Under the pieces are notes generated by a model that worked only from the letters and a program-made list of their open reading frames with translations, was not told the origin of the DNA and made no database searches. Below are positions 1 through 59,836 of a stretch of DNA of 59,836 bases, piece after piece. Position numbers and translations under genes: made by a program. The stretch is from contig JAFTIY010000081.1 of NCBI GenBank assembly GCA_017456665.1, forward strand, positions 1 to 59,836, given 5' to 3'. Origin of the DNA: Clostridia bacterium. Lineage in GTDB: Bacteria > Bacillota > Clostridia > Christensenellales > Borkfalkiaceae. Position 1 is the stretch's first letter. Every line of letters starts with the position of its first letter.

Positions 1-797
1 CTATTGACAATAATGCTACTACCGGTAACTTTACTGCTTATAGTTCAACCGATAACGGCATAACTATTACAGATGGCGACACTCCATGGATAAGTGGTTT
101 AGATGAGAATTTTGTAAATGGCTCACAAGCAGCAGCTACTGGTAGCGTTGTTTTTGGTAAATCCGCTACTCCTGCTACTGGTACAGAGTGGTTAAAAGCA
201 TCAGGTGCTATGCTTGAAGATTCTTTAAGGTTATCATATAATTTTACAGTATCTGGTCCTGCATCATTTGATTTAAACTTCAAAATCATTTATTACGTAG
301 GAGCAACCTTTACCCCAGGCACAACTGCGTCAAGCGGAAAGCTTAAAGCGTTAGTAGATAGTGGCGCTATAGCTTTGCCTACATTGACTTTGTATAAAGG
401 AACGGTAACTGAACAAACTAAAACAAATGCTTCGGCTTCAAGCCTAACTGATGGCTATGTATTTAATGATCTCTCAGGTGCGGGTACTTATATACTAATC
501 ATAGAATATAAATGGGGCACTGCTTGTGGTAATACAAACTTAAATCCGTTTGATTATTTTAATGATTTAGCTTTTGATGCAACAGAGTATTCTCAAGGTA
601 ATCCAATTAGTTATAAAGATTCAATTAGTGATACTGGAGCAATAGCTGCTGGAACTACATATGGGGTGGCTAATCAAGCTGCAAACGCATTACTTAACGA
701 CGTTTACCGTGCCTTTGAGGGCGCTACTGAAGATAATGCTGTTGACAATGATGACCTTAAATTTGCGTTGTATATCACTGGTACGGTTAATTCCTAA
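1..797 (+). CDS. SipW-type secreted surface protein, paralog 1 (5' end cut by window edge)
   Basis: The reading frame is open from the first complete codon at base 3 to the TAA at 795-797, so the N-terminus with its signal peptide lies outside the window. It aligns by eye with the next three genes. It shares a VVFGK...TEWL segment followed by a beta-strand-like stretch, and near the end an EYKWG...NPFDYFND segment that matches the WG...NPYTYY block of its paralogs. The composition is rich in Thr, Ala, Asn and Gly, as is usual for secreted fibre subunits. The methionine at base 210 lies inside the conserved alignment and is not the start. I infer a secreted subunit processed by the SipW-type peptidase downstream; the exact role is unknown. 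Confidence 0.8.
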   Translation, partial: IDNNATTGNFTAYSSTDNGITITDGDTPWISGLDENFVNGSQAAATGSVVFGKSATPATGTEWLKASGAMLEDSLRLSYNFTVSGPASFDLNFKIIYYVGATFTPGTTASSGKLKALVDSGAIALPTLTLYKGTVTEQTKTNASASSLTDGYVFNDLSGAGTYILIIEYKWGTACGNTNLNPFDYFNDLAFDATEYSQGNPISYKDSISDTGAIAAGTTYGVANQAANALLNDVYRAFEGATEDNAVDNDDLKFALYITGTVNS

Positions 798-828
798 CCT
801 AAATCGACTATAATAGGAGATAAAGATT

Positions 829-1653
829 ATGATTAAAAAGAGAAAAAAATTTGCTTTAAGCTTAAAGGTTTTATCGCTGTTATCTTGCATAGCAGTATTA
901 AGCGTAGGTTTTGCATCATGGATTATCATTCAACAACCTGCACAACAAGATAAAGCTGGTTCAATTACTACATATACTACGGCAGAAGCAGGCATGACTT
1001 TAACTACACAGTGGATGACTATAACCGAACCCGAAACTCAACCCCGAATCATATTCGGCCGTCCTTCTACAATTGGAACGGGCAACGCAATTTGGCTTAC
1101 TAGTAAGAAGAGCGACGGAGTAAATTATGACGTTGAGCCTCAGGTTTTAGTGGCACTCTTAAAGGTTACTTACACTTTAGATCAAGTTGACCTTGATAAC
1201 ATTACTTTTACTTTAGCTGCAGCACAAGCTACTTTTGCAGATTTAGTTAGTGGCGGCCTTTTAGCAGCTCCCACTCTTCAAGCGTTTAAAGATGATGCTT
1301 GTGCGCAATCAATTAGTGATTCCGTTGCTTATAACAATCCTTTAGTTATCAATGATACAAACGTAGATGATTTAGAACCCGTTGGCAACGTTTATACTTT
1401 CTATGTAAAGGTAGCATTTGGTTGGGGCGAAAAATTAGGCGGGCTTAACCCATACACTTATTATAATTTATTTAAAGTTACCGATGTTGCAGGTAAAGTG
1501 GTTGAATATCAAGAAGAAGACTACACGCTCAATGCTTACGGTAATGCTACTACTACTGCAGGTCAATTTGCAAAAGCTGCTCTTGATGATATTAACGCCA
1601 AAGCAGGCACATCATTTAGCCTTACCATTAACGGAACTGCAGCAGCACAATAG
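829..1653 (+). CDS. SipW-dependent secreted surface protein, paralog 2
   Basis: This 274-residue protein starts at ATG 829 behind a TAGGAGATAAAG ribosome binding site. The N-terminus has KKRKK, a hydrophobic core and then SVGFASW around residues 26-32, the pattern of SipW-type signal peptides (TasA/camelysin-like cognates). The mature part is beta-rich, with an IIFG segment near residue 75 and an FGWGEKLGGLNPYTYYN block near residue 200. It shares this architecture with its three neighbours, so the array arose by tandem duplication. It lacks catalytic motifs I can recognise. By family knowledge such proteins are exported by Sec, cleaved by SipW and may assemble on the surface; here that is inference. 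Confidence 0.88.
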   Translation: MIKKRKKFALSLKVLSLLSCIAVLSVGFASWIIIQQPAQQDKAGSITTYTTAEAGMTLTTQWMTITEPETQPRIIFGRPSTIGTGNAIWLTSKKSDGVNYDVEPQVLVALLKVTYTLDQVDLDNITFTLAAAQATFADLVSGGLLAAPTLQAFKDDACAQSISDSVAYNNPLVINDTNVDDLEPVGNVYTFYVKVAFGWGEKLGGLNPYTYYNLFKVTDVAGKVVEYQEEDYTLNAYGNATTTAGQFAKAALDDINAKAGTSFSLTINGTAAAQ

Positions 1654-1692
1654 TTTGCTAACCTTATTATATAATATTAGGAGACTACAAGT

Positions 1693-2556
1693 ATGGCAAT
1701 AAAAAAGAGAAAATTCGCACTTAGTTTAAAAATTGCAAGCTTACTTTCTTGCATAGCAATACTCAGCGTAGGTTTTGCATCATGGTTAGTTATTCGCCCT
1801 GTTGAAGACCAAATTCATCAAGGTACGGTTACCACCGCTACCGTTAGCGACGAAAATTTAACGTTAGAATTTGCAGAGGCAGATAATGCTGAAATCCACT
1901 TTGGTTACAGTAACCGCGAAACAACTGCAAATGATTGGTTAGTTCCCGGCGGAAATGATTTAAAACCCGCAGACCTTTTAGTTACCTTTGATTTTACCGT
2001 TACCGATACAACCACTAATCAAGCAGATTATACTATTACTGTAAATCTTGCTTCAATCGTTGCAGAGGGTAAAAATGCAGAAGCATTCCAAGGCCTTATC
2101 GACGCAGGTATTTTAGGAACGCCCGAGGTTATGATTGCAAACCAAGCTAAAGATGCTATTGGAACTCCCACTATAATTAAAGAGGGTTTATATAATCAAG
2201 ATATTACCTTTACTAAAGCAGAGCTTAAAGCTGCTGCAGCATTAGATACAGGCGCTGTTACTACCGAAACTGTTGCTGGCGGAATTAAATACAACCTCGT
2301 TATTTCTATTCAGTTTAAGTGGGGATCTTTAACCGAAGCTCAAAACCCCTATACGTATTATAATGGTTTTGCATGGAATGCTTCTACCGATCCCGATAAC
2401 GATGCAACGTATGACGCTAATCTTAATGCGTACAAAACCTATACCGTTGCATACGAAATTGCAACCAATCTTTTAAAAGACTTAAACGATACCGTTAAAA
2501 CCAACACTATCGCTTATAAGTTAACTGCAAGCGGTAAGGTTGTTAAGGCACAGTAA
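1693..2556 (+). CDS. SipW-dependent secreted surface protein, paralog 3
   Basis: The 287-residue product starts at ATG 1693 after an ATTAGGAGACTACAAG leader. Its first 35 residues are close to those of paralog 2 (KKRKFALSLK..., SLLSCIAILSVGFASW), giving a clear SipW-type signal peptide. The mature chain has the IHFGYSN segment near residue 75 and a FKWG...QNPYTYYNGF block near residue 215. The charged signal region is more conserved than the mature part, which fits subunits that keep one export route while diverging on the exposed surface. It lies 39 bases after paralog 2 with no terminator between, so the array is probably cotranscribed. Confidence 0.88.
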   Translation: MAIKKRKFALSLKIASLLSCIAILSVGFASWLVIRPVEDQIHQGTVTTATVSDENLTLEFAEADNAEIHFGYSNRETTANDWLVPGGNDLKPADLLVTFDFTVTDTTTNQADYTITVNLASIVAEGKNAEAFQGLIDAGILGTPEVMIANQAKDAIGTPTIIKEGLYNQDITFTKAELKAAAALDTGAVTTETVAGGIKYNLVISIQFKWGSLTEAQNPYTYYNGFAWNASTDPDNDATYDANLNAYKTYTVAYEIATNLLKDLNDTVKTNTIAYKLTASGKVVKAQ

Positions 2557-2594
2557 TTTTTAGCTTACGTATACCTTAATTTTAGGAGACTATA

Positions 2595-3407
2595 ATGAGA
2601 AAGAAAAACAGAAGGCTTACGCGTAATTCGTTTAAGCGTAAGATAATCGTTTTTGGTATAGCGTTATTTATGAGCATCGCGTTCGTTGCTACCGGCTTTG
2701 CAGCGTGGGTTATTTCGACCAACGCTTCACATACAAGCTCGGGCAACGTTAACGTAGGTGTTGTTTCTGAGGCTGATATCGAATTTAAAGAGGTTAAAAT
2801 AGAGCCCGCAAACTTTTCGTTCGAGCCCGTTGAAAATGATGAAACGGGGCGTATTAGATGGAACGGAACAGAGTTTGAAAGCTTAACCGTTGTTGTTACC
2901 GGCACGGTTACCAACTATCAGTACATTGCAGACGCTTTAAATAACGGCTTAACCATTAAGCTTAACGTTAACGAAAATATTCAAAAGGCACACGACGAGG
3001 GTTACATCGTTTTACCCGAGTTTACCGCTGCCGAAATTGATATGAGAACTTTGGCCGAAAGCTTAGCAGGGGCTACCGTTTCTCAACCTGACGAAAACGA
3101 TGAGGTTACCTTTGTTATACCCGTAACTATCGGTTGGGGCGAAAAGTTTGGGTTTATGAACCCCAGTGAATTCTTTGATCAGTCTACTATCAATCCCCCC
3201 AAGGGCTGGACTGAAGAAGACAGAGAAGAGGGCGACCTCTATATTACCGATGATCAAATGGTTTTAATGTTAGATACCTTTAAGGCTATTATGCACGGCG
3301 TTCCGGTTGAAGATTATACCGCATGGCGCATTGCTAATACCATTGAAGAAAATTTAGCTGATAAGGCTTTAACCTTTGATATCGTTCTTTCTGCTTACGC
3401 AAACTAA
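2595..3407 (+). CDS. SipW-dependent secreted surface protein, paralog 4
   Basis: This 270-residue protein starts at ATG 2595 behind TTTAGGAGACTATA. It has a longer basic N-terminus (RKKNRRLTRNSFKRK) and then a hydrophobic core ending in VATGFAAWVIS, again SipW-type. The mature part is the most acidic and most divergent of the four, but it keeps the TIGWGEKFGFMNPSEFFD block near residue 180. Codon choice differs from paralog 1: more GCC/AAC/GTT-rich and less ACT-rich. This suggests the copies are not all recent. A strong hairpin terminator follows at 3438, so the subunit array appears to end as a transcription unit here. Confidence 0.87.
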   Translation: MRKKNRRLTRNSFKRKIIVFGIALFMSIAFVATGFAAWVISTNASHTSSGNVNVGVVSEADIEFKEVKIEPANFSFEPVENDETGRIRWNGTEFESLTVVVTGTVTNYQYIADALNNGLTIKLNVNENIQKAHDEGYIVLPEFTAAEIDMRTLAESLAGATVSQPDENDEVTFVIPVTIGWGEKFGFMNPSEFFDQSTINPPKGWTEEDREEGDLYITDDQMVLMLDTFKAIMHGVPVEDYTAWRIANTIEENLADKALTFDIVLSAYAN

Positions 3408-3437
3408 TATTTTGTTGGTTAGGGTAATAAAAACAGG

Positions 3438-3497
3438 GTGCAAAGCGGTTTTTGTTCTAATTCTTTTCTTCGTAATTTCCGCTTTGCACTTGTTTTG
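3438..3497 (+). terminator. Rho-independent-like terminator after the subunit array
   Basis: A perfect 11-base inverted repeat, GTGCAAAGCGG at 3438-3448 and CCGCTTTGCAC at 3479-3489, is followed by TTGTTTTG. The loop is about 30 bases and itself T-rich. The position, 30 bases after the stop of paralog 4, fits a transcription end or an attenuator between abundant subunits and the downstream machinery. Confidence 0.65.
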
Positions 3498-3542
3498 TAT
3501 TGCAAAAGGCAAGCCTCCCTTTACCAAAAGGAGGTAAGTGGC

Positions 3543-3558
3543 GTTAATCGCGCTATAG
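3543..3558 (+). repeat. Dispersed 16-base hairpin-loop repeat, copy 1
   Basis: GTTAATCGCGCTATAG, an exact match to the window consensus. Flanks are AAGTGGC on the left and ATAGACTTTTT on the right, giving a short imperfect stem. Confidence 0.8.
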
Positions 3559-3643
3559 ATAGACTTTTTTGTTTTTTGTTGGTAAAAAAAAGCGCCAATA
3601 AAAAGCTTTAACGTGCGCTAAAAGTATGTTTTGGCGCTAAATT

Positions 3644-3684
3644 TATACGCGCGCGCGTGCGTACGTGTGCACGCATACGCATAT
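3644..3684. other. 41-base perfect alternating pyrimidine-purine tract
   Basis: Every base from 3644 to 3684 alternates pyrimidine and purine without a break, starting TATACGCGCGCGCG and passing through GTGCGTACGTGTGCACGC. Such tracts, especially with CG and CA/TG steps, are the classic sequence type able to adopt left-handed Z-DNA under negative supercoiling. It ends 48 bases before the SipW-type peptidase start codon. Confidence 0.75.
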
Positions 3685-3732
3685 TAATGCAAACAATTAA
3701 TCAAAATAATCGCATAGGTAATTATAAAAAAC

Positions 3733-5010
3733 ATGACGGCGTTTGAACTCATAGCGCTGATAGTTACCGCAATAGGCGTTTTAAGCTTTGCAACCATTTT
3801 TACAATTTTATACCTTTCGTACGCAGAGTCTACCATATCTGAATACGACGTGGGCAAGCGTGATATCGACCTTATAGACGAAAGCATTTTTGACGCGCAG
3901 GCTTCTATTAGGCAAAGAAAAAAGGCGTTATCCATCATAAAAAGGGTAATACTTTACGTGTTTGTGGCAATTGCCATTCCCTTTTTGGTATTTGCGCTAT
4001 ATTCAAAATTTACGTCGGGCTTGGCAATGATTGGCGGTAAGGGTATAATCGTAGTTGCTTCGGGCTCTATGAGCGAAAGGCATAAGGCTAACACCTATTT
4101 AGATACTTATCAGCTAAACAATCAATTTAATACGTACGACGTAATCGTGCTTGAAGAGGTGCAAGAGGGAGAAATTAAGCAGTACGACGTTATAGCTTAC
4201 GTAAACAACGAGGGCGTTAACATAATCCACCGCGTTGTAGGCTTTACCGGCGAGGGTAAGTTTATTACCCGAGGGGATTCGAACAACCAAGACGACTCGT
4301 ATAACAGTACCTATGCCGACGTTTTGGGCAGGTATACCGGGGTTAGAATTCCTTACGTGGGTATGTTCGTAATGTTCTTGCAGTCTTATGCGGGTTTAGT
4401 TACGATTGCCGCGATTATTTACTGCTTGATTATGATCGACCGCGTTACCGACAGAATTCACTTAGCTCAAGAGCGTAGGCTTGAAATGTTAAGCAAAATC
4501 TTTGATTTTACTAAGTACGTAGACGGCGATACCGATAATATCTGCTCTGAATTTACCGAAACGCTGTATTTTAAAAATTACGCTTACACCTTTAATGAAG
4601 ACGGCTACGTGGGAAAAGTTGCTTTAACCGACGATGAAATGCAAGAAAAATACGATCTTGCAGTTTATAGAGAAAAGGTTAGGGCGGGTAAGGTTGATAC
4701 CGAAGAGGATAAGTCGGTTGAAAACGACTTCGACGAGCCCACTAAAAAGGGCAAACAGCCAAAAGGTAAGCAACCGAAAGGTGAGCAGTTAAATGATGAG
4801 CAGAGTGAAAACTGCAATCAGCAAGAGCTTGAGGAAAAAACGGATGAAGAAAATTATTTCTTCGGCGGCTCAAGCGATAACTCAAACAAGGGCTCGGGCT
4901 CTATCGGCGATAACGCCGAGGGCGAAGAGCAAAACAACAACCAATATTTTAACGAAGAGCAATCTAGCTACTTTAACAATAACGATAATCCCGAAGAGGA
5001 TGGAGATTGA
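3733..5010 (+). CDS. sipW: SipW-type signal peptidase I with long acidic C-terminal tail
   Basis: This 425-residue membrane peptidase should remove the SipW-type signal peptides of the four upstream proteins. Hydrophobic segments lie near residues 5-30, 72-92 and 215-238. The nucleophile motif SGSM places the catalytic serine at about residue 112. The general base is a histidine in IIHRVVGF (about residue 166) where typical bacterial type I peptidases have lysine; this Ser/His arrangement marks the SipW/archaeal/eukaryotic ER type. The FITRGDSN motif follows. The last ~140 residues form an unusual hydrophilic tail with KGKQPKGKQPKGEQ repeats and Asn/Glu-rich stretches, not needed for catalysis. 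The start at ATG 3733 has only a weak ribosome binding site. Confidence 0.9.
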   Translation: MTAFELIALIVTAIGVLSFATIFTILYLSYAESTISEYDVGKRDIDLIDESIFDAQASIRQRKKALSIIKRVILYVFVAIAIPFLVFALYSKFTSGLAMIGGKGIIVVASGSMSERHKANTYLDTYQLNNQFNTYDVIVLEEVQEGEIKQYDVIAYVNNEGVNIIHRVVGFTGEGKFITRGDSNNQDDSYNSTYADVLGRYTGVRIPYVGMFVMFLQSYAGLVTIAAIIYCLIMIDRVTDRIHLAQERRLEMLSKIFDFTKYVDGDTDNICSEFTETLYFKNYAYTFNEDGYVGKVALTDDEMQEKYDLAVYREKVRAGKVDTEEDKSVENDFDEPTKKGKQPKGKQPKGEQLNDEQSENCNQQELEEKTDEENYFFGGSSDNSNKGSGSIGDNAEGEEQNNNQYFNEEQSSYFNNNDNPEEDGD

Positions 5011-5012
5011 TT

Positions 5013-6842
5013 ATGTTTAAAACACTTTTTACAAGAAAAAATTTAATCGCTATTTCGCTTGTTATCTTTTATTCTTTCGTGCTGCTTTTTACGGGCATTT
5101 GTCTTGACGGCGGTTCTTCTATGGTTAGCAAGCGTAACCCCATTGCTTTGCTCGGTCAAAGATTGGGCATTAAGACGATCGATCCCGGTACTACCGGCTT
5201 CCTTTGCCTTATACTCGTGGCTGTGTACGTTATAGTGTTTGCGGTTGCGTTTATTTACGAAAGAAGATACGCTATCGTTAACCATATCAATCCCAGAGGC
5301 GCAAAGATGATTTGGTCTTACGTTTTGACCTTGCTCGCTTGCCTCGTTTTATCACTCGGTATCGGTGTGGTTATTCAAAAGCCTTTAACTGCTGAAAATA
5401 TAGGTAATTTATTTACCTATCTCGGCCAATCTTTGGTAATTTCGCTTTGCATTTACGCTTTGCTTTTTGCCATTGCCGGCGCAGTTTTAATGTTTATCGT
5501 TAACTTTATATTTATCGATAAGCCCTATAAATTCTTCGACGGCGAAGAGCAACCCATTTTCGATGATGAAGATATTATCGAAAGTAACGACGTTGCTGGC
5601 TCGTTCGGCGAGGGCAACGAGGATTCGGCTGCCGGAACTGCAAACGGAAACGGCGGTGCAGGCGGTGCAGGCGGAAACGGTGGCACGGGCTACGGCGACA
5701 ACTTTGGCGATTCTGTTATCAGAACTGCTACCGAGCTGGACGATAGAGAAAAGGTTTTCCCCGCGCTCTCTCGCGTAGATAACGAATACGAGGGCTTTGT
5801 TAACGATTATATCGAGTCAGACGAATTATCGCTTAAAGAAATTTGTACTAGATTTAGAAATTATCTCGCTAAACACGAGCAATTATACTTCGAAATCGAT
5901 ACGATTAGATTCTTTTTAAGCGGTTTTGCGGCTTCTCACTTTGAAATTTTAGAAGGTCTTTCGGGTACGGGTAAATCTTCGCTCCCCAGATACTTTGCTA
6001 AATTTATCAACGGTAGAGTTTTATTCATGCCCGTTCAGGCTACCTGGCGTGACAGAAGTAACGTTTTTGGATTCTTTAACGAATTTAGTAAAACGTACAA
6101 CGAAACGGAATTCTTGGTTGAGCTTTACCGCGCTAATTACAATCCCGACGTTATACATATGTTCGTTTTAGACGAAATGAACATCTCGCGTGTTGAATAT
6201 TACTTTGCAGACCTTTTATCTGTTTTGGAATACCCCGAGGACGAATGGAAGTTAAAGCTTATGCAAGTTCCTTACGATTTCGTTCCCCCCGTTAAATTGG
6301 AAGACGGCGCTATTCAAATTCCCACCAACAGCTATTTCGTTGGTACTGCGAATAAAGACGACTCTACCTTTACCATTACCGATAAGGTGTATGACCGTGC
6401 GATTACCACCGAGTTCGACTACAAGAACGACGCGTTTGAGGTTGAGGGAGAAGCAGGTACTATTAGGCTTGGCAACAGCAGGCTTCGCGCTCTTTACGAG
6501 CAGGCTATGGCAAACGATGAAAACAAGCTCAACGCCGCTGATTATAAAAAGTTTAATACCATTTGCGAATTCGTTTACGACCAATTCGATATAGCTATCG
6601 GTAACCGTATCTTAACTCAGGTTGATAATATCGTTCCCGTTTTCGTTGCTTGCGGCGGAACTAAAGAGGCTGCTATCGACTATATGCTTTCTAAAAAGCT
6701 TATCGGTAAAATTGAGGGTAGATTTGAAGAGTACGTTAAAGGTGCGCTCAATCAGCTTCAAGAACTTATCGATAAAACCTACGGGCCAAACGTTTTAAAG
6801 AGAACAGAAAGAACTATCAGGAGTATTTTAAGAACGTTATAA
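5013..6842 (+). CDS. Membrane-anchored McrB-like AAA+ ATPase
   Basis: I chose ATG 5013 because GGAG sits at 5002-5005; a TTG six bases upstream is too close to it. The 609-residue product has about four membrane segments in the first 170 residues, a glycine-rich linker (NGNGGAGGAGGNGG near residue 215), then an AAA+ domain. Walker A is GLSGTGKSS (K at about 321), Walker B is FVLDEMN (D387, E388) followed by RVEYYFADLLSVLE, and sensor 1 is VGTANKDDST with a downstream DRA arginine near 462. DEMN...EYYF...LSVLE and GTxNxDxxT...DR are typical of the McrB/MoxR-related branch. McrB relatives normally drive nucleases, but membrane anchoring and the SipW neighbourhood suggest a different target. It lies 2 bases after sipW. 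Confidence 0.85.
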   Translation: MFKTLFTRKNLIAISLVIFYSFVLLFTGICLDGGSSMVSKRNPIALLGQRLGIKTIDPGTTGFLCLILVAVYVIVFAVAFIYERRYAIVNHINPRGAKMIWSYVLTLLACLVLSLGIGVVIQKPLTAENIGNLFTYLGQSLVISLCIYALLFAIAGAVLMFIVNFIFIDKPYKFFDGEEQPIFDDEDIIESNDVAGSFGEGNEDSAAGTANGNGGAGGAGGNGGTGYGDNFGDSVIRTATELDDREKVFPALSRVDNEYEGFVNDYIESDELSLKEICTRFRNYLAKHEQLYFEIDTIRFFLSGFAASHFEILEGLSGTGKSSLPRYFAKFINGRVLFMPVQATWRDRSNVFGFFNEFSKTYNETEFLVELYRANYNPDVIHMFVLDEMNISRVEYYFADLLSVLEYPEDEWKLKLMQVPYDFVPPVKLEDGAIQIPTNSYFVGTANKDDSTFTITDKVYDRAITTEFDYKNDAFEVEGEAGTIRLGNSRLRALYEQAMANDENKLNAADYKKFNTICEFVYDQFDIAIGNRILTQVDNIVPVFVACGGTKEAAIDYMLSKKLIGKIEGRFEEYVKGALNQLQELIDKTYGPNVLKRTERTIRSILRTL

Positions 6843-6843
6843 T

Positions 6844-8268
6844 ATGAAAATTGCCGAACAGGCCGCGCTCAAACAGTACGTTGAACAGCTTGACCAAGCG
6901 TGTTTGAGTTATAAATCGGGCGACGAGTTTTACCAAAATATTGCCTCCGTTAAAGACTTTTCTTTGCAAGAAATCGCCTTTAATAACGATATGGAGTTTT
7001 TAAACGAGGCTCAAAAGGTTTTAAACGTCGTTAGTTCTATAATCTCTCATCCGCATATTTCTAACAAGCGTGAAGAAATCGTTATTCGTATAGAGCAGGC
7101 ACAACAACTGCAATCGGACGTGTTTCAAAGGGTTTTACAAGATAGTAGCTTGTGGAAGGAACACAACGGGCAAATGATTCCCGAGTACGTTTATTACCAC
7201 CAGTACGTCGACGAGCTTTGCATTTATGAAAACCGTTTTATAGTTATGCTCGTTGATATTATCGGCGGCGAGCTGATTAAGCTGCATAAATTCTATTTGG
7301 ATAGATTGCCTCAGGTAACCGCAGGTAAAAGGGTTGAATATTGCACTCCGCCCGGTATGTTGCCTCCCGTAGCTATTAAAAAAATAGACCTTTTAAGACG
7401 CAAATTAAGATTTATAAAAAATACATTCTTCTATAAAGAGGTTTCTAAAGCACAAAAAATTACCGGCACTATTAAGCCTACTAATATTTTGGTTAAAGAT
7501 AGGCTTTATCGCGTGTGCTATAAATTTTATCGCCGTTTCGTAAGATATGAGGATCAAAGCACGCTGAGGGTAGATTTAGCTAAATACTGCTCGGTTATGA
7601 TTTTAAAGGCTATAGGCAGAATGGGATTTGAGCTTAAAAGCGTTACCGCAAGCAAGTATTATTTGCCACGCGGTATCCTTCGCAAACTTATGAAACGAAG
7701 CCATACGGTTACTAATTTTATCGATGGCGACGCTTCTCAAGTTGAAAAGCCTGCCTTTAAAGAAGGGTATATGTACGCCCCCTTCTTCAACGGCTGCGGA
7801 TTTATTTTTGAAAACGAATTATTTACTTTAGAAACGGGCTGGGTAGATGGCGCTAACGGGCTTTGTATTGACGTTACTTATAAAAATTTGGGCCTCGTTA
7901 AAAGCCATATGCTGGTGTTTAGCGATTTAGACGTTAGCACTACCTTTAAAATGTACGGTAACGATTTTGCCTCACTCGAGATGTTTTCGGTTTGGGAGCA
8001 TTCGGTTATCGAAAATGGCGTTAATCGCGTTATAGGTGGCCATTTTACCGAAATGCAAATGGTTGAAAATTGGGTGCTTTCTAAACTTACTACACTTGTT
8101 GGCGATAAGGATATTTATTCGGTTTACTGCCCGGTTTGTAAAAATAAGGGTGTTAACGAAAACGGTGGGCTTTACGATTGCCCCGTTTGTAGCGCACAGT
8201 ACGTTATGGATAGCAATAACGGCAAAGACGATCAAAGCTTGGTTTGGCTTTGCAATATAAGGAGATAA
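6844..8268 (+). CDS. McrC/DUF2357-like partner protein with C-terminal zinc ribbon
   Basis: The 474-residue protein begins 1 base after the stop of the AAA+ gene, so the two are almost certainly translated together. Around residue 125 it has DELCIYENRFIVMLVDII, which resembles the YEN/N-F-V signature of DUF2357, the N-terminal domain of McrC-type partners of McrB ATPases. The middle is basic and helical (LRRKLRFIKNTFFYKEV). The C-terminus has two CPVC knuckles (residues ~430 and ~446), a zinc ribbon. I see no PD-(D/E)xK nuclease motif where McrC would have one, so it looks like an adaptor rather than a nuclease. A copy of the dispersed repeat lies inside the gene, coding GVNRVIGG. The family call is by motif only. 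Confidence 0.6.
   Translation: MKIAEQAALKQYVEQLDQACLSYKSGDEFYQNIASVKDFSLQEIAFNNDMEFLNEAQKVLNVVSSIISHPHISNKREEIVIRIEQAQQLQSDVFQRVLQDSSLWKEHNGQMIPEYVYYHQYVDELCIYENRFIVMLVDIIGGELIKLHKFYLDRLPQVTAGKRVEYCTPPGMLPPVAIKKIDLLRRKLRFIKNTFFYKEVSKAQKITGTIKPTNILVKDRLYRVCYKFYRRFVRYEDQSTLRVDLAKYCSVMILKAIGRMGFELKSVTASKYYLPRGILRKLMKRSHTVTNFIDGDASQVEKPAFKEGYMYAPFFNGCGFIFENELFTLETGWVDGANGLCIDVTYKNLGLVKSHMLVFSDLDVSTTFKMYGNDFASLEMFSVWEHSVIENGVNRVIGGHFTEMQMVENWVLSKLTTLVGDKDIYSVYCPVCKNKGVNENGGLYDCPVCSAQYVMDSNNGKDDQSLVWLCNIRR
8020..8035 (+). repeat. Dispersed hairpin-loop repeat, copy 2 (inside a gene)
   Basis: GTTAATCGCGTTATAG lies within the DUF2357-like gene. The flanks AAAATGGC and GGCCATTTT pair perfectly over eight bases, so the element keeps its hairpin even inside coding sequence. 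The encoded peptide is VNRVIGG. Confidence 0.8.
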
Positions 8269-8271
8269 TTT

Positions 8272-9033
8272 ATGGTTAACGAAAAACCGGCTACAAATCA
8301 GCCGCAACAAAGAGAAGTAGTTATTTCCATAAAAGATTTGCATAAGTCGTACGGGCCTAAAGAGGTTTTAAAGGGCATCGATCTCGACGTTTACGCCGGT
8401 GAGCTTTTTGGATTTATCGGTAAAAACGGCGTTGGTAAATCTACTACCATCGACTGCGTTATCGGTGCAAAAAAGTTTAACCAGGGCGAAATTACTTTAA
8501 ACGGCTACGATATAATTCAAGAGCCTATCGAGGCTAAGTATTCTTACGGCTACGTTGCCAGCGAGCCCTCTTGCTACGAATCTATGACAGGGTATGATTA
8601 TCTTGAGTTCGTTGCAAGTATTTACGGCATTACCGAGGGGGATTTCGTTCGCAATTACAAGTATTTGTGCACGAGATTGAGCCTTGATCTTAAAGAGCTT
8701 GCTAATCCCGTTTCGGATTATTCACACGGTATGAAGCAAAAGCTTTGCCTTGCGGCAAGCTTGTTGCATAACCCTAAAATTTGGGTGTTAGACGAGCCTA
8801 CCGTAGGTCTTGATATTATGGCGGTTGAAGAACTTAAACGAATGATGCGCGAGTATGCTAACCATGGCAAAACGGTTTTTGTAACCTCGCATAACATCGA
8901 CCTCGTTGCAAAACTGTGCGATAGAGTTTGCATAATTAATAAGGGCAAAATTGCCGCACTTTACGATTTGAACCGCGAGCCAAACAGAAGAATTCAACTT
9001 GCAAAAATATTTATGGATATTTACAAAAATTAG
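8272..9033 (+). CDS. ABC transporter ATP-binding protein
   Basis: A 253-residue cytoplasmic ATPase that should pair with the membrane protein encoded next. It has Walker A GKNGVGKST at residues 50-58, a signature motif YSHGMKQKL near 150 (an S-H-G variant of LSGGQ), Walker B IWVLDEPTVGLD near 172 and the switch histidine in TSHNIDL. The DEPTVGLD and SHGMKQK forms are common in exporters of the CcmA/NatA/ABC-2 type. The start ATG 8272 follows AGGAGATAATTT and lies 3 bases after the previous stop, so it belongs to the same operon as the AAA+/DUF2357 pair. The substrate is unknown; export of surface components would fit the locus. Confidence 0.92.
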   Translation: MVNEKPATNQPQQREVVISIKDLHKSYGPKEVLKGIDLDVYAGELFGFIGKNGVGKSTTIDCVIGAKKFNQGEITLNGYDIIQEPIEAKYSYGYVASEPSCYESMTGYDYLEFVASIYGITEGDFVRNYKYLCTRLSLDLKELANPVSDYSHGMKQKLCLAASLLHNPKIWVLDEPTVGLDIMAVEELKRMMREYANHGKTVFVTSHNIDLVAKLCDRVCIINKGKIAALYDLNREPNRRIQLAKIFMDIYKN

Positions 9034-9067
9034 TTTTTGTAAGTTACGCTAAAATAAAAAAATAGGG

Positions 9068-9083
9068 CTATAAGTCGATTATT
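9068..9083 (-). repeat. Dispersed hairpin-loop repeat, copy 3
   Basis: CTATAAGTCGATTATT on the + strand (14 of 16 to the reverse consensus), in the 77-base gap between the ABC ATPase and permease genes. AAATAGGGC on the left can pair with GCCTTATTT on the right, with a longer loop than in most copies. Confidence 0.65.
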
Positions 9084-9110
9084 TAAGGTTTTGCCTTATT
9101 TGGAGCAGTT

Positions 9111-10706
9111 ATGCTGAATTTGCTTATTAAAGATTTTAAATTAATGTTTTCGAGCGAAAGAAGCCTTTCGAAAAGAATTATTTCGGGTGTTGTAACCGTT
9201 CTTTTTGTGGCTTGTTTTGTCGTGCTTGAAATCTTTTTGTTTTCGGCTGTGCTCAATAAAATTAAAGATTTCCGTCAAGCGCCCGAGGCGTTTATGACGC
9301 TGTTTTTGGCTGTTGTTACTATTTTGATGATTGTTGCCGGCGTTTTGCAGGCTAAAAAGTTGTTCTTTAACGAAAAGGATATCGAGCAGCTTACCCGTTA
9401 TCCCGTAACGAATAGTCAAATTATACTGTCTAAACTGATTTTCTTGTTTTTTAGCCATTACGCTACGGCAATACTCTTCGTTTATCCGCTATTTATTGCT
9501 TACGGTCAAACGATAACTATGCCCGTTTGGTTTTATTATATAGCGCTCTTTTATCCCGTTGTTTCTTTCTTTTTTGAGATGGGGATTGCGCTACTCGTGG
9601 TTTATCCCGTTTGGATGTTTTCACAATTTTTAAAAAAGCATCTGCTGTTGGAATTCGGGCTCGCTATGGTGCTTTTGCTTGCGGGTACGTATGCGTATTC
9701 TAATATTTTGAGCTTGTTTATAGAGCTCGTTGCAAACAATCAGCTCAGTATTATCTTTTCTACCGAAAATATTACCAAATTCGTAGGTATAGAAAAATAT
9801 TTGTTCCCCATCAATTTTTTAACCGACGTTTTCGTCGATCGCAAATACGGCTCACTTTGGCCATATCTTTCTATGGGGGTGGGAATTTTTTCGCTCGGTC
9901 TTACCGTTACTATTTTTACCTTCCACTACGTGCGCAACCTGTCGATTACTGCAAAAAGCAGACCGCTGCGCGAGCGCAAGGTTAAAATTACAAGCCCGAT
10001 TAAAGCGCTTATTAAAAAAGAAATTTCTCTTTTAACAAAAGGTACCGATTATATATTTACCTTTTCGGGCTTACTAATCGTTCAGCCGTTCTTGCTGTTT
10101 ATGATAGTTTCGGCGCTTAACACTATTTTCTCTGCGGGGCTCTTCCGTTATTACGTTACGGTAGTTCCCAATTTTATTACGCTTATCGACTTTTTGATCA
10201 TAGTAATGTTCACTCTTATTATTAACCAAGGGGCGAATAACTACGTTACTATGGAAGAGCGTACCATTAAAAATATGAAAACTATTCCGATAAGCTATAA
10301 AACTCAGCTTATCGTTAAAATGATGATTCCGTTCGCTATGTCGTTTGCATCGCTGTTTTTAAGCTCGATAGTTTTGGTAGCGTTCGGTGCAGTTTCGGTG
10401 GTTACCGGTATAATGGCGTTTTTATTTAGCACCGTTAGCTTATTCGTTTTTGACGTTATATCGCTCAGAGAGGAGCTTCATATCCGCCACGGTAAGCCGC
10501 GTACTACCTATATTTCGTCAATTTACTCATATCTGTTACCGTTTTCGTACGTTATTTGCGGTATTATTCTTTCTTATTTAGGCACTTCGCTTGCCGCTAT
10601 CTATTTGGCCGGCATTTTGCTTATTATTTTACTCGGATTGCCGCATTTAGTATACGTAAAGCAAAATATGGGGTCGCTGTTTATGGATTTGGAGGCAATT
10701 AACTGA
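9111..10706 (+). CDS. ABC-2-type transporter membrane protein
   Basis: A 531-residue integral membrane protein with roughly ten to twelve hydrophobic segments, for example VVTVLFVACFVVLEIFLFSA near residue 30 and LLLIVQPFLLF-like stretches in the second half. It shows the two-half layout of large ABC-2 permeases that pair with the CcmA-like ATPase encoded just upstream. ATG 9111 follows TTGGAGCAGTT. The stop codon overlaps the start of the next gene by one base (TGATG). It probably forms the channel of an exporter; sequence alone does not identify the substrate. Confidence 0.82.
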   Translation: MLNLLIKDFKLMFSSERSLSKRIISGVVTVLFVACFVVLEIFLFSAVLNKIKDFRQAPEAFMTLFLAVVTILMIVAGVLQAKKLFFNEKDIEQLTRYPVTNSQIILSKLIFLFFSHYATAILFVYPLFIAYGQTITMPVWFYYIALFYPVVSFFFEMGIALLVVYPVWMFSQFLKKHLLLEFGLAMVLLLAGTYAYSNILSLFIELVANNQLSIIFSTENITKFVGIEKYLFPINFLTDVFVDRKYGSLWPYLSMGVGIFSLGLTVTIFTFHYVRNLSITAKSRPLRERKVKITSPIKALIKKEISLLTKGTDYIFTFSGLLIVQPFLLFMIVSALNTIFSAGLFRYYVTVVPNFITLIDFLIIVMFTLIINQGANNYVTMEERTIKNMKTIPISYKTQLIVKMMIPFAMSFASLFLSSIVLVAFGAVSVVTGIMAFLFSTVSLFVFDVISLREELHIRHGKPRTTYISSIYSYLLPFSYVICGIILSYLGTSLAAIYLAGILLIILLGLPHLVYVKQNMGSLFMDLEAIN

Positions 10707-13141
10707 TGAAAAAGAAAAATTTGATCGTATTATTGCTGATGCCGTTCATAATTTCAACCCTGTGTATAGTAACCGTTAACGTTACTTACGAGGCGGTTGC
10801 CGTTGATATTTTGTCTATTGATTGGAATTACGATGATTTAGAGCCATTTAAATTGGGCACTACCGAGCAAGATAGCTTGCATAAGCTCAATGCGGTAGGT
10901 AAAAACTATAATTATACGCTGGCTGAAGGCAACGAGCTCGTTTGGTCGTGCGAAAATAAGGATTCATCTATTACCGATCCAATTGCCGAAATAGTGTTTT
11001 TAAACGGGCAGTATTATTTAAAAACCAACAAAACGGGGGAGGTTATAGTTACCTGCTCTAACGAAAAGGGCAACGTTTCACGCAAGATGACGGCCGTTAT
11101 TTACGATTCGGCGTTAATCTTGATTCAGCCCGCCGTTCAAAGCTCGCAAAACAATATTGATCCCGTTATTTATTACGGGCAGTACGATTTAAACGGAACG
11201 CAAAAGGTAAACGCTAGTATTTCGCTTAAAATTACAACTATTCCCGCGTCTATTGCGTCAACTCTTACTTGCGAGAGCAGTGAGAACGTATCTTGCGATT
11301 TGAGCAAAAACTTAATTACCGTAAACGGAACGGGTGATGCAACCGTTACGGTGCGCAGTACCTCGGGTATCGCAGAGCCCGCTACATTTGGATTTAGAAT
11401 AGTAGAAAACGGCGTTAACGTTTATAGCTACAATGACCTTTTAAACTGTACGAATAAATCGCAAGATGGCGAAATCGTAGTTTTGCGTAAAAACTTTGAA
11501 TCGGTTGATAACGCATATATAAAAACTGCAAGCGGTGTGGTTTTGGCAAATTCAAACACCGAGTGCTTTGGTAATTATAACCATAGAAACAATAGCTTTA
11601 GCTTTGCTGGCGAAATATACAGCTTTACCACTACTTATAATAAAAATTATATAGATCAGTGGAACGAATTCGTTAAAACCAATAAATCTTATTCGGCTAT
11701 AACCGATAAGGTAAACGTTGGTCTTCGCGTGCAAAAAGATTTTTACGGCAACGGCTATACCTTGAATTTGCATAACTTGGCTTATCCTTCTTCATCCTTT
11801 ACGGGATCTAACGGTCAAAGCATTCCTGCTCTTGCTCCCGGTGATTTGTTCCGCGGTCCGCTTCCGTTTTATACGCTTGGCGACCCGCACGATACACCTC
11901 TCGTTTCGGCGCTCGGGCAAGATAATATAGGTATGTACGTCGATGGCAACGGTATTACCGTTAACGACGTTAATATAAAAAACTGCGACTTTGGCGATCG
12001 CGTTGCTAATTTAGATACGGTTGGCACCGTTTTAGAGGTTTTTGGTAACGACGTTATTATTAAAAACTCGCGTATGTCTAACGGCAAAAACGTAGTTAGA
12101 GCCTTTTCTTCTATGAATTTGCTTATAGATAACTGCATGATGAGCAACTCGCGCAACTTCTTATTTACTTCCGGCTCAAACGAGTATTTAACAGTTACCG
12201 GCGATAACGAGGCTGAATTTACTCATCCCGACGGAAGCAAGAAAAAATCAACGCTTAACCAATTTATTAATCCTAACGGAGAGCTCGGTGATGGGGCGCT
12301 TAACAGCTTTTTGTTAACCGATTATACGAGCGATGCGAACAAGCGCGCTATTATTAAAGAATTGCTTTTATCCGTTCAAGAGGCATTAAACGACGTGGGC
12401 GATATTGCAAATGAGTTTAAGGGCACGACCACCATTAACGATTGCTTCTTTTATAAAAGCGGAATAGCTTCTATCGCTATGGAGTCTTTCTTTAACGGTC
12501 CGTATTTATATAACGGCTCGCCTTCGCTTATTTCAACGGCGTTTAAAATGATTTCGGGCGAGGGCAAGGATATCGTTCCTTATACGGCATTGGGCATTTC
12601 GGGCGTTTCTTATCCCGTAAAGCTCGACGTTACGGGCGATACTCGCTTTTACGATTTTAAAACGGCAAACCAAATGGATTTATCGGGGCTTATCGATGAA
12701 AACATTTCGGCTGTTGCAAACGAAATTTTTGGCGAAGGATCGTTTGATTTAACGGTTGACGATATCTTCCCGCTAAAAACGATGGTAATGCAGAGGGCTC
12801 AAAGTCAAGGCTGTGTTTATAATAACGAGGGCGAAAGATATATCAACGTGCCCGTAGCTTATTACGGTGGCGGGCTTAACCTCTCGGTTGTAAATCTCGA
12901 TGGCATTAACTATAAAAATAACTACACCCTTGAAACTGAAGTAGATTTACTTGAAACCTATCTCAACTTAAAGGGCGGTTCTTCATCGCTCGACTTAAAA
13001 TCGATGAAAAATCTTATGCTAAAAACGGTAACTACTGTTATCGGCTACGAGCCGTTTACGTTTAGATTTGTTCGTAACGGCTATTTACTCAACGAAACCC
13101 CTAAGGTTTCAGACCTTATCGCTAACGCTAAAGGAGTATAA
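10706..13141 (+). CDS. Large exported protein with Ig-like and beta-helix-like regions
   Basis: An 811-residue protein translationally coupled to the ABC permease. A basic start (KKKN) and hydrophobic stretch (LIVLLLMPFIISTLCIVTV) form a signal peptide or anchor. The region near residues 150-230 reads like a bacterial Ig-like domain (GTGDATVTVRSTSG). From about 400 to 490 there are strings of short beta-strands with regularly spaced N/D/G turns (GNGITVNDVNIKNCDF, GNDVIIKNSRMSNGKN, NLLIDNCMMSNSRN), the look of a right-handed parallel beta-helix. I cannot name a family. The exporter coupling suggests a secreted surface protein, possibly a scaffold for the SipW-processed subunits. Confidence 0.75.
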   Translation: MKKKNLIVLLLMPFIISTLCIVTVNVTYEAVAVDILSIDWNYDDLEPFKLGTTEQDSLHKLNAVGKNYNYTLAEGNELVWSCENKDSSITDPIAEIVFLNGQYYLKTNKTGEVIVTCSNEKGNVSRKMTAVIYDSALILIQPAVQSSQNNIDPVIYYGQYDLNGTQKVNASISLKITTIPASIASTLTCESSENVSCDLSKNLITVNGTGDATVTVRSTSGIAEPATFGFRIVENGVNVYSYNDLLNCTNKSQDGEIVVLRKNFESVDNAYIKTASGVVLANSNTECFGNYNHRNNSFSFAGEIYSFTTTYNKNYIDQWNEFVKTNKSYSAITDKVNVGLRVQKDFYGNGYTLNLHNLAYPSSSFTGSNGQSIPALAPGDLFRGPLPFYTLGDPHDTPLVSALGQDNIGMYVDGNGITVNDVNIKNCDFGDRVANLDTVGTVLEVFGNDVIIKNSRMSNGKNVVRAFSSMNLLIDNCMMSNSRNFLFTSGSNEYLTVTGDNEAEFTHPDGSKKKSTLNQFINPNGELGDGALNSFLLTDYTSDANKRAIIKELLLSVQEALNDVGDIANEFKGTTTINDCFFYKSGIASIAMESFFNGPYLYNGSPSLISTAFKMISGEGKDIVPYTALGISGVSYPVKLDVTGDTRFYDFKTANQMDLSGLIDENISAVANEIFGEGSFDLTVDDIFPLKTMVMQRAQSQGCVYNNEGERYINVPVAYYGGGLNLSVVNLDGINYKNNYTLETEVDLLETYLNLKGGSSSLDLKSMKNLMLKTVTTVIGYEPFTFRFVRNGYLLNETPKVSDLIANAKGV

Positions 13142-13142
13142 T

Positions 13143-14252
13143 ATGAAAAGAATTTTAACGTGTATCGTGCTTGTGTTTATGATTTTTTCAAGTGCGCTGC
13201 TTACAGGATGCGACAGCTTTGCTGTAGACGATTCAATTCAAATTGAATCTATTACCAACGACCTTATGTCAGACGGCCGCACTCGTATAACCATTACTTA
13301 CGTTGACAATATTAAAAGCCCAGACGTATTCTATATAGCGCAGGGCGAACAGGGCGAAATAGGCGAAACGGGTAACGGTATTAAAGAAATTACTTACGCA
13401 GAAGACGAGCTTACCGGCGATACTATCGTTACTATAACCTTTACAGACGAAAGTGTTGAACCCGTAGTTTTTACCGTACGCAACGGTTTATCTATTTTGG
13501 GTATTGATACTTACGTTGATGAGGTAACGGGCGATAACTGTATGCTCTTTAAGTATTCTAACGGCACTTATTCAGAGCCTATCGTGCTTCCTCAAGGCAA
13601 GGCGGGTATCGGTATTAAAACCTACGAACAAATAGTTAACGAAGATAAGAGCGTTGATACAAAATTCGTTTTAGACGACGGGCGCGAAATTACCATAACT
13701 ATTCCCGCTCCTCAAGAGGGTAACGGAATAGAGTCGATGGCGGCAAGTATAAGCGCAGATAGAACGGAATATATCATTACCGTTACCTATACCAACGGCA
13801 GAATGCAAGATTTATTCCTTCCTTGCCCCAAAGAACCGAGTAACTGGTATAGCGGCCAAGGTAAGCCCAGCGACCGTGAACACCTAAACGGCGACTATTA
13901 TTTTGACCTTCAGCACCACGAAATTTACTTTAAAGAAGACGGATATTGGACTAAAATCGTAAGCTTTGAAACTAACGAAAAGGTTTGCGAGGTCGCTTTT
14001 GATTTAAACGATATTGACGATGCCAATAGCCCCGCTTTAATGGAAGGATTAAAAACCTATCGTATAAAATACGGAACTGTTTTTGCAGATAACGGATACG
14101 AAATTCCCGTTCCTGCGCGTCAGGGATACACCTTTAAGGGTTGGTATACCAGTAGATCAGAAACTGCAACGGCAGGTAAATTAACAACCTTAACCCCAAT
14201 ATTTAGCGACGTTACTTTTTACGCCGTATGGGAAAAGAATCAATTGCTTTAA
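13143..14252 (+). CDS. Lipoprotein with collagen-like segment and C-terminal InlB-type repeat
   Basis: I start it at ATG 13143, just after the preceding stop, because MKRILTCIVLVFMIFSSALLTGC is a clean lipoprotein signal with lipobox LTGC; an upstream in-frame methionine lies inside the previous gene. The 369-residue protein has a short QGEQGEIGETGNG collagen-like stretch near residue 65 and another GKAGIG, each leading into beta-rich repeats. The C-terminal ~70 residues (YEIPVPARQGYTFKGWYT ... DVTFYAVWE) match the Listeria-Bacteroides/InlB B-repeat family. It should be membrane-anchored and surface-exposed, as expected for a component or receptor of the surface structure encoded by this locus. 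Confidence 0.85.
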   Translation: MKRILTCIVLVFMIFSSALLTGCDSFAVDDSIQIESITNDLMSDGRTRITITYVDNIKSPDVFYIAQGEQGEIGETGNGIKEITYAEDELTGDTIVTITFTDESVEPVVFTVRNGLSILGIDTYVDEVTGDNCMLFKYSNGTYSEPIVLPQGKAGIGIKTYEQIVNEDKSVDTKFVLDDGREITITIPAPQEGNGIESMAASISADRTEYIITVTYTNGRMQDLFLPCPKEPSNWYSGQGKPSDREHLNGDYYFDLQHHEIYFKEDGYWTKIVSFETNEKVCEVAFDLNDIDDANSPALMEGLKTYRIKYGTVFADNGYEIPVPARQGYTFKGWYTSRSETATAGKLTTLTPIFSDVTFYAVWEKNQLL

Positions 14253-14266
14253 AAAATTAATTATTT

Positions 14267-14296
14267 GGCGTAGCGAAAAGAGCTACGCCTTAAATT
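14267..14296 (+). terminator. Hairpin terminator after the lipoprotein gene
   Basis: GGCGTAGC (14267-14274) and GCTACGCC (14282-14289) form a perfect eight-base stem with a seven-base loop, followed by TTAAATTTGC. The T-run is weak, so it may be partial. Confidence 0.55.
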
Positions 14297-14340
14297 TGCT
14301 TTTATAAAAGAAAAATTCACTTTTTAGGACGGAAATTAAA

Positions 14341-15585
14341 ATGCAGGATTATATTAAATTGGAACAAAATCAAAAGATGCCACTTGAAGAACGTATACGT
14401 GTATTGCGCGCAAAAACACCCATTCAGGCACAAGAAGCAAAGCGTTTGCTTGAAGAGGCAGGTATAGAAAGTTGCCGAAATAAAGGCGAACAAAGTAAAG
14501 AGGATTATAAAATTAGATTAGAGCGTTCGCGCGCAAAAACACCCATTCAAGCGATGGCTGCAAAACAGTTGCTTGCGGCAGCGTACGGCGAAATTTCAGA
14601 AGAGGAGATTGAGGAATACCGCAGGATGCTTTTATCCGTAGGTGCTAATAAAGATTTGCAATACAATAGATATCAGCAGACCGTTGAAAACGGTAGCGAC
14701 GTAGAAGCGGATAACGTGATCAACGCTGAAACAAACCAACTTTCTTCTGCTGATGAGAAAAATAGCATTCAAGCACAAATTTTTGAAGAAATCGAATGCT
14801 TTGAAGAAAAGGACTCAAAGTCTTCCGATTTTAATGGCGAAAATCAAGTAAAAAGCGAAAACGTATCCGTTCAGCCTTCGCAAACAAGCACGGCTGAAGA
14901 TGATTACGAAAGTTATATTGAAGAACCCGAAATGCTTGATAACGATGCTATAGACAAGCTTGTTGATGAAATTATAGATGAAAGCGAGCAGCAAAACGCA
15001 AATAATCAGTTAAATTATGAACAACAAAAGGCCGAAAATTCGGGCGTAAAAAGTGATAACTTAAACAATGAAAAAACTATTGATGAGATAGCTCAACTGT
15101 TTGAAAAGGACCAATCTGAATTATTGGATGAGGAAATGGAACTTGACGAGCATTTAGATGAAAGCGTAGAAGAAAAAAATGAAGATACGGGCGTTTATAA
15201 CGAAATTATAGTTACACTTACTAAAGATGATGATTCCGTTGAAAATAGTAATGAAAGTGCCGATAATGACGCTATAGGTCAGCTTGTTGATCAAAACGAA
15301 AGCAATAATCAGAATCAAAATGATGATGAAAGTGAAGAAATTGAAAGAATTTTTGATTCTTCAAATCGCTCGCCTGCACAAATGGCTGAGGTAAAAAAGA
15401 TCGAACAAAAAAGCACTGCGAGTGAAATGGCTGTTTATTACGAAATGTCTTTAGAAGAGTGGAACGAGCTTTCGTTAGACGTTAAAAAACGTTTATGTCG
15501 CCGTCGCATGAGAAGTATAAAAAGATCTAAAAACGTTAACCGTATTCGTCAACAAAAAGCGAACGAAAAAAACGGTAAAAAATAG
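14341..15585 (+). CDS. Acidic repeat-containing protein of unknown function
   Basis: A 414-residue soluble protein with no signal peptide. The N-terminus holds a duplicated ~45-residue unit with a shared RAKTPIQAxxAKxLLxxA core (near residues 24 and 62). The middle ~280 residues are strongly acidic and rich in Glu, Asp, Asn and Gln, with no predicted fold I can recognise. The last ~50 residues switch to a basic tail (KKRLCRRRMRSIKRSKNVNRIRQQ). The ribosome binding site is TTTAGGACGGAAATTAAA. It lies 89 bases after the InlB-like lipoprotein gene. I do not recognise a family. The charge split suggests a binding or scaffold protein with a nucleic-acid- or membrane-facing tail. Confidence 0.7.
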   Translation: MQDYIKLEQNQKMPLEERIRVLRAKTPIQAQEAKRLLEEAGIESCRNKGEQSKEDYKIRLERSRAKTPIQAMAAKQLLAAAYGEISEEEIEEYRRMLLSVGANKDLQYNRYQQTVENGSDVEADNVINAETNQLSSADEKNSIQAQIFEEIECFEEKDSKSSDFNGENQVKSENVSVQPSQTSTAEDDYESYIEEPEMLDNDAIDKLVDEIIDESEQQNANNQLNYEQQKAENSGVKSDNLNNEKTIDEIAQLFEKDQSELLDEEMELDEHLDESVEEKNEDTGVYNEIIVTLTKDDDSVENSNESADNDAIGQLVDQNESNNQNQNDDESEEIERIFDSSNRSPAQMAEVKKIEQKSTASEMAVYYEMSLEEWNELSLDVKKRLCRRRMRSIKRSKNVNRIRQQKANEKNGKK

Positions 15586-15586
15586 G

Positions 15587-15602
15587 CTATAACACGTTTA
15601 AC
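15587..15602 (-). repeat. Dispersed hairpin-loop repeat, copy 4
   Basis: CTATAACACGTTTAAC (13 of 16 to the reverse consensus) begins two bases after the stop codon of the acidic protein gene and 13 bases before the MITE-like element. Confidence 0.5.
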
Positions 15603-15614
15603 GCGTAAAAGAAT

Positions 15615-16008
15615 AAAGTCACTCCTGATATGGGTGATGTCCTTAGCGGAGAATTTACACTTTCGCAAAAGTACAAGCATCGCATTTGACAGGTCAAACG
15701 CAAATATGGGCTAAGCCCAAACCCTTATACAAACAGAAAGAGCAAACACGCAAGACGAAAAATCTTGTATGTCTGCTCTTTTTTCTGTTAGTGATGTTTT
15801 TGCTAACGCAAAAGTGATGTTATGCTGCGCATAATGATATTGCTCGCAAATGCTCGCAGTGATGTGATGTTTGCCCACTGTGCCGAAGGCACAACATCAT
15901 TCACGCAGTGAACATCACTGCCGAAGGCAACATCACTTGCCCGCAAGGGCAAACATCGTTTAGCGTGAATACTCCGTTAAGAGTATCACGCTAAAAAAGG
16001 GTGACTTT
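15615..16008. mobile_element. MITE-like non-coding element with chained hairpins
   Basis: The ends are inverted: AAAGTCAC at 15615-15622 and GTGACTTT at 16001-16008, with ACTCC/GGGTGA extending the similarity. Inside, a 46-base hairpin (15737-15782, AAGAGCA against TGCTCTT, then TTTT) is followed by at least six short palindromes separated by GTGATGTT or its complement AACATCAC. Examples are GTGCCGAAGGCAC, GCCGAAGGC, TGCCCGCAAGGGCA and TAGCGTGAATACTCC against its complement near the right end. There is no open frame. The layout is that of a non-autonomous mobile element; base composition is less AT-rich than its surroundings. Confidence 0.65.
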
Positions 16009-16237
16009 TTTATTTTTTACCTCGTAATAGGCGGTTAAAATTTTTTTAAAAGTATACTAAAAAAACGTTTACACACTAATGAATTTATATATCAAAGGTA
16101 AATAATAAAAATCTCGAAGAAATAGAAATTATGTGGTTTATATAAAGTGACAAACGGCAAATTGTATGATATAATAAATGGGTAGTTATTGTTTATTTAC
16201 AGTTGCAAATTATGCTACTGATATTTCTGGAGGAAAT

Positions 16238-17197
16238 ATGAAAAACATTACCGAAGTGCAAAAATATTATTTAGGTATCGACCTTGGCGGAACTTTTATT
16301 AAGGGTGGTATCGTAGACCGTTTAGGCAACGTTATAGTTAAAGATAAAGTTCCCACTCAAAGCGAAGGAGGCAGCGATGCCGTTGCTCAAAATATCGCAA
16401 AGCTTACTAAAGCGTTACTTAAAAAAGCGGGAATGCAGGCAAGCGACGTTGTAGGTATGGGGATGGGCGTTCCCGGAATGATAGATAGTGAGGCAGGCGA
16501 GGTAATTTATTCTGGCAATTTAAATTGGGAGCATTTTTTTATAGCAGAAGCCGTTGAAAAGCTTACCGATATAAAAGTGAAAATAGCAAACGACGCTAAC
16601 GTTGCCGCTTTGGGCGAAACTAAATTCGGTTGCGGCAAGCAATTTAACAACACCGTTCTCATTACATTGGGTACGGGAGTAGGCGGTGGCATTATAGTTG
16701 ACGGAAAGCTCTTTGAGGGCAATCGTTCTGCCGGTGCCGAAATGGGGCATAGCGTTATAGTTGCGGGCGGCGAACCGTGCAGTTGCGGCAGAAAGGGATG
16801 TTTAGAGGCGTACGCTTCGGCAACTGCTCTCATTCGCGATACCAAAAGGGCAATGCAAAATAATAAAAACAGCCTTATGTGGCAGGTTGGCGAGCAAAAC
16901 GTAACGGGTAAAACAGCCTTTGATTATTACGATAGTGACCAAAGCGCAAAAGCCGTAGTTGATAACTATATCGAAAAGCTTGCCGTTGGTCTTACCAATA
17001 TAGCAAACGAATTTAGGCCGGAGGCAATCATGCTCGGAGGTGGCGTTTGCGCTCAAGGAGATAGGCTCATTCTTCCATTAAGGGAATTTGTTAATAAAGA
17101 AATATTTGGCGGTAACAGAGGTCCAAAGGTGGAAATTTTAACCGCAACTTTGGGCAACGACGCCGGCTTATTAGGAGCTGCAGCGCTATGGTTTTAA
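16238..17197 (+). CDS. glcK: ROK-family glucokinase
   Basis: The start at ATG 16238 follows a strong GGAGG (TTCTGGAGGAAAT); an in-frame ATG 60 bases upstream has none. The 319-residue enzyme phosphorylates glucose with ATP. It has the phosphate-binding GIDLGGTFIKGG near residue 13, the catalytic-aspartate segment IANDANVAALGE near 118, the second nucleotide motif GTGVGGGIIVDGKL, and the ROK zinc site GH...CSCGRKGCLE near 170. Length fits bacterial ROK glucokinases (about 310-325). It is monocistronic here, with a repeat copy and a strong terminator behind it. Confidence 0.93.
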   Translation: MKNITEVQKYYLGIDLGGTFIKGGIVDRLGNVIVKDKVPTQSEGGSDAVAQNIAKLTKALLKKAGMQASDVVGMGMGVPGMIDSEAGEVIYSGNLNWEHFFIAEAVEKLTDIKVKIANDANVAALGETKFGCGKQFNNTVLITLGTGVGGGIIVDGKLFEGNRSAGAEMGHSVIVAGGEPCSCGRKGCLEAYASATALIRDTKRAMQNNKNSLMWQVGEQNVTGKTAFDYYDSDQSAKAVVDNYIEKLAVGLTNIANEFRPEAIMLGGGVCAQGDRLILPLREFVNKEIFGGNRGPKVEILTATLGNDAGLLGAAALWF

Positions 17198-17212
17198 AAA
17201 TTAAAAATAGCC

Positions 17213-17228
17213 GTTAATCGCGCTATAG
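17213..17228 (+). repeat. Dispersed hairpin-loop repeat, copy 5
   Basis: GTTAATCGCGCTATAG, exact. TTAAAAATAGC on the left pairs with GCCATTTTTAA on the right with one mismatch, forming a long hairpin 14 bases after the glucokinase stop codon. Confidence 0.8.
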
Positions 17229-17290
17229 AGCCATTTTTAATAAACGCAATAAATTGTTTTGCGCTAAAAGACGTAATTAAAAAAATAAAA

Positions 17291-17336
17291 AGAGCAAGAA
17301 ATTTTTTTATTTCTTGCTCTTGTTTTTTTATCTTTA
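17291..17336 (+). terminator. Terminator downstream of the glucokinase gene
   Basis: AGAGCAAGAAAT and ATTTCTTGCTCT form a 12-base perfect stem around a T-rich loop, followed by TGTTTTTTTA. The A-run on the left means it could also stop transcription coming from the right. Confidence 0.85.
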
Positions 17337-17390
17337 TTAATTAAAAAAATAATTGCCGTTTAAAAAAGAAGGGTATAAACAATAACCAGA

Positions 17391-17952
17391 TTATTTATTA
17401 ACTGCGGTTAAATAAACTGTCATACACGCTTTATTTATGCGCTTAAAGATAGAAATTAATTCTTCTTGCGAAATATCGTCGTCGTTATTTAAAACGGTAT
17501 CAACGCACCCCCCTTATTAAAAATGAGAGTAAAACCTTACACTCGTTTTCGGTTGCGTTAGCCGTATGCTTTTTCCACGCAGGTAAACAGTGTTCGTAGG
17601 TTATTTTCATTATTTTGTTAAGTATGGCGTCGTGGGTGGATTCAATAGCCAAAAGCTTACAAAGAGCGGGCTGATTTTCTTTAACGTTAAAAATTGTGTA
17701 AGTTACGTCTAACGATGCGTTCAGATTGCAATTAATTAGTGAATTTTTAAATTCTTCAAGCTGCTCTTTTTCAATTTTTTCGTAAAGCTCGTTGCACCCG
17801 TCGTAGTGCTTGTAAAAGGTCGAGCGGTTAACGCCCGCCATAGTGCATATTTCGCTTACTGAAATTTTGCATAGCGGCTTTTGCTCGAGATAGGTTAATA
17901 GGGCGTTTTTTAAAACGTTATTGGTATAAATAACGCGAGCGTCGGTTTTCAT
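17391..17952 (-). pseudogene. TetR-family regulator, frameshifted in a six-G run
   Basis: The intact 5' part (17952 down to ~17500, 150 residues) has a clear TetR helix-turn-helix: ISVSEICTMAGVNRSTFYKHYDG near residue 35. It stops at LSFLIRGVR, well short of the usual 185-200 residues. The frame breaks in a run of six G (coding strand AAGGGGGGTGC). With five G the frame continues as IRGCVDTVLNNDDDISQEE and on to VYLTAVNK, stopping at 17391, and this tail looks like a normal Firmicutes TetR C-terminus of the right total length (about 186). So it is a phase-variable gene, a recent pseudogene or a sequencing error. No target gene is obvious next to it. Confidence 0.85.
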
Positions 17953-18092
17953 AAGTTAACTCTCCAAGGTGGTAGCCGCGTGCAACGCTTGCGACTAAAA
18001 CGGTACTGTAAAAGTTTGATTTAAACGTTAAAGAGATTTGTAAAAAAAATCGCGGCGCAAGCCAAAAAGGCGCGCCGCAACCTATTTTTTAA

Positions 18093-18365
18093 TTAGTTAA
18101 AAAGATCTTTATAAGCTTTGCTGAATTTTACGTTGGGAGCTTTGCATGCAGCAATAGCAATCTTTTCGCCTGTTTTGGGGTTTACGCCGTCGCGGCCTGC
18201 TTTATCTTTAATTTCAAAGGTTGCAAAGCCAGAAATGTGAACGTATTCGCCGTTTTGTAAAGATTGGGTTAAAGTGTCTACTAATGCTTGAAAGTTATTT
18301 TCTGCTTCTTTAATGGTTACACCGAGTTTATCTGCATATGCTCTGATAAATTCACTTTTGTTCAT
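18093..18365 (-). CDS. hup: HU-family DNA-binding protein
   Basis: A 90-residue histone-like protein, the normal length for HU. It begins MNKSEFIRAYADKLG and has the conserved arm region HISGFATFEIKDKAGRDGVNPKTGEKI, where GRxGxNPxTGE is the DNA-bending beta-arm. HU homodimers bind and bend DNA without strong sequence preference and organise the nucleoid. The ribosome binding site on the coding strand is AACGGAGGTATATT. A promoter with TTGTAA, a 16-base gap and TATAAT lies at 18408-18435, and a GCGCTAGCGC palindrome is in the leader at 18384-18393. Confidence 0.95.
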   Translation of the reverse strand: MNKSEFIRAYADKLGVTIKEAENNFQALVDTLTQSLQNGEYVHISGFATFEIKDKAGRDGVNPKTGEKIAIAACKAPNVKFSKAYKDLFN

Positions 18366-18407
18366 AATATACCTCCGTTAATTGCGCTAGCGCTTTATTA
18401 TATATTC

Positions 18408-18435
18408 ATTATAACATAAATCTGTGATTTTACAA
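18408..18435 (-). promoter_or_regulatory. Promoter for the HU gene
   Basis: On the minus strand TTGTAA is separated by 16 bases from TATAAT, 43 bases upstream of the HU start codon. Confidence 0.6.
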
Positions 18436-18514
18436 GTGTTTTTGCAAATTTTTTTGCTAAAAATTCGATTTTTTTTGTAAAATAGTCATATTTGCTTTAT
18501 TTTGCGCAAAAATA

Positions 18515-18543
18515 TTGACATTTTTAGCCGTTTAATGTACAAT
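18515..18543 (+). promoter_or_regulatory. Promoter for the PHP-like gene
   Basis: TTGACA (18515-18520), 17 bases, then TACAAT (18538-18543), about 40 bases before the start codon. This is a near-consensus housekeeping promoter. Confidence 0.75.
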
Positions 18544-18584
18544 ATCTACGTAAAAGAGTATTTTTTTTAGCAAAAGAGGTTATT

Positions 18585-19817
18585 ATGCAAAACGAGCAAC
18601 TTATTAAAATGCTTAATGCTTCTAACGGAGTGGTAAGAACGTGGGCTTTAAAAGAGCTTAAGCGCCGTGAAATTATGGATAGTTCTTTACGCCCCTTGGC
18701 TTCGGCAAACGAAATAAATTTAAACGTGCATACCGATTTTTCATTTTCTCCCTATTCTCCTTCGATGGCTGTTTACATGGCGTATAAGAGCGGCATTAAG
18801 CTCGCGTGTGCCTGTAACTACGGCACTTTAGCCGGCACGAAAGAGTTTATTAAGGGCTGTGAGTATATGGGTATCAGCGCGCTTACCGGGTTTGAGGTTA
18901 CGTTGCAAAGTAAAGCGCTCGGAGAGCATATTGCTGCATTTTATTGCGTTGGCGAAGCAGATAAAAACAACGCCTTTGGGCCTTTACTTGAACAGTTTAG
19001 AAAAATTTGCATTGAGCGCGTAAAGCTAGTGTGCGACAAGATAAACTCTATGCTCGAAAAACACGGCCTTTACGTTGATTTTAATAAGGAAATTTTGCCG
19101 CTAACCAAGTGCAATAAGGGAGGGAACGTTACCTTAAAGCATTTATATATGGCAGTTGGTAAAAAAATTATACAAAAGTTTGGGCAAGGCAAAGCCGCTG
19201 CTGATTTTATTCGCTCTTCACTTTGTTGCGATATTGAGGAGGGTGAGTACAATCTTCTTTGCGACTATAACGATCCATTTTACGAATACGATCTTATTTC
19301 GGCATTGCGCAATAATTTTAGCAATTTAGATAGCGGAATTTTACCTCCAGATTTAAAAGATTACGTTGCTTTGTGTAAAAATAGAGCGGTTATTATAGCT
19401 TATCAGTATGATTGTCAAAGCAACTGGATAAAGAACCTTGCCGAAAGCGACAAGCTAGTAAGCGATTTTAAGGCTCTTCTTAACAAAATACAAAAAGAGG
19501 GATTTAACGCTGTTTGTATTTCGGCAAAAAATTTGAGCAGTAATCTTTTGTGCAGAATAGTAGATATTATTAAAGAAAAAAATATGCTCGCCATATTTAC
19601 CGAAAAAACTGAATATCCGCGTAATCACTTCGAATGTGCCGTTCCTAAAAACGCAAAACCGTATATTCAAGCCTGTGCGTATGCAATCCTCGGTAACGAC
19701 ATTTGCCATAAAAATGACTCAAGCGATGGATTATTTGCCGAAAAGGGCAGTATAAAGAGCAAGGATTTTAACGAAAGATTAATGATTTATTCAAATATAG
19801 GCAAAAAACGTTTATAA
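18585..19817 (+). CDS. PHP-domain-like protein with degenerate metal site
   Basis: This 410-residue cytoplasmic protein resembles a clostridial PHP-fold family: EINLNVHTDFSFSPYSPSMAVYMAYKSGI near residue 45, then YGTLAGTKEFIKGCEYMGISALTGFEV. In active PHP hydrolases the first motif is HxH; here it is N47-V-H49, and the usual TDH motif reads CNY. Two metal ligands therefore appear lost, so it may be inactive or use another site. The start ATG 18585 follows AAAGAGG. The partner gene begins six bases after its stop, so the two form a unit. Confidence 0.6.
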   Translation: MQNEQLIKMLNASNGVVRTWALKELKRREIMDSSLRPLASANEINLNVHTDFSFSPYSPSMAVYMAYKSGIKLACACNYGTLAGTKEFIKGCEYMGISALTGFEVTLQSKALGEHIAAFYCVGEADKNNAFGPLLEQFRKICIERVKLVCDKINSMLEKHGLYVDFNKEILPLTKCNKGGNVTLKHLYMAVGKKIIQKFGQGKAAADFIRSSLCCDIEEGEYNLLCDYNDPFYEYDLISALRNNFSNLDSGILPPDLKDYVALCKNRAVIIAYQYDCQSNWIKNLAESDKLVSDFKALLNKIQKEGFNAVCISAKNLSSNLLCRIVDIIKEKNMLAIFTEKTEYPRNHFECAVPKNAKPYIQACAYAILGNDICHKNDSSDGLFAEKGSIKSKDFNERLMIYSNIGKKRL

Positions 19818-19823
19818 TCATTT

Positions 19824-20993
19824 ATGTATCATGATATTTTCAGTCAGCTTGGCGGGGATATCGAAAAAATAAGCGCAGAGTGCGTAAAATTCGGTAGCGG
19901 AGCTCAGCATGGGCAAGAGTTTTTAAATTGTTCAAGTGAGGGGCGCAGTATAATAGTAACGTACGATAGCGGTTGGTATCTCGTCGGCAAAAGTTTAAAA
20001 GATAATACCACGTCAAAAGAGGTAACCTGTTTCAGTTTTGATAATGGGTTGCCATTTTTGCCTGCGCTAGAAAAATTATTGCTTTCGGTAAGCGATGCAA
20101 AAAGGGTTGCGGTTATAGGCAATCAAAGTTTGGCGCTATATTGCGCACACTTTTTAAAAGATGCTTCAATATGCTTTATTCCTACTGATTTTAATTTTTG
20201 CGCCTTTTATAATTTAATTTTATCTGGCAGAACTGATTGTAGATTAATTATCGACGGCAAATTATTAATTGGTAAAAAAAATATTGCCGCAAGTGGAGTA
20301 AAAAGCATTTTATCAAAAAACATTATTTTGCTCGAAGATGCCGTTAATCGCGCTATAGGCGGGTATTTTGTAAATAATAACTGGCAAAACATATTAAAAA
20401 GCGCAATAGAATGTGCCTTAAAATATTTTGAAACGCAAAACGTTTATTATATAATAAGAGGGCAACTTTTTGCCCAAGCAGCAGTTTATTTGTCCGGCAT
20501 AGGAAATCCTAGCGAGATGGCGGCTGCCGTGCTTGAAAATTTTGCCAATTTATCAGAGGTGGGCGAGCGGGAATATTTTGCGTATAAAATGCTCGTAAGA
20601 ATTTATTTGGTGTATTTTTCAAACGATAGCTCCTTTTTAATAAAAAAGGGGGGAGAATTGTTACAAACGGAAGAAATTAATAGGCTTTTTCCATTCGTAG
20701 CTAATAAAATTATAAACAAAATGCCACAATGGGTTTACGATGATAAAAAGGTTAAGCAGTATAAAGCTAACGCTATAAAAGAAGATGTTTTAAAAAAGAT
20801 AAAAGAGCAGGAAGGGCTTTTTGAAAGGCACGCTCAAATGCTACGTAAAATATACGCGGGCAGAAAATATACGGTAGAGCATTACACCGTAAAGCAACGC
20901 GCGTTGGCTCTTAATTTATTGCCTTTATTATCAAACGAATGCGGAGCGCTTTGGCTGGTTTTTGCCGACGGGGTTTTAGAATATATTTCGTAA
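19824..20993 (+). CDS. Unknown protein, possibly related to iron-dependent alcohol/polyol dehydrogenases
   Basis: A 389-residue soluble protein coded six bases after the PHP-like gene. The stretch RVAVIGNQSLALYCAHFLKDASICFIPTDF and the central LLIGKKNIAASGVKSILSKNIILLEDAVNRAIGGYF faintly resemble the NAD-binding half of the dehydroquinate synthase/Fe-alcohol dehydrogenase fold, but I see no intact GGG or metal-histidine motifs. I cannot assign a function. The repeat copy at 20343 encodes the AVNRAIGG peptide inside it. No clear ribosome binding site is visible, so translation may be coupled to the upstream gene. Confidence 0.55.
   Translation: MYHDIFSQLGGDIEKISAECVKFGSGAQHGQEFLNCSSEGRSIIVTYDSGWYLVGKSLKDNTTSKEVTCFSFDNGLPFLPALEKLLLSVSDAKRVAVIGNQSLALYCAHFLKDASICFIPTDFNFCAFYNLILSGRTDCRLIIDGKLLIGKKNIAASGVKSILSKNIILLEDAVNRAIGGYFVNNNWQNILKSAIECALKYFETQNVYYIIRGQLFAQAAVYLSGIGNPSEMAAAVLENFANLSEVGEREYFAYKMLVRIYLVYFSNDSSFLIKKGGELLQTEEINRLFPFVANKIINKMPQWVYDDKKVKQYKANAIKEDVLKKIKEQEGLFERHAQMLRKIYAGRKYTVEHYTVKQRALALNLLPLLSNECGALWLVFADGVLEYIS
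20343..20358 (+). repeat. Dispersed hairpin-loop repeat, copy 6 (inside a gene)
   Basis: GTTAATCGCGCTATAG, exact, inside the gene at 19824-20993 and translated as VNRAIG. The stem is short (GCC against GGC). Confidence 0.75.
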
Positions 20994-21002
20994 AAAGTGG
21001 CG

Positions 21003-21018
21003 CTATAAGGCAATTATC
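21003..21018 (-). repeat. Dispersed hairpin-loop repeat, copy 7
   Basis: CTATAAGGCAATTATC (13 of 16 to the reverse consensus) directly after a stop codon. The stem AAAAAGTGGC against GGCACTTT is typical of the family and supports the call despite the core changes. Confidence 0.65.
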
Positions 21019-21042
21019 GGCACTTTAAATAAAAAACATATA

Positions 21043-21078
21043 AAAAAGCTTTTACCAAATTTGGCAAAAGCTTTTTTT
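21043..21078. terminator. Bidirectional terminator between convergent genes
   Basis: AAAAAGCTTTTACCAAA and TTTGGCAAAAGCTTTTTT form a long near-perfect stem with A- and T-runs on either side. It serves the + gene ending at 20993 and the flotillin operon ending at 21138. Confidence 0.9.
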
Positions 21079-21137
21079 AGGTATAGATTAATTAAAATAA
21101 CCTTTTTAAATTGTAAAAGCCTTAAGAAGATTAAAGA

Positions 21138-22559
21138 TTATTCTTCTTCTTTGATTTCTTTTTCGGTAGTTTCTTCAACGGGTTTAGCTCTTACAAGCTC
21201 GGGCATGGTAAGCCCTGCCATTGCGAACAAATCGGTCATAGGAGGAATAGATTTCATAAGGCCTGAAAGATAGTTTGCGGTAGCGGTTTTACCATCTTGG
21301 CTGTTGCCGCCATCCCAAACGGTAACCTTATCGATCTTAATATTCTTAATAGCTTCAACTTGAGTTTCAACCAATTTTTCAATTTTGTCGGCAAGCATAA
21401 GTCTTGCAGCTTCGTTGGTGTCGCCGCCTGCGGCTTGAACTACTGCAGCCAAACCTTCAGCCTGTGCGCTTAAAACGGCTTTAACGCCTCGCGCCTGCGC
21501 TTCCATCTTGGCATAAATAGCGTCTGCCTCACCTTGTGCTTGACGTCTGATTTTTTCTGCTTCAGCTTCAGCTTCGAGCTCAACTTTTCTCTTTTCAATT
21601 TCAGTTTTAACCAAGATGTCGGCTTCTTGAGTAGCCTTTTCTTTTGAAGCACGAATAATTTCTGCCTGCTTTTCAGCCTCGTAACCGTCGGCTAGCGCCT
21701 TTGCTGCGTTGATTTTTTCTGCCGAAACAGCGCGTTGTTCAGCTTCTGCTTGGCGCTGACGGAGAAGTGCTTGAGAGTCGGCAATTTCCATTTTTGCTTG
21801 GTTTTCGCCTTTAATTGCTTGAGAATCTGCATCGGCAACGTTAATACGTTGATCTTTTCTTGCGTTTGCTTCACCGATAGCACCCTTTCTGTCTTCTTCG
21901 GCAACCGAAATTTTAGCGTCGTTTATAGCTTTTGCTGCAGCCTCTTTACCGAGAGCTACGATATAGCCTGATTCATCGCTGATGTCGGTTAAGTTAACGT
22001 TGATAAGGCGTAAGCCGATTTTTTTAAGCTCGCCTTCCACGTTTAGTGAAACTGCCTCGAGGAATTTATCGCGGTTGGTATTGATTTCTTCGATGTCCAT
22101 AGTAGCGATTACCAAACGGAGCTGACCGAATATAATGTCTTTAGCGAGCTCTTGAATTTGGGGGAGCTTTAAGCCTAAAAGTCTTTCAGCTGCGTTTTGC
22201 ATAACGCCTTGCTCGGTAGAAATACCAACGGTGAAGATTGAGGGAACGTCGATACGGATATTTTGGCGTGAAAGTGCGCTTCTTAAGTCAACCGAGATTG
22301 AGATAGGGGTAAGGTCTAAAAATGCGTAAGATTGAAATAGGGGAACGATAAATTCCGTACCGCCGTGAACGCATTTTGCCGAACGGTGCGTACCGTCTTG
22401 CGATTTGCTTACCTTACCGTAGATAACCATAATCTTATCGGAGGGGCATCTTTTTACGCGAGTTGCAATTAACAGCACCAACATAAACAAAATGAGTACT
22501 ATTACTACAACGATGGGTACTACCGCATTTGATGCTAAAAGGTTTGATAAAATTTTCAT
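21138..22559 (-). CDS. floT: Flotillin-like SPFH membrane scaffold protein
   Basis: A 473-residue membrane-associated protein. One hydrophobic segment (VVPIVVVIVLILFMLVLLIAT) near residue 13 is followed by an SPFH domain (DKIMVIYGK through IDVPSIFTVGISTEQGV) and a long Ala/Glu/Lys-rich coiled coil with EADILVKTEIEKRKVELEAEAEAEKI. Flotillins form membrane microdomain scaffolds. The pairing with an NfeD-family gene directly upstream is the YuaF-YuaG (FloT) arrangement of Bacillus, which supports the identification. The ribosome binding site is AAGGAGAATAACAAA. Confidence 0.93.
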   Translation of the reverse strand: MKILSNLLASNAVVPIVVVIVLILFMLVLLIATRVKRCPSDKIMVIYGKVSKSQDGTHRSAKCVHGGTEFIVPLFQSYAFLDLTPISISVDLRSALSRQNIRIDVPSIFTVGISTEQGVMQNAAERLLGLKLPQIQELAKDIIFGQLRLVIATMDIEEINTNRDKFLEAVSLNVEGELKKIGLRLINVNLTDISDESGYIVALGKEAAAKAINDAKISVAEEDRKGAIGEANARKDQRINVADADSQAIKGENQAKMEIADSQALLRQRQAEAEQRAVSAEKINAAKALADGYEAEKQAEIIRASKEKATQEADILVKTEIEKRKVELEAEAEAEKIRRQAQGEADAIYAKMEAQARGVKAVLSAQAEGLAAVVQAAGGDTNEAARLMLADKIEKLVETQVEAIKNIKIDKVTVWDGGNSQDGKTATANYLSGLMKSIPPMTDLFAMAGLTMPELVRAKPVEETTEKEIKEEE

Positions 22560-22668
22560 TTTGTTATTCTCCTTATATAATTAGCCGGCACGATGATGGA
22601 TTTAGCGATTTCGCGCATAAATACCTTTTTTCGTGGCGTAGCCTTTTTATTAAAATAAATTTGAATTA

Positions 22669-22683
22669 GCTTTAGGTCGATAA
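22669..22683 (-). repeat. Degenerate dispersed-repeat copy
   Basis: Reverse complement TTATCGACCTAAAGC differs from the consensus by one deleted A and one substitution. It lies in the 138-base gap between flotillin and NfeD genes. AAATAA and TTATTT flank it. Confidence 0.35.
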
Positions 22684-22697
22684 GTTATTTAATAATA

Positions 22698-23273
22698 TTA
22701 CTCTTTTTCAACTACTAACATATCGCCTTTTACGTTTATTACTTTAACGTGTGATCCAGTAGGAATGGGTGAGTTGCCTTCTTGAACTGCGTTAAGTTCA
22801 ACAAATCTCTCTTCTAACGTTAGCGTAACCTTGCCGAATCCTTCGTTTTTAGCGGGAATTGTAAGGTAAACGTCAGCGCCTTTACCAATTGCTCGGCTTA
22901 TAGAAATATTTCCGTCTGAACGTAAGCGCATGATTGCGCGCATGATAAGCGCCATTGCAAAGAGCGCCAAGCTTCCTGCTACCAACGAGCAAACTATTGC
23001 AAGTGGTGTAGATACGGGTGCTAACGCATAGCCAACCCAGCCGCCTATTGCAAAAAATGCAACTATTCCGCGGACTGAAAATAGGGTAAATCCGTCGCTT
23101 GCGTCTACAGTAACGTCTGATGCGCCGTCGCCGTCAAAATCAACGTCAACCTCTCCTCCATCGCCAAAGCCAAAAAGCAAGGTGATAATTTGCAAAACGA
23201 GGAATACGCTTGCGGCAAGGCCTATAACGAAATAAGTTTTTTGAATTGCAGTCAATGCAGACCAAAATTCCAT
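22698..23273 (-). CDS. NfeD-family membrane protein
   Basis: This 191-residue protein has an N-terminal hydrophobic segment (residues ~13-35), an acidic Gly/Asp stretch (DGGEVDVDFDGDGASDVTVD), two or three further membrane helices, and a C-terminal OB-fold typical of NfeD (GKGADVYLTIPAKNEGFGKVTL ... GSHVKVINVKGDMLVVEK). NfeD proteins work with SPFH proteins such as flotillin, whose gene follows, and probably act as its membrane partner. The ribosome binding site is AAGGAGAACCTATT. Confidence 0.88.
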   Translation of the reverse strand: MEFWSALTAIQKTYFVIGLAASVFLVLQIITLLFGFGDGGEVDVDFDGDGASDVTVDASDGFTLFSVRGIVAFFAIGGWVGYALAPVSTPLAIVCSLVAGSLALFAMALIMRAIMRLRSDGNISISRAIGKGADVYLTIPAKNEGFGKVTLTLEERFVELNAVQEGNSPIPTGSHVKVINVKGDMLVVEKE

Positions 23274-23317
23274 AATAGGTTCTCCTTATATAATATTGAT
23301 AAAAAATAGGGTACTAA

Positions 23318-23890
23318 TTAAACGCCTTTATCAGTTATGGGGGCGTTAGCTATTAAAGCGAGTGCGTTTAACGTGTTGTTTGCTTGTTCTAAAAGCTCGC
23401 CTGCTAAATAGTTTTCGCACAATATTTTCATAACCATCTCAAGCCTTTGCTTGGCAAGGTCTAAATGGCTATTAAATCCCTCTATAGCTTCGTTAACAAG
23501 GAGTTCAATCGTTTTAAACGAAAAACGCGCGTCAAAAATTATTTTGCAAAACATCGCGTATAAATCGCTTTCGGGTATAATATCGTCTTCTCTTGAATAA
23601 ACGCTGCCGTTTAGCATAACGAGCAGATTTTTTATATCGTCAAGCGACATAGTATTTCGCAGCGAGTTTATTATAAATATGCGGGCAGTAGTGTCTTTAT
23701 TATAGCGCTTGTTGATAGGGCGTGATATAAACCCGCGTGAAACCCAATTTTGAATAGCGGGCGTTGCCACTCCTGTGATTTCGTTAAGCTGTTGCATAAC
23801 CAGCCCGTTGGTTGCCATAAATATTCCCTGCAAAAATTGTTCGCCACTTAAATCTTTTTTTTCAACCTTTGTTCCCGGATAATATCGCAT
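23318..23890 (-). CDS. DUF1836 helix-turn-helix regulator
   Basis: A 190-residue protein of the Firmicutes DUF1836 type. The N-terminal part has a helix-turn-helix-like LNEITGVATPAIQNWVSRGFI near residue 37, then RPINKRYNKDTTARIFIINSLRNTMSLDDIKNLLVMLNGSV and DDIIPESDLYAMF, which are family hallmarks. It is the first gene of the minus-strand unit with NfeD and flotillin (44-base gap). The start codon follows AAAGGAGGAGGT. The promoter carries a perfect palindrome, so autoregulation is plausible. DUF1836 function is otherwise poorly known to me. Confidence 0.85.
   Translation of the reverse strand: MRYYPGTKVEKKDLSGEQFLQGIFMATNGLVMQQLNEITGVATPAIQNWVSRGFISRPINKRYNKDTTARIFIINSLRNTMSLDDIKNLLVMLNGSVYSREDDIIPESDLYAMFCKIIFDARFSFKTIELLVNEAIEGFNSHLDLAKQRLEMVMKILCENYLAGELLEQANNTLNALALIANAPITDKGV
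23482..23497 (-). repeat. Possible degenerate dispersed-repeat copy inside the DUF1836 gene
   Basis: CTATAGCTTCGTTAAC keeps both ends of the motif but differs in four middle bases. It is translated as VNEAIEG, like the VNRAIGG of other copies. It could be chance. Confidence 0.3.
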
Positions 23891-24242
23891 ACCTCCTCCT
23901 TTATTAACTTCACACGTAGCGTTTACCTTATTAAACCTAAAAACGGTTAAGGCTTGTTTATGTATAAACCTCTTACGTGATTTTCGATATGATTATATCA
24001 CACATTCATATGAATGTCAAGTAAATTCATATATTTTTTTTATTTTTTACGTTACATAGGATTTTGCAAAAAATTATTTTGTGCCTTTGATAGCCAAAAA
24101 TATATTTTATACGAATAAATATAATTGTTTATATTCGCTAAATAATTGCATTTTTAAAAAATAAATAGTATACTTATATCGACTTAATATACTGCGTGCC
24201 TGCGATAAAAAGGTGCGTAAATAAAAATATGGAGATAAAAAC
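23891..24242. other. Divergent intergenic region with operator-like palindrome
   Basis: This 352-base AT-rich region separates the divergent DUF1836 operon and the aminopeptidase gene. It contains the palindromic promoter described separately. The rest shows only A/T-rich runs. A GGAGATAAAAAC ribosome binding site precedes the aminopeptidase start. I see no further gene. Confidence 0.7.
23992..24020 (-). promoter_or_regulatory. Promoter with perfect palindromic operator for the DUF1836-NfeD-flotillin operon
   Basis: On the minus strand TTGACA (24015-24020) is separated by exactly 17 bases from TATAAT (23992-23997). The palindrome ACATTCATATGAATGT (24002-24017) covers the -35 edge and most of the spacer, an ideal place for a repressor. 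A further half-site, ATTCATAT, lies at 24025-24032. The adjacent HTH gene is the obvious candidate regulator. Confidence 0.8.
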
Positions 24243-25358
24243 ATGAGTGATCCCAGAATTTTAAAGCTTGCAAAAAACCTCGTTAACTATTCTTGTAAGG
24301 TTAAAGAGGGCGAAAAGGTAATGATAGAGGCTTTTGGTATTCCCAACCAGTTGGTTAAGGCGCTGGTTAGCGAGGTATATGCTGCCGGTGGCTATCCCTT
24401 CGTATATTTGCGTGATCACGCCGTTATGCGTTCTATTTTAATGCAAACGAGCGAAGAATATTGCAAATTATGGGCAAAATACGACGGTTTTGTTATGGAC
24501 GATATGGATTGTTATATCGGTATTCGCGGGGGCGAAAACAGCTGCGAAATGGGCGACGTTCCCGCCGATAAAAACGGCTTATATCAAAAGCTTTACAGCT
24601 ACCCCGTTCATCACGAAAAACGCGTTGGCGCAACTAGATGGGTTATTTTAAGATATCCCACTCCTTCTATGGCTCAAATGTCGGGTATGTCTACCGAGGC
24701 TTTTGAAGATTTTTACTTTGACGTTTGCACTATGGACTATAACAAGATGGATAAGGCAATGGATTCACTTAAGGCGTTAATGGAAAAAACCGATAAGGTT
24801 CGCTTGGTTGCACCCGGCACCGATCTTACCTTCTCTATTAAGGGTATGCCCGCTATTAAGTGTGCAGGCGAGTTAAATATTCCCGATGGCGAAATATATT
24901 CAGCCCCCGTTAAAAACAGCGTAAACGGCGTGATTACTTATAACGCACCCTCTATGCAACAGGGCTTAAAGCACGAAAACGTTTGCCTTGAGTTTAAAAA
25001 CGGCAAAATCGTAAATGCAACGGGCAACTACACCACTCAATTAAACGCTATTTTCGATACGGATGAGGGTGCTAGATACGTAGGGGAATTTGCTATTGGC
25101 GTAAATCCCTACATAAACAATCCTATGGGCGATATTTTATTCGACGAAAAAATAGCAGGCTCAATTCACTTTACCCCCGGTTGCTGCTACGACGAATGCG
25201 ATAACGGTAACCGCTCTAGCATTCATTGGGATTTAGTGCTTATTATGACCGAAAAATTTGGTGGCGGTGAAATTTACTTTGACGACGTGCTCATTCGTAA
25301 AAACGGCTTATTTACCTTGCCCGAGCTTGAATGCTTAAATCCCGAAAATTTAAAGTAA
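24243..25358 (+). CDS. M29-family aminopeptidase
   Basis: A 371-residue cytoplasmic metallopeptidase that removes N-terminal residues from peptides. The family's metal-binding C-terminal half is present: GELNIPDGEIYSAPV near residue 218, YVGEFAIGVNPYINNP near 280, then IHFTPGCCYD and SIHWDLVLIMT near 320-340. These supply the Glu, Tyr, His and Asp ligands of the thermophilic aminopeptidase (AmpS/PepS) type. The N-terminal half has the usual LAKNLVNYSCKVKEGEKVMIEA opening. Length is slightly short for the family (about 370-410). It starts at ATG 24243 after GGAGATAAAAAC. Confidence 0.9.
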   Translation: MSDPRILKLAKNLVNYSCKVKEGEKVMIEAFGIPNQLVKALVSEVYAAGGYPFVYLRDHAVMRSILMQTSEEYCKLWAKYDGFVMDDMDCYIGIRGGENSCEMGDVPADKNGLYQKLYSYPVHHEKRVGATRWVILRYPTPSMAQMSGMSTEAFEDFYFDVCTMDYNKMDKAMDSLKALMEKTDKVRLVAPGTDLTFSIKGMPAIKCAGELNIPDGEIYSAPVKNSVNGVITYNAPSMQQGLKHENVCLEFKNGKIVNATGNYTTQLNAIFDTDEGARYVGEFAIGVNPYINNPMGDILFDEKIAGSIHFTPGCCYDECDNGNRSSIHWDLVLIMTEKFGGGEIYFDDVLIRKNGLFTLPELECLNPENLK

Positions 25359-25364
25359 ATATCG

Positions 25365-25380
25365 GTTAATCAACTTATAC
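25365..25380 (+). repeat. Dispersed hairpin-loop repeat, copy 8
   Basis: GTTAATCAACTTATAC (14 of 16) just after the aminopeptidase stop codon. AAAGTAAATATCG on the left and GGGCACTTT on the right keep the AAAGTG-type stem. Confidence 0.65.
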
Positions 25381-25513
25381 GGGCACTTTAGGAGATAACT
25401 TTTACGTTATTTACTAAATTGTTAGTTGATAATTACAATTAAAATTTATTTATATTTACCTAGCACAACTTAAAACAAAGTTATTATATTAATAAGGGCA
25501 AAGGTATTTCGTT

Positions 25514-26338
25514 ATGAAAATTAAGTATTTGGGAACTGCCGCATACGAGGGAGTTCCCTCCCTTTTTTGTGGTTGCGAAACGTGTAAAAAATCGCTAGAG
25601 GCTGGCGGCAAAAATTTGCGCACTCGCTCGCAAGCTTTAATCGACGGGCAGTTGCTTATAGATTTTCCGCCCGATACGCTCGTTCATTCTCAAACTTATA
25701 AGCTCGATTGGGCAAACATTTCTAACTGTTTGATAACTCATTCGCACAGTGACCATTTTTATATTGAAGATATAGGAATGATGCGCCACGGCTACGCGAT
25801 GCCGTGTAACGATTTTACCTATTATTCGGGTAAAGAGGTCGTTACTAAAATAAAAGATTATATAGAGAAGCACTCAATGCCGCGAGTTTTTTGTATGCAG
25901 CTTAATCCTTATCAAACGGTAGAGATTAAAAGCAAAAGCGTAACGCATAGCGTAACTGCGTACCCGGCTAATCACTGCGCGGCTCAGCCCTTGTTTTACT
26001 CTATAGAAAATAATGGTAAAAGGTTGTTGTATGCACACGATACCGGCGTTTTTGACGAGCAAACGTTTGTTTTTTTAAAGAAAGAAGGGTATTTTAATCT
26101 CGTTTCGCTTGATTGCACCGGATGCAACCGCTTTGATTGGGTGGATCACCATATGGGGCTTACGGCAAACGTAGCTGTAAAAAACAGGCTAATTAAAGAG
26201 GGGATTGCCGATCAAAATACGATTTTTGTGCTAAATCATTTTTCGCATAACGGCGTAGCAACCTATGATGAGATGGTTGAGGCGGCAAACGCCCACTCCT
26301 TTACCGTTTCGTACGATGGATTAGAAATAAATTTTTAG
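25514..26338 (+). CDS. MBL-fold metallohydrolase (PhnP/PqqB-like)
   Basis: A 274-residue protein with the metallo-beta-lactamase metal motif THSHSDHFYIEDI near residue 75 (HxHxDH) and later metal ligands in NHCAAQP, AHDTGVF and LNHFSHNG. The N-terminus (YLGTAAYEGVPSLFCGCETCKKSLEAGGKNLRTRSQALI) has the CxxC-containing opening seen in PhnP-like phosphodiesterases and relatives. It probably hydrolyses a phosphodiester or cyclic phosphate. The substrate is not evident from the context. It is monocistronic. Confidence 0.85.
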   Translation: MKIKYLGTAAYEGVPSLFCGCETCKKSLEAGGKNLRTRSQALIDGQLLIDFPPDTLVHSQTYKLDWANISNCLITHSHSDHFYIEDIGMMRHGYAMPCNDFTYYSGKEVVTKIKDYIEKHSMPRVFCMQLNPYQTVEIKSKSVTHSVTAYPANHCAAQPLFYSIENNGKRLLYAHDTGVFDEQTFVFLKKEGYFNLVSLDCTGCNRFDWVDHHMGLTANVAVKNRLIKEGIADQNTIFVLNHFSHNGVATYDEMVEAANAHSFTVSYDGLEINF

Positions 26339-26508
26339 TTGTAACGGCAGATAAAAAATTTGCGTATAGTATAATGTATTTTAAAGTAAAAACAGGGCAA
26401 AATAACACTATAATTTGTAAACGAGAGTTACAAATGGTAAATTTTGAGTAAAAAACTGCAAATATTTGCCAAAAAGTAAAAAAAAATAAAAAAAATGCAA
26501 AAAAACAG

Positions 26509-26537
26509 TTTACAAATTCATACAATCTTATTATAAT
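26509..26537 (+). promoter_or_regulatory. Promoter for the zinc-ribbon acidic protein
   Basis: TTTACA (26509-26514), 17 bases, TATAAT (26532-26537). The upstream context AAAAACAG is shared with the promoter at 27389. Confidence 0.75.
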
Positions 26538-26603
26538 AATTTGGCTGAATGATAGTATTAAAAGAGTCGTTTGGCGGTTTTTAAAAATAAAGAGGTTTAT
26601 ATT

Positions 26604-27119
26604 ATGGCAAAATATGTTATGTGTCCCCGTTGCGAACTCAATTATATGCAAGAGGGCGAACAGTATTGCGATATCTGTAAGGCAGAATTAAAGTTAGGTC
26701 CTCAACTCATTTTCGCAGTAGATGAAGAGGATGGCGAACAGGGTGAAAAGCTTTGCCCCATTTGTAAGCGTACTTATATTGCTGAAGATGAAGATATGTG
26801 CGAGCAATGCCGTGACGATCGCAAGTATATGGATGAACCCTCTGATGATATCGATATCGAAAAAGACGAGGAATGGCGCAATTATCTCGACGATGACGAA
26901 AAGGATATGCCTACCGATGGTGACGACGTAATTTCTTTCTCGCAGCTTGCCGATGAAGAAAAGAGCGACGACTTCTTCCGCGATGAAGAAGAAGAGGAAT
27001 ACGAAGATAATTCGATAGACGATGAGCCAGACGATTTTGACGTTGCTATAGACGAAAGAGATTTTGAGGATATCGAAGAAGAGGAAGATGAAGAAGACGA
27101 CGATGACGACGACTTTTAA
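26604..27119 (+). CDS. Small double zinc-ribbon protein with acidic tail
   Basis: I choose ATG 26604 after AAAGAGGTTTATATT; an ATG 33 bases upstream has no ribosome binding site. The 171-residue protein has two zinc knuckle pairs: CPRC...YCDIC near residues 7-25 and CPIC...CEQC near residues 52-70. The remaining ~100 residues are overwhelmingly Asp/Glu and end in EEDEEDDDDDDF. I do not recognise a named family. Zinc ribbon plus acidic tail suggests an RNA polymerase- or ribosome-associated factor or a nucleic acid mimic, but that is speculation. Confidence 0.75.
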   Translation: MAKYVMCPRCELNYMQEGEQYCDICKAELKLGPQLIFAVDEEDGEQGEKLCPICKRTYIAEDEDMCEQCRDDRKYMDEPSDDIDIEKDEEWRNYLDDDEKDMPTDGDDVISFSQLADEEKSDDFFRDEEEEEYEDNSIDDEPDDFDVAIDERDFEDIEEEEDEEDDDDDDF

Positions 27120-27147
27120 TTTCTCGTTATAAAATTAAATATTTTAC

Positions 27148-27188
27148 GCACGCATTGGTTTAAATTTTTACACCCATGCGTGTTTTTT
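27148..27188 (+). terminator. Terminator after the zinc-ribbon gene
   Basis: CGCACGCATTGG pairs imperfectly with CCCATGCGTG around an AT loop and is followed by TTTTTTTG. Confidence 0.8.
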
Positions 27189-27221
27189 TGCTTTATTTAG
27201 CGAATATCGGTCAAAAGTGCC

Positions 27222-27237
27222 GTTAATCGACCTATAG
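27222..27237 (+). repeat. Dispersed hairpin-loop repeat, copy 9
   Basis: GTTAATCGACCTATAG, exact to the AC variant. The stem is AAAAGTGCC against CCTCACTTTT, a full-length example of the element. Confidence 0.8.
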
Positions 27238-27388
27238 CCTCACTTTTTTATTTTTTTTGTGCAAAATAGGCAAAACAAAAGCAAAATTATTAGTATAAAA
27301 ACAGCTATTGCTTTGAGTTAATCTTGTGAAAAAATGTGACAAAATTGTAAAAAACATTAAGAAAAATTAAAAAATCGATGAAAAACAG

Positions 27389-27417
27389 TTTACAAAGGGT
27401 AATTTCTTTGTTATAAT
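27389..27417 (+). promoter_or_regulatory. Promoter for the YwaF-like gene
   Basis: TTTACA (27389-27394), 17 bases, TATAAT (27412-27417), preceded by AAAAACAG as in the promoter at 26509. Confidence 0.75.
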
Positions 27418-27480
27418 GGTAATCGTGAGTTAATATGATATATATTAATGTCGCACACGAAGTACAAAGGAGATGTGGAT

Positions 27481-28941
27481 ATGTTTTATATTATTTTCTT
27501 TTCACTTGTATTAATAGCAACCCTTGCTCTCGTATTTACAAAGGCATATAAAAGCGAAAATCCTATTGTAGATAAAGTTTTAAAAGTCGTGGTAGTCGTA
27601 TGGATGGCTATTTACTTTTTGAATTTATTTTTACCTGACGCGTTTGCAATGCGCACTTTTGATGACGTTACTAATTACGTCGGTGGTGAAAATATTTGGT
27701 TTGCCGTAGTTCGTTGGTTTAACGACGTTGCGTTTGTAATTTTGCCCATTGCAATTTTCTTCAAAAAGGATTTATTTAATAAGTTTACCGCATACGCAGT
27801 TGTTGCAATTTGCCTTTTAAACGTTGCGGCATATTTTGAGTACATAAAATGGTATACTTCTACTGATGGCGCAGGAATTATGGCGCTTAGATTTTTTGGC
27901 GATGAAACCAAGGCCTTTTTCATTAACCATACCTTTAGGTCAATTTATTTTGGCGTTTCAATGTTTTTAGAACTTATGCTCGCAATATTTATTACGTTGC
28001 GTTCATTCAAAAGTTTTAAAATTAACAAAAACGTTAAAAGTGTTCTTATTAACGTTGCCGCTTTTGTTGCAATTTTATTTGCGATTATCCCAATTTACGT
28101 ACCCCAATATTTATTTAAAGGATACTCTATGGTTGGGGCAGGTAATTTAGACAACTTTAAAATGGGCACTTTTTTCCACATCGTATGGATGATTGGCGTT
28201 ATTATAGAGGGGGTAGTGCTCTCGTTAGTATTTAAAAAGAAAAGCTATAGCGATAGATTTATTCTCGTTCTTATTTTAGCGTTTGCACTAATAATGCAAT
28301 ACAACCAAATGTTTACCGGCATTGGCGAAATAACTACTCATAGAATGCCATTCCAGCTTTGCAATATGGCAGGTTTGTTCATTTTACTGATGTTAATTAC
28401 CAAAAACGAAAAGATTTATCACTTTACAATAGTAATCAACTCGGTTGGTGCGATTATTGCAATGGCAATGTGCGATACAACACCTTACGGCATTACTTAC
28501 ATAATGAATATCCACTACGTTACCGAGCATACTAACGTAATTTTAGTTCCTATCTTGTGCGCAACGCTTGGAATATTTGCTCCTCTAAAAACTAAAGATA
28601 TCAAGCACTTCGTTGCTGGCTTTAGCATTTATTTTGTGGCAATTTTATTAATTGGCGGAACTTTTACCGGCTTATACGAAAGCACGGGCAACAGTTATTG
28701 GAACTGTAACTATTTATTTATGTTCAACAAGGCAGAAAGCACTAAAATACTTTCATTCGTAGGCCCGTTGTTTGACGTAAAGTTTAAGTTGTTTGATTTC
28801 TTTACTTTAAGTTTAGTTCAACTTGTGGTATACGTGGTATTCTTGGCAATATGCACTGGCGCATTCTTCTTAATAAAATTCCTTTTACGTAAAAATACTT
28901 TGTGGGAAGATTCTCAAAAAAATGAACTTATGCAAAACTGA
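27481..28941 (+). CDS. YwaF-like polytopic membrane protein
   Basis: I choose ATG 27481, which follows AAAGGAGATGTGGAT; an in-frame ATG 33 bases upstream lacks a ribosome binding site. The 486-residue protein has about eleven to twelve hydrophobic segments. The second half carries the YwaF/TP0381 integral-membrane signature: HRMPFQLCNMAGLFILLMLITKN near residue 285, then NSVGAIIAMAMCDTTPYGITYIMNIHY. It has a longer N-terminal half than the ~230-residue YwaF proteins. The biochemical role of this family is unknown. Its stop overlaps the next gene by 20 bases, suggesting a shared function in the envelope. Confidence 0.8.
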   Translation: MFYIIFFSLVLIATLALVFTKAYKSENPIVDKVLKVVVVVWMAIYFLNLFLPDAFAMRTFDDVTNYVGGENIWFAVVRWFNDVAFVILPIAIFFKKDLFNKFTAYAVVAICLLNVAAYFEYIKWYTSTDGAGIMALRFFGDETKAFFINHTFRSIYFGVSMFLELMLAIFITLRSFKSFKINKNVKSVLINVAAFVAILFAIIPIYVPQYLFKGYSMVGAGNLDNFKMGTFFHIVWMIGVIIEGVVLSLVFKKKSYSDRFILVLILAFALIMQYNQMFTGIGEITTHRMPFQLCNMAGLFILLMLITKNEKIYHFTIVINSVGAIIAMAMCDTTPYGITYIMNIHYVTEHTNVILVPILCATLGIFAPLKTKDIKHFVAGFSIYFVAILLIGGTFTGLYESTGNSYWNCNYLFMFNKAESTKILSFVGPLFDVKFKLFDFFTLSLVQLVVYVVFLAICTGAFFLIKFLLRKNTLWEDSQKNELMQN

Positions 28942-30049
28942 AGCTACAATATCGAGGTCGGGCGCTGATATTTTAAGGGTACTGTTTGAAACTTTGGTGT
29001 TGATTCATCATTTGTTTCCTACTCAAACTGCGCTCGGCTCTCATATAAGTACCATACTTGGGCCTATGGCTGTTTCGGGCTTTTTATTGCTCTCTGGCTA
29101 CGGGGTAGGTATGAACTACAAGCGAAAGGGAGAGTTATATTTAAATACCCTTATTAAAAGCCGTATACCTCGTACTTACGGGCTTATCGTATTTACAAAC
29201 GTATGCTACTTATTACTGTTTTTTTTAACGGGTAAAAGCTTTCCTTCCTTTTTTGCGCTTTTAACTTCAGTTTTAAACGCACCAATTGTAAGCGGGTCGG
29301 TTACTCTTTCTAACTGGTTGTACTTTTTATCTGACTTAATGATTTATTACCTGTTGTTTTGGTTGTTTATGCAACTTTTTGAACACCGACGCGATAGGTT
29401 GTTGCACACCGCTAAAACTTTGCTTATGTTTGCAATTTCGGTGGCGTGCGTATTATGCCTTATAAACATAACTACGGGTAGCACCCGTTATTTGAGAGGA
29501 TGCTTAGCGTTTCCAATAGGTATATTTATCGCACATTATGATGGCGAGCTTATAAAAATCCTCTCAAAATATAAATACTTAATCGCAGGAGTACTGTTTA
29601 TCGTTGCGCTTGCGCTTAGTATTGCGTTTATCGATCAAAGGTTTTTATTTGAATACGTTATTAACGTAATGTTTTCGCTATCTATCGTGGTGCTTGCGTT
29701 TGGTTTTAATCCTCAAAACAAGTGGATAAAAGTCGCAAGCAGGCACGTAATAATCGTTTATTTATCGCACGAATTATTCTTTAAGCTACTTAAGTACCAT
29801 CGCCCCGATTTGAGCTCGTATTTAATAATGCTCGTAACGGTAGCTTGCGCTATACTCTTTGCCGTTTTGTGGCGTAAGGTATTAGACGAATATAAAGAAA
29901 AAGTGTTATCTGCGCTTTTAATTGGGTGGGTAAATACACACGCATTTTTTATGGGCTTAAAGCCAAAACTGCTTCAAAGTTATGCAAAGCTTAAGCCTAT
30001 AGTGCTTGGCAAAATTAACGAGCTAATAGAAGCATATAACGATTTTTAA
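28922..30049 (+). CDS. Acyltransferase-3 family membrane protein
   Basis: A 375-residue membrane protein with about ten helices. It opens with SGADILRVLFETLVLIHHLFP, a variant of the acyltransferase-3 opening (RxxA...H), then GPMAVSGFLLLSGYGVGMNYKRKG, the expected FFvlSGyl-type block. Family members transfer acetyl or other acyl groups to cell-surface glycans. Near the end, SRHVIIVYLSHELFFKLL matches the typical sxxIYLxH motif. It overlaps the YwaF-like gene by 20 bases. The 5' end could be slightly shorter. Confidence 0.82.
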   Translation: MNLCKTEATISRSGADILRVLFETLVLIHHLFPTQTALGSHISTILGPMAVSGFLLLSGYGVGMNYKRKGELYLNTLIKSRIPRTYGLIVFTNVCYLLLFFLTGKSFPSFFALLTSVLNAPIVSGSVTLSNWLYFLSDLMIYYLLFWLFMQLFEHRRDRLLHTAKTLLMFAISVACVLCLINITTGSTRYLRGCLAFPIGIFIAHYDGELIKILSKYKYLIAGVLFIVALALSIAFIDQRFLFEYVINVMFSLSIVVLAFGFNPQNKWIKVASRHVIIVYLSHELFFKLLKYHRPDLSSYLIMLVTVACAILFAVLWRKVLDEYKEKVLSALLIGWVNTHAFFMGLKPKLLQSYAKLKPIVLGKINELIEAYNDF

Positions 30050-30074
30050 AAGCGCTTTTAAAAGCGCTTTTTTG
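30046..30074 (+). terminator. Terminator after the acyltransferase gene
   Basis: AAAAGCGCTTTT followed at once by AAAAGCGCTTTTTTG forms a compact hairpin with a T-run, overlapping the stop codon. Confidence 0.8.
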
Positions 30075-30098
30075 TTTGCTGTAATTAATAAACATGCT

Positions 30099-30114
30099 GA
30101 TAACTGTGCTATAG
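30099..30114 (+). repeat. Degenerate dispersed-repeat copy
   Basis: GATAACTGTGCTATAG (12 of 16). AATAAACATG on the left and CGGGTTTTTATT on the right make a matching stem, which supports the call. Confidence 0.4.
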
Positions 30115-30280
30115 ACGGGTTTTTATTAAAAATTAAGTTTTTAAATTAGCAATTTTTTTTAAAATTTGATAAAATATGCGTGCGGCACATAAGTTATTTA
30201 TTACTTGCATGTTTAATATTAAGCGCGCGTTTTTATTAGGTAGCTTAAACGTACCGTAGTAAAAACAAAAGAGGTATTAA

Positions 30281-30910
30281 ATGGTGTACGGCTATGCGCG
30301 CGTTTCGTGTGCGGATCAAAATTTAAGCAGGCAACTTTCTAGCTTTGCAGAATTTGGAATTAATGAAAAAAATATCTTTTGCGATAAAAAAAGCGGCAAA
30401 GATTTTTGCCGCGAAGCGTATTTAAAAATGGTTAAAAAAATAAAAAAGGGGGATTTGCTAGTAATAAAATCTATTGACCGCTTGGGGCGCGATTATTCTA
30501 TGATTACAACTGAGTGGAATAGACTGGTAAACGTAATAAAGGCAGATATTTTGGTTTTGGATATGCCCTTATTAGACACGCGCGAAAAGGATAATTCGCT
30601 TATGGGCAGGTTTATTGCCGACGTTGTTTTACAAGTGTTATCATTCGTTGCAGAAAACGAAAGACAAAATATACGCGCCCGCCAGAAGGAGGGAATAAAA
30701 ATTGCAAAAATGCAAGGGGTAAAATTTGGCCGCCCAGAAAAAAAATTAGATAGAGAAAGTAAGGCAATTTTTAAATTATATTACGAAGGAAAAATTAAAC
30801 CAAAAGAAGCAATACGAAAAACAGGGCTAAAATCTTCTCTCTTTTATTATCACTATAAAAAATACTTAGTTCTGTTAAAGAAAGAGCTTAATAAAAATAA
30901 AAATCGCTAA
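30281..30910 (+). CDS. Serine recombinase of the resolvase/invertase type
   Basis: A 209-residue small serine recombinase. The catalytic serine is in YGYARVSCADQN (residue 9), and the arginine motif SIDRLGRDY is near residue 66. The long E helix contains VAENERQNIRARQKEGI. A short C-terminal helix-turn-helix (PKEAIRKTGLKSSLFYYHYKKYL) should contact DNA. Size fits Tn3 resolvases and Gin/Hin invertases. Neither transposase genes nor paired inversion sites are visible nearby, so it looks like an orphan. The start ATG 30281 follows AAAGAGGTATTAA. Its 3' end overlaps the convergent gene by 23 bases. Confidence 0.9.
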   Translation: MVYGYARVSCADQNLSRQLSSFAEFGINEKNIFCDKKSGKDFCREAYLKMVKKIKKGDLLVIKSIDRLGRDYSMITTEWNRLVNVIKADILVLDMPLLDTREKDNSLMGRFIADVVLQVLSFVAENERQNIRARQKEGIKIAKMQGVKFGRPEKKLDRESKAIFKLYYEGKIKPKEAIRKTGLKSSLFYYHYKKYLVLLKKELNKNKNR

Positions 30911-31799
30911 TAAGTCCGCCGGTAAGTTTAAACTTTACTTTTTTTGCCTTTTCGCCAATAACTAAAGCTGTTGTTTCTTCGCTAACGTTTATGGGGCTAA
31001 ATAAAAAAATCTTACCGAAAAAGCTTGAAACGTATGGAGCATGTTCTTTTAAATCTTGGCACAAATAGTCGCTAAAGTTTGCGTTTAATATAACTTCTTC
31101 TAAAAATGCAAATGCAGTTAAACGTTCGTTTAATCGCGCTATATCCCCACTTCTTAAAAAAATTTCGCTTAAATTACCACCGTTTTGAGTGCTAAATTTA
31201 ATATCTTTTTTTAGCTTTAACAGCGTGTTGTATTTTTGCGTTAAAATAATTGCACTTTGAGTGGGTGTAATATAATCCCCCCTTTCTATAAAAGAGGGAG
31301 CACCTGAAACGTTAAAAAGGTAAACGCTTTGCTTTTCGCCGGTAACTGTAACGGCAAGCAGGTTTTCGTGCTTTTGAACTATTGCATCGGATATATACCT
31401 TTCGTTTAAGCAAACGGCCGTATTGCCGTATTGATTAAATATCGAAATTTTGTAATATCCGTCTAGGCTTACCAAAACGAATAGATCGCTAAAAACCCTT
31501 TCGTGTAAGATGTTTTTACAAACGGGTAGGGGCTTTTGCAAAAAGGTAGGCACGAATAAAAGCGCGCCGTCGATAAAAAAAAGCTTTACTAGCTTGTTTT
31601 TATGCAAGGCCGTGTCGTTTGGGCTGCTTAATAGAAGTGAGCTTTCGAGTAAGTGATCGTCTGTTGGAATAAACTGCAAAAATAGTGGAAAATCTTTGTC
31701 GTTAACGTTGAAGGTTTGTAAATTTCCGTTAGTTAAGCCTATTTTTATTCCGTTTGCCATCAGTACGCATTCGGTTGAAGAAATTACAAGAGCGTTCAT
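30888..31799 (-). CDS. Unknown beta-rich protein
   Basis: A 303-residue soluble protein, no signal peptide or membrane segment. It is rich in alternating hydrophobic residues (KLFFIDGALLFVPTFL, DLFVLVSLDGYYKISIFN, LLAVTVTGEKQSVYLFNV) suggesting repeated beta-strands, perhaps propeller-like blades. I do not recognise a family. It converges on the serine recombinase gene with a 23-base overlap and diverges from the HTH gene at 31900 across a 100-base gap. A repeat copy lies inside it and reads as GDIARLNE. Confidence 0.6.
   Translation of the reverse strand: MNALVISSTECVLMANGIKIGLTNGNLQTFNVNDKDFPLFLQFIPTDDHLLESSLLLSSPNDTALHKNKLVKLFFIDGALLFVPTFLQKPLPVCKNILHERVFSDLFVLVSLDGYYKISIFNQYGNTAVCLNERYISDAIVQKHENLLAVTVTGEKQSVYLFNVSGAPSFIERGDYITPTQSAIILTQKYNTLLKLKKDIKFSTQNGGNLSEIFLRSGDIARLNERLTAFAFLEEVILNANFSDYLCQDLKEHAPYVSSFFGKIFLFSPINVSEETTALVIGEKAKKVKFKLTGGLISDFYFY
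31129..31144 (+). repeat. Dispersed hairpin-loop repeat, copy 10 (inside a minus-strand gene)
   Basis: TTTAATCGCGCTATAT (14 of 16, with the central 14 bases perfect), inside the unknown minus-strand gene. No convincing stem flanks it. Confidence 0.55.
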
Positions 31800-31899
31800 A
31801 TTTTATTTTATGTTAAATTTTTGCCCACTATTACCCATTTTAATGATTAAATTATTGCAAAACAGTCAATAACTTAATCATATTCAAGGAGGGTAAATT

Positions 31900-32496
31900 A
31901 TGAAAAAATTAACTAACGAACAGCGCGATAGGTTATTTGAGCTTGCAAGGCAGGCAAAACAAAAGGGCGAAACGTTGACCGGTGTTTTTAAAAAAATTGC
32001 CGATGAAAACGGGCTAAAAAGCGGAAGCGTGCGCAATTTTTATTATAAGTGGGTATCTGAAGGGCGCGTGGAGGGATTAACCGCAAAAAGTAACGTTATG
32101 TTCACCGAAAAAGAAGAAGGAGAGCTATTGCGCGCTATTTTACAGCAAAGGCGATATAATAAAACGTTAAACGGCGCGCTGCTTGCAGTTGCAAACGGGG
32201 ATAGAGTGCTTGCACTTCGCTACAGAAACAAATTTGCTAATATGCTTAAAAAGAAAAGGCAAGCGGTAATGAAAGAAGTGTTATTTCAAAAAAAGTTGGG
32301 CTATAAGCCGATTAACCCATATGTATTAAAAAATAATCGCGACGAAAAAAATAAACTAAAACGCGAAATCGACGAGCTGATTAGTATTATTAGGCTAAAG
32401 TGCGCAAAAGAAAATCAGCTTCTTAAAAGTAAGCTTATACGCTACGAGCAATTAACCGATGGATTAGACTTAACCGACGATAAAAAAATATTATAA
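31900..32496 (+). CDS. Helix-turn-helix DNA-binding protein
   Basis: This 198-residue basic protein starts at ATG 31900 after AAGGAGGGTAAATT. The N-terminal ~55 residues (LTNEQRDRLFELARQAKQKGETLTGVFKKIADENGLKSGSVRNFYYKWV) read as a Myb/SANT-like or homeodomain-like helix-turn-helix, with NFYYKW as the recognition helix end. A second helical unit (ALRYRNKFANMLKKKRQ) follows, and the C-terminus is a charged coiled coil. It resembles prespore-type regulators in layout, but I cannot name it. The divergent unknown gene is its only close neighbour and could be its target. Confidence 0.65.
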   Translation: MKKLTNEQRDRLFELARQAKQKGETLTGVFKKIADENGLKSGSVRNFYYKWVSEGRVEGLTAKSNVMFTEKEEGELLRAILQQRRYNKTLNGALLAVANGDRVLALRYRNKFANMLKKKRQAVMKEVLFQKKLGYKPINPYVLKNNRDEKNKLKREIDELISIIRLKCAKENQLLKSKLIRYEQLTDGLDLTDDKKIL

Positions 32497-32526
32497 AAAC
32501 AAAAAACGTATTTTGCTCGTGTAGGC

Positions 32527-32555
32527 TTGATTATTCTCCTCTATAGTGGTATAAT
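32527..32555 (+). promoter_or_regulatory. Promoter for the threonine aldolase gene
   Basis: TTGATT (32527-32532), 17 bases, TATAAT (32550-32555). Confidence 0.7.
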
Positions 32556-32624
32556 ATTAGTTACAAAAATAGGAATAAGCTGTTAATTTTGTGCATAGGA
32601 ATAGCAGTTAGGAGTAATAATACT

Positions 32625-33653
32625 TTGATTTTATTCGTAAACGATTATCAAGAAGGGTGCTTACCTGAAATATTGCAAAAATTAACTTGTTTTAACATGC
32701 AATCAAACGTTGGTTACGGGTTAGACGGGCATTGCGAAAATGCAATAAGCATCATTAAAAGTATGGTAAAAACGCAGTGCGACGTTCATTTTATCGCAGG
32801 CGGAACACTTACCAACAAAACGGTTATCAGTGAATTTTTAAAAAGCTATCAAGGTGTAATTTGCGCCGATAGCAGTCATATTGCCATGCACGAAACGGGC
32901 GCTATTGAAAACGGCGGGCACAAGGTTTTAACTTTGCCTTCTGTTAACGGCAAGCTTGCTGCCGAAGATGTTGAAAGTTGCGTTAAAGGCTATATAGGCG
33001 GACAAATGCGCGAGCATACCGTTATGCCGGGCATGGTTTACATATCGCAATCAACAGAGGTTGGTACGGTATATACTCTTAACGAAATAAAAAAGTTAAG
33101 CGCAGTTTGTAAAAAATACGGCTTGTATTTTTATATTGACGGGGCAAGAATTTTATATTCGCTTTTTGCAAAAAGCTGCGATTATACGTTGAGCGATATA
33201 TCTTCTTACTGCGACGTTTTTTATATTGGGGGAACGAAGGCTGGCGCAATGTTTGGCGAGGCACTCGTAATTAATAACGATAGTTTAAAGGCAAATTTCA
33301 GAAGCGTTTTAAAGCAAAATGGCGCTTTACTCGCTAAAGGCAGTTTGCTTGGAATTCAATTTGAAGGGTTGTTAGAAAACGAAAATTATAAAAAATACTG
33401 TAAAAGTGCGGTAGAAAATTCTAATAGAATAAGAAGCGCACTAAAAGCTAAAAATATAGCGCTTGAGATTGAAAGCGAAGATACTCAAACCTTTGCAATA
33501 TTTACAAATGAGCAGTATGCTAAGCTTGAAAAACAGTTTAACTTTGGCGAGGTTACTCGCTTAAACGGCAACGTACATGCTAGAATTTGTACGTCGTGGG
33601 CTACTTCGGTAGAAAGCGTAAATGCGCTTGAAAAGGCCATCGAAAATCTTTAA
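32625..33653 (+). CDS. ltaE: Low-specificity L-threonine aldolase
   Basis: A PLP enzyme that splits L-threonine (and allo-threonine) to glycine and acetaldehyde. I choose the TTG at 32625 because AGGAG lies at 32610-32614 and the protein then opens with ILFVNDYQEGCLPEILQKL, the normal family start; a TTG 36 bases upstream has no such site. At 342 residues it has the usual length. The PLP lysine is in DVFYIGGTKAG (about residue 204), preceded by the conserved FYIDGARI aspartate motif. It also has the GYGLDGHCE substrate segment near the N-terminus. It lies 46 bases before the Mrp gene. Confidence 0.92.
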   Translation: MILFVNDYQEGCLPEILQKLTCFNMQSNVGYGLDGHCENAISIIKSMVKTQCDVHFIAGGTLTNKTVISEFLKSYQGVICADSSHIAMHETGAIENGGHKVLTLPSVNGKLAAEDVESCVKGYIGGQMREHTVMPGMVYISQSTEVGTVYTLNEIKKLSAVCKKYGLYFYIDGARILYSLFAKSCDYTLSDISSYCDVFYIGGTKAGAMFGEALVINNDSLKANFRSVLKQNGALLAKGSLLGIQFEGLLENENYKKYCKSAVENSNRIRSALKAKNIALEIESEDTQTFAIFTNEQYAKLEKQFNFGEVTRLNGNVHARICTSWATSVESVNALEKAIENL

Positions 33654-33661
33654 AAGCCCGC

Positions 33662-33677
33662 CTATAAGTTGATTAAT
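33662..33677 (-). repeat. Dispersed hairpin-loop repeat, copy 11
   Basis: CTATAAGTTGATTAAT (14 of 16 to the reverse consensus) between the threonine aldolase and Mrp genes, eight bases after the stop codon. The flanking stem is weak. Confidence 0.6.
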
Positions 33678-33699
33678 AATATATTGGAGATAAAAGAAT

Positions 33700-34524
33700 A
33701 TGAGTGAATGTACGCACGATTGTTCAACCTGTTCGGCTGATTGCTCGAGCAAAAGCAATGCAAACGATTTAAAATGTAAGCCCAATCGCTTTAGCAAAAT
33801 TAAAAAGGTAATTGGCGTTGTAAGTGGCAAAGGTGGGGTAGGTAAATCCTCGGTTACCTCTATGCTTGCAGTTTTAATGCAGAGGCGTGGTTATAAGGTT
33901 GCCGTTTTAGACGCTGATATTACGGGCCCTTCTATTCCAAAGGCATTCGGCATTAAAGAAAAGGCTACCGCAGACGAAGAGTTTTTATTCCCCGTAATCA
34001 CAAAAACGGGAATTGAGGTTATGAGTATTAACCTTTTGCTTGAAGACGAAAGTTCGCCCGTGGTTTGGCGTGGCCCCGTTCTTGCCGGCGCGGTTAAGCA
34101 GTTTTTTGAAGAGGTTAGTTGGAATGAGGTAGATTATATGTTCGTAGATATGCCTCCCGGAACGGGCGACGTACCTCTTACCGTTTTTCAATCTCTTCCC
34201 ATTGATGGAATAGTAGTGGTAACAACTCCTCAGGATTTAGTTACGATGGTGGTTGATAAGGCAGTTAAGATGGCACAGCTTATGAAAATTAAGGTGCTTG
34301 CTTTGGTTGAAAACATGTCTTATTTCGTATGCCCTAGCTGTAACGAAAAGCATTATATTTTTGGCAAGAGTAAAATAGAGAGCGAAGCAAAGAGATTAAA
34401 CGTTGAAGCCTACTCGTCTTTACCCATCGATCCCGCGCTTGCTCGCGTTGAAGATAACGGGCTTATAGAGTTATTTGAGGGCGACTATTTACAAACTGTA
34501 GTACAAGCAATAGAAAAGTTATAA
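33700..34524 (+). CDS. mrp: Mrp/NBP35-family Fe-S cluster carrier ATPase
   Basis: A 274-residue P-loop ATPase that carries iron-sulfur clusters to apoproteins. The deviant Walker A VVSGKGGVGKSS is near residue 41, followed by LDADITGPSIP and FVDMPPGTGDVPLT, all hallmark motifs. The paired cysteines YFVCPSCN near residue 207 bind the bridging cluster. A cysteine-rich N-terminal extension (CTHDCSTCSADC) resembles NBP35-type proteins. The rubrerythrin gene follows 52 bases later, a plausible Fe-protein neighbour. The start ATG 33700 has TTGGAGATAAAAGAAT. Confidence 0.94.
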   Translation: MSECTHDCSTCSADCSSKSNANDLKCKPNRFSKIKKVIGVVSGKGGVGKSSVTSMLAVLMQRRGYKVAVLDADITGPSIPKAFGIKEKATADEEFLFPVITKTGIEVMSINLLLEDESSPVVWRGPVLAGAVKQFFEEVSWNEVDYMFVDMPPGTGDVPLTVFQSLPIDGIVVVTTPQDLVTMVVDKAVKMAQLMKIKVLALVENMSYFVCPSCNEKHYIFGKSKIESEAKRLNVEAYSSLPIDPALARVEDNGLIELFEGDYLQTVVQAIEKL

Positions 34525-34576
34525 TATGTATAAAAATATCTTCTGCGGTTATAATTTAGGCAGGAGGTATTTTTTT

Positions 34577-35167
34577 ATGGAATTATTAAACAGTAAAACC
34601 TATTTAAATCTTGCAAAAGACTACGCAGGCGAGTGTCAGGCTCAAGTGAGGTATAAATTTATTGAGTACGGAGCTCGAAAACAGGGCTACGGATGCTTGG
34701 CAGAGGTGGTAGATAAAGTGGTTTATAACGAATTTAACCACGCGCGTATGTTTTACACTTACATTCAAAAGGCAACCAAGGAGCAAATTAACAATATCGA
34801 AATTTGTACTGGCTATCCCTTTAAAGAGAAGTGGGATTTAATAGACAATTTACGCCTTGCCGCCGAGGATGAAGAGGAAGAATTTTCACGCATTTACCCC
34901 GAGCATAGAGCTATTGCTTTGGAGGAGGGCTTTGAAGACGTTGCCAAGCTTTACGATTTGATAATCGGGGTAGAAAATTGCCATCATAAGCTGTTTAACG
35001 ATCTTTATACACAACTTTCTACCGGAACTTTATACAAAAAAGAAAAACCGGTTAAGTGGAAGTGCGCAGGCTGCGGTTACGAGCACGAGGGGCTTGAGGC
35101 GTTTAAAATTTGCCCTTTGTGTTTAGCTCCGCAAGGTATGGTTATGCTTAAGCTTAAAGATGAATAA
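34577..35167 (+). CDS. Rubrerythrin
   Basis: I choose ATG 34577 behind GGCAGGAGGTATTTTTTT; an upstream in-frame ATG lacks a ribosome binding site. The 196-residue protein has the four-helix diiron domain: AGECQAQVRYKF, NEFNHARMF, EDEEEEFSRIYPEHRAIALEEGFEDVA and ENCHHKLF supply Glu and His ligands. The C-terminal rubredoxin-like domain has CAGCGYEHEG and CPLCLAPQ. Rubrerythrins reduce hydrogen peroxide in anaerobes. This supports an anaerobic host. Confidence 0.9.
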   Translation: MELLNSKTYLNLAKDYAGECQAQVRYKFIEYGARKQGYGCLAEVVDKVVYNEFNHARMFYTYIQKATKEQINNIEICTGYPFKEKWDLIDNLRLAAEDEEEEFSRIYPEHRAIALEEGFEDVAKLYDLIIGVENCHHKLFNDLYTQLSTGTLYKKEKPVKWKCAGCGYEHEGLEAFKICPLCLAPQGMVMLKLKDE

Positions 35168-35173
35168 GTTGGC

Positions 35174-35189
35174 CTATAACGCCATTATC
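35174..35189 (-). repeat. Dispersed hairpin-loop repeat, copy 12
   Basis: CTATAACGCCATTATC (14 of 16 to the reverse of the GTTATAG variant), six bases after the rubrerythrin stop codon. Confidence 0.6.
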
Positions 35190-35200
35190 ACGCTAATTAT

Positions 35201-35240
35201 AAAAAAACACGCATTGAAAATTCTTTGCGTGTTTTTATTT
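35201..35240. terminator. Bidirectional terminator between rubrerythrin and AraC genes
   Basis: AAAAAAACACGCA and TGCGTGTTTTTATTTTT form a stem with A- and T-runs on either side, between convergent genes. Confidence 0.85.
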
Positions 35241-35266
35241 TTATTGATTTTGTTAAGCTGTTTATT

Positions 35267-36136
35267 TTACCTTTTTTTAGATCTGTAATCGCGGGGAGAA
35301 GAGCCAACCCTTTCTTTAAATAGGTTAGAAAAATAATATTCGTCTGAAAAGCCTAAGCGATCGCTTATTTCTTTAATGCGCATATTGGTTGCGACCAACA
35401 AATGCTTGGCAATTGCCAATTTTTTATCGAGCAAATACTTGTATGGTGAAGTTCCGAAGTGTTTTTTAAATTCTCTGGTCATTTGCGATTTAGAAACGTT
35501 AATTTCTTTTGCGAGTTCCTCAACGGTAATTTTACGGTAAAGGCAATTGTCTAAAGCGTTTTTAACGAGGTTTGCCGTAGTTGAAACCTCGCTGTTATCG
35601 GCAATTTGCTTTGCAAGGGTAAGGGTTATTGCAAAAAGCACTTTAGATATTTGCAAGTATACCTTTTCGTTATCGCTGCTCTTTTGTGCTATTTGCAAAA
35701 GTTCGTCAAAATACTGCTTGCATCCCGTATTTTTAAAAATTACCTTATCCGAAAGGCCGTAAGCGGCAAAAATATCGCCAAAAACCGAGCTGAAAAAGTT
35801 TATCCAAATTTTTTGGTAGGGATTTTTTTTATCCGCTCCGTAATGGTGTTGAGTTCCGGGCTGCAAAAGATAGATGCAATCTTCGTTAACCTCGTACTCT
35901 TCGTCGTTGCAAGTTACGTATCCCTTTCCGCTAACGACGTATTCTAAAACGAAGTAGTCAGAGTGCTTTCGCTTAATAAAATAGTGCTTATCGGGATGGG
36001 TAATTCCTATAGTTTCAACTACAACCGGATATTTTTTGTTCTGGTCTGTAGTAAACCAAATAAATTCCTCGCCTGAAGTGCTTCCGTATAAAATATTTTT
36101 TTTAGGGTCGATTTTTTTATTTTCGTAATGTAACAT
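35267..36136 (-). CDS. AraC-family transcriptional regulator
   Basis: A 289-residue regulator. The N-terminal ~150 residues form a cupin-like sensor (HYFIKRKHSDYFVLEYVVSGKGYVTCNDEEYEVNEDCIYLLQPGTQHHY). The C-terminal ~100 residues hold the double helix-turn-helix (ITVEELAKEINVSKSQMTREFKKHFGTSPYKYLLDKKL and IKEISDRLGFSDEYYFSNLFKERVGSSPRDYR). It is divergent from the GH31 lipoprotein gene across 219 bases, the usual arrangement for control of a glycan-use locus; the sensed sugar is unknown. Confidence 0.92.
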   Translation of the reverse strand: MLHYENKKIDPKKNILYGSTSGEEFIWFTTDQNKKYPVVVETIGITHPDKHYFIKRKHSDYFVLEYVVSGKGYVTCNDEEYEVNEDCIYLLQPGTQHHYGADKKNPYQKIWINFFSSVFGDIFAAYGLSDKVIFKNTGCKQYFDELLQIAQKSSDNEKVYLQISKVLFAITLTLAKQIADNSEVSTTANLVKNALDNCLYRKITVEELAKEINVSKSQMTREFKKHFGTSPYKYLLDKKLAIAKHLLVATNMRIKEISDRLGFSDEYYFSNLFKERVGSSPRDYRSKKR

Positions 36137-36206
36137 TTCTATAAATATACCGCTCTTTTCTAAAATAAAATGCTACGAATCCTCATTTTTCGTGCATTAT
36201 CTTACA

Positions 36207-36234
36207 TTGTGTAATTGCTTAACCATATTATAAT
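36207..36234 (+). promoter_or_regulatory. Probable promoter for the GH31 gene
   Basis: TTGTGT (36207-36212), 16 bases, TATAAT (36229-36234), in the gap between the divergent AraC and GH31 genes. Confidence 0.5.
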
Positions 36235-36355
36235 ATAAGTGTGTGATAATGTCAATGATTAAATTGCTCATCTTTATTTTTAACAAAAAAGTGTGGCAAG
36301 AGAGGTAAATATTAACCCTCAAATTAGTTTATTGCACTGATAAAAGGAGAAAATT

Positions 36356-39300
36356 ATGAAAAAAATTACCCTGTTTTTACTCATGGTGGTTTTCGTTTTT
36401 GCGCTTTGCATTGGCACGTTAACTGCATGCAAACCAAAAAACGAAGGTGAGAGTGGATCTTTAAATGGGAGCTCTAGCAGTTCGCAATTAAAACCGCCCG
36501 CCGATGACGATGACCAAAAAGATGGTGCTTACGAAATACTTGATGAAAGTATTTCTGCCGTACGAATAGGCGACGTTAGAGTACAGCTACTGTCTTCCAC
36601 TCTCGTTAGAATAGAAAACGAGGGCAGATACGGGTTTGAAGACAGACCGAGCTACATAGTAAGCAACCGTACCGATTGGGGTAGCGTTGAATTTACGGTT
36701 GAGGAGAATTCTAACGAGGTTACGGTAGTTACGGCAAATTATACCGTACACGTTCAAAAGGGAAAAACGGCTGAAAGTGCTTATATAACCAACGGCGTGG
36801 GCGAAGAACTTTGGGCGTTTGCCGACGCGGGCATGACCGATACTAACGTTTATCTGCCAAGCCCTTCAGATGAGCTTAAGAGCTGGTATTTTACCGATAG
36901 TCCTAGAATTATTCCTTCTGAATACGGATATACTCCCACCGACAAGGTAGGCGAGCTTCAAGATTGGGATTTTTCTAACGACCAAACTGATATATTCGTA
37001 TTTTTACCGCAGGGCAATTACCAACAGTTTTGCACCGATTATACCTCACTTACGGGCGAATCTGAAATGGTAAGCTTGCAAATGCTGGGTTATTGGGATT
37101 CTCGCTGGTATGCATACAGCAGTGAAACCGCACTTCAACAAATCAAAGATTACACTGATCGCGGATACAGCATCGACGTTTTAGTAATTGATACCGACTG
37201 GCGCAATTCGTACGCAGTTGGTGGCGTTGGTTACGAGATTAACACCGATTTATTCCCCGATATGGCCGGCTTTTTAGAGCAGTGCCACGAATTAGGGGTA
37301 AACATTTGTTTTAACGACCACCCAGAACCCGTTAGGGGCACTAACAACGGCCTTAATAAAAGCGAGGTTGAATATCGCAGCAATAACCTTACTTTAATAT
37401 TATCGCTTGGCCTCGATTATTGGTGGTACGATAGGAACTGGAGCGTGTGCTTAAATTCTTGCGATCCCGATATTTCTGTTTTTGCATTTGGTATGTACGC
37501 TTATAATTGGGTAACTACCGAATATTTAGAAAGCATTACCGACCTTGGCGAATATGCTGAGCGTGCTCTTATAATGGGCAACGTAGACGGTTGTTTGCAC
37601 GGAAAATGGAACTACGCATCAGATATTTCTGCTCACCGTTATGCGATTCAATGGACGGGTGATATCGGCTCTGACACGGCGGCTCTCAGCCAAGAAATTT
37701 ATGCGGCGGTATTTGGTGGCGCTGAAGTAGGTTTACCGTATATGTCGTCAGATATAGGCGGGCACACCACTGCCGTTACCGATTCGATGTATTCGCGTTG
37801 GATTCAGTACGGCGCGCTTTCAACTATATGCCGTGTGCATTGCACTAACTACGATTACTGTGGGCAAGAGGGGCGTATGCCCTGGTTGTTCGGCGAAACT
37901 GCCGAAGAGGTTACCAAGGCTTACGTTGGAATGAGATATAGGCTTTTACCCGTTTATTATTCGTTAGCTTATCAAAACTATGAAACGGGATTGCCCATTA
38001 TGCGCCGCTTAGATATTAATTATCCCGAGTACGTAGAATCGCAAAACAACGATCAATATCTTATTGGCGACTATATTTTAGTTGCTCCAATTACTGAAGG
38101 GGCAGGCAATATCGCGGTTAACGAAGATCAGCTTTCGCATAACGGCAAGCAGGGCTTAAAAGCCGAATATTATAACAACGATAATTGGTCGGGAACTCCA
38201 TCCCGCACTCAAGTTGATAAAAATATCAACTTTAACTGGGGAACGAGCGGACCTTCAGGGGTTGGCGCAGACTATTTCTCCGTTCGTTGGACGGGCGAAA
38301 TTACTATCGGTAAAAACCCGGCGGCACTCTCTTTCTTTGCAGACGATGCAATTTTAGTTTATTTAGACGGCAAGCTCGTTATCGACGGCTCTGACGTTTA
38401 CGATAAATATCTTTCTACTGAAGTTCTTGCGGCAAACAGCACTCACACGCTAGAAGTTAAATACGCAGAATTCGGATATAACGCGCACGTTTACATGTAC
38501 TATATTGAACAACCGGGAGCAGGGCAGTCAATTTGCTATAATTCGCGTTCGGTGTTCATTCCTGAAGGAACTTGGATAGACGTTTGGTCGGGCAAACGTT
38601 ACGTTGGGCCTAAAACCTATACCGTAACCCATCCGTTAGAAACCTCGCCCATCTTCGTTCGCGAAGGAGCACTTATTCCTCTCGCTCAAAATATGACCAA
38701 TACCAACGCAAAAGATTGGTCTGAAATGTCGCTTGAGGTTTATCCCTCTAAAAACTATACGGCAAAAGCAACTCTTTACGAAGACGATACCGTTACCGTA
38801 GGTTATAAACACGGTCAATCCCGCACGACCGATATCACTATGGAATACAACGAGAGCAAAAAGGCAATCGTGGTAACCATTAACGGCGCAAACGGCTCGT
38901 TTGAGGGCGAAAAGGCGTTTAGTGAAAGAACTTGGAATATACGTATTCACAACAATCCCGGTTGGGGTGATTTGAATATGGTTAAATTGAACGGAAAAAT
39001 GCAGTCTTGCGGGTTTGAAGGCGCAAGCGAAAGCGCAATGCCCTTTGCCTTTACCGGTTCAGCTCGCGACGGCGATATTTACACGTTAAACTTTACCGCA
39101 AACGTAAATCAAAAACAAGTAATCGAAATTTATTACGCAAGCTTATTAAGCAGTGAAAAGGCTGCTTTTTACGACGCTACTTCAGTTGCGTTTGATATCG
39201 AAAGTGGCGAAACGGGCGATGCTATTGACCTTTCATCCGATCAAATAGTTGATTATATTTCGTTTGGCGATAACAATGCAAATCTTTACACTCAAAAGCC

Positions 39301-40819
39301 GGGTGCAGATTCGTTGTTTACCTTCCCCACCTCTTACGACGTTGCATGGCGAACCTACGATAATTTCTTCGTTAAAAAATTAGCCGACGGCAGCGATCTT
39401 ACTAGCGGAATTGCTTCTCAAAAGGATTTCTCGTTTACCATTAAAACTCTCGGTCAAGCTTCTTATTACGTAGTTTACGTAGGCGGAAATATGAGTACCG
39501 CTAAATTTACCGTTAGAGATAGAGCGGGCAACGTTCGCACTCTTATGGTGGGTAATATAGATGGCAATTACTTAAAGCGTATTGTAATTTCTTGCCCTAC
39601 GGGAACTGAAAGTACTCTTTACGTAACCTATTCAATGGTTGCAAGCGAGCCTAACGGAACGGGCACTTTATCAAGCGTAAGCCTTATCGGTGCGTTCGCT
39701 TGTTACGAGTTACCCGAGCTTATCGACCGCCCTGATAGCAATATTACCGCGTTTATTCGTTCTTCTACGATGCCCACTCAAAAAGAAAATCTCTCCAATG
39801 CAGGAGCAAGCCTTGGCGAGCTCACTATGGATTGGATGCAGTTCGGCGAAGAGGGTTCTATCGGCCACGTTCAAAAAATCAATGCGGATATTATCGAAGA
39901 GGTAGTATTCCGTGATCCTAGAGGATTTAGCGATTATCCCATTCAGCTTAGTTATACAGACGGAGCTGAGTTAGGCGCTCACACGGGCACTAGAAAGGGT
40001 ACTTGCTCGCCTGGTTCAATAACCTTAAAATTTAAGGTTAATCCTCAAGTTAAACACATTATTTTATACACGGGCGCATGGCTTTCTACCAATACGGTAG
40101 AGGTTTATACTCAAAAGGGTACTTTGCTTTGCGCTAACCAGTCGTTTAAGGTAGGCGGTATTGCCGAAGCCAGAAAGGTTGTTATAGCTCTTAACGTAAC
40201 CGAAAAGCAAGATACCGTTATGGTATTAATCCGTTCAACCTTCGAGGGCTCGGGTGGTAACGTAAATATTGCGGGCGTTGCGGTAACGGGAACTTACTCG
40301 CAACCTGCAAACGTTCAAGTTGTAAATTCGGCGTGTGACCTCGTTAGCGGAGAGATTGATATAAGCGATGGCGCTATCGATTGGGTACACTTTGGCTCAG
40401 GCGATTCAAAATCGGGCGGCGATGCTATCGGTCAACCCGCATATAGCGGTTGGACCACTCACTTTAACGATTACGCGTCGCAGTTAGGCTACGCTGACGG
40501 CGCAAGCGGTGCTGCAAGCGGACTCACCAGCGGTATTGCATTCGACTACGCAACCGTTAAAATTAACCTTACTGCTCAAACTACTAAGCTGTTGTTGTAT
40601 GCTTCCGTATTCGACGCAACTGCCGGAATTTCTATAATAGACGAACAGGGTAGAACTTTGTACGCGGGCGATTTGCATACCGATAGCGACGCTTCTATAG
40701 AAAGCTTTTTGGTACAGTTTGATTTAACCGTAAGCCAAAACTCTACAATAACGTTGGTTTATTACAAAGGCGGAAGCGGTAGCGGAAATGCCGGAATCGC
40801 GGCTATAGCGTTAAAATAA
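36356..40819 (+). CDS. GH31-family glycosidase lipoprotein with PA14 and repeated C-terminal modules
   Basis: A 1487-residue surface lipoprotein; lipobox LTAC puts the anchored cysteine at 25. Residues ~45-240 are a GH31-type N-terminal beta domain. The barrel has VLVIDTDWRNSY near 271, LDYWWYDRNW near 350 (probable nucleophile aspartate) and RYAIQWTGDIGSD near 428 (probable acid/base). A PA14 domain (GLKAEYYNNDNWSG ... FSVRWTGEI ... LSFFADDAILVYLDG) is at ~599-717, inserted before the C-terminal GH31 sheet. The last ~530 residues hold three copies of a module (starts near 960, 1155, 1339) with a D-W/Y-x-x-FG opening. The next gene shares this module. It is an alpha-glucosidase or alpha-xylosidase acting outside the cell; specificity cannot be read from sequence. 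The divergent AraC gene is its likely regulator. Confidence 0.9.
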   Translation: MKKITLFLLMVVFVFALCIGTLTACKPKNEGESGSLNGSSSSSQLKPPADDDDQKDGAYEILDESISAVRIGDVRVQLLSSTLVRIENEGRYGFEDRPSYIVSNRTDWGSVEFTVEENSNEVTVVTANYTVHVQKGKTAESAYITNGVGEELWAFADAGMTDTNVYLPSPSDELKSWYFTDSPRIIPSEYGYTPTDKVGELQDWDFSNDQTDIFVFLPQGNYQQFCTDYTSLTGESEMVSLQMLGYWDSRWYAYSSETALQQIKDYTDRGYSIDVLVIDTDWRNSYAVGGVGYEINTDLFPDMAGFLEQCHELGVNICFNDHPEPVRGTNNGLNKSEVEYRSNNLTLILSLGLDYWWYDRNWSVCLNSCDPDISVFAFGMYAYNWVTTEYLESITDLGEYAERALIMGNVDGCLHGKWNYASDISAHRYAIQWTGDIGSDTAALSQEIYAAVFGGAEVGLPYMSSDIGGHTTAVTDSMYSRWIQYGALSTICRVHCTNYDYCGQEGRMPWLFGETAEEVTKAYVGMRYRLLPVYYSLAYQNYETGLPIMRRLDINYPEYVESQNNDQYLIGDYILVAPITEGAGNIAVNEDQLSHNGKQGLKAEYYNNDNWSGTPSRTQVDKNINFNWGTSGPSGVGADYFSVRWTGEITIGKNPAALSFFADDAILVYLDGKLVIDGSDVYDKYLSTEVLAANSTHTLEVKYAEFGYNAHVYMYYIEQPGAGQSICYNSRSVFIPEGTWIDVWSGKRYVGPKTYTVTHPLETSPIFVREGALIPLAQNMTNTNAKDWSEMSLEVYPSKNYTAKATLYEDDTVTVGYKHGQSRTTDITMEYNESKKAIVVTINGANGSFEGEKAFSERTWNIRIHNNPGWGDLNMVKLNGKMQSCGFEGASESAMPFAFTGSARDGDIYTLNFTANVNQKQVIEIYYASLLSSEKAAFYDATSVAFDIESGETGDAIDLSSDQIVDYISFGDNNANLYTQKPGADSLFTFPTSYDVAWRTYDNFFVKKLADGSDLTSGIASQKDFSFTIKTLGQASYYVVYVGGNMSTAKFTVRDRAGNVRTLMVGNIDGNYLKRIVISCPTGTESTLYVTYSMVASEPNGTGTLSSVSLIGAFACYELPELIDRPDSNITAFIRSSTMPTQKENLSNAGASLGELTMDWMQFGEEGSIGHVQKINADIIEEVVFRDPRGFSDYPIQLSYTDGAELGAHTGTRKGTCSPGSITLKFKVNPQVKHIILYTGAWLSTNTVEVYTQKGTLLCANQSFKVGGIAEARKVVIALNVTEKQDTVMVLIRSTFEGSGGNVNIAGVAVTGTYSQPANVQVVNSACDLVSGEIDISDGAIDWVHFGSGDSKSGGDAIGQPAYSGWTTHFNDYASQLGYADGASGAASGLTSGIAFDYATVKINLTAQTTKLLLYASVFDATAGISIIDEQGRTLYAGDLHTDSDASIESFLVQFDLTVSQNSTITLVYYKGGSGSGNAGIAAIALK

Positions 40820-40878
40820 AAATCATATTTTAAAGGAATTATCGGTTTATAACCGAAAAAATAAAAAGGGGAGTTTTT

Positions 40879-42834
40879 ATGAAAAACATCTTTAAAAAAT
40901 TTGTAACAGTAGCTTTGATTGCATGTTTAGTACTTACTACGGCTTGTAACGAAAAGCAAAACAACCAAAGCGGCGATGAAGGCGAACCCCAGGTTACCTA
41001 TACGCTCAGTCAAACCGAAGCGCAGTTAACCGAAGAGCAAACCCTTCAACTTGAAGTAAGCGCAAACCCCGCTCAAGAACAAATGAACGTTGAATGGGCT
41101 ACTTCAAACGAAGAAGTTGCTACCGTTGAAAACGGTTTAGTAACCGCTATTAAGGCTGGTAGCGCAAACGTAACCGCTACCGTTGACGGCAACGTATTAA
41201 CCTGTGCAATTACAGTTGAAGCTAAACCTATAGTTTATCAATATGCTCTTAACTTCAATTCTTTCTCTATCGAAGAGGAACAAACTAAACAGCTCATCGT
41301 TGCAGTTGACCCCGAAAAAGAAATAGAAGTTGAATGGACCTCTAACGCTCAAGACGTAGCAACCGTTGACGCTACCGGTTTAGTAACAGCCGTTGCTCCC
41401 GGAACTGCTCAAATTACCGCTACTGTTGACGGAAACCAACTCGTTTGCGAGGTTGAAGTTACCGCTAAACCCATCGTTTACGAATACACCTTAAGTAGCA
41501 GCGCAATCGAGCTTACTCTCGGTGCAGAAGCTGATCTTACCGTAACCGTTGCTCCCGAAAAAGCATTCGTTGCTAACTACACTTCAGAAAACGAAGGCGT
41601 TGCAATGGTAGACGCAAACGGCAAAATTAAGGCTGTTGGCGTTGGCGAAACCAAAATTATGGTTGAAGTTGACGATAAAACTTTATACTGCTCTATTAAC
41701 GTAACCTCTCCCGTTGTAGCAACTGCGTTAAGAACTGATGGCGAAGGTATGAACGTTGATATGGATACCGTAGGAGGCGAACTCGATACTCTTTATTGGG
41801 AACACTACCAAGGCGATAGCATCGACTGTATGTTAAATGCTGAAGATTTAGTTACTTCAAATAATATCGAAACCTACACTAACGGATTTTATGATTTTAA
41901 AGTTGGATTTGGTTGGAATAACGGTTCTAATATCACTCAATGGGGTGGCGGAAACCACAATGGCCGTCACACCACTCCCGGTCAGGCTTGCACTATCGAA
42001 GCAACCCTTAAGGTAAATGAAAACGTTAAAAAAGTTTTAGTTTACGTAGGAGCTTGGCGTGCTACCAATACTACCGCATTATATTACAACGGCGTTCAAA
42101 TTGCAGCTGCTGAACCTTTCACCGCAGGCGATGCATCTTTAGGCTATCAAATCGCGTTTGATATCAACGCAAGCGAAGAAGTTAACTTAACTTTAAAAAC
42201 CACCGCTTCTGACGTTGGCGAAAACGGTAACGTTTCTATGGTTGCTATTATTATGTTAGGTAAAGCACAAAACACCGCAACCACTTCTTTAAGCGTAACT
42301 AAAACCGCTCTTACCGATAAAGCAAACGTTATTAACCTTACCGAAAAAGGAACTACCGACTGGTTCTATCTCAACTATGAACATCAAACTGATGAAATGG
42401 CAAACGGAACTGCAATCGATACCTCTTCTTTAAAGGTTGAAGGAAATGGATTTGGTTGGGATTATTTAAGCCAATTCGTTTGGTCAAACGGTACTACTAA
42501 CGTTAATAACCTCGTTGATAACGATATAGGCGATAACGCCGTTGGAACGAATAACTTTAAATACGGCGCATACGTTCTTATCAACGTTAAGGTTACCGCT
42601 CAAACCAAAAACGTAGTTTACTACGTATCCGGTTGGTCAAGCACTTACAATGCAAGAATTATAGATGCTAAGGGTAACACCTTATATCATGAACAAATTG
42701 CTGAAAACAACGGCGGAACTCAGGCGTTCGCTCTTGATTTTGCAGTAAATGCAACCGCTGACGATACTTTAACCTTTATCGTTTACAGACCTAGCGGAGC
42801 TAACTGTGGTATTGCTGCAGTTGCAGTAAACTAA
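40879..42834 (+). CDS. Big2-repeat lipoprotein sharing C-terminal modules with the GH31 enzyme
   Basis: A 651-residue surface lipoprotein with lipobox LTTAC (Cys23). Three bacterial Ig-like Big2 domains span ~40-275; each ends in the AxVTATVDGN-type strand (NVTATVDGNVLTC, QITATVDGNQLVC). Residues ~280-651 hold two copies of the module also present three times in the GH31 enzyme: compare KVLVYVGAWRATNTT with HIILYTGAWLSTNTV, and the shared endings CGIAAVAVN and AGIAAIALK. No catalytic motif is visible. It probably binds glycan or displays the module on the surface. Thr/Lys/Asn codon usage suggests high expression. It follows the GH31 gene by 59 bases and a GGGGAG ribosome site. Confidence 0.85.
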   Translation: MKNIFKKFVTVALIACLVLTTACNEKQNNQSGDEGEPQVTYTLSQTEAQLTEEQTLQLEVSANPAQEQMNVEWATSNEEVATVENGLVTAIKAGSANVTATVDGNVLTCAITVEAKPIVYQYALNFNSFSIEEEQTKQLIVAVDPEKEIEVEWTSNAQDVATVDATGLVTAVAPGTAQITATVDGNQLVCEVEVTAKPIVYEYTLSSSAIELTLGAEADLTVTVAPEKAFVANYTSENEGVAMVDANGKIKAVGVGETKIMVEVDDKTLYCSINVTSPVVATALRTDGEGMNVDMDTVGGELDTLYWEHYQGDSIDCMLNAEDLVTSNNIETYTNGFYDFKVGFGWNNGSNITQWGGGNHNGRHTTPGQACTIEATLKVNENVKKVLVYVGAWRATNTTALYYNGVQIAAAEPFTAGDASLGYQIAFDINASEEVNLTLKTTASDVGENGNVSMVAIIMLGKAQNTATTSLSVTKTALTDKANVINLTEKGTTDWFYLNYEHQTDEMANGTAIDTSSLKVEGNGFGWDYLSQFVWSNGTTNVNNLVDNDIGDNAVGTNNFKYGAYVLINVKVTAQTKNVVYYVSGWSSTYNARIIDAKGNTLYHEQIAENNGGTQAFALDFAVNATADDTLTFIVYRPSGANCGIAAVAVN

Positions 42835-42854
42835 TTAAATAGAAAATTAGCTGT

Positions 42855-42885
42855 AAAAGCCGTTGCTTTATGCAACGGCTTTTTA
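42855..42885 (+). terminator. Terminator after the Big2 lipoprotein gene
   Basis: AAAAGCCGTTGC and GCAACGGCTTTTT form a 12-base perfect stem with a five-base loop and T-run. Confidence 0.93.
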
Positions 42886-42909
42886 TGTGTAAAAAAATTT
42901 CAAATGGGC

Positions 42910-42925
42910 GATAATCGCGTTATAG
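42910..42925 (+). repeat. Dispersed hairpin-loop repeat, copy 13
   Basis: GATAATCGCGTTATAG (15 of 16). AAATGGGC on the left and GCCAACGTTT on the right form an imperfect stem. Confidence 0.72.
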
Positions 42926-43075
42926 GCCAACGTTTTAGCAAAAATGATATTAAATTTTTACTGTTTTTTTGCTGTGGTGTAAAAAAGGAAAACTATTTGC
43001 CCTTAAACGACGTTTGGTGTTTTTTACACGGATATAGTTATATTAATAATAATTTTATAATAATAAACATAATTC

Positions 43076-43104
43076 TTGCGTTTTTTTTGCATACGTGATA
43101 TAAT
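43076..43104 (+). promoter_or_regulatory. Promoter for the patatin-shikimate operon
   Basis: TTGCGT (43076-43081), 17 bases, TATAAT (43099-43104), 78 bases before the patatin start codon. Confidence 0.65.
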
Positions 43105-43181
43105 AAAGTGTAAATATAATGCCTTAATATAAGTTTTTTTAGGTTTTTACAAAAAAAACGGCGCACAATAATAGTTGATAA

Positions 43182-44033
43182 ATGATGTTTTTAGATTTTT
43201 TCAATAAAATTATTAATAAAATAAAGGGTGTTTCAACGCGCTCTCAAAACACAAAAAAGCTCGGCCTTGCACTCGGTAGCGGTGGAGCAAAAGGAATGGC
43301 GCATATCGGCGCTTTGCGAGCCTTTGAAGAAGAAGGTATTAAATTTAACGTGATTAGCGGATGCAGTATCGGTTCTATTATTGGCGGAATGTACGCTTCA
43401 GGCTTTTCGTGGGCTTCTATCGTGGCCTATTTAAAGGAGTTAAATATTACCGATCCTCAAACGCTTATTAAATATAAATTATCCGGTGTAACTACTCATA
43501 GGGTAATTGATAGAATTTTGGGCGGTGCGAATATTGAAGATTTTCCTCTTCCGTACGGTGCGGTTGCTACCAATTTGCAAACGGGCGAGCAGGTTGATTT
43601 TACGCGCGGTAACGCGGCGCTTGCAATGTGTGCTTCTTCTGCTATACCTCCGCTCTTTAAACCGTTTATCATAGGCGATGAAAGTTACGTAGACGGTGCT
43701 TACGTAAATAACGTGCCCGCAGATCTTGCAAAGCGATTGGGTGCAGACGTGGTGATAGGTATTAATCTTTCGGTAGAAAAGCCTACTAACGAGGGAATTT
43801 TATCTATATTAGACGATAAGTATAAAGGTCACGGCGTAAATTATTGCGATAGGTCAAAAGCGGGATTTTTAAACAGCGATCTTATGATTTGCCCAAATTT
43901 AACTCAATTTACTTCGGCTTCAGTTTCTCATCGCGCCCTTTTACAGATGGAAGATATAGGATACGAAGAAACTAAACGCCGCATGCCTGAAATAAAAAAA
44001 TTGCTAAAAAAACGTAAAATAATTGCGAGGTAA
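43182..44033 (+). CDS. Patatin-like phospholipase
   Basis: A 283-residue serine hydrolase of the bacterial patatin/RssA type, expected to cleave acyl chains from phospholipids or related lipids. It has the oxyanion motif LGSGGAKGMAHIGAL near residue 30, the nucleophile elbow SGCSIGSIIGG (serine about 64) and the catalytic aspartate in YVDGAYVNNVP near 173. Length fits the short NTE/RssA subgroup. The start is ATG 43182 or the adjacent ATG 43185; neither has a good ribosome binding site. The chorismate synthase gene starts 3 bases after its stop, so it may be the first gene of the aro operon. Confidence 0.9.
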   Translation: MMFLDFFNKIINKIKGVSTRSQNTKKLGLALGSGGAKGMAHIGALRAFEEEGIKFNVISGCSIGSIIGGMYASGFSWASIVAYLKELNITDPQTLIKYKLSGVTTHRVIDRILGGANIEDFPLPYGAVATNLQTGEQVDFTRGNAALAMCASSAIPPLFKPFIIGDESYVDGAYVNNVPADLAKRLGADVVIGINLSVEKPTNEGILSILDDKYKGHGVNYCDRSKAGFLNSDLMICPNLTQFTSASVSHRALLQMEDIGYEETKRRMPEIKKLLKKRKIIAR

Positions 44034-44036
44034 GCT

Positions 44037-45152
44037 ATGAAGCTCGTTAAAGCCGGAGAATCACACGGAAAGCAGATGGTAGGTATTTTAGCCAACGTGC
44101 CCGCGGGAATTACGGTAGAAAAAAAATTTTTAAATAATTTATTAAAAGAGCGCTCTATAGCTCTTGGTAGGAGTGAACGCCAAACGTTTGAAAGGGATAA
44201 AATAGACCTTTTAACAGGGGTGCGCGGTGGCGTTACTATTGGAAATAACGTTGCCTTTGCGGTTAAAAACGCAGCTTACGATAAAAACATAATGGGCAAT
44301 TTTGAGTGCGATGAAGAGGCTGGTCTTATGCTAAATCTTCGCCCCGGCCACGCAGATTTTGGCGGATTGGAGCGTACCGGTTTTTGTGATGCGCGTAGCG
44401 TAGCAGAGGGCGCTTCTGCAAGAAGTACTTGCATCGATGCATTAGCGGGCGGAATTGCCATTCAAATGCTAAAAATGCTTGAAATTGAAGTGGTTGCGTT
44501 CGTTCGCTCTTTTGGTGATATTTTAGATGAAAAAAATTACTCGTTTAACGAACTAACCGCAATAAAAGCACCTGCTTTTACCTTAAATAAAAATTTTGCT
44601 TTAAAATGCAAACAAAAAATTAACGAGGCAAAATTACAGGGCAACAGCCTTGGCGGAACGGTTGAAATTTGGGTAAAAGCAATTAAACCGGGTTTTGGTA
44701 GTTACGTTGCCGAAAAACGCGTTAATAGCGTTATAGCCCAGCTTATTATGCAGCTGCAAGCTGTTAAAGGCCTTTATTTTGGCGAAAACCCCTTTGCGTT
44801 TAACGGTGGTGGCGTTGAATACGTTGGAAGTTTATCTTTAAGCAAAAGTGGGAAAATTATTCCTCAAAATTCTTTAGCCGGCGGAATAAACGGCGGAATG
44901 ACAGACGGCGACGTTATAAAAATTACGGTTGCTGTTAAACCTATTCCCACAACTCAAGCGGGTGTAAAAAGTGTGAATTATAAAACCGGGGATAGTTGCA
45001 TATCTGAGAAGGTGCGCTCTGATACGACTGCAGTTTTTGCTCTTTGCCCGGTAATAAAGGGTACTGTTGCGCTTGCATTGAGCGAGTGTATTTGCGAAAG
45101 ATTGGGGTGCGACAATATGCAGGCAATTATTAAAAGGTACGAAAATTTATGA
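44037..45152 (+). CDS. aroC: Chorismate synthase
   Basis: A 371-residue FMN-dependent enzyme making chorismate from EPSP, the last shikimate step. It opens with KAGESHGKQMVGILANVPAG, followed by LGRSERQTFERDKIDLLTGVRGG, RPGHADFGGLERTGFCDARSVAEGASARST near residue 103, and NGGVEYVG and GGINGGMTDGD near 265-290; all are family signatures. The AVKGLYFGE block near 240 is preceded by a dispersed-repeat copy encoding RVNSVIAQ. The ATGA overlap with the next gene shows translational coupling. Confidence 0.95.
   Translation: MKLVKAGESHGKQMVGILANVPAGITVEKKFLNNLLKERSIALGRSERQTFERDKIDLLTGVRGGVTIGNNVAFAVKNAAYDKNIMGNFECDEEAGLMLNLRPGHADFGGLERTGFCDARSVAEGASARSTCIDALAGGIAIQMLKMLEIEVVAFVRSFGDILDEKNYSFNELTAIKAPAFTLNKNFALKCKQKINEAKLQGNSLGGTVEIWVKAIKPGFGSYVAEKRVNSVIAQLIMQLQAVKGLYFGENPFAFNGGGVEYVGSLSLSKSGKIIPQNSLAGGINGGMTDGDVIKITVAVKPIPTTQAGVKSVNYKTGDSCISEKVRSDTTAVFALCPVIKGTVALALSECICERLGCDNMQAIIKRYENL
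44721..44736 (+). repeat. Dispersed hairpin-loop repeat, copy 14 (inside aroC)
   Basis: GTTAATAGCGTTATAG (15 of 16) inside aroC. The encoded VNSVIAQ aligns with a normal helix of chorismate synthases, so the protein is not interrupted. Confidence 0.6.
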
Positions 45153-47155
45153 TGCAAGTACTGCCAAAGCAGAGTTTACACGGCGTTCTAAGTGTTGATG
45201 GAGATAAGTCTGTTACCATTCGCGCAATAATTTTTGCATTAGTCGCAAAAGAATGCGTAACTATCGATAACGCACTTATAGGCGGAGATTCGCTTGCTGC
45301 AATTAAGTGTATAATAAAGCTCGGTGCTACGGTCAACATAAACGGAAATAGCATTACCGTTATTCCTCCGTTGGCTATAAAAAGCGGTGCTAAGCTCGAT
45401 TGCGAAAACAGCGCTACTCTTGCAAGGCTTTTAATTGGGCTTTGTTCGGGGCTAAACATAAGCGTTACCGTTAGCGGTGATAAAAGCCTTTTAAAAAGGC
45501 CGATGGATAGGGTGTGCGAGCCCTTGAGAAAACGAGGGGCCGTCATTAGTGATAATAACGGAAGATTACCCGTTAAAATTTACCCTGCCAAGCTTAATGA
45601 ATTTGAATATTTTATGCCTAACGACAGCGCGCAGGTTAAGAGTGCAATTTTGCTTTCAGGGCTTTCAAGTGGCAAAAAAACAATCGTTTACGAGCGAAAC
45701 CATTCGCGCAATCATACCGAAAAGATGCTCGCGTATATGGGAGCTAACATTGTTGTTGAAGATAAAAAAATTACTCTTTTAAAAAGCGAGCTTAACGGGT
45801 GCAATATTGCAGTGCCAGCCGATCCCTCTTCTGCTTATTATTATCTTGCAATGGGACTTATGCTTGGCGAGATTACCGTAAAAAACCTTTTGCTTTGCAA
45901 ATTGCGCGCAGGTTTTTTAAGCGTTTTGCATCAGGCAGGGGGTAAATTTTGCGTAGAAAATGCTGTTGAAAAGGATGGCTTTTTAAGGGGAGATATTACC
46001 GCTTATAAGAGTAAAATAGGCTTTTTTACCGTTTATGAGGAGCAATTGGCCTCTTTAATAGACGAAGTGCCCCTTTTAGCGTTAATTGCCGCTAAAAACG
46101 GCGGATGTAAAATTTTAGGGGGAGCAGAGCTACGCGTTAAAGAGAGCGATAGGTTAGAGCAAACACGCAAGCTTGTTGAGCTTTTGGGCGGAAAATGCTC
46201 GATTGAAAAAGACTGCTTAATTGTTGAGCCCGGTGAAGATAAATATTTTGAATACTGCAGTGAAGATCACAGAATGTTGTTAACCTCCTTCGTGGCAGCC
46301 GTTTGCGGAGTTGGAGCAAAAATCGAAGGGCAAGATGCTGCATTTATTTCGTTTCCGTCGGTATATAAAAATTATTACAATATGCAACTTGGGCTTATTG
46401 GAAGCGACGTAAGCAAAAGCGGTTCGGGGCGCTTTCATAAGTTTATTTTAAACGAGCTTGGCGTACGAAATTTTACTTACGAATGCAGAAGCGTTAACGA
46501 TGAACAAATGAGCGACGCGTTGCAAAAGTGGGGCTATAAGTCGATTAACGTAACTGTTCCTTACAAAAACAAGGCTATTTTATCTAATTTTAAAGTAAGT
46601 AATGAGGTTGAAGAATGCTCTTCAACGAACTTTATTTATAATTCTACTTGCTATAATACCGATGGTATTGGGTTAATTTACGCTCTTAATTATGCGGGCG
46701 TTTGGGTTAAAAATAAAAGCATTCTCGTTTGCGGAACGGGCGGAGCAGGTAGGGCAATTGCCTGCGCTTTAAGCAAAGCAGGCGCAAACGTTTACGTTGC
46801 AAACCGTACGAAAAAAACAGCTGAAGATTTTTGCAACGGTAAAAAGGGTAAAATATCTTTAGATGGTGGAAAAGCTTGCCAAATAATCGTAAATGCAACC
46901 ACAAATTCTTCTTTTGATCTTATTACTGAAGAACAGCTTTGCGGTGCTCAAGCTGCAATTGATATAAATTACGGCAAGCCCAGCGAGTTTTTAAACGCAT
47001 TTAAAAAGATTGGAGGCAATAAAATTTTGCTCGATGGATATCCAATGCTGTTTTTTCAAGCATATATTTGCGATTGTTTGCTTTTAAATTGCAAACCGGA
47101 ACAAAAGCAGGCGTTTGAATTGTATGAAAAATATAAGGTGAAATATGAAAATTGA
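45149..47155 (+). CDS. aroA-aroE: Fused EPSP synthase - shikimate dehydrogenase
   Basis: A 668-residue bifunctional shikimate-pathway enzyme. Residues 1-~405 are EPSP synthase: DKSVTIRA near 18, NSATLARLLIGL near 90, RPMDRVCEPLRKRGA, DPSSAYYYLAMGL and RVKESDRLEQTR near 330. Residues ~412-668 are shikimate dehydrogenase: GLIGSDVSKSGSGRFH, SINVTVPYKNKA (catalytic lysine), YNTDGIGL, CGTGGAGRAIACAL (NADP) and VANRTKK. In the EPSPS half the class II position has Ala (NSAT) where class I enzymes have Gly (NAGT), a feature of glyphosate-insensitive CP4-type enzymes. The usual HS.SP..HN motif of AroE is altered to SKSGSGRFHK. It overlaps aroC by four bases and aroQ by eleven. Confidence 0.92.
   Translation: MMQVLPKQSLHGVLSVDGDKSVTIRAIIFALVAKECVTIDNALIGGDSLAAIKCIIKLGATVNINGNSITVIPPLAIKSGAKLDCENSATLARLLIGLCSGLNISVTVSGDKSLLKRPMDRVCEPLRKRGAVISDNNGRLPVKIYPAKLNEFEYFMPNDSAQVKSAILLSGLSSGKKTIVYERNHSRNHTEKMLAYMGANIVVEDKKITLLKSELNGCNIAVPADPSSAYYYLAMGLMLGEITVKNLLLCKLRAGFLSVLHQAGGKFCVENAVEKDGFLRGDITAYKSKIGFFTVYEEQLASLIDEVPLLALIAAKNGGCKILGGAELRVKESDRLEQTRKLVELLGGKCSIEKDCLIVEPGEDKYFEYCSEDHRMLLTSFVAAVCGVGAKIEGQDAAFISFPSVYKNYYNMQLGLIGSDVSKSGSGRFHKFILNELGVRNFTYECRSVNDEQMSDALQKWGYKSINVTVPYKNKAILSNFKVSNEVEECSSTNFIYNSTCYNTDGIGLIYALNYAGVWVKNKSILVCGTGGAGRAIACALSKAGANVYVANRTKKTAEDFCNGKKGKISLDGGKACQIIVNATTNSSFDLITEEQLCGAQAAIDINYGKPSEFLNAFKKIGGNKILLDGYPMLFFQAYICDCLLLNCKPEQKQAFELYEKYKVKYEN
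46534..46549 (-). repeat. Dispersed hairpin-loop repeat, copy 15 (inside the aroE half)
   Basis: CTATAAGTCGATTAAC, exact to the reverse consensus, preceded by AAAAGTGGGG. It encodes YKSIN directly before the VTVPYK catalytic motif of shikimate dehydrogenase, so it sits in conserved sequence without any insertion. Confidence 0.75.
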
Positions 47156-47558
47156 AATTATTTTTGGCGTTAATATGGGTGCTTTAGGCACGCGAGAGCC
47201 CGAAAAATACGGGGAGAGTAGTTTGCAACAAATTTGCAATCAAATTACTGAAAAATATAAAAATAAGCATCAAATCACCTTTTTTCAAAGTGATATAGAG
47301 GGCGAAATTTGCAGTCGAATTTTTTCAAACGACTGTGAAGCAATCGTTATAAATGCAGGCGCTTATACTCATTACAGTATTGCAATTCGCGATGCTATAG
47401 CCGGTTGCAATAAGAGGGTTATAGAGGTGCATCAAACCAATCTTTTTGCCCGCGAGCAGTTTCGTCAAGTAAGCGTAATTGCACCCGTATGCGAGGGTAC
47501 TATTTGTGGCTTTGGCGAAAAGGTTTATTCGGCTGCTATAGAGTGTTTAACGGTATGA
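47145..47558 (+). CDS. aroQ: Type II 3-dehydroquinate dehydratase
   Basis: A 137-residue enzyme converting 3-dehydroquinate to 3-dehydroshikimate. The family's opening NGPNLNLLGxREPxxYG appears as GVNMGALGTREPEKYG, keeping the catalytic Arg and Tyr but changing the NPN stretch. NAGAYTHYSIAIRDAI near residue 67 and EVHQTNLFAREQFRQVSVIAP near 90 (His, Arg) are intact. Length is normal (about 140-150). It overlaps both neighbours, aroA-aroE by eleven bases and aroK by four, in a tight operon. Confidence 0.93.
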   Translation: MKIEIIFGVNMGALGTREPEKYGESSLQQICNQITEKYKNKHQITFFQSDIEGEICSRIFSNDCEAIVINAGAYTHYSIAIRDAIAGCNKRVIEVHQTNLFAREQFRQVSVIAPVCEGTICGFGEKVYSAAIECLTV

Positions 47559-48112
47559 ATATAGTTCTTATAGGAATGAGCGGAAGCGGAAAAAGTACCT
47601 TTGGCTCGTTCGTTGCAAATTTAATGAAAGTGCCGTTTATCGACACCGACGCCAACATTTCTGAAAAATTTGGAGATATAAACCTTATTTTTAATAGCGG
47701 TGGCGAAAAGTTTTTTCGCGAGGTAGAGCAGCTTGAGTGCATAAGTGCAGCTAAGCAAAAAGACTGCGTTATCGCAACGGGCGGCGGTGTGGTTTTAAAC
47801 CCCGTTGCCATGACGGCGTTAAAAAAAACGGGGCTTATAGTTTATCTTAATCTAACTGCTGATAACTTATACGATAGGCTAAAAGACGGATACGAGCGCC
47901 CGTTGCTATCTGGCGATAATTTGCTTGAAAAGATACGAGAGATGCATCAAAGAAGAAAAGGGCTGTATTTAGGCTACGCCGATATAATTTTAGATCCCGT
48001 TGGAATAGAGCAAAGCCGAAATTTAACTAAAAGCCCGCTTGCTGACAGGTTGGGAGCACTTTACGTTGAGCTCGTTAGCGCGTTTGAACGCAAAATTTAC
48101 ACGAAAAAATAA
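47555..48112 (+). CDS. aroK: Shikimate kinase
   Basis: I choose ATG 47555, which overlaps the aroQ stop (ATGA) and begins MNIVLIGMSGSGKSTFGS, the normal shikimate kinase start with Walker A at residues 7-14. The earlier in-frame ATG lies inside aroQ. The 185-residue product has IDTDANISEKFG (shikimate-binding aspartate), FFREVEQ, ATGGGVVLNP and the lid arginine ERPLLSG. It phosphorylates shikimate at O3, feeding the aroA domain. With aroC, aroA-aroE and aroQ the operon covers every step after dehydroquinate; aroB and DAHP synthase are not in the window. Confidence 0.94.
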   Translation: MNIVLIGMSGSGKSTFGSFVANLMKVPFIDTDANISEKFGDINLIFNSGGEKFFREVEQLECISAAKQKDCVIATGGGVVLNPVAMTALKKTGLIVYLNLTADNLYDRLKDGYERPLLSGDNLLEKIREMHQRRKGLYLGYADIILDPVGIEQSRNLTKSPLADRLGALYVELVSAFERKIYTKK

Positions 48113-48147
48113 TTTTTACAAATATAAAAGAGTAAGCAGGAGTATTT

Positions 48148-50787
48148 ATGCTTGAACTTAAAAAGGTCACAAAAGTTTACGAAACTAATCCGCAGGCCAA
48201 GGTAACGGCTCTTTCAGAGGTTAGCATAGCCTTTAGAAGGTGTGAATTTGTTTCCGTTTTAGGCCCGTCGGGTTGCGGAAAAACTACAATGCTCAATATT
48301 ATAGGGGGGCTCGACCGTTATACCTCCGGTGAAACGGTTGTAGACGGCAAGTCTACCTTGCTTTTTACCGATAGAGATTGGGATACCTACCGCAATCACA
48401 AAATAGGCTTCGTATTTCAAAGCTATAACCTAATTACCCATCAAAGCGTGCTTGCAAACGTAGAGCTTGCGTTAACACTTTCGGGTGTTTCTGCAATCGA
48501 GCGCAAAAGACTTGCTATGAAGGCTCTTGAAAGGGTGGGGCTTGCTAACCATTTGCATAAAAAGCCAAACGAGCTTTCGGGTGGCGAAATGCAAAGGGTT
48601 GCTATTGCGCGCGCAATAGTTAACAATCCCGAAATAATACTTGCCGATGAGCCTACCGGCGCGTTAGACAGTAAAACGAGCGTTCAGATAATGGACCTTT
48701 TAAAAGAAATATCTAACGACCGTTTGGTTATAATGGTTACGCATAACGACCAATTGGCAAGCGCTTACTCTACTAGAATTATTAAGCTTTTAGATAGTAA
48801 GGTTGTTTACGATTCTCGCCCGTACGTTCCCGGTACAGAGGATGAAAAGTCTGCCTATAAGTCGATTAACGGCACAAATGGCGGTAAAAAGACAAAAAGA
48901 GGTAATAAGAATAAACAGCAAAGCGGCAATGAAAAGGAACACACCTCTATGAGCTTTGGCGTAGCACTTACCCTCTCGCTTAAAAACCTGCTTACAAAAA
49001 AAGCAAGAACCACGCTCATGTCTGTTGCCAGCTCGATAGGTATAGTTGGCCTTGCTCTCGTTTTGGCTTTATTTAACGGGCTTAACGTGTTTTTAGATAA
49101 GGTTCAATACGACACGCTTTCTGCTTATCCGATGTACGTAACAACTTCTACGACCGAAGATATTACCGAATATATCAGCATATTAACCGATGGATCTAAT
49201 TATATTTCAGATCCAAATATGAAGGATAAGATTTTTATCAGTCACTTAAAAACAAAGCTCAACAGCGCGGTAATTAAAAACAAAATTACTCCCGCATATC
49301 AAAAATACGTAGAGAATGCGCCTCAAGAATACGTACGTGGCATTACTTACAGCTACGGCACGAGCATGAATATCTTTAAAAAGAAGGTGGTTTTCGATAC
49401 TTCTGCTTATAACTTAACGTCAGTTCCCAATTCGATTATTGCAGAATACGCAAAGGTTTCTACCGGGGGATATTTTAAAGAAATCGTTGGTGATAAAGAC
49501 TTTATTTTAAGTCAGTACGACCTCGTTGCCGGCAAATACCCCGAAGAATATAACGAGCTCGTTCTCGTTTTAGATAAAAACAACAGAATTACAGATACGA
49601 TGCTGGTTGCCTTCCTTATGGATATTAACGCAACTCAAAAGGATGAAGAGGGCAACTTTATAGTAAATTCATACAGTTACGATACCTTCTTAGGCGAACT
49701 TAATCCCGACGGCACGAGAAAAGAAAGTAATTACGGTACTTTTACTTTGGCTTTAAACGACGGGCTTTACGTTGAAAACAGCGAAGGGTATTTCGAGCAA
49801 AAGTATTGCTCTATGCAAGCCGAGCTTGCAGGCACTTACGGCGACTCTATGGCGTCTCGTATAGTGAGCGAGCTTAAGGGGCTTGGTGTTTCTCTTCCCA
49901 ATTGCTACAGTGGCTCGCCAAAAGCTACGGTTGATTTAAAAATCGTGGGAATTTTAAGGCTTAACGAATCTACCACTACTGGCGCATTGGGTGCTTATCC
50001 TATCGGATATACCTCTGCGCTAACGGAGTTTGCACGCAAGCAGGCTGCTCAATCTAACGTCGTTGCCGCTCAAAAGGAGCAATATCAATATCTTACCGAC
50101 GGAGATGAAAGCACCGTTTGTAAAAACGTTTTACTCAAAACCAACGGAACAACAAATTCAAATATTACCTCTGAAAGCGGTTATACCTCTGCGCTTAAAA
50201 CGCTCGGTTATGCCGAAATCCCAACCAGAATAGATTTTTACGCCACCTCTTTCGAGGGTAAAATGGCGCTTAAGGAATATCTTGCTAAATTTAACGATTT
50301 ATCTACCACAGCAGAAGAGGATAAGGTTTACGTTACCGATATGGTAAGTGCGATAATAGACGTTTTAAAAACATTTATCGATACCATCACTTACATTTTA
50401 ATAGCGTTAACCGGTATTTCTTTAGTTGTTGCAGCCATAATGATTGCAATTATTACCTACGTTTCTGTAATTGAGCGCACGCGCGAGATAGGTATTTTGC
50501 GCTCAATTGGTGCGCGTAAAATAGACGTAATGAGCGTGTTTAATGCAGAAACGATTATTATCGGGGTATTTTCGGGATTGCTCGGAATACTGTTTGCCGT
50601 ACTGTTACAGTTGCCCTTAAATGCGTTGTTGTTTAACTATACGGGCATTTCGTCGCTTGCCGTTTTATCTCCCGTTCACGGTTTAGTTTTGGTTATAGTT
50701 TCGGTTATCGTTACTCTGCTTTCGGGTATGATTCCCGCGCTTATGGCATCCAAACGCGATCCTGTAAAAGCATTAAGGTCTGAATAA
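48148..50787 (+). CDS. MacB-like ABC exporter: fused ATPase and FtsX-type permease
   Basis: An 879-residue protein joining both halves of a MacB/LolCDE-class transporter. The ATPase is residues 1-~225: Walker A GPSGCGKTT (39-47), signature LSGGEMQR near 144, Walker B IILADEPTGALD near 163 and VTHND. A basic linker (residues ~240-265) includes the SAYKSINGTNGG peptide encoded by a repeat copy. The permease has one membrane helix near 290, a ~430-residue extracellular domain, and three C-terminal helices with the FtsX block VIERTREIGILRSIGARKIDVM near 775. In this family energy drives extracellular domain movement to export peptides, antibiotics or lipoproteins. It starts at ATG 48148 after AGCAGGAGTATTT. 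Confidence 0.92.
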   Translation: MLELKKVTKVYETNPQAKVTALSEVSIAFRRCEFVSVLGPSGCGKTTMLNIIGGLDRYTSGETVVDGKSTLLFTDRDWDTYRNHKIGFVFQSYNLITHQSVLANVELALTLSGVSAIERKRLAMKALERVGLANHLHKKPNELSGGEMQRVAIARAIVNNPEIILADEPTGALDSKTSVQIMDLLKEISNDRLVIMVTHNDQLASAYSTRIIKLLDSKVVYDSRPYVPGTEDEKSAYKSINGTNGGKKTKRGNKNKQQSGNEKEHTSMSFGVALTLSLKNLLTKKARTTLMSVASSIGIVGLALVLALFNGLNVFLDKVQYDTLSAYPMYVTTSTTEDITEYISILTDGSNYISDPNMKDKIFISHLKTKLNSAVIKNKITPAYQKYVENAPQEYVRGITYSYGTSMNIFKKKVVFDTSAYNLTSVPNSIIAEYAKVSTGGYFKEIVGDKDFILSQYDLVAGKYPEEYNELVLVLDKNNRITDTMLVAFLMDINATQKDEEGNFIVNSYSYDTFLGELNPDGTRKESNYGTFTLALNDGLYVENSEGYFEQKYCSMQAELAGTYGDSMASRIVSELKGLGVSLPNCYSGSPKATVDLKIVGILRLNESTTTGALGAYPIGYTSALTEFARKQAAQSNVVAAQKEQYQYLTDGDESTVCKNVLLKTNGTTNSNITSESGYTSALKTLGYAEIPTRIDFYATSFEGKMALKEYLAKFNDLSTTAEEDKVYVTDMVSAIIDVLKTFIDTITYILIALTGISLVVAAIMIAIITYVSVIERTREIGILRSIGARKIDVMSVFNAETIIIGVFSGLLGILFAVLLQLPLNALLFNYTGISSLAVLSPVHGLVLVIVSVIVTLLSGMIPALMASKRDPVKALRSE
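48855..48870 (-). repeat. Dispersed hairpin-loop repeat, copy 16 (inside the ABC exporter linker)
   Basis: CTATAAGTCGATTAAC, exact to the reverse consensus, in the flexible linker between ATPase and permease. AAAAGTCTGC on the left pairs in part with GGCACAAAT on the right. Confidence 0.78.
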
Positions 50788-50894
50788 AAATAATTGAGCA
50801 ATGTTATAATTTGGGTTTGTCGCTGAGAGGGTTTAATGAATTTAATATGGCGTTTACGTTTGTAAGTTTGCGTTCTATTTAAGGAGAATAAACT

Positions 50895-51842
50895 ATGAAA
50901 AGAAGAATAGGCTGGCTATTAGCAGCGCTTTTAATCGCTTTTATATTTAGCTTTGGCGGGTGCGCAAATCAAGGATTTAGCGGCGACCAATCTTCAAGCG
51001 CAAACGTTAGCTCGCATTATTATTCAGATAGCGTAAATAGCGGTTTGCAAGGAGGGGAAAGTGATGGCGAGGGATACCCGGTGTTTGATTTTTCTACCAT
51101 ACCCGAGTATTTAACCAGTGCAGTTTATGTAGTAAACGGCAATCAGCCTTACTTTTTACCTGATGAATATACTACTCAATCATACGAATATTATACCCCG
51201 CTTGACGATTTTGGCAGGTGCGGTAAAGCGGTTGCGTGTATTGGTCAAGATATTATGCCGGAGGGGGAAAGGGAAAGTATAAGCTCGGTAATTCCCACCG
51301 GCTGGCATATTTATTACGACGCACAGGGCAATAAACAAAACTTTTACGAAAGAGCTCACCTTATTGCCTTTCAGTTGGCTGGCGAAAATGCAAATCCGCT
51401 AAATTTAATTTCGGGTACGTTTACCTTAAATTCGCTTATGCAAGAATACGAAGAAGAGGTTGCGGCTTACGTTAAAGCCACCGATAATCACGTTTTATAT
51501 AGGGTTACCCCAATTTTTGAATATGATAATTTGTTGGCAAGTGGAGTTTTAATGGAAGCTCTTTCTATGGAGGACGGAGGCGAGGGAATTTGCTTTAACG
51601 TTTATATTTATAACGTGCAACCCGATTACGAAATTGATTACGCTACCGGTTATTTTGAAATTAGTGAAGACGCGCTGGAAAACTACGCCACATACGTTTT
51701 AAATACTAACAGCAAAAAGTTTCATTATCCCGATTGCTCAAGCGTTTTAGATATGAAGCAGTCGAATAAGGTTTACACCACGAAAACGCGCGAGGAGATT
51801 GTTAAAGATGGATATTCTCCCTGCGGAAAATGTAAGCCTTAA
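50895..51842 (+). CDS. DNA/RNA non-specific endonuclease lipoprotein
   Basis: A 315-residue lipoprotein with lipobox SFGGC near residue 23. The catalytic region is YERAHLIAFQLAGENANPLNLISGTFTLN near residue 155, the DRGH-type (His-metal finger) motif of Streptococcal DNase/EndA-like nucleases in ERAHLI form. The C-terminal ~45 residues (YVLNTNSKKFHYPDCSSV ... REEIVKDGYSPCGKCKP) match the small Ada-type zinc-binding domain often appended to secreted nucleases. It should degrade extracellular DNA at the cell surface, for nutrition or uptake. The start at ATG 50895 follows AAGGAGAATAAACT. Confidence 0.88.
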   Translation: MKRRIGWLLAALLIAFIFSFGGCANQGFSGDQSSSANVSSHYYSDSVNSGLQGGESDGEGYPVFDFSTIPEYLTSAVYVVNGNQPYFLPDEYTTQSYEYYTPLDDFGRCGKAVACIGQDIMPEGERESISSVIPTGWHIYYDAQGNKQNFYERAHLIAFQLAGENANPLNLISGTFTLNSLMQEYEEEVAAYVKATDNHVLYRVTPIFEYDNLLASGVLMEALSMEDGGEGICFNVYIYNVQPDYEIDYATGYFEISEDALENYATYVLNTNSKKFHYPDCSSVLDMKQSNKVYTTKTREEIVKDGYSPCGKCKP

Positions 51843-51849
51843 CCCTTTT

Positions 51850-51880
51850 AAGCATTCTTACGTGGAATGCTTTTTTTTGT
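51850..51880 (+). terminator. Terminator after the nuclease gene
   Basis: AAGCATTC and GAATGCTTTTTTTT form a perfect eight-base stem with a seven-base loop and long T-run. Confidence 0.92.
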
Positions 51881-51891
51881 GCAAAAAGTGC

Positions 51892-51907
51892 GTTAATCGA
51901 CTTATAG
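51892..51907 (+). repeat. Dispersed hairpin-loop repeat, copy 17
   Basis: GTTAATCGACTTATAG, exact. AAAAAGTGC on the left and CGCCACTTTTT on the right make the best full-length example of the hairpin, right after a separate complete terminator. Confidence 0.85.
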
Positions 51908-52002
51908 CGCCACTTTTTTTCTTTTATTTGGTAAAAAAATGCATATGTTTTATGCGATAAACGTTTGGAAAACCGCATAATTGCAAAAATGGTGCAAAAC
52001 GT

Positions 52003-52031
52003 TTGAAAAAAGTATAAATATATGATATAAT
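52003..52031 (+). promoter_or_regulatory. Promoter for lgt
   Basis: TTGAAA (52003-52008), 17 bases, TATAAT (52026-52031). A GC-rich imperfect palindrome (AGCGCGCGTGCGCGCT) follows at 52043-52058 in the leader. Confidence 0.7.
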
Positions 52032-52078
52032 ATATACACTCAGCGCGCGTGCGCGCTAACTAAGGAGGAATTTACTTA

Positions 52079-52942
52079 ATGTTACCATATCCTATTTTAG
52101 AACTTGGCGACGTAAAAATTTATATGTACGGTCTTATGATCGCAATAGGTATTTTGTGTTGCTTTTTAGTGCTCTTTGAGTACAGTAAAAGAATGAACAT
52201 TCCCGGCAAATACGTTGATTTTTGTTTTTATAACGGCATCGTATCAATCGTAATCGGCTTTTTAGGCTCGGCGGTTTGGCAGGGCTTGTTCAACTATATC
52301 GACGATATAAAAAACGGCAGAGAGGCAGTTTTTTCGTTAGATGGCGGAATAACGGCAATTGGCGGTTTAGTTTCGGGCGCGCTGTGTTTTATCGTGCTTT
52401 CACTCGTTTTCAAAAAACGTTATCCGTTTAACATAACCAAAATCGTTAAGGTTGCACCTTGCTGTATGGCGGTTGCTCACGGCTTTGGTCGTTTAGGTTG
52501 TTTATTTGCAGGCTGTTGCCACGGCGAGTATTTGGGTAGCGAATACGTATTTGGCGGAGTTAAAATGCTCGGCACGTTAAACGGGGTAGATACGTGGGGA
52601 TATTACGTACCCACTCAACTATACGAGGCACTCGTTTTATTTGCTATTTTTGCAGTAATTACCTATTTGGGGCTTAAAAAGAATTTTCATTACGGCTTCG
52701 TAATTTATATGGTAAGCTATGGAATATGGCGTTTCTTTATCGAATTTTTCCGTGCAGACTACCGCGGATCTTTCGTAGGCTCTCTCTCTCCTTCGCAAAC
52801 GCAATCGCTAATAATAATAGCCCTTGCAATTCCCGCATTCTTTATTCTTCGCTACTTTAAGAAAAAGATGGATGCAGCAGAGGGAGGCAGTAAAAATCAG
52901 CAGCCAACTGAAGCTGAAAGTGCCGACAGCGCTGAAGCTTAA
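52079..52942 (+). CDS. lgt: Prolipoprotein diacylglyceryl transferase
   Basis: A 287-residue membrane enzyme that adds diacylglycerol to the lipobox cysteine of prolipoproteins. About seven membrane segments are visible. The signature is GRLGCLFAGCCHGEY near residue 138, with CMAVAHGFGRLGC before it. LDGGITAIGGLVSG and RFFIEFFRADYRG are further family blocks. Length is normal (about 260-300). It starts after a strong TAAGGAGG, and the short C-terminal tail is acidic. It serves the several lipoproteins encoded in this window, as does lspA further on. Confidence 0.95.
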   Translation: MLPYPILELGDVKIYMYGLMIAIGILCCFLVLFEYSKRMNIPGKYVDFCFYNGIVSIVIGFLGSAVWQGLFNYIDDIKNGREAVFSLDGGITAIGGLVSGALCFIVLSLVFKKRYPFNITKIVKVAPCCMAVAHGFGRLGCLFAGCCHGEYLGSEYVFGGVKMLGTLNGVDTWGYYVPTQLYEALVLFAIFAVITYLGLKKNFHYGFVIYMVSYGIWRFFIEFFRADYRGSFVGSLSPSQTQSLIIIALAIPAFFILRYFKKKMDAAEGGSKNQQPTEAESADSAEA

Positions 52943-52974
52943 GGCTGGGTATATCTTTTAGGAGGTGTAAAGTT

Positions 52975-53475
52975 GTGTCTGTAAAGGCTAAAAAATCAAA
53001 TGCAATAGCATTTTTTGCTATAATAGTAGCACTATCAATAGTTTTTGGGCTCGTTGCTACCTTTATTGCTCATTCGCAAATAGTGGCCGATGATTCTGCA
53101 ATAAAAGTGTTAAAGGCAATCGGAATAGGTTTTTGCACGGTATTTTTTACCATTGCGCTGGGTTTTGGCTGCGTTGCTGCACTTTTAAACCGCAAGCCTT
53201 TATTAATAGTTGCTCTTATTGCAGCTTATTTTGCAATAATCTTGCTAATGGTAGTTTGTTCTGTAATTTTTTGGGCAATTATATTGGTGGCAATAGCAAT
53301 TCCCGCCCTTATTTTAATGTTATCTTTAGTAATTTACAAAGATAAGCTAGGCCTTGCTTTTGATAACGAGCAACCCGATTATAAGGATTATAAAACCAGA
53401 AAAGCAGAAAAAGACGCAGCCGAGGCTGTATCTGAGTCTGAAGAACTTCCCGAAATTAAATCTTTTAAAGATTAA
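52975..53475 (+). CDS. Small membrane protein of unknown function
   Basis: A 166-residue protein with a GTG start at 52975 behind AGGAGGTGTAAAGTT. Four hydrophobic segments are visible: AIAFFAIIVALSIVFGLVATFIA, IGIGFCTVFFTIALGFGCVAALL, LLIVALIAAYFAIILLMVVC and VIFWAIILVAIAIPALILMLSLVI. The last ~40 residues are charged and probably cytoplasmic. I recognise no family. It follows lgt by 32 bases and is probably cotranscribed. Confidence 0.7.
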   Translation: MSVKAKKSNAIAFFAIIVALSIVFGLVATFIAHSQIVADDSAIKVLKAIGIGFCTVFFTIALGFGCVAALLNRKPLLIVALIAAYFAIILLMVVCSVIFWAIILVAIAIPALILMLSLVIYKDKLGLAFDNEQPDYKDYKTRKAEKDAAEAVSESEELPEIKSFKD

Positions 53476-53603
53476 CGGGTGAAAAATAATATTAAATACA
53501 GATATAAATTCGGCTGCATAGGCAGTTGGATTTTGCGCGTTTTTAGCGGTAATAAAACGCAATAATTTTTCGGTACTTTTAAAAAAGGAACAAAGGAGAA
53601 ATT

Positions 53604-55046
53604 ATGAAAAGCGTAAACCAAAAACGTAATTTAACCCTTTTAACCGATCTTTATCAGTTGACTATGATGAACGGTTATTATTTAAAGGGCAGGCATGAGC
53701 AAGTTGCAGTTTTCGATTTATTTTTTAGGCAAAATAAGTTAATAACCTATTCGCTCGCAGCAGGGCTTGAGCAAGCTATAGATTATATTTTAAATTTGAG
53801 CTTCGGCGAAGAAGAAATAGCTTATTTGCGTTCGCTTAATTTGTTTGACGAGGGGTTTTTAAAATACCTTTCTACAATGAAGTTTACGGGGGATATTTAT
53901 GCTATTCCCGAGGGTACGGTCGTTTTTCCCGGTGAACCGATTTTAACGGTACGTGCTCCCATAATTCAAGCACAGCTTATCGAAACGGCACTTTTAAATA
54001 TAGTTAATCACCAAACGCTTATAGCGTCAAAGGCGGCAAAGGTTTGCCATGCTGCGCAGGGCGGAAGCGTTATGGAATTTGGGCTTCGTAGGGCTCAAGC
54101 ACCCGATGCGGGATTATACGGCGCGCGCGCTTCTATCATAGGTGGATGTACGTCAACTTCAAACGTGCTTGCAGGTCAGCTTTTTGACGTAAAGGTGGCA
54201 GGAACTCACGCGCATAGCTGGGTAATGAACTTTCCGTCAGAATACGAAGCTTTTAAGGCTTATGCTCAAATTTATCCGCAAGCGACTATGCTTTTGGTAG
54301 ATACTTACAATACCTTAAAAAGCGGCGTACCCAACGCCATCAAGGTGTTTGACGAATTAAAGGCTCAAGGCTACAAACCACTTGGAATAAGGCTTGATTC
54401 GGGCGATTTGGCTTATCTTTCAAAGCAGGCTCGCAAAATGCTCGATAAAGCAGGCTACCCCGATACTATTATTTGCGCTTCGGGCGATTTAGATGAAAAT
54501 TCAATTAGTTCATTAAAGGCGCAGGGCGCAAAAATTGATTTATGGGGTGTTGGAACTAAGCTTATAACTAGTGAAGATATGCCCGCGCTCGGCGGTGTTT
54601 ATAAGCTTTCGGCAATGATTGAAGAAGACGGAAGCATAACTCCCAAAATTAAGCTCTCTGATAACAGTGCAAAAATTACCAATCCTGGATTTAAAACGGT
54701 ATACAGAGTGTATGTCAACGGCATGGCAGAGGCAGATTTAATTGCCTTAAGGGGCGAAAAAATCGATACGAGTGGTCCGCTTACGTTATATCATCCGTTA
54801 GAAAGATGGAAGAGTATTACCTTTGAAAATTATACTATAAAAGAGCTCACTGTAAAAGTGGTAGAAAATGGTAAAGTGTGCTATGATATGCCTGCGCTTA
54901 AACAAATTGCAGAGTATTCTAAGGCCGATCTTGCAACCTTTTGGGAAGAATATATACGAAACGACTATCCTCATATTTTTAAGGTTGACCTTTCAGATGG
55001 GCTTTACGCGCTTAAAACTGATATGATTAAAAAGATTAGGGGGTAA
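53604..55046 (+). CDS. pncB: Nicotinate phosphoribosyltransferase
   Basis: A 480-residue enzyme of NAD salvage, making nicotinate mononucleotide from nicotinate and PRPP. Family motifs are LLTDLYQLTMMNGYY at the N-terminus (here near 12), MEFGLRRAQAPDAGLYGARASIIGGCTSTSN near 155 with the catalytic-histidine region GTHAHSWVMNFPSE near 200, and GIRLDSGDLAYLSKQAR near 262. The length is typical. It starts at ATG 53604 after AAAGGAGAAATT. The coiled-coil gene follows 4 bases later. Confidence 0.94.
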   Translation: MKSVNQKRNLTLLTDLYQLTMMNGYYLKGRHEQVAVFDLFFRQNKLITYSLAAGLEQAIDYILNLSFGEEEIAYLRSLNLFDEGFLKYLSTMKFTGDIYAIPEGTVVFPGEPILTVRAPIIQAQLIETALLNIVNHQTLIASKAAKVCHAAQGGSVMEFGLRRAQAPDAGLYGARASIIGGCTSTSNVLAGQLFDVKVAGTHAHSWVMNFPSEYEAFKAYAQIYPQATMLLVDTYNTLKSGVPNAIKVFDELKAQGYKPLGIRLDSGDLAYLSKQARKMLDKAGYPDTIICASGDLDENSISSLKAQGAKIDLWGVGTKLITSEDMPALGGVYKLSAMIEEDGSITPKIKLSDNSAKITNPGFKTVYRVYVNGMAEADLIALRGEKIDTSGPLTLYHPLERWKSITFENYTIKELTVKVVENGKVCYDMPALKQIAEYSKADLATFWEEYIRNDYPHIFKVDLSDGLYALKTDMIKKIRG

Positions 55047-55050
55047 GCTT

Positions 55051-55647
55051 TTGATTTTTGATAAAACAAAAAAAATAAAGCTTGAGCTTGATGAAAAATC
55101 AGCTCGCATCCTTGAGCTCGAACGGGATAATTTAGATTTAAAAAATAGGCTCGAGCAGGCTGAAATAAAAAATGCCGAGCTTAAACGCGAGCTTGAATCA
55201 TTGCGTGAAAAAAGTAACCAGCTTGAGCAAGAAGTGGGGCTATATGCTCGTAAAACGGAAGTTTTACAAGAAGAAGCAGATAAAATTCTTTTAAACGCAA
55301 AAGAAAAAGCTAAACAAATTGAAGATCAAGCAGTGCAACTTTACAGGGCAGAAATCAATCGCCTGCGCGACTTTATAGCGCGTTATCAGGCAAATTTGCC
55401 CGAACCTAAACAGCGTACGCCCGAAAGTAAAAAGAGGGCTGCGCTTTGCGCGCTTTTAGCTGAAATTTTAAACGATTGCCTAACGGTTAGTGATCTTGGC
55501 GAGGGCGCTCAATTATTACAAAAATTAAGCGATGCAATGGGTGGCGGAGCTAGTAGCGAGGGAACGTTTAATCTCGAAGAGGTTTTAAACCCCGCTGGCG
55601 ATTTAGATCTTGCGGCCTTGTGTAAAGAGCTTGGAGTTATGGAATAA
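55051..55647 (+). CDS. Coiled-coil protein of unknown function
   Basis: A 198-residue protein starting at a TTG behind TTAGGGGGTAAGC. Residues ~8-110 form a strong coiled coil (LELDEKSARILELERDNLDLKNRLEQAE ... LREKSNQLEQEVGLYARKTEVLQEEADKIL), with a DivIVA-like look. The C-terminus is helical and leads to a Gly-rich loop (DAMGGGASSEG). I do not recognise a family. It sits between pncB and lspA in a run of coupled genes (1-base overlap with lspA), so a role at the membrane or in cell division is possible. Confidence 0.65.
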   Translation: MIFDKTKKIKLELDEKSARILELERDNLDLKNRLEQAEIKNAELKRELESLREKSNQLEQEVGLYARKTEVLQEEADKILLNAKEKAKQIEDQAVQLYRAEINRLRDFIARYQANLPEPKQRTPESKKRAALCALLAEILNDCLTVSDLGEGAQLLQKLSDAMGGGASSEGTFNLEEVLNPAGDLDLAALCKELGVME

Positions 55648-56126
55648 TGTGGTATATAGTTTTATTTGCTTTAACGCTTGTTCTCGATCAGGTTACTAAA
55701 GTAATAGTTGACAAGAACGACGTTTACGTTACCGTTATCGAGGGCGTTTTAAATATTAACATCAGTTATAATAAAGGAGCTTCGTTCTCATTTTTAGCAG
55801 ACGTTAGCTGGGCGCAAACGTTTTTTATCGTGCTTACTTGTGTGGTTCTTATCGGCGGTTTGTTCTTTGTTATTAAGTATAAACCTAAAGGAAAATGGCT
55901 CAACTGCTCTATTGCGCTAATGTTTTCGGGTACGATTGGCAATTTTATAGATAGATTGGCATTCGGCTACGTTCGCGATTTTATCGACGTTCCATTTTTT
56001 GCTAACTTTAACGTTGCCGATTGCTGTCTTTGTATTGGTGCGTTTATGTTAATTTTTTACATTATGTTTTTAGATCATGATGCTATAATTAAGCGTGGTA
56101 AAAAGACGGAGAAGGGAGATCAATGA
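55647..56126 (+). CDS. lspA: Lipoprotein signal peptidase II
   Basis: A 159-residue four-helix membrane aspartyl protease that cleaves lipoprotein signal peptides after Lgt modification. It has LDQVTKVIV near residue 13, NISYNKGASFSFL (the N-x-G-x-A-F block), GTIGNFIDRLAFGYVRDFIDV near 104 and FNVADCCLCIG near 127; the two catalytic aspartates are in NFIDR/RDFID and VAD. The start overlaps the previous stop by one base and the stop overlaps the next gene by four. Confidence 0.95.
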   Translation: MWYIVLFALTLVLDQVTKVIVDKNDVYVTVIEGVLNINISYNKGASFSFLADVSWAQTFFIVLTCVVLIGGLFFVIKYKPKGKWLNCSIALMFSGTIGNFIDRLAFGYVRDFIDVPFFANFNVADCCLCIGAFMLIFYIMFLDHDAIIKRGKKTEKGDQ

Positions 56127-57025
56127 GCTCCTACGTTACGCAAAGCTCGGGCGAAAGATTAGACGTTTATCTCGCTTCGGTTACAGGTAATTCCCGCTCT
56201 CACGTAAAAAAATTGGCTGATGACGGATTTATTACCGTTAACGGAAAAATTGCAAAATGTAAGCAGTTGCTTAAGGAGGGCGACGTTATCGAGGTTACCG
56301 AAAGACCGCTAGAGCAGCTTGAGGTTAAGCCGGTTAATATTCCTTTAGATATCGTTTATCAAGACGGGGACTTGGCCGTTATTAATAAACAGCAAGGGCT
56401 TACCGTGCACGCTGGTAGCGGTACTGACGAAAATACTTTGGTAAATGCTCTTTTGTATTCGCTCGATAGTTTGAGTGGTATAAACGGAGTTATTCGCCCC
56501 GGTATCGTTCATAGAATAGATAAAGACACTTCGGGCTTGTTGGTAGTAGCAAAAAACGATAGGGCGCATCTGTCGCTTGCCGAGCAAATAGAGAAAAAGA
56601 CATGTAAGAGAGTGTATTTGGCACTTTTAAGCGGTAATTTAAAACAGGATAGCGGCAGGGTAGATACTCATATAGATCGTTCGCCTAAAGATAGAACGGC
56701 ATTTTGCGTTTGTTCAAAAAATAAGGGTAGGCAGGCTATTACCGATTATAAAGTGGTTAAAAGGTACGAGGGATATACCCTTTGCGAGTTTTCGCTTTTA
56801 ACCGGGCGCACCCATCAAATAAGGGTTCACAGTAAGCATTTAGGATGCCCCGTTGTGGGAGATAAGGTTTACGGTCATAAGCGTTGTGCGTTTAAGCTAA
56901 ACGGGCAACTGTTGCACGCCTATAAGCTTACGTTTATTCATCCAACGAGCAATGAAGAGGTAACGTTTACCTGTGATTTGCCCGATTATTTTAAAGACGT
57001 TTTGGCACAACTTAAAGAAGTATAA
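56123..57025 (+). CDS. RluD-family RNA pseudouridine synthase
   Basis: A 300-residue rRNA-modifying enzyme. An S4 RNA-binding domain opens it (ERLDVYLASVTGNSRSHVKKLADDGFITVNGK), followed by the catalytic motif VHRIDKDTSGLLVVAKN (aspartate near residue 132) and TGRTHQIRVHSKHLGCPVVGDKVYG. The lspA-rluD order with an ATGA overlap is common in Firmicutes and supports the lspA call too. Target position is probably in 23S rRNA by family knowledge. Confidence 0.94.
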   Translation: MSSYVTQSSGERLDVYLASVTGNSRSHVKKLADDGFITVNGKIAKCKQLLKEGDVIEVTERPLEQLEVKPVNIPLDIVYQDGDLAVINKQQGLTVHAGSGTDENTLVNALLYSLDSLSGINGVIRPGIVHRIDKDTSGLLVVAKNDRAHLSLAEQIEKKTCKRVYLALLSGNLKQDSGRVDTHIDRSPKDRTAFCVCSKNKGRQAITDYKVVKRYEGYTLCEFSLLTGRTHQIRVHSKHLGCPVVGDKVYGHKRCAFKLNGQLLHAYKLTFIHPTSNEEVTFTCDLPDYFKDVLAQLKEV

Positions 57026-57051
57026 AGATAAACTCAAATTTAAAAAATAGG

Positions 57052-57067
57052 GCTATAAGCCCGTTAA
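57052..57067 (-). repeat. Dispersed hairpin-loop repeat, copy 18
   Basis: CTATAAGCCCGTTAAC (13 of 16 to the reverse consensus) between the pseudouridine synthase and glnS genes. AAAAAATAGG precedes it. Confidence 0.55.
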
Positions 57068-57100
57068 CGCATAATAGATATAAATTAAAGGTGTTTAATT

Positions 57101-58741
57101 ATGGAAGTTATTGAAGCTAAAAATTTTATTGAAGACATTATTAACGAAGAGCTTTCAGAAGGAAAGGTTACAGAGGTTCACACTCGCTTTCCTCCAGAGC
57201 CTAACGGATATTTGCATATCGGCCATGCAAAGTCGCTTTGCTTAAATTTTGGCACGGCTAAAAAGTACGGCGGAAAATGTAATTTGTTTTTTGACGATAC
57301 CAATCCCTCTAAAGAAAAAACCGAATTCGTTGACGCTATAAAGGCTGATATTGAGTGGTTGGGATTTAAATGGTTTGAAATGCATTACGCTTCAGACTTT
57401 TTTGAAGATATCTATAATCTTGCCGTAAAGCTCATCAAAGAAGGAAAGGCATACGTTTGTGATCTTACCGCCGATCAAATTCGCGAATCACGCGGTACGT
57501 TAACTCAACCGGGCGTTGAAAGTCCGTTCAGAAACAGAAGCGTTGAAGAAAATCTCGCCTTATTTGAAGGAATGAAAGAGGGTAAGTTTGCCGATGGCGA
57601 AAAGGTTTTAAGGGCAAAAATAGATATGGCTTCGCCTAATATGAACATGCGCGATCCCGTAATTTATAGAGTATTAAAGGCAACCCATCACCGCACGGGC
57701 GATAAGTGGTGCATTTATCCAATGTACGATTTTGCGCACCCCCTTTGCGATTCTATGCAAGGCGTTACTCACTCGTTATGCACTTTAGAGTTTGAAGATC
57801 ACCGCCCGCTTTATAATTGGGTAGTTGAAAATACGGGAGTAGAGCATAAACCTCGCCAAATTGAGTTTGCTCGTTTAAATATTGCAAACACGGTAATGAG
57901 TAAGCGTTATTTAAAAAAGTTAGTTGAAGATGGAACTGTTTCTGGCTGGGATGATCCACGCATGCCTACTTTAACTGGCTTACGTGCGCGCGGTATTCCT
58001 GCAGAGGCTCTTAAAAACTTCTGTGAGGCAGTTGGCGTTGCAAAGGCTAATTCAGAAATAGAAAACGGATATTTAGAACATTTTGTTCGTGATTATCTAA
58101 ATACTAATGCAGAAAGGGCAATGGCAGTTATCGATCCTATTAAAGTGGTGATCGAAAACTACGAGGGCGATGGCGAGTATATAGATTTTGATACCAAACC
58201 TCAACAGGAAAATAGCCCAAAGCGTAAAATTGCATTTTCTAAAGAAATTTATATTTCGGCTGAAGATTTTTCTGATAATCCCCCTCCTAAATTTTTCAGG
58301 CTTAAGCCGGAAGGTTACGTTCGCCTTAAAAATGCATATATTATTAAGTGCGAAAGGGTTGAATATGCCGATAACGGTGCTATAAAGCAACTTATTTGTT
58401 CTTATTTGCCCGAATCACGTAGCGGAAACGATACCAGCGGTATTAAGGTTAAGGGCACTATTCAATGGGTTGACGGTAAAGAAAGCGAAGACGTAACGGT
58501 TAAAAAATATGATTATCTGTTAAATGATCCCCAATATCCTGGGCAGGACTTTAGCGAAAGATTTAATCAAAACAGCCTTACGGTAGTTAGCGGCAAGGCA
58601 GAAAAATATCTTTGCGAGGTTGAAGAGGGAACTTCATTCCAGCTTTTACGCATAGGATATTATAAAAAAGGAAGCGAAAATGGCAAAACCGTTTTGCACG
58701 AAATAACTTCGCTTAAGGATACCTATAAGCCTGCAAAATAG
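57101..58741 (+). CDS. glnS: Glutaminyl-tRNA synthetase
   Basis: A 546-residue class I tRNA synthetase charging tRNA-Gln directly with glutamine. It has PPEPNGYLHIGHAKS (HIGH motif) near residue 26, FDDTNPSKE, and VMSKRYLKKL (KMSKS-equivalent) near 265, plus YDFAHPLCDSMQGVTHSLCTLEFEDHR. The C-terminal anticodon-binding beta-barrels include RLKPEGYVRLKNAYIIKCERVEY. Length matches bacterial GlnRS (about 550). Many Firmicutes lack GlnRS and use the amidotransferase route, so its presence is informative about lineage. It starts after an AAAGGTGTTTAATT site and is monocistronic. Confidence 0.95.
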   Translation: MEVIEAKNFIEDIINEELSEGKVTEVHTRFPPEPNGYLHIGHAKSLCLNFGTAKKYGGKCNLFFDDTNPSKEKTEFVDAIKADIEWLGFKWFEMHYASDFFEDIYNLAVKLIKEGKAYVCDLTADQIRESRGTLTQPGVESPFRNRSVEENLALFEGMKEGKFADGEKVLRAKIDMASPNMNMRDPVIYRVLKATHHRTGDKWCIYPMYDFAHPLCDSMQGVTHSLCTLEFEDHRPLYNWVVENTGVEHKPRQIEFARLNIANTVMSKRYLKKLVEDGTVSGWDDPRMPTLTGLRARGIPAEALKNFCEAVGVAKANSEIENGYLEHFVRDYLNTNAERAMAVIDPIKVVIENYEGDGEYIDFDTKPQQENSPKRKIAFSKEIYISAEDFSDNPPPKFFRLKPEGYVRLKNAYIIKCERVEYADNGAIKQLICSYLPESRSGNDTSGIKVKGTIQWVDGKESEDVTVKKYDYLLNDPQYPGQDFSERFNQNSLTVVSGKAEKYLCEVEEGTSFQLLRIGYYKKGSENGKTVLHEITSLKDTYKPAK

Positions 58742-58762
58742 TTTTTTTGCAAGTTTACGGAG

Positions 58763-58778
58763 CTATAAGCCCACTTTT
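58763..58778 (-). repeat. Degenerate dispersed-repeat copy
   Basis: CTATAAGCCCACTTTT keeps only the CTATAAG half of the core, followed by the CACTTTT stem typical of the family, after the glnS stop codon. AAGTTTACGGAG precedes it. No complete second half. Confidence 0.3.
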
Positions 58779-58938
58779 TGATTAAAAACTTTTAAAAAGG
58801 TTAAAAATTGAAATACAATAAACAAGTAATTTTTTGCTTTATAATTGAAATTTAGAGCAAAAAACTGCGTTTGTATTGTGAAAAAATTTTAAAACAATGC
58901 ATTTTTTAGGCGATTTAGTAATAAATTAGTAAAAAGTA

Positions 58939-58967
58939 TTGACAAATTTCGCATTTTGCTTTATAAT
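58939..58967 (+). promoter_or_regulatory. Consensus promoter for the CvpA-like gene
   Basis: TTGACA (58939-58944), exactly 17 bases, TATAAT (58962-58967), 52 bases before the start codon. Confidence 0.88.
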
Positions 58968-59018
58968 ATGCATATATAATAAGGAATACTATTTTTCTTA
59001 TAAAAAAAGAGGTAGACT

Positions 59019-59648
59019 ATGTATTGGGTAGTAGACGTTCTCGTAATCGCGTTTTTAGCGGTTATGCTTGCTAGAGGCATTAAAAGAGGCTTTATTAACG
59101 GAGCATTTACTTTTGTAACAACCTTCCTTTGGATTGGTCTTGCAGCTGGTTTTTCAGCAGGCTGCTGTTATTTGTTCACGTTATTTGGTTGGATGCAAGA
59201 TATTCAACTTTTATTCCTAGAATTTGGTAACGATATAGGCGGCCTTGTAGGAATGGATGGTTTAACTGTTGCACTCTATTGTGCATACGCTCTCGTTGGA
59301 GTAATTTTATTTATTCCTTGCTACGTGTTATCACTTTGGATTGGCCGTCAATTTGAACGTTTTGTTAAATTCGTTCGCTCTAAAGTTGGCTTCTTCAGAG
59401 TTTTAGGAAGTATTTTAGGCGGTTTAGTTAACTTTGCAGTTGCTGCAGCTTTAGTTTTAGTCGTATTCGGCATTGCTGCCCTTGTTGACGGAAGCGGTTT
59501 ATTTAGTTACACTAACGAAGTGCTTCGCGCTGCTCCTTTATCTGGTTGGCTTTACGAAATTAATCCCCTTTGCACTCTTTTAGGTGGCCACGGGGCTTTA
59601 GCTGAAGATATTGCTTATATCATTTCAGGTGCGTTTTTATACGCTTAA
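59019..59648 (+). CDS. CvpA-like membrane protein
   Basis: A 209-residue protein with about five hydrophobic segments: VVDVLVIAFLAVMLARGIKRGF at the N-terminus (the CvpA opening iD..i......xRGxxkGF), then FVTTFLWIGLAAGFSAGCCYLF, LTVALYCAYALVGVILFIPCYVLSL and ILGGLVNFAVAAALVLVVFGIAAL. The DxLixxxL...KG pattern and the G-x-x-x-G-rich third helix fit the CvpA/colicin V production family, whose role is broadly in envelope homeostasis. The start ATG 59019 follows AAAGAGGTAGACT. A strong consensus promoter drives it. Confidence 0.75.
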   Translation: MYWVVDVLVIAFLAVMLARGIKRGFINGAFTFVTTFLWIGLAAGFSAGCCYLFTLFGWMQDIQLLFLEFGNDIGGLVGMDGLTVALYCAYALVGVILFIPCYVLSLWIGRQFERFVKFVRSKVGFFRVLGSILGGLVNFAVAAALVLVVFGIAALVDGSGLFSYTNEVLRAAPLSGWLYEINPLCTLLGGHGALAEDIAYIISGAFLYA

Positions 59649-59662
59649 TTAATTTAAAATAT

Positions 59663-59702
59663 AAAGGTCTTTTACCGTTTTCGGTAAAGGACCTTTTTTT
59701 GT
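59663..59702 (+). terminator. Terminator after the CvpA-like gene
   Basis: AAAGGTCTTTTACCG and CGGTAAAGGACCTTTTTTT form a long, almost perfect stem with a four-base loop and T-run. Confidence 0.93.
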
Positions 59703-59710
59703 ATAAGGAA

Positions 59711-59836
59711 AACCCCCAGATAGTCTGGGGGTTCTAAAAAAGGCTTTTGCCGATGATGTTGAAAAAATAACTCCGTTTGTGTATAATATAATTGACCTGG
59801 CAGTCAAATAAAAACACAAACGGAGGACAGTTAAAA
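59711..59836 (+). mobile_element. Left end of an insertion sequence, probably IS200/IS605-like, cut by window edge
   Basis: A compact hairpin AACCCCCAGA-TAG-TCTGGGGGTT lies at 59711-59733, as in subterminal hairpins of IS200/IS605 ends. About 40 bases on, CTCCGTTTGTGT (59771-59782) and ACACAAACGGAG (59814-59825) form a 12-base perfect inverted repeat enclosing a second one, TTGAC...GTCAA (59793-59808). The right arm contains the CGGAGGA ribosome binding site of a gene that would start beyond the window. Sequestering the transposase ribosome site in a hairpin is known for IS200. The transposase itself is not in the window. Confidence 0.5.

Follow-up and report, generated by a model that had tools for sequence, protein, structure and literature searches.

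The window, by which we mean the whole stretch of DNA that was analysed (59,836 nucleotides [nt]), is a complete contig (G000:C69) of a MAG of 1.47 Mb that is 61% complete. All of the genes listed by the initial annotation, and their common orientation on the plus strand, were recovered in an ORF map of the window, and together with a hairpin at the end of the operon they give the following layout:

3..797, plus strand, SipW-type substrate 1, whose 5' end is open and truncated at the contig edge; it matches substrate profile A5 (E 4e-22)
829..1653, plus strand, SipW-type substrate 2, 274 amino acids (aa); GFASW closes the signal, and the AF2 model is a beta-sandwich (pLDDT 81.7)
1693..2556, plus strand, SipW-type substrate 3, 287 aa, with a GFASW signal
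2595..3407, plus strand, SipW-type substrate 4, 270 aa, of the second substrate class (TRxSxKRK..TGFAAW), which mostly lies immediately 5' of SipW
3733..5010, plus strand, SipW/ER-type (Ser-His) signal peptidase, above the TIGR02228 cut-off, with 3 predicted transmembrane (TM) helices and a long C-terminal tail whose predicted location is the cytosol
5013..6842, plus strand, McrB-like AAA+ protein with 4 predicted N-terminal TM helices, a Gly-rich linker and the NxD-type sensor-1 motif TANKDD
6844..8268, plus strand, McrC-like DUF2357 protein with a helical/stalk domain, a degenerate nuclease-like domain and a C-terminal CxxC..CxxC zinc ribbon; PF09823 above cut-off
8272..9033, plus strand, ABC transporter ATPase (PF00005, E 1e-22), DrrA/GldA-like
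9111..10706, plus strand, ABC-2-like permease, 531 aa, weakly matching ABC2_membrane_4, with about 12 predicted TM helices
10706..13141, plus strand, large exported protein (BH), 811 aa, with an N-terminal TM helix; the label "beta-helix-like" was given by eye
13143..14252, plus strand, lipoprotein with the lipobox LTGC, a short Gly-rich collagen-like stretch and a Flg_new/InlB-type repeat (PF09479, 33.4 bits)
14267..14289, plus strand, terminator-like hairpin with an 8-bp stem, marking the operon end and being the best plus-strand match of the terminator scan

Most junctions are as tight as had been described for the central genes, with gaps or overlaps of 1 to 3 bases: SipW ends at 5010 and the AAA+ gene starts at 5013, the AAA+ gene ends at 6842 and the DUF2357 gene starts at 6844, the latter ends at 8268 and the ABC gene starts at 8272, the permease and BH genes overlap by 1, and BH ends at 13141 with the lipoprotein gene starting at 13143. 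The exception is the ABC/permease junction (9033 to 9111), with a gap of 77 nt. A TTG at 5007 was rejected as the start of the AAA+ gene; the conserved start is the ATG at 5013. The terminator scan found 26 candidates overall where 17 were expected, and the hairpin at 14267 to 14289 is credible through its position. The ORF of 414 aa at 14341 to 15585 lacks conservation and sits 3' of this strong terminator-like hairpin, and we therefore do not count it as an operon member. Rfam and tRNA scans of the window were empty, and the gene maps place no protease domain or protease gene, nuclease, HEPN, methylase, DNA-binding domain or regulator among the operon genes.

The peptidase scored 64.9 bits against TIGR02228 (cut-off, 51.85) and stayed under the cut-off of NF046067, the model for Bacillus SipW. 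It thus has the features of a SipW/ER-type signal peptidase I, a Ser-His dyad and a family score above cut-off, and the dyad (Ser112 and His166) is 100% invariant among 34 aligned sequences. The AAA+ protein is McrB-like, as judged by weak sequence evidence and its sensor-1 signature: it scored 18 bits against Pfam AAA_5, below the cut-off of 22, and its closest PDB sequence match was McrB (6hz4, E 0.01). The signature TANKDD has the NxD(D/E) form, with N and D at 100% in 35 sequences, and this form is given as the mark of one large McrB branch in the account of Bell et al. (eLife 2024, PMC11090510). Walker A (EGLSGTGKS), Walker B (LDEMN), sensor 1, and the Arg finger (KVYDR) are all near 100% in the 35 AAA sequences. 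The N-terminal part consists of four TM segments predicted by hydropathy and a Gly-rich linker, and the modified-DNA-binding specificity domain of McrB is absent.

The DUF2357 assignment of the partner held at the Pfam cut-off (PF09823, 25.2 bits; cut-off, 23.3), and 22 of 35 homologues also matched this family (E < 0.001). Foldseek comparison of its AF2 model (mean pLDDT 81) with the PDB gave poor E-values, the best being 0.17 for McrC 6hz4_M, and VIA-align placed McrC chains at ranks 1, 3, 4, and 5 (Z 8.3 to 9.5), so that four McrC structures stand in the top five by fold. The match to 6ut5_G (Z 9.5) covers 136 residues, and those to 6hz4_M and 6ut6_G (both Z 8.3) cover 236 to 242 residues (43..416) at high rmsd; the alignments to 6ut7_G, 6hz4_M, and 6ut6_G extend, with high rmsd, into the nuclease region to residue 415-416. 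On the Pfam match and the fold alignments, the partner is McrC-like throughout, with a zinc ribbon at its end. Since a DUF2357 profile search against PDB sequences returned zinc ribbons only, the kinship with McrC rests on Pfam and fold. In 35 aligned DUF2357 proteins, the only invariant positions are M1, E77, W104, P113, YEN 128-130, F196, TN 213-214, Y222, Y229, and the four cysteines, and the nuclease-like region holds neither a conserved PD-(D/E)xK-like pattern (D...D/ExK) nor any invariant D, E, or K. The window's IDVTYK, which recalls the DxK strand of McrC, was rejected as a retained nuclease motif, as it is not kept in the homologues. With the catalytic residues of the peptidase and the AAA+ protein (essentially) invariant, this pattern points to selection for catalysis in the motor and the peptidase and not in the nuclease.

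A hydrophobic N-terminal segment that closes in G-F/I-A/S-x-W was found in 71 of 78 substrate sequences; as the pattern search itself demands the G and the W, the informative positions are F, A/S, and the following I/V. The substrates fall into two classes, one of them with a basic TRxSxKRK start, and giant proteins of 550 to 1929 aa, some with Flg_new, MBG, or YDG repeats, carry the related signal G-x-S-x-W-[LI]-I. Further substrate-giant pairs lie on contigs C16 and C81 of the window's genome, and contig C5 carries a separate ordinary SipW locus that has no AAA gene and whose substrates end in AKY, so that within one cell the AAA-linked pathway, with its GFAxW-type clients, has its own client signature. 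No Pfam or NCBIfam model matched the substrates. The AF2 model of substrate 2 is a beta-sandwich (pLDDT ~82). Pilus subunits lead its Foldseek list, weakly (best E, 2e-3), and VIA-align gave Z 5.2 for the TasA fibre (8aur) and Z 6.5 for the Pyrodictium cannula (9h8b); all Z scores are below 7, these values lie within the noise for beta-sandwiches, and 8aur is tied with many unrelated sandwiches, so these predicted-fold matches are too weak to prove a fold family.

Profiles of A1 and of the permease gave no match among PDB sequences. In the second half of the operon, neither Pfam nor NCBIfam matched the window copy of the 811-aa BH protein, a putative beta-helix. The lipoprotein agrees with its earlier description as InlB/collagen-like, having the lipobox and the Flg_new/InlB repeat, and a lipobox is present in most of its homologues.

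Contigs from 84,980 species genomes were scanned with a protein profile built on four window-type AAA proteins, which returned 36 further loci, nearly all in MAGs and mostly from herbivore gut (three of the 36 are on the same contigs as L031-L033). The MAGs are labelled Clostridia, Oscillospiraceae, Christensenellaceae, Bacilli, Erysipelotrichaceae, Acholeplasmatales, and Bacillales. To the extent of each contig, the order SipW-AAA-DUF2357-ABC-permease-BH-lipoprotein is kept in 36/36 loci, and because these are independent loci the order is not due to chance. SipW lies immediately 5' of AAA in 33/33 loci and DUF2357 immediately 3' of it in 36/36; the permease is present in 35 of the 36, the contig of the remaining locus stopping earlier, and the interval of 675 to 1287 nt between DUF2357 and permease contains the ABC gene. 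BH was found in 33 loci, 30 of them with the lipoprotein adjacent, the missing cases being contig ends. One or two substrates stand 5' of SipW, and a substrate with a giant protein often follows or precedes. The co-occurrence of SipW, TM-AAA+, DUF2357, and ABC that the initial annotation had proposed to look for proves far stronger than it could have seen, and the membrane-anchored, nuclease-less McrBC-derived pair that it had seen as part of the SipW locus is a fixed one (36/36 loci; no nuclease motif in 35). The orthologous AAA+/DUF2357 pairs are not found far from SipW; they always adjoin it. The proteins have also diverged in step: in 26 loci, distance correlations were 0.90 for AAA-DUF2357, 0.91 for DUF2357-permease, 0.88 for AAA-permease, and 0.84 for SipW-BH, and all pairwise values for the six core proteins were between 0.53 and 0.91, the top ones among AAA, DUF2357, and permease. 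None of 2000 permutations attained any of these correlations. The proteins are thus inherited together as one unit, a result that does not extend to physical contact between them.

Within the window's order, AAA was present in 53 of 200 genomes and a DUF2357 match in 37, nearly all at AAA loci; 31 of 64 AAA hits lie ≤8 kb from a SipW-type peptidase (0.73 expected at random placement). By gene map, the AAA loci are of four kinds: (a) the window type; (b) SipW-AAA-DUF2357(-SipW), with a 1-TM AAA, mostly longer partners and TxTYAWF substrate signals; (c) AAA-DUF2357-AAA tandems with no SipW; and (d) TM-AAA plus DUF2357 only. These kinds are separated in the AAA tree, where the window type forms one group (33 rows) on a weakly supported branch of its own (95/47, with arbitrary rooting) and joins the two-gene pairs L034/L035 (98/98), apart from kind (b). 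The 98% complete genome G042 holds a two-gene AAA-DUF2357 pair of the window type's lineage and zero TIGR02228 matches genome-wide. This and the tree place SipW linkage in two branches and show a motor pair that does without SipW; the AAA-DUF2357 core is hence no SipW accessory by nature.

The initial annotation had taken an McrB-family motor in a SipW locus to be, as far as it knew, without precedent, a view overtaken by the earlier publication, in one paragraph, of a link between McrBC and signal peptidases named CoCoPALM (Bell, Makarova, and colleagues, eLife 2024, PMC11090510). The same authors announce a follow-up; our literature search, of limited scope, found none. As described there, CoCoPALM shares with the window type an NxD-type McrB AAA+, a DUF2357 partner, a membrane anchor, a signal peptidase in the operon, and a supposed link to pilus assembly, the association with the signal peptidase family being present in 33/33 window-type loci. 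The CoCoPALM motors of that paragraph have an FtsB-like TM/coiled coil, whereas those of the window type have four TM helices predicted by hydropathy and a Gly-rich linker. Coiled coils are said there to be usual in both the McrB and McrC homologues, a wording that sets no strict criterion. The McrC of the window type is short and ends in a zinc ribbon: at 403 to 474 aa it leaves no space for a long insert, and its AF2 model has no helices beyond those of DUF2357. The window type further differs from the published paragraph in its single long-tailed SipW, its GFAxW substrates, and its fixed ABC-permease-BH-lipoprotein half. Loci of the same bacterial order that do fit CoCoPALM, those of kind (b) above, belong to another branch, with a 1-TM motor, a partner of 385 to 1017 aa, two SipW genes, and TxTYAWF substrates. 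Measured against the CoCoPALM description as published, the window type is a separate lineage, and we do not file it as a member because it lacks the FtsB-like fusion and has additional constant genes.

With Escherichia coli McrBC, the window type shares an AAA+ motor with a DUF2357 activator and the McrC fold across most of the partner; it differs in being membrane anchored, in having NxD instead of NxxD, and in having neither the methyl-DNA-binding domain nor the nuclease motif. To our knowledge, the TasA/SipW/TapA locus of Bacillus contains no AAA+, DUF2357, or ABC genes, and we know of no energised assembly machine for Gram-positive SipW/TasA-type fibres. The likeness to that locus lies in a SipW whose tandem substrates are beta-sandwiches and may undergo polymerisation via strand donation (PMC9674648), and the window substrates differ from TasA in having another signal motif and in having diverged beyond any Pfam match.

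Given these parts, their fixed order and in-step divergence, the invariant ATPase and peptidase sites, and the loss of the nuclease motif, the reading that we favour, and consider rather probable, is that the operon encodes a dedicated system for secretion and assembly of surface filaments, with an McrBC motor put to new use in driving or gating it. The small beta-sandwich subunits, and giant adhesin-like proteins encoded elsewhere, would cross the membrane via general export with the G-F-[AS]-x-W signal; the Ser-His SipW would cleave them, and, going by what is known of the family, the new N-terminus would, as in TasA, be the strand donated during polymerisation. By analogy with McrB, the 4-TM AAA+ protein may form a ring at the inner face of the membrane, which the DUF2357 stalk would enter to activate hydrolysis without cutting nucleic acid, the zinc ribbon acting as a possible adaptor. 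We infer that the motor acts on SipW or its clients; the ring might extract, push, or gate subunits or the peptidase at the membrane. The ABC-permease half would then position BH and the lipoprotein, anchoring or capping the structure outside.

The main rival is quality control, in which the AAA+/McrC-like pair would pull out and clear SipW substrates that have jammed or been misprocessed, or export complexes that have stalled, in an FtsH- or MoxR-like manner, and would not drive assembly. Proteins of the AAA_5/MoxR-like superfamily often act as chaperones (PMC3893208), and such a role would suit the membrane anchor, the nuclease loss, and the existence of AAA-DUF2357 pairs without SipW, but it meets an operon with no protease domain or protease gene, and clearance alone does not explain the invariant linkage to ABC, permease, BH, and lipoprotein; we think it unlikely. 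A role in defence ranks lower. The operon would then encode a membrane-anchored system akin to Type IV restriction or abortive infection, with surface proteins detecting phage and the McrBC pair mounting the response, and a connection of this sort between surface display and defence had been raised in the initial annotation. The relationship of the two proteins to McrB and McrC speaks for it, as do the restriction systems that are parents to the clade (Bell et al., PMC11090510) and the AAA domain's match to the PADLOC candidate defence model PDC-M26A (122 bits). That match, however, is bettered by cytosolic McrB proteins of other lineages (144 to 191 bits), and SipW is absent at 20/20 McrB-like loci from other orders; PDC-M26B is matched by one partner of the cytosolic proteins and not by the window's DUF2357 protein. 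Beyond the PDC-M26A match the connection finds no support. With the conserved nuclease residues absent in 35 DUF2357 proteins and the operon free of nuclease, HEPN, and methylase genes, we regard defence as improbable. Envelope stress or adhesion signalling, in which the AAA+ protein would read the state of SipW or the ABC transporter and regulate expression, with the zinc ribbon touching the transcription machinery, appears to us more improbable still: some DUF2357 members do have a TFIIB-type zinc ribbon, but this match is too general, and the operon holds no DNA-binding domain or regulator.

Under the filament-assembly reading, a defence enzyme would have turned into an envelope machine, and an ATPase-competent, nuclease-dead McrBC pair fixed in the locus makes the question of a filament motor testable; the operon, found repeatedly in uncultured bacteria of the herbivore gut, offers a short gene list for such tests. 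We give an even chance to the wider proposal that a whole McrBC lineage left nucleic-acid restriction to become a membrane-embedded, NTP-driven surface-building machine, fused with a general ABC-permease-exported-protein-lipoprotein module into a seven-gene operon in two classes of gut bacteria. As to the fusion, distant BH homologues of ~1000 to 1100 aa sit in separate ABC-permease-BH cassettes in the same order of bacteria, so that the window operon looks like a SipW-AAA-DUF2357 module joined to an ABC-permease-BH-lipoprotein module. These stand-alone cassettes (L157-L161) carry ABC, 12-TM permease, and BH homologues in the arrangement seen in the window; they differ in not lying beside SipW/AAA, in their longer BH, and in that most adjoin and end in a giant lipoprotein of 1700 to 1870 aa. 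Of the 37 genomes that have a full-length BH, 18 also carry AAA, compared to 53 among all 200 (Fisher p 0.0015, without correction for the relatedness of the genomes), and with only 18 of 37 the idea that the stand-alone cassettes always accompany the motor is weakened.

Outside the window, its genome (G000) carries two near-duplicate pairs of a substrate and a giant protein, which are probably additional clients, and a separate locus of the signal peptidase SipW with neither the McrB-like AAA+ gene (AAA) nor its McrC-like partner, DUF2357:

L154 (contig C16), 5068-8919: substrate and giant-protein pair, GFASW/GASMW signal
L155 (contig C81), 3-974: substrate and giant-protein pair, GFASW/GASMW signal
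L156 (contig C5), 2455-7554: two peptidases, AKY-type substrates

Cassettes of the ABC gene, permease and large exported protein BH also stand alone (L157 to L161), frequently so in the window's order, in which 37 of 200 genomes encode a full-length BH. A lipoprotein, either giant (1700-1870 aa) or small, adjoins most of them.

According to record titles, most window-type loci (L071 to L106) belong to MAGs obtained from the hindgut or faeces of herbivores (deer, goat, sheep, rabbit, horse, cattle, and yak).

In two genomes (L055 in G156 and L056 in G098), a 550-aa, four-TM AAA protein of the same superfamily as the window's, forming a long branch in the AAA tree, is encoded in a conserved gene neighbourhood with no adjacent DUF2357 gene. 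Three other loci (L043, L058, and L039) have a tandem AAA-DUF2357-AAA arrangement, with a further AAA domain in a neighbouring protein of 1050-1220 aa. The AAA domains flanking the single DUF2357 gene are identical or nearly so within each locus and differ from genome to genome, as if gene conversion maintained their equality.

Two further ORFs of the window were noted:

45149-47155: 668-aa ORF resembling a fusion of AroA (EPSP synthase) to AroE (shikimate dehydrogenase), adjoined by AroC- and AroK-like ORFs
14341-15585: very acidic 414-aa ORF with N-terminal repeats (R[AS]KTPIQAxxAKxLL), unconnected with the operon
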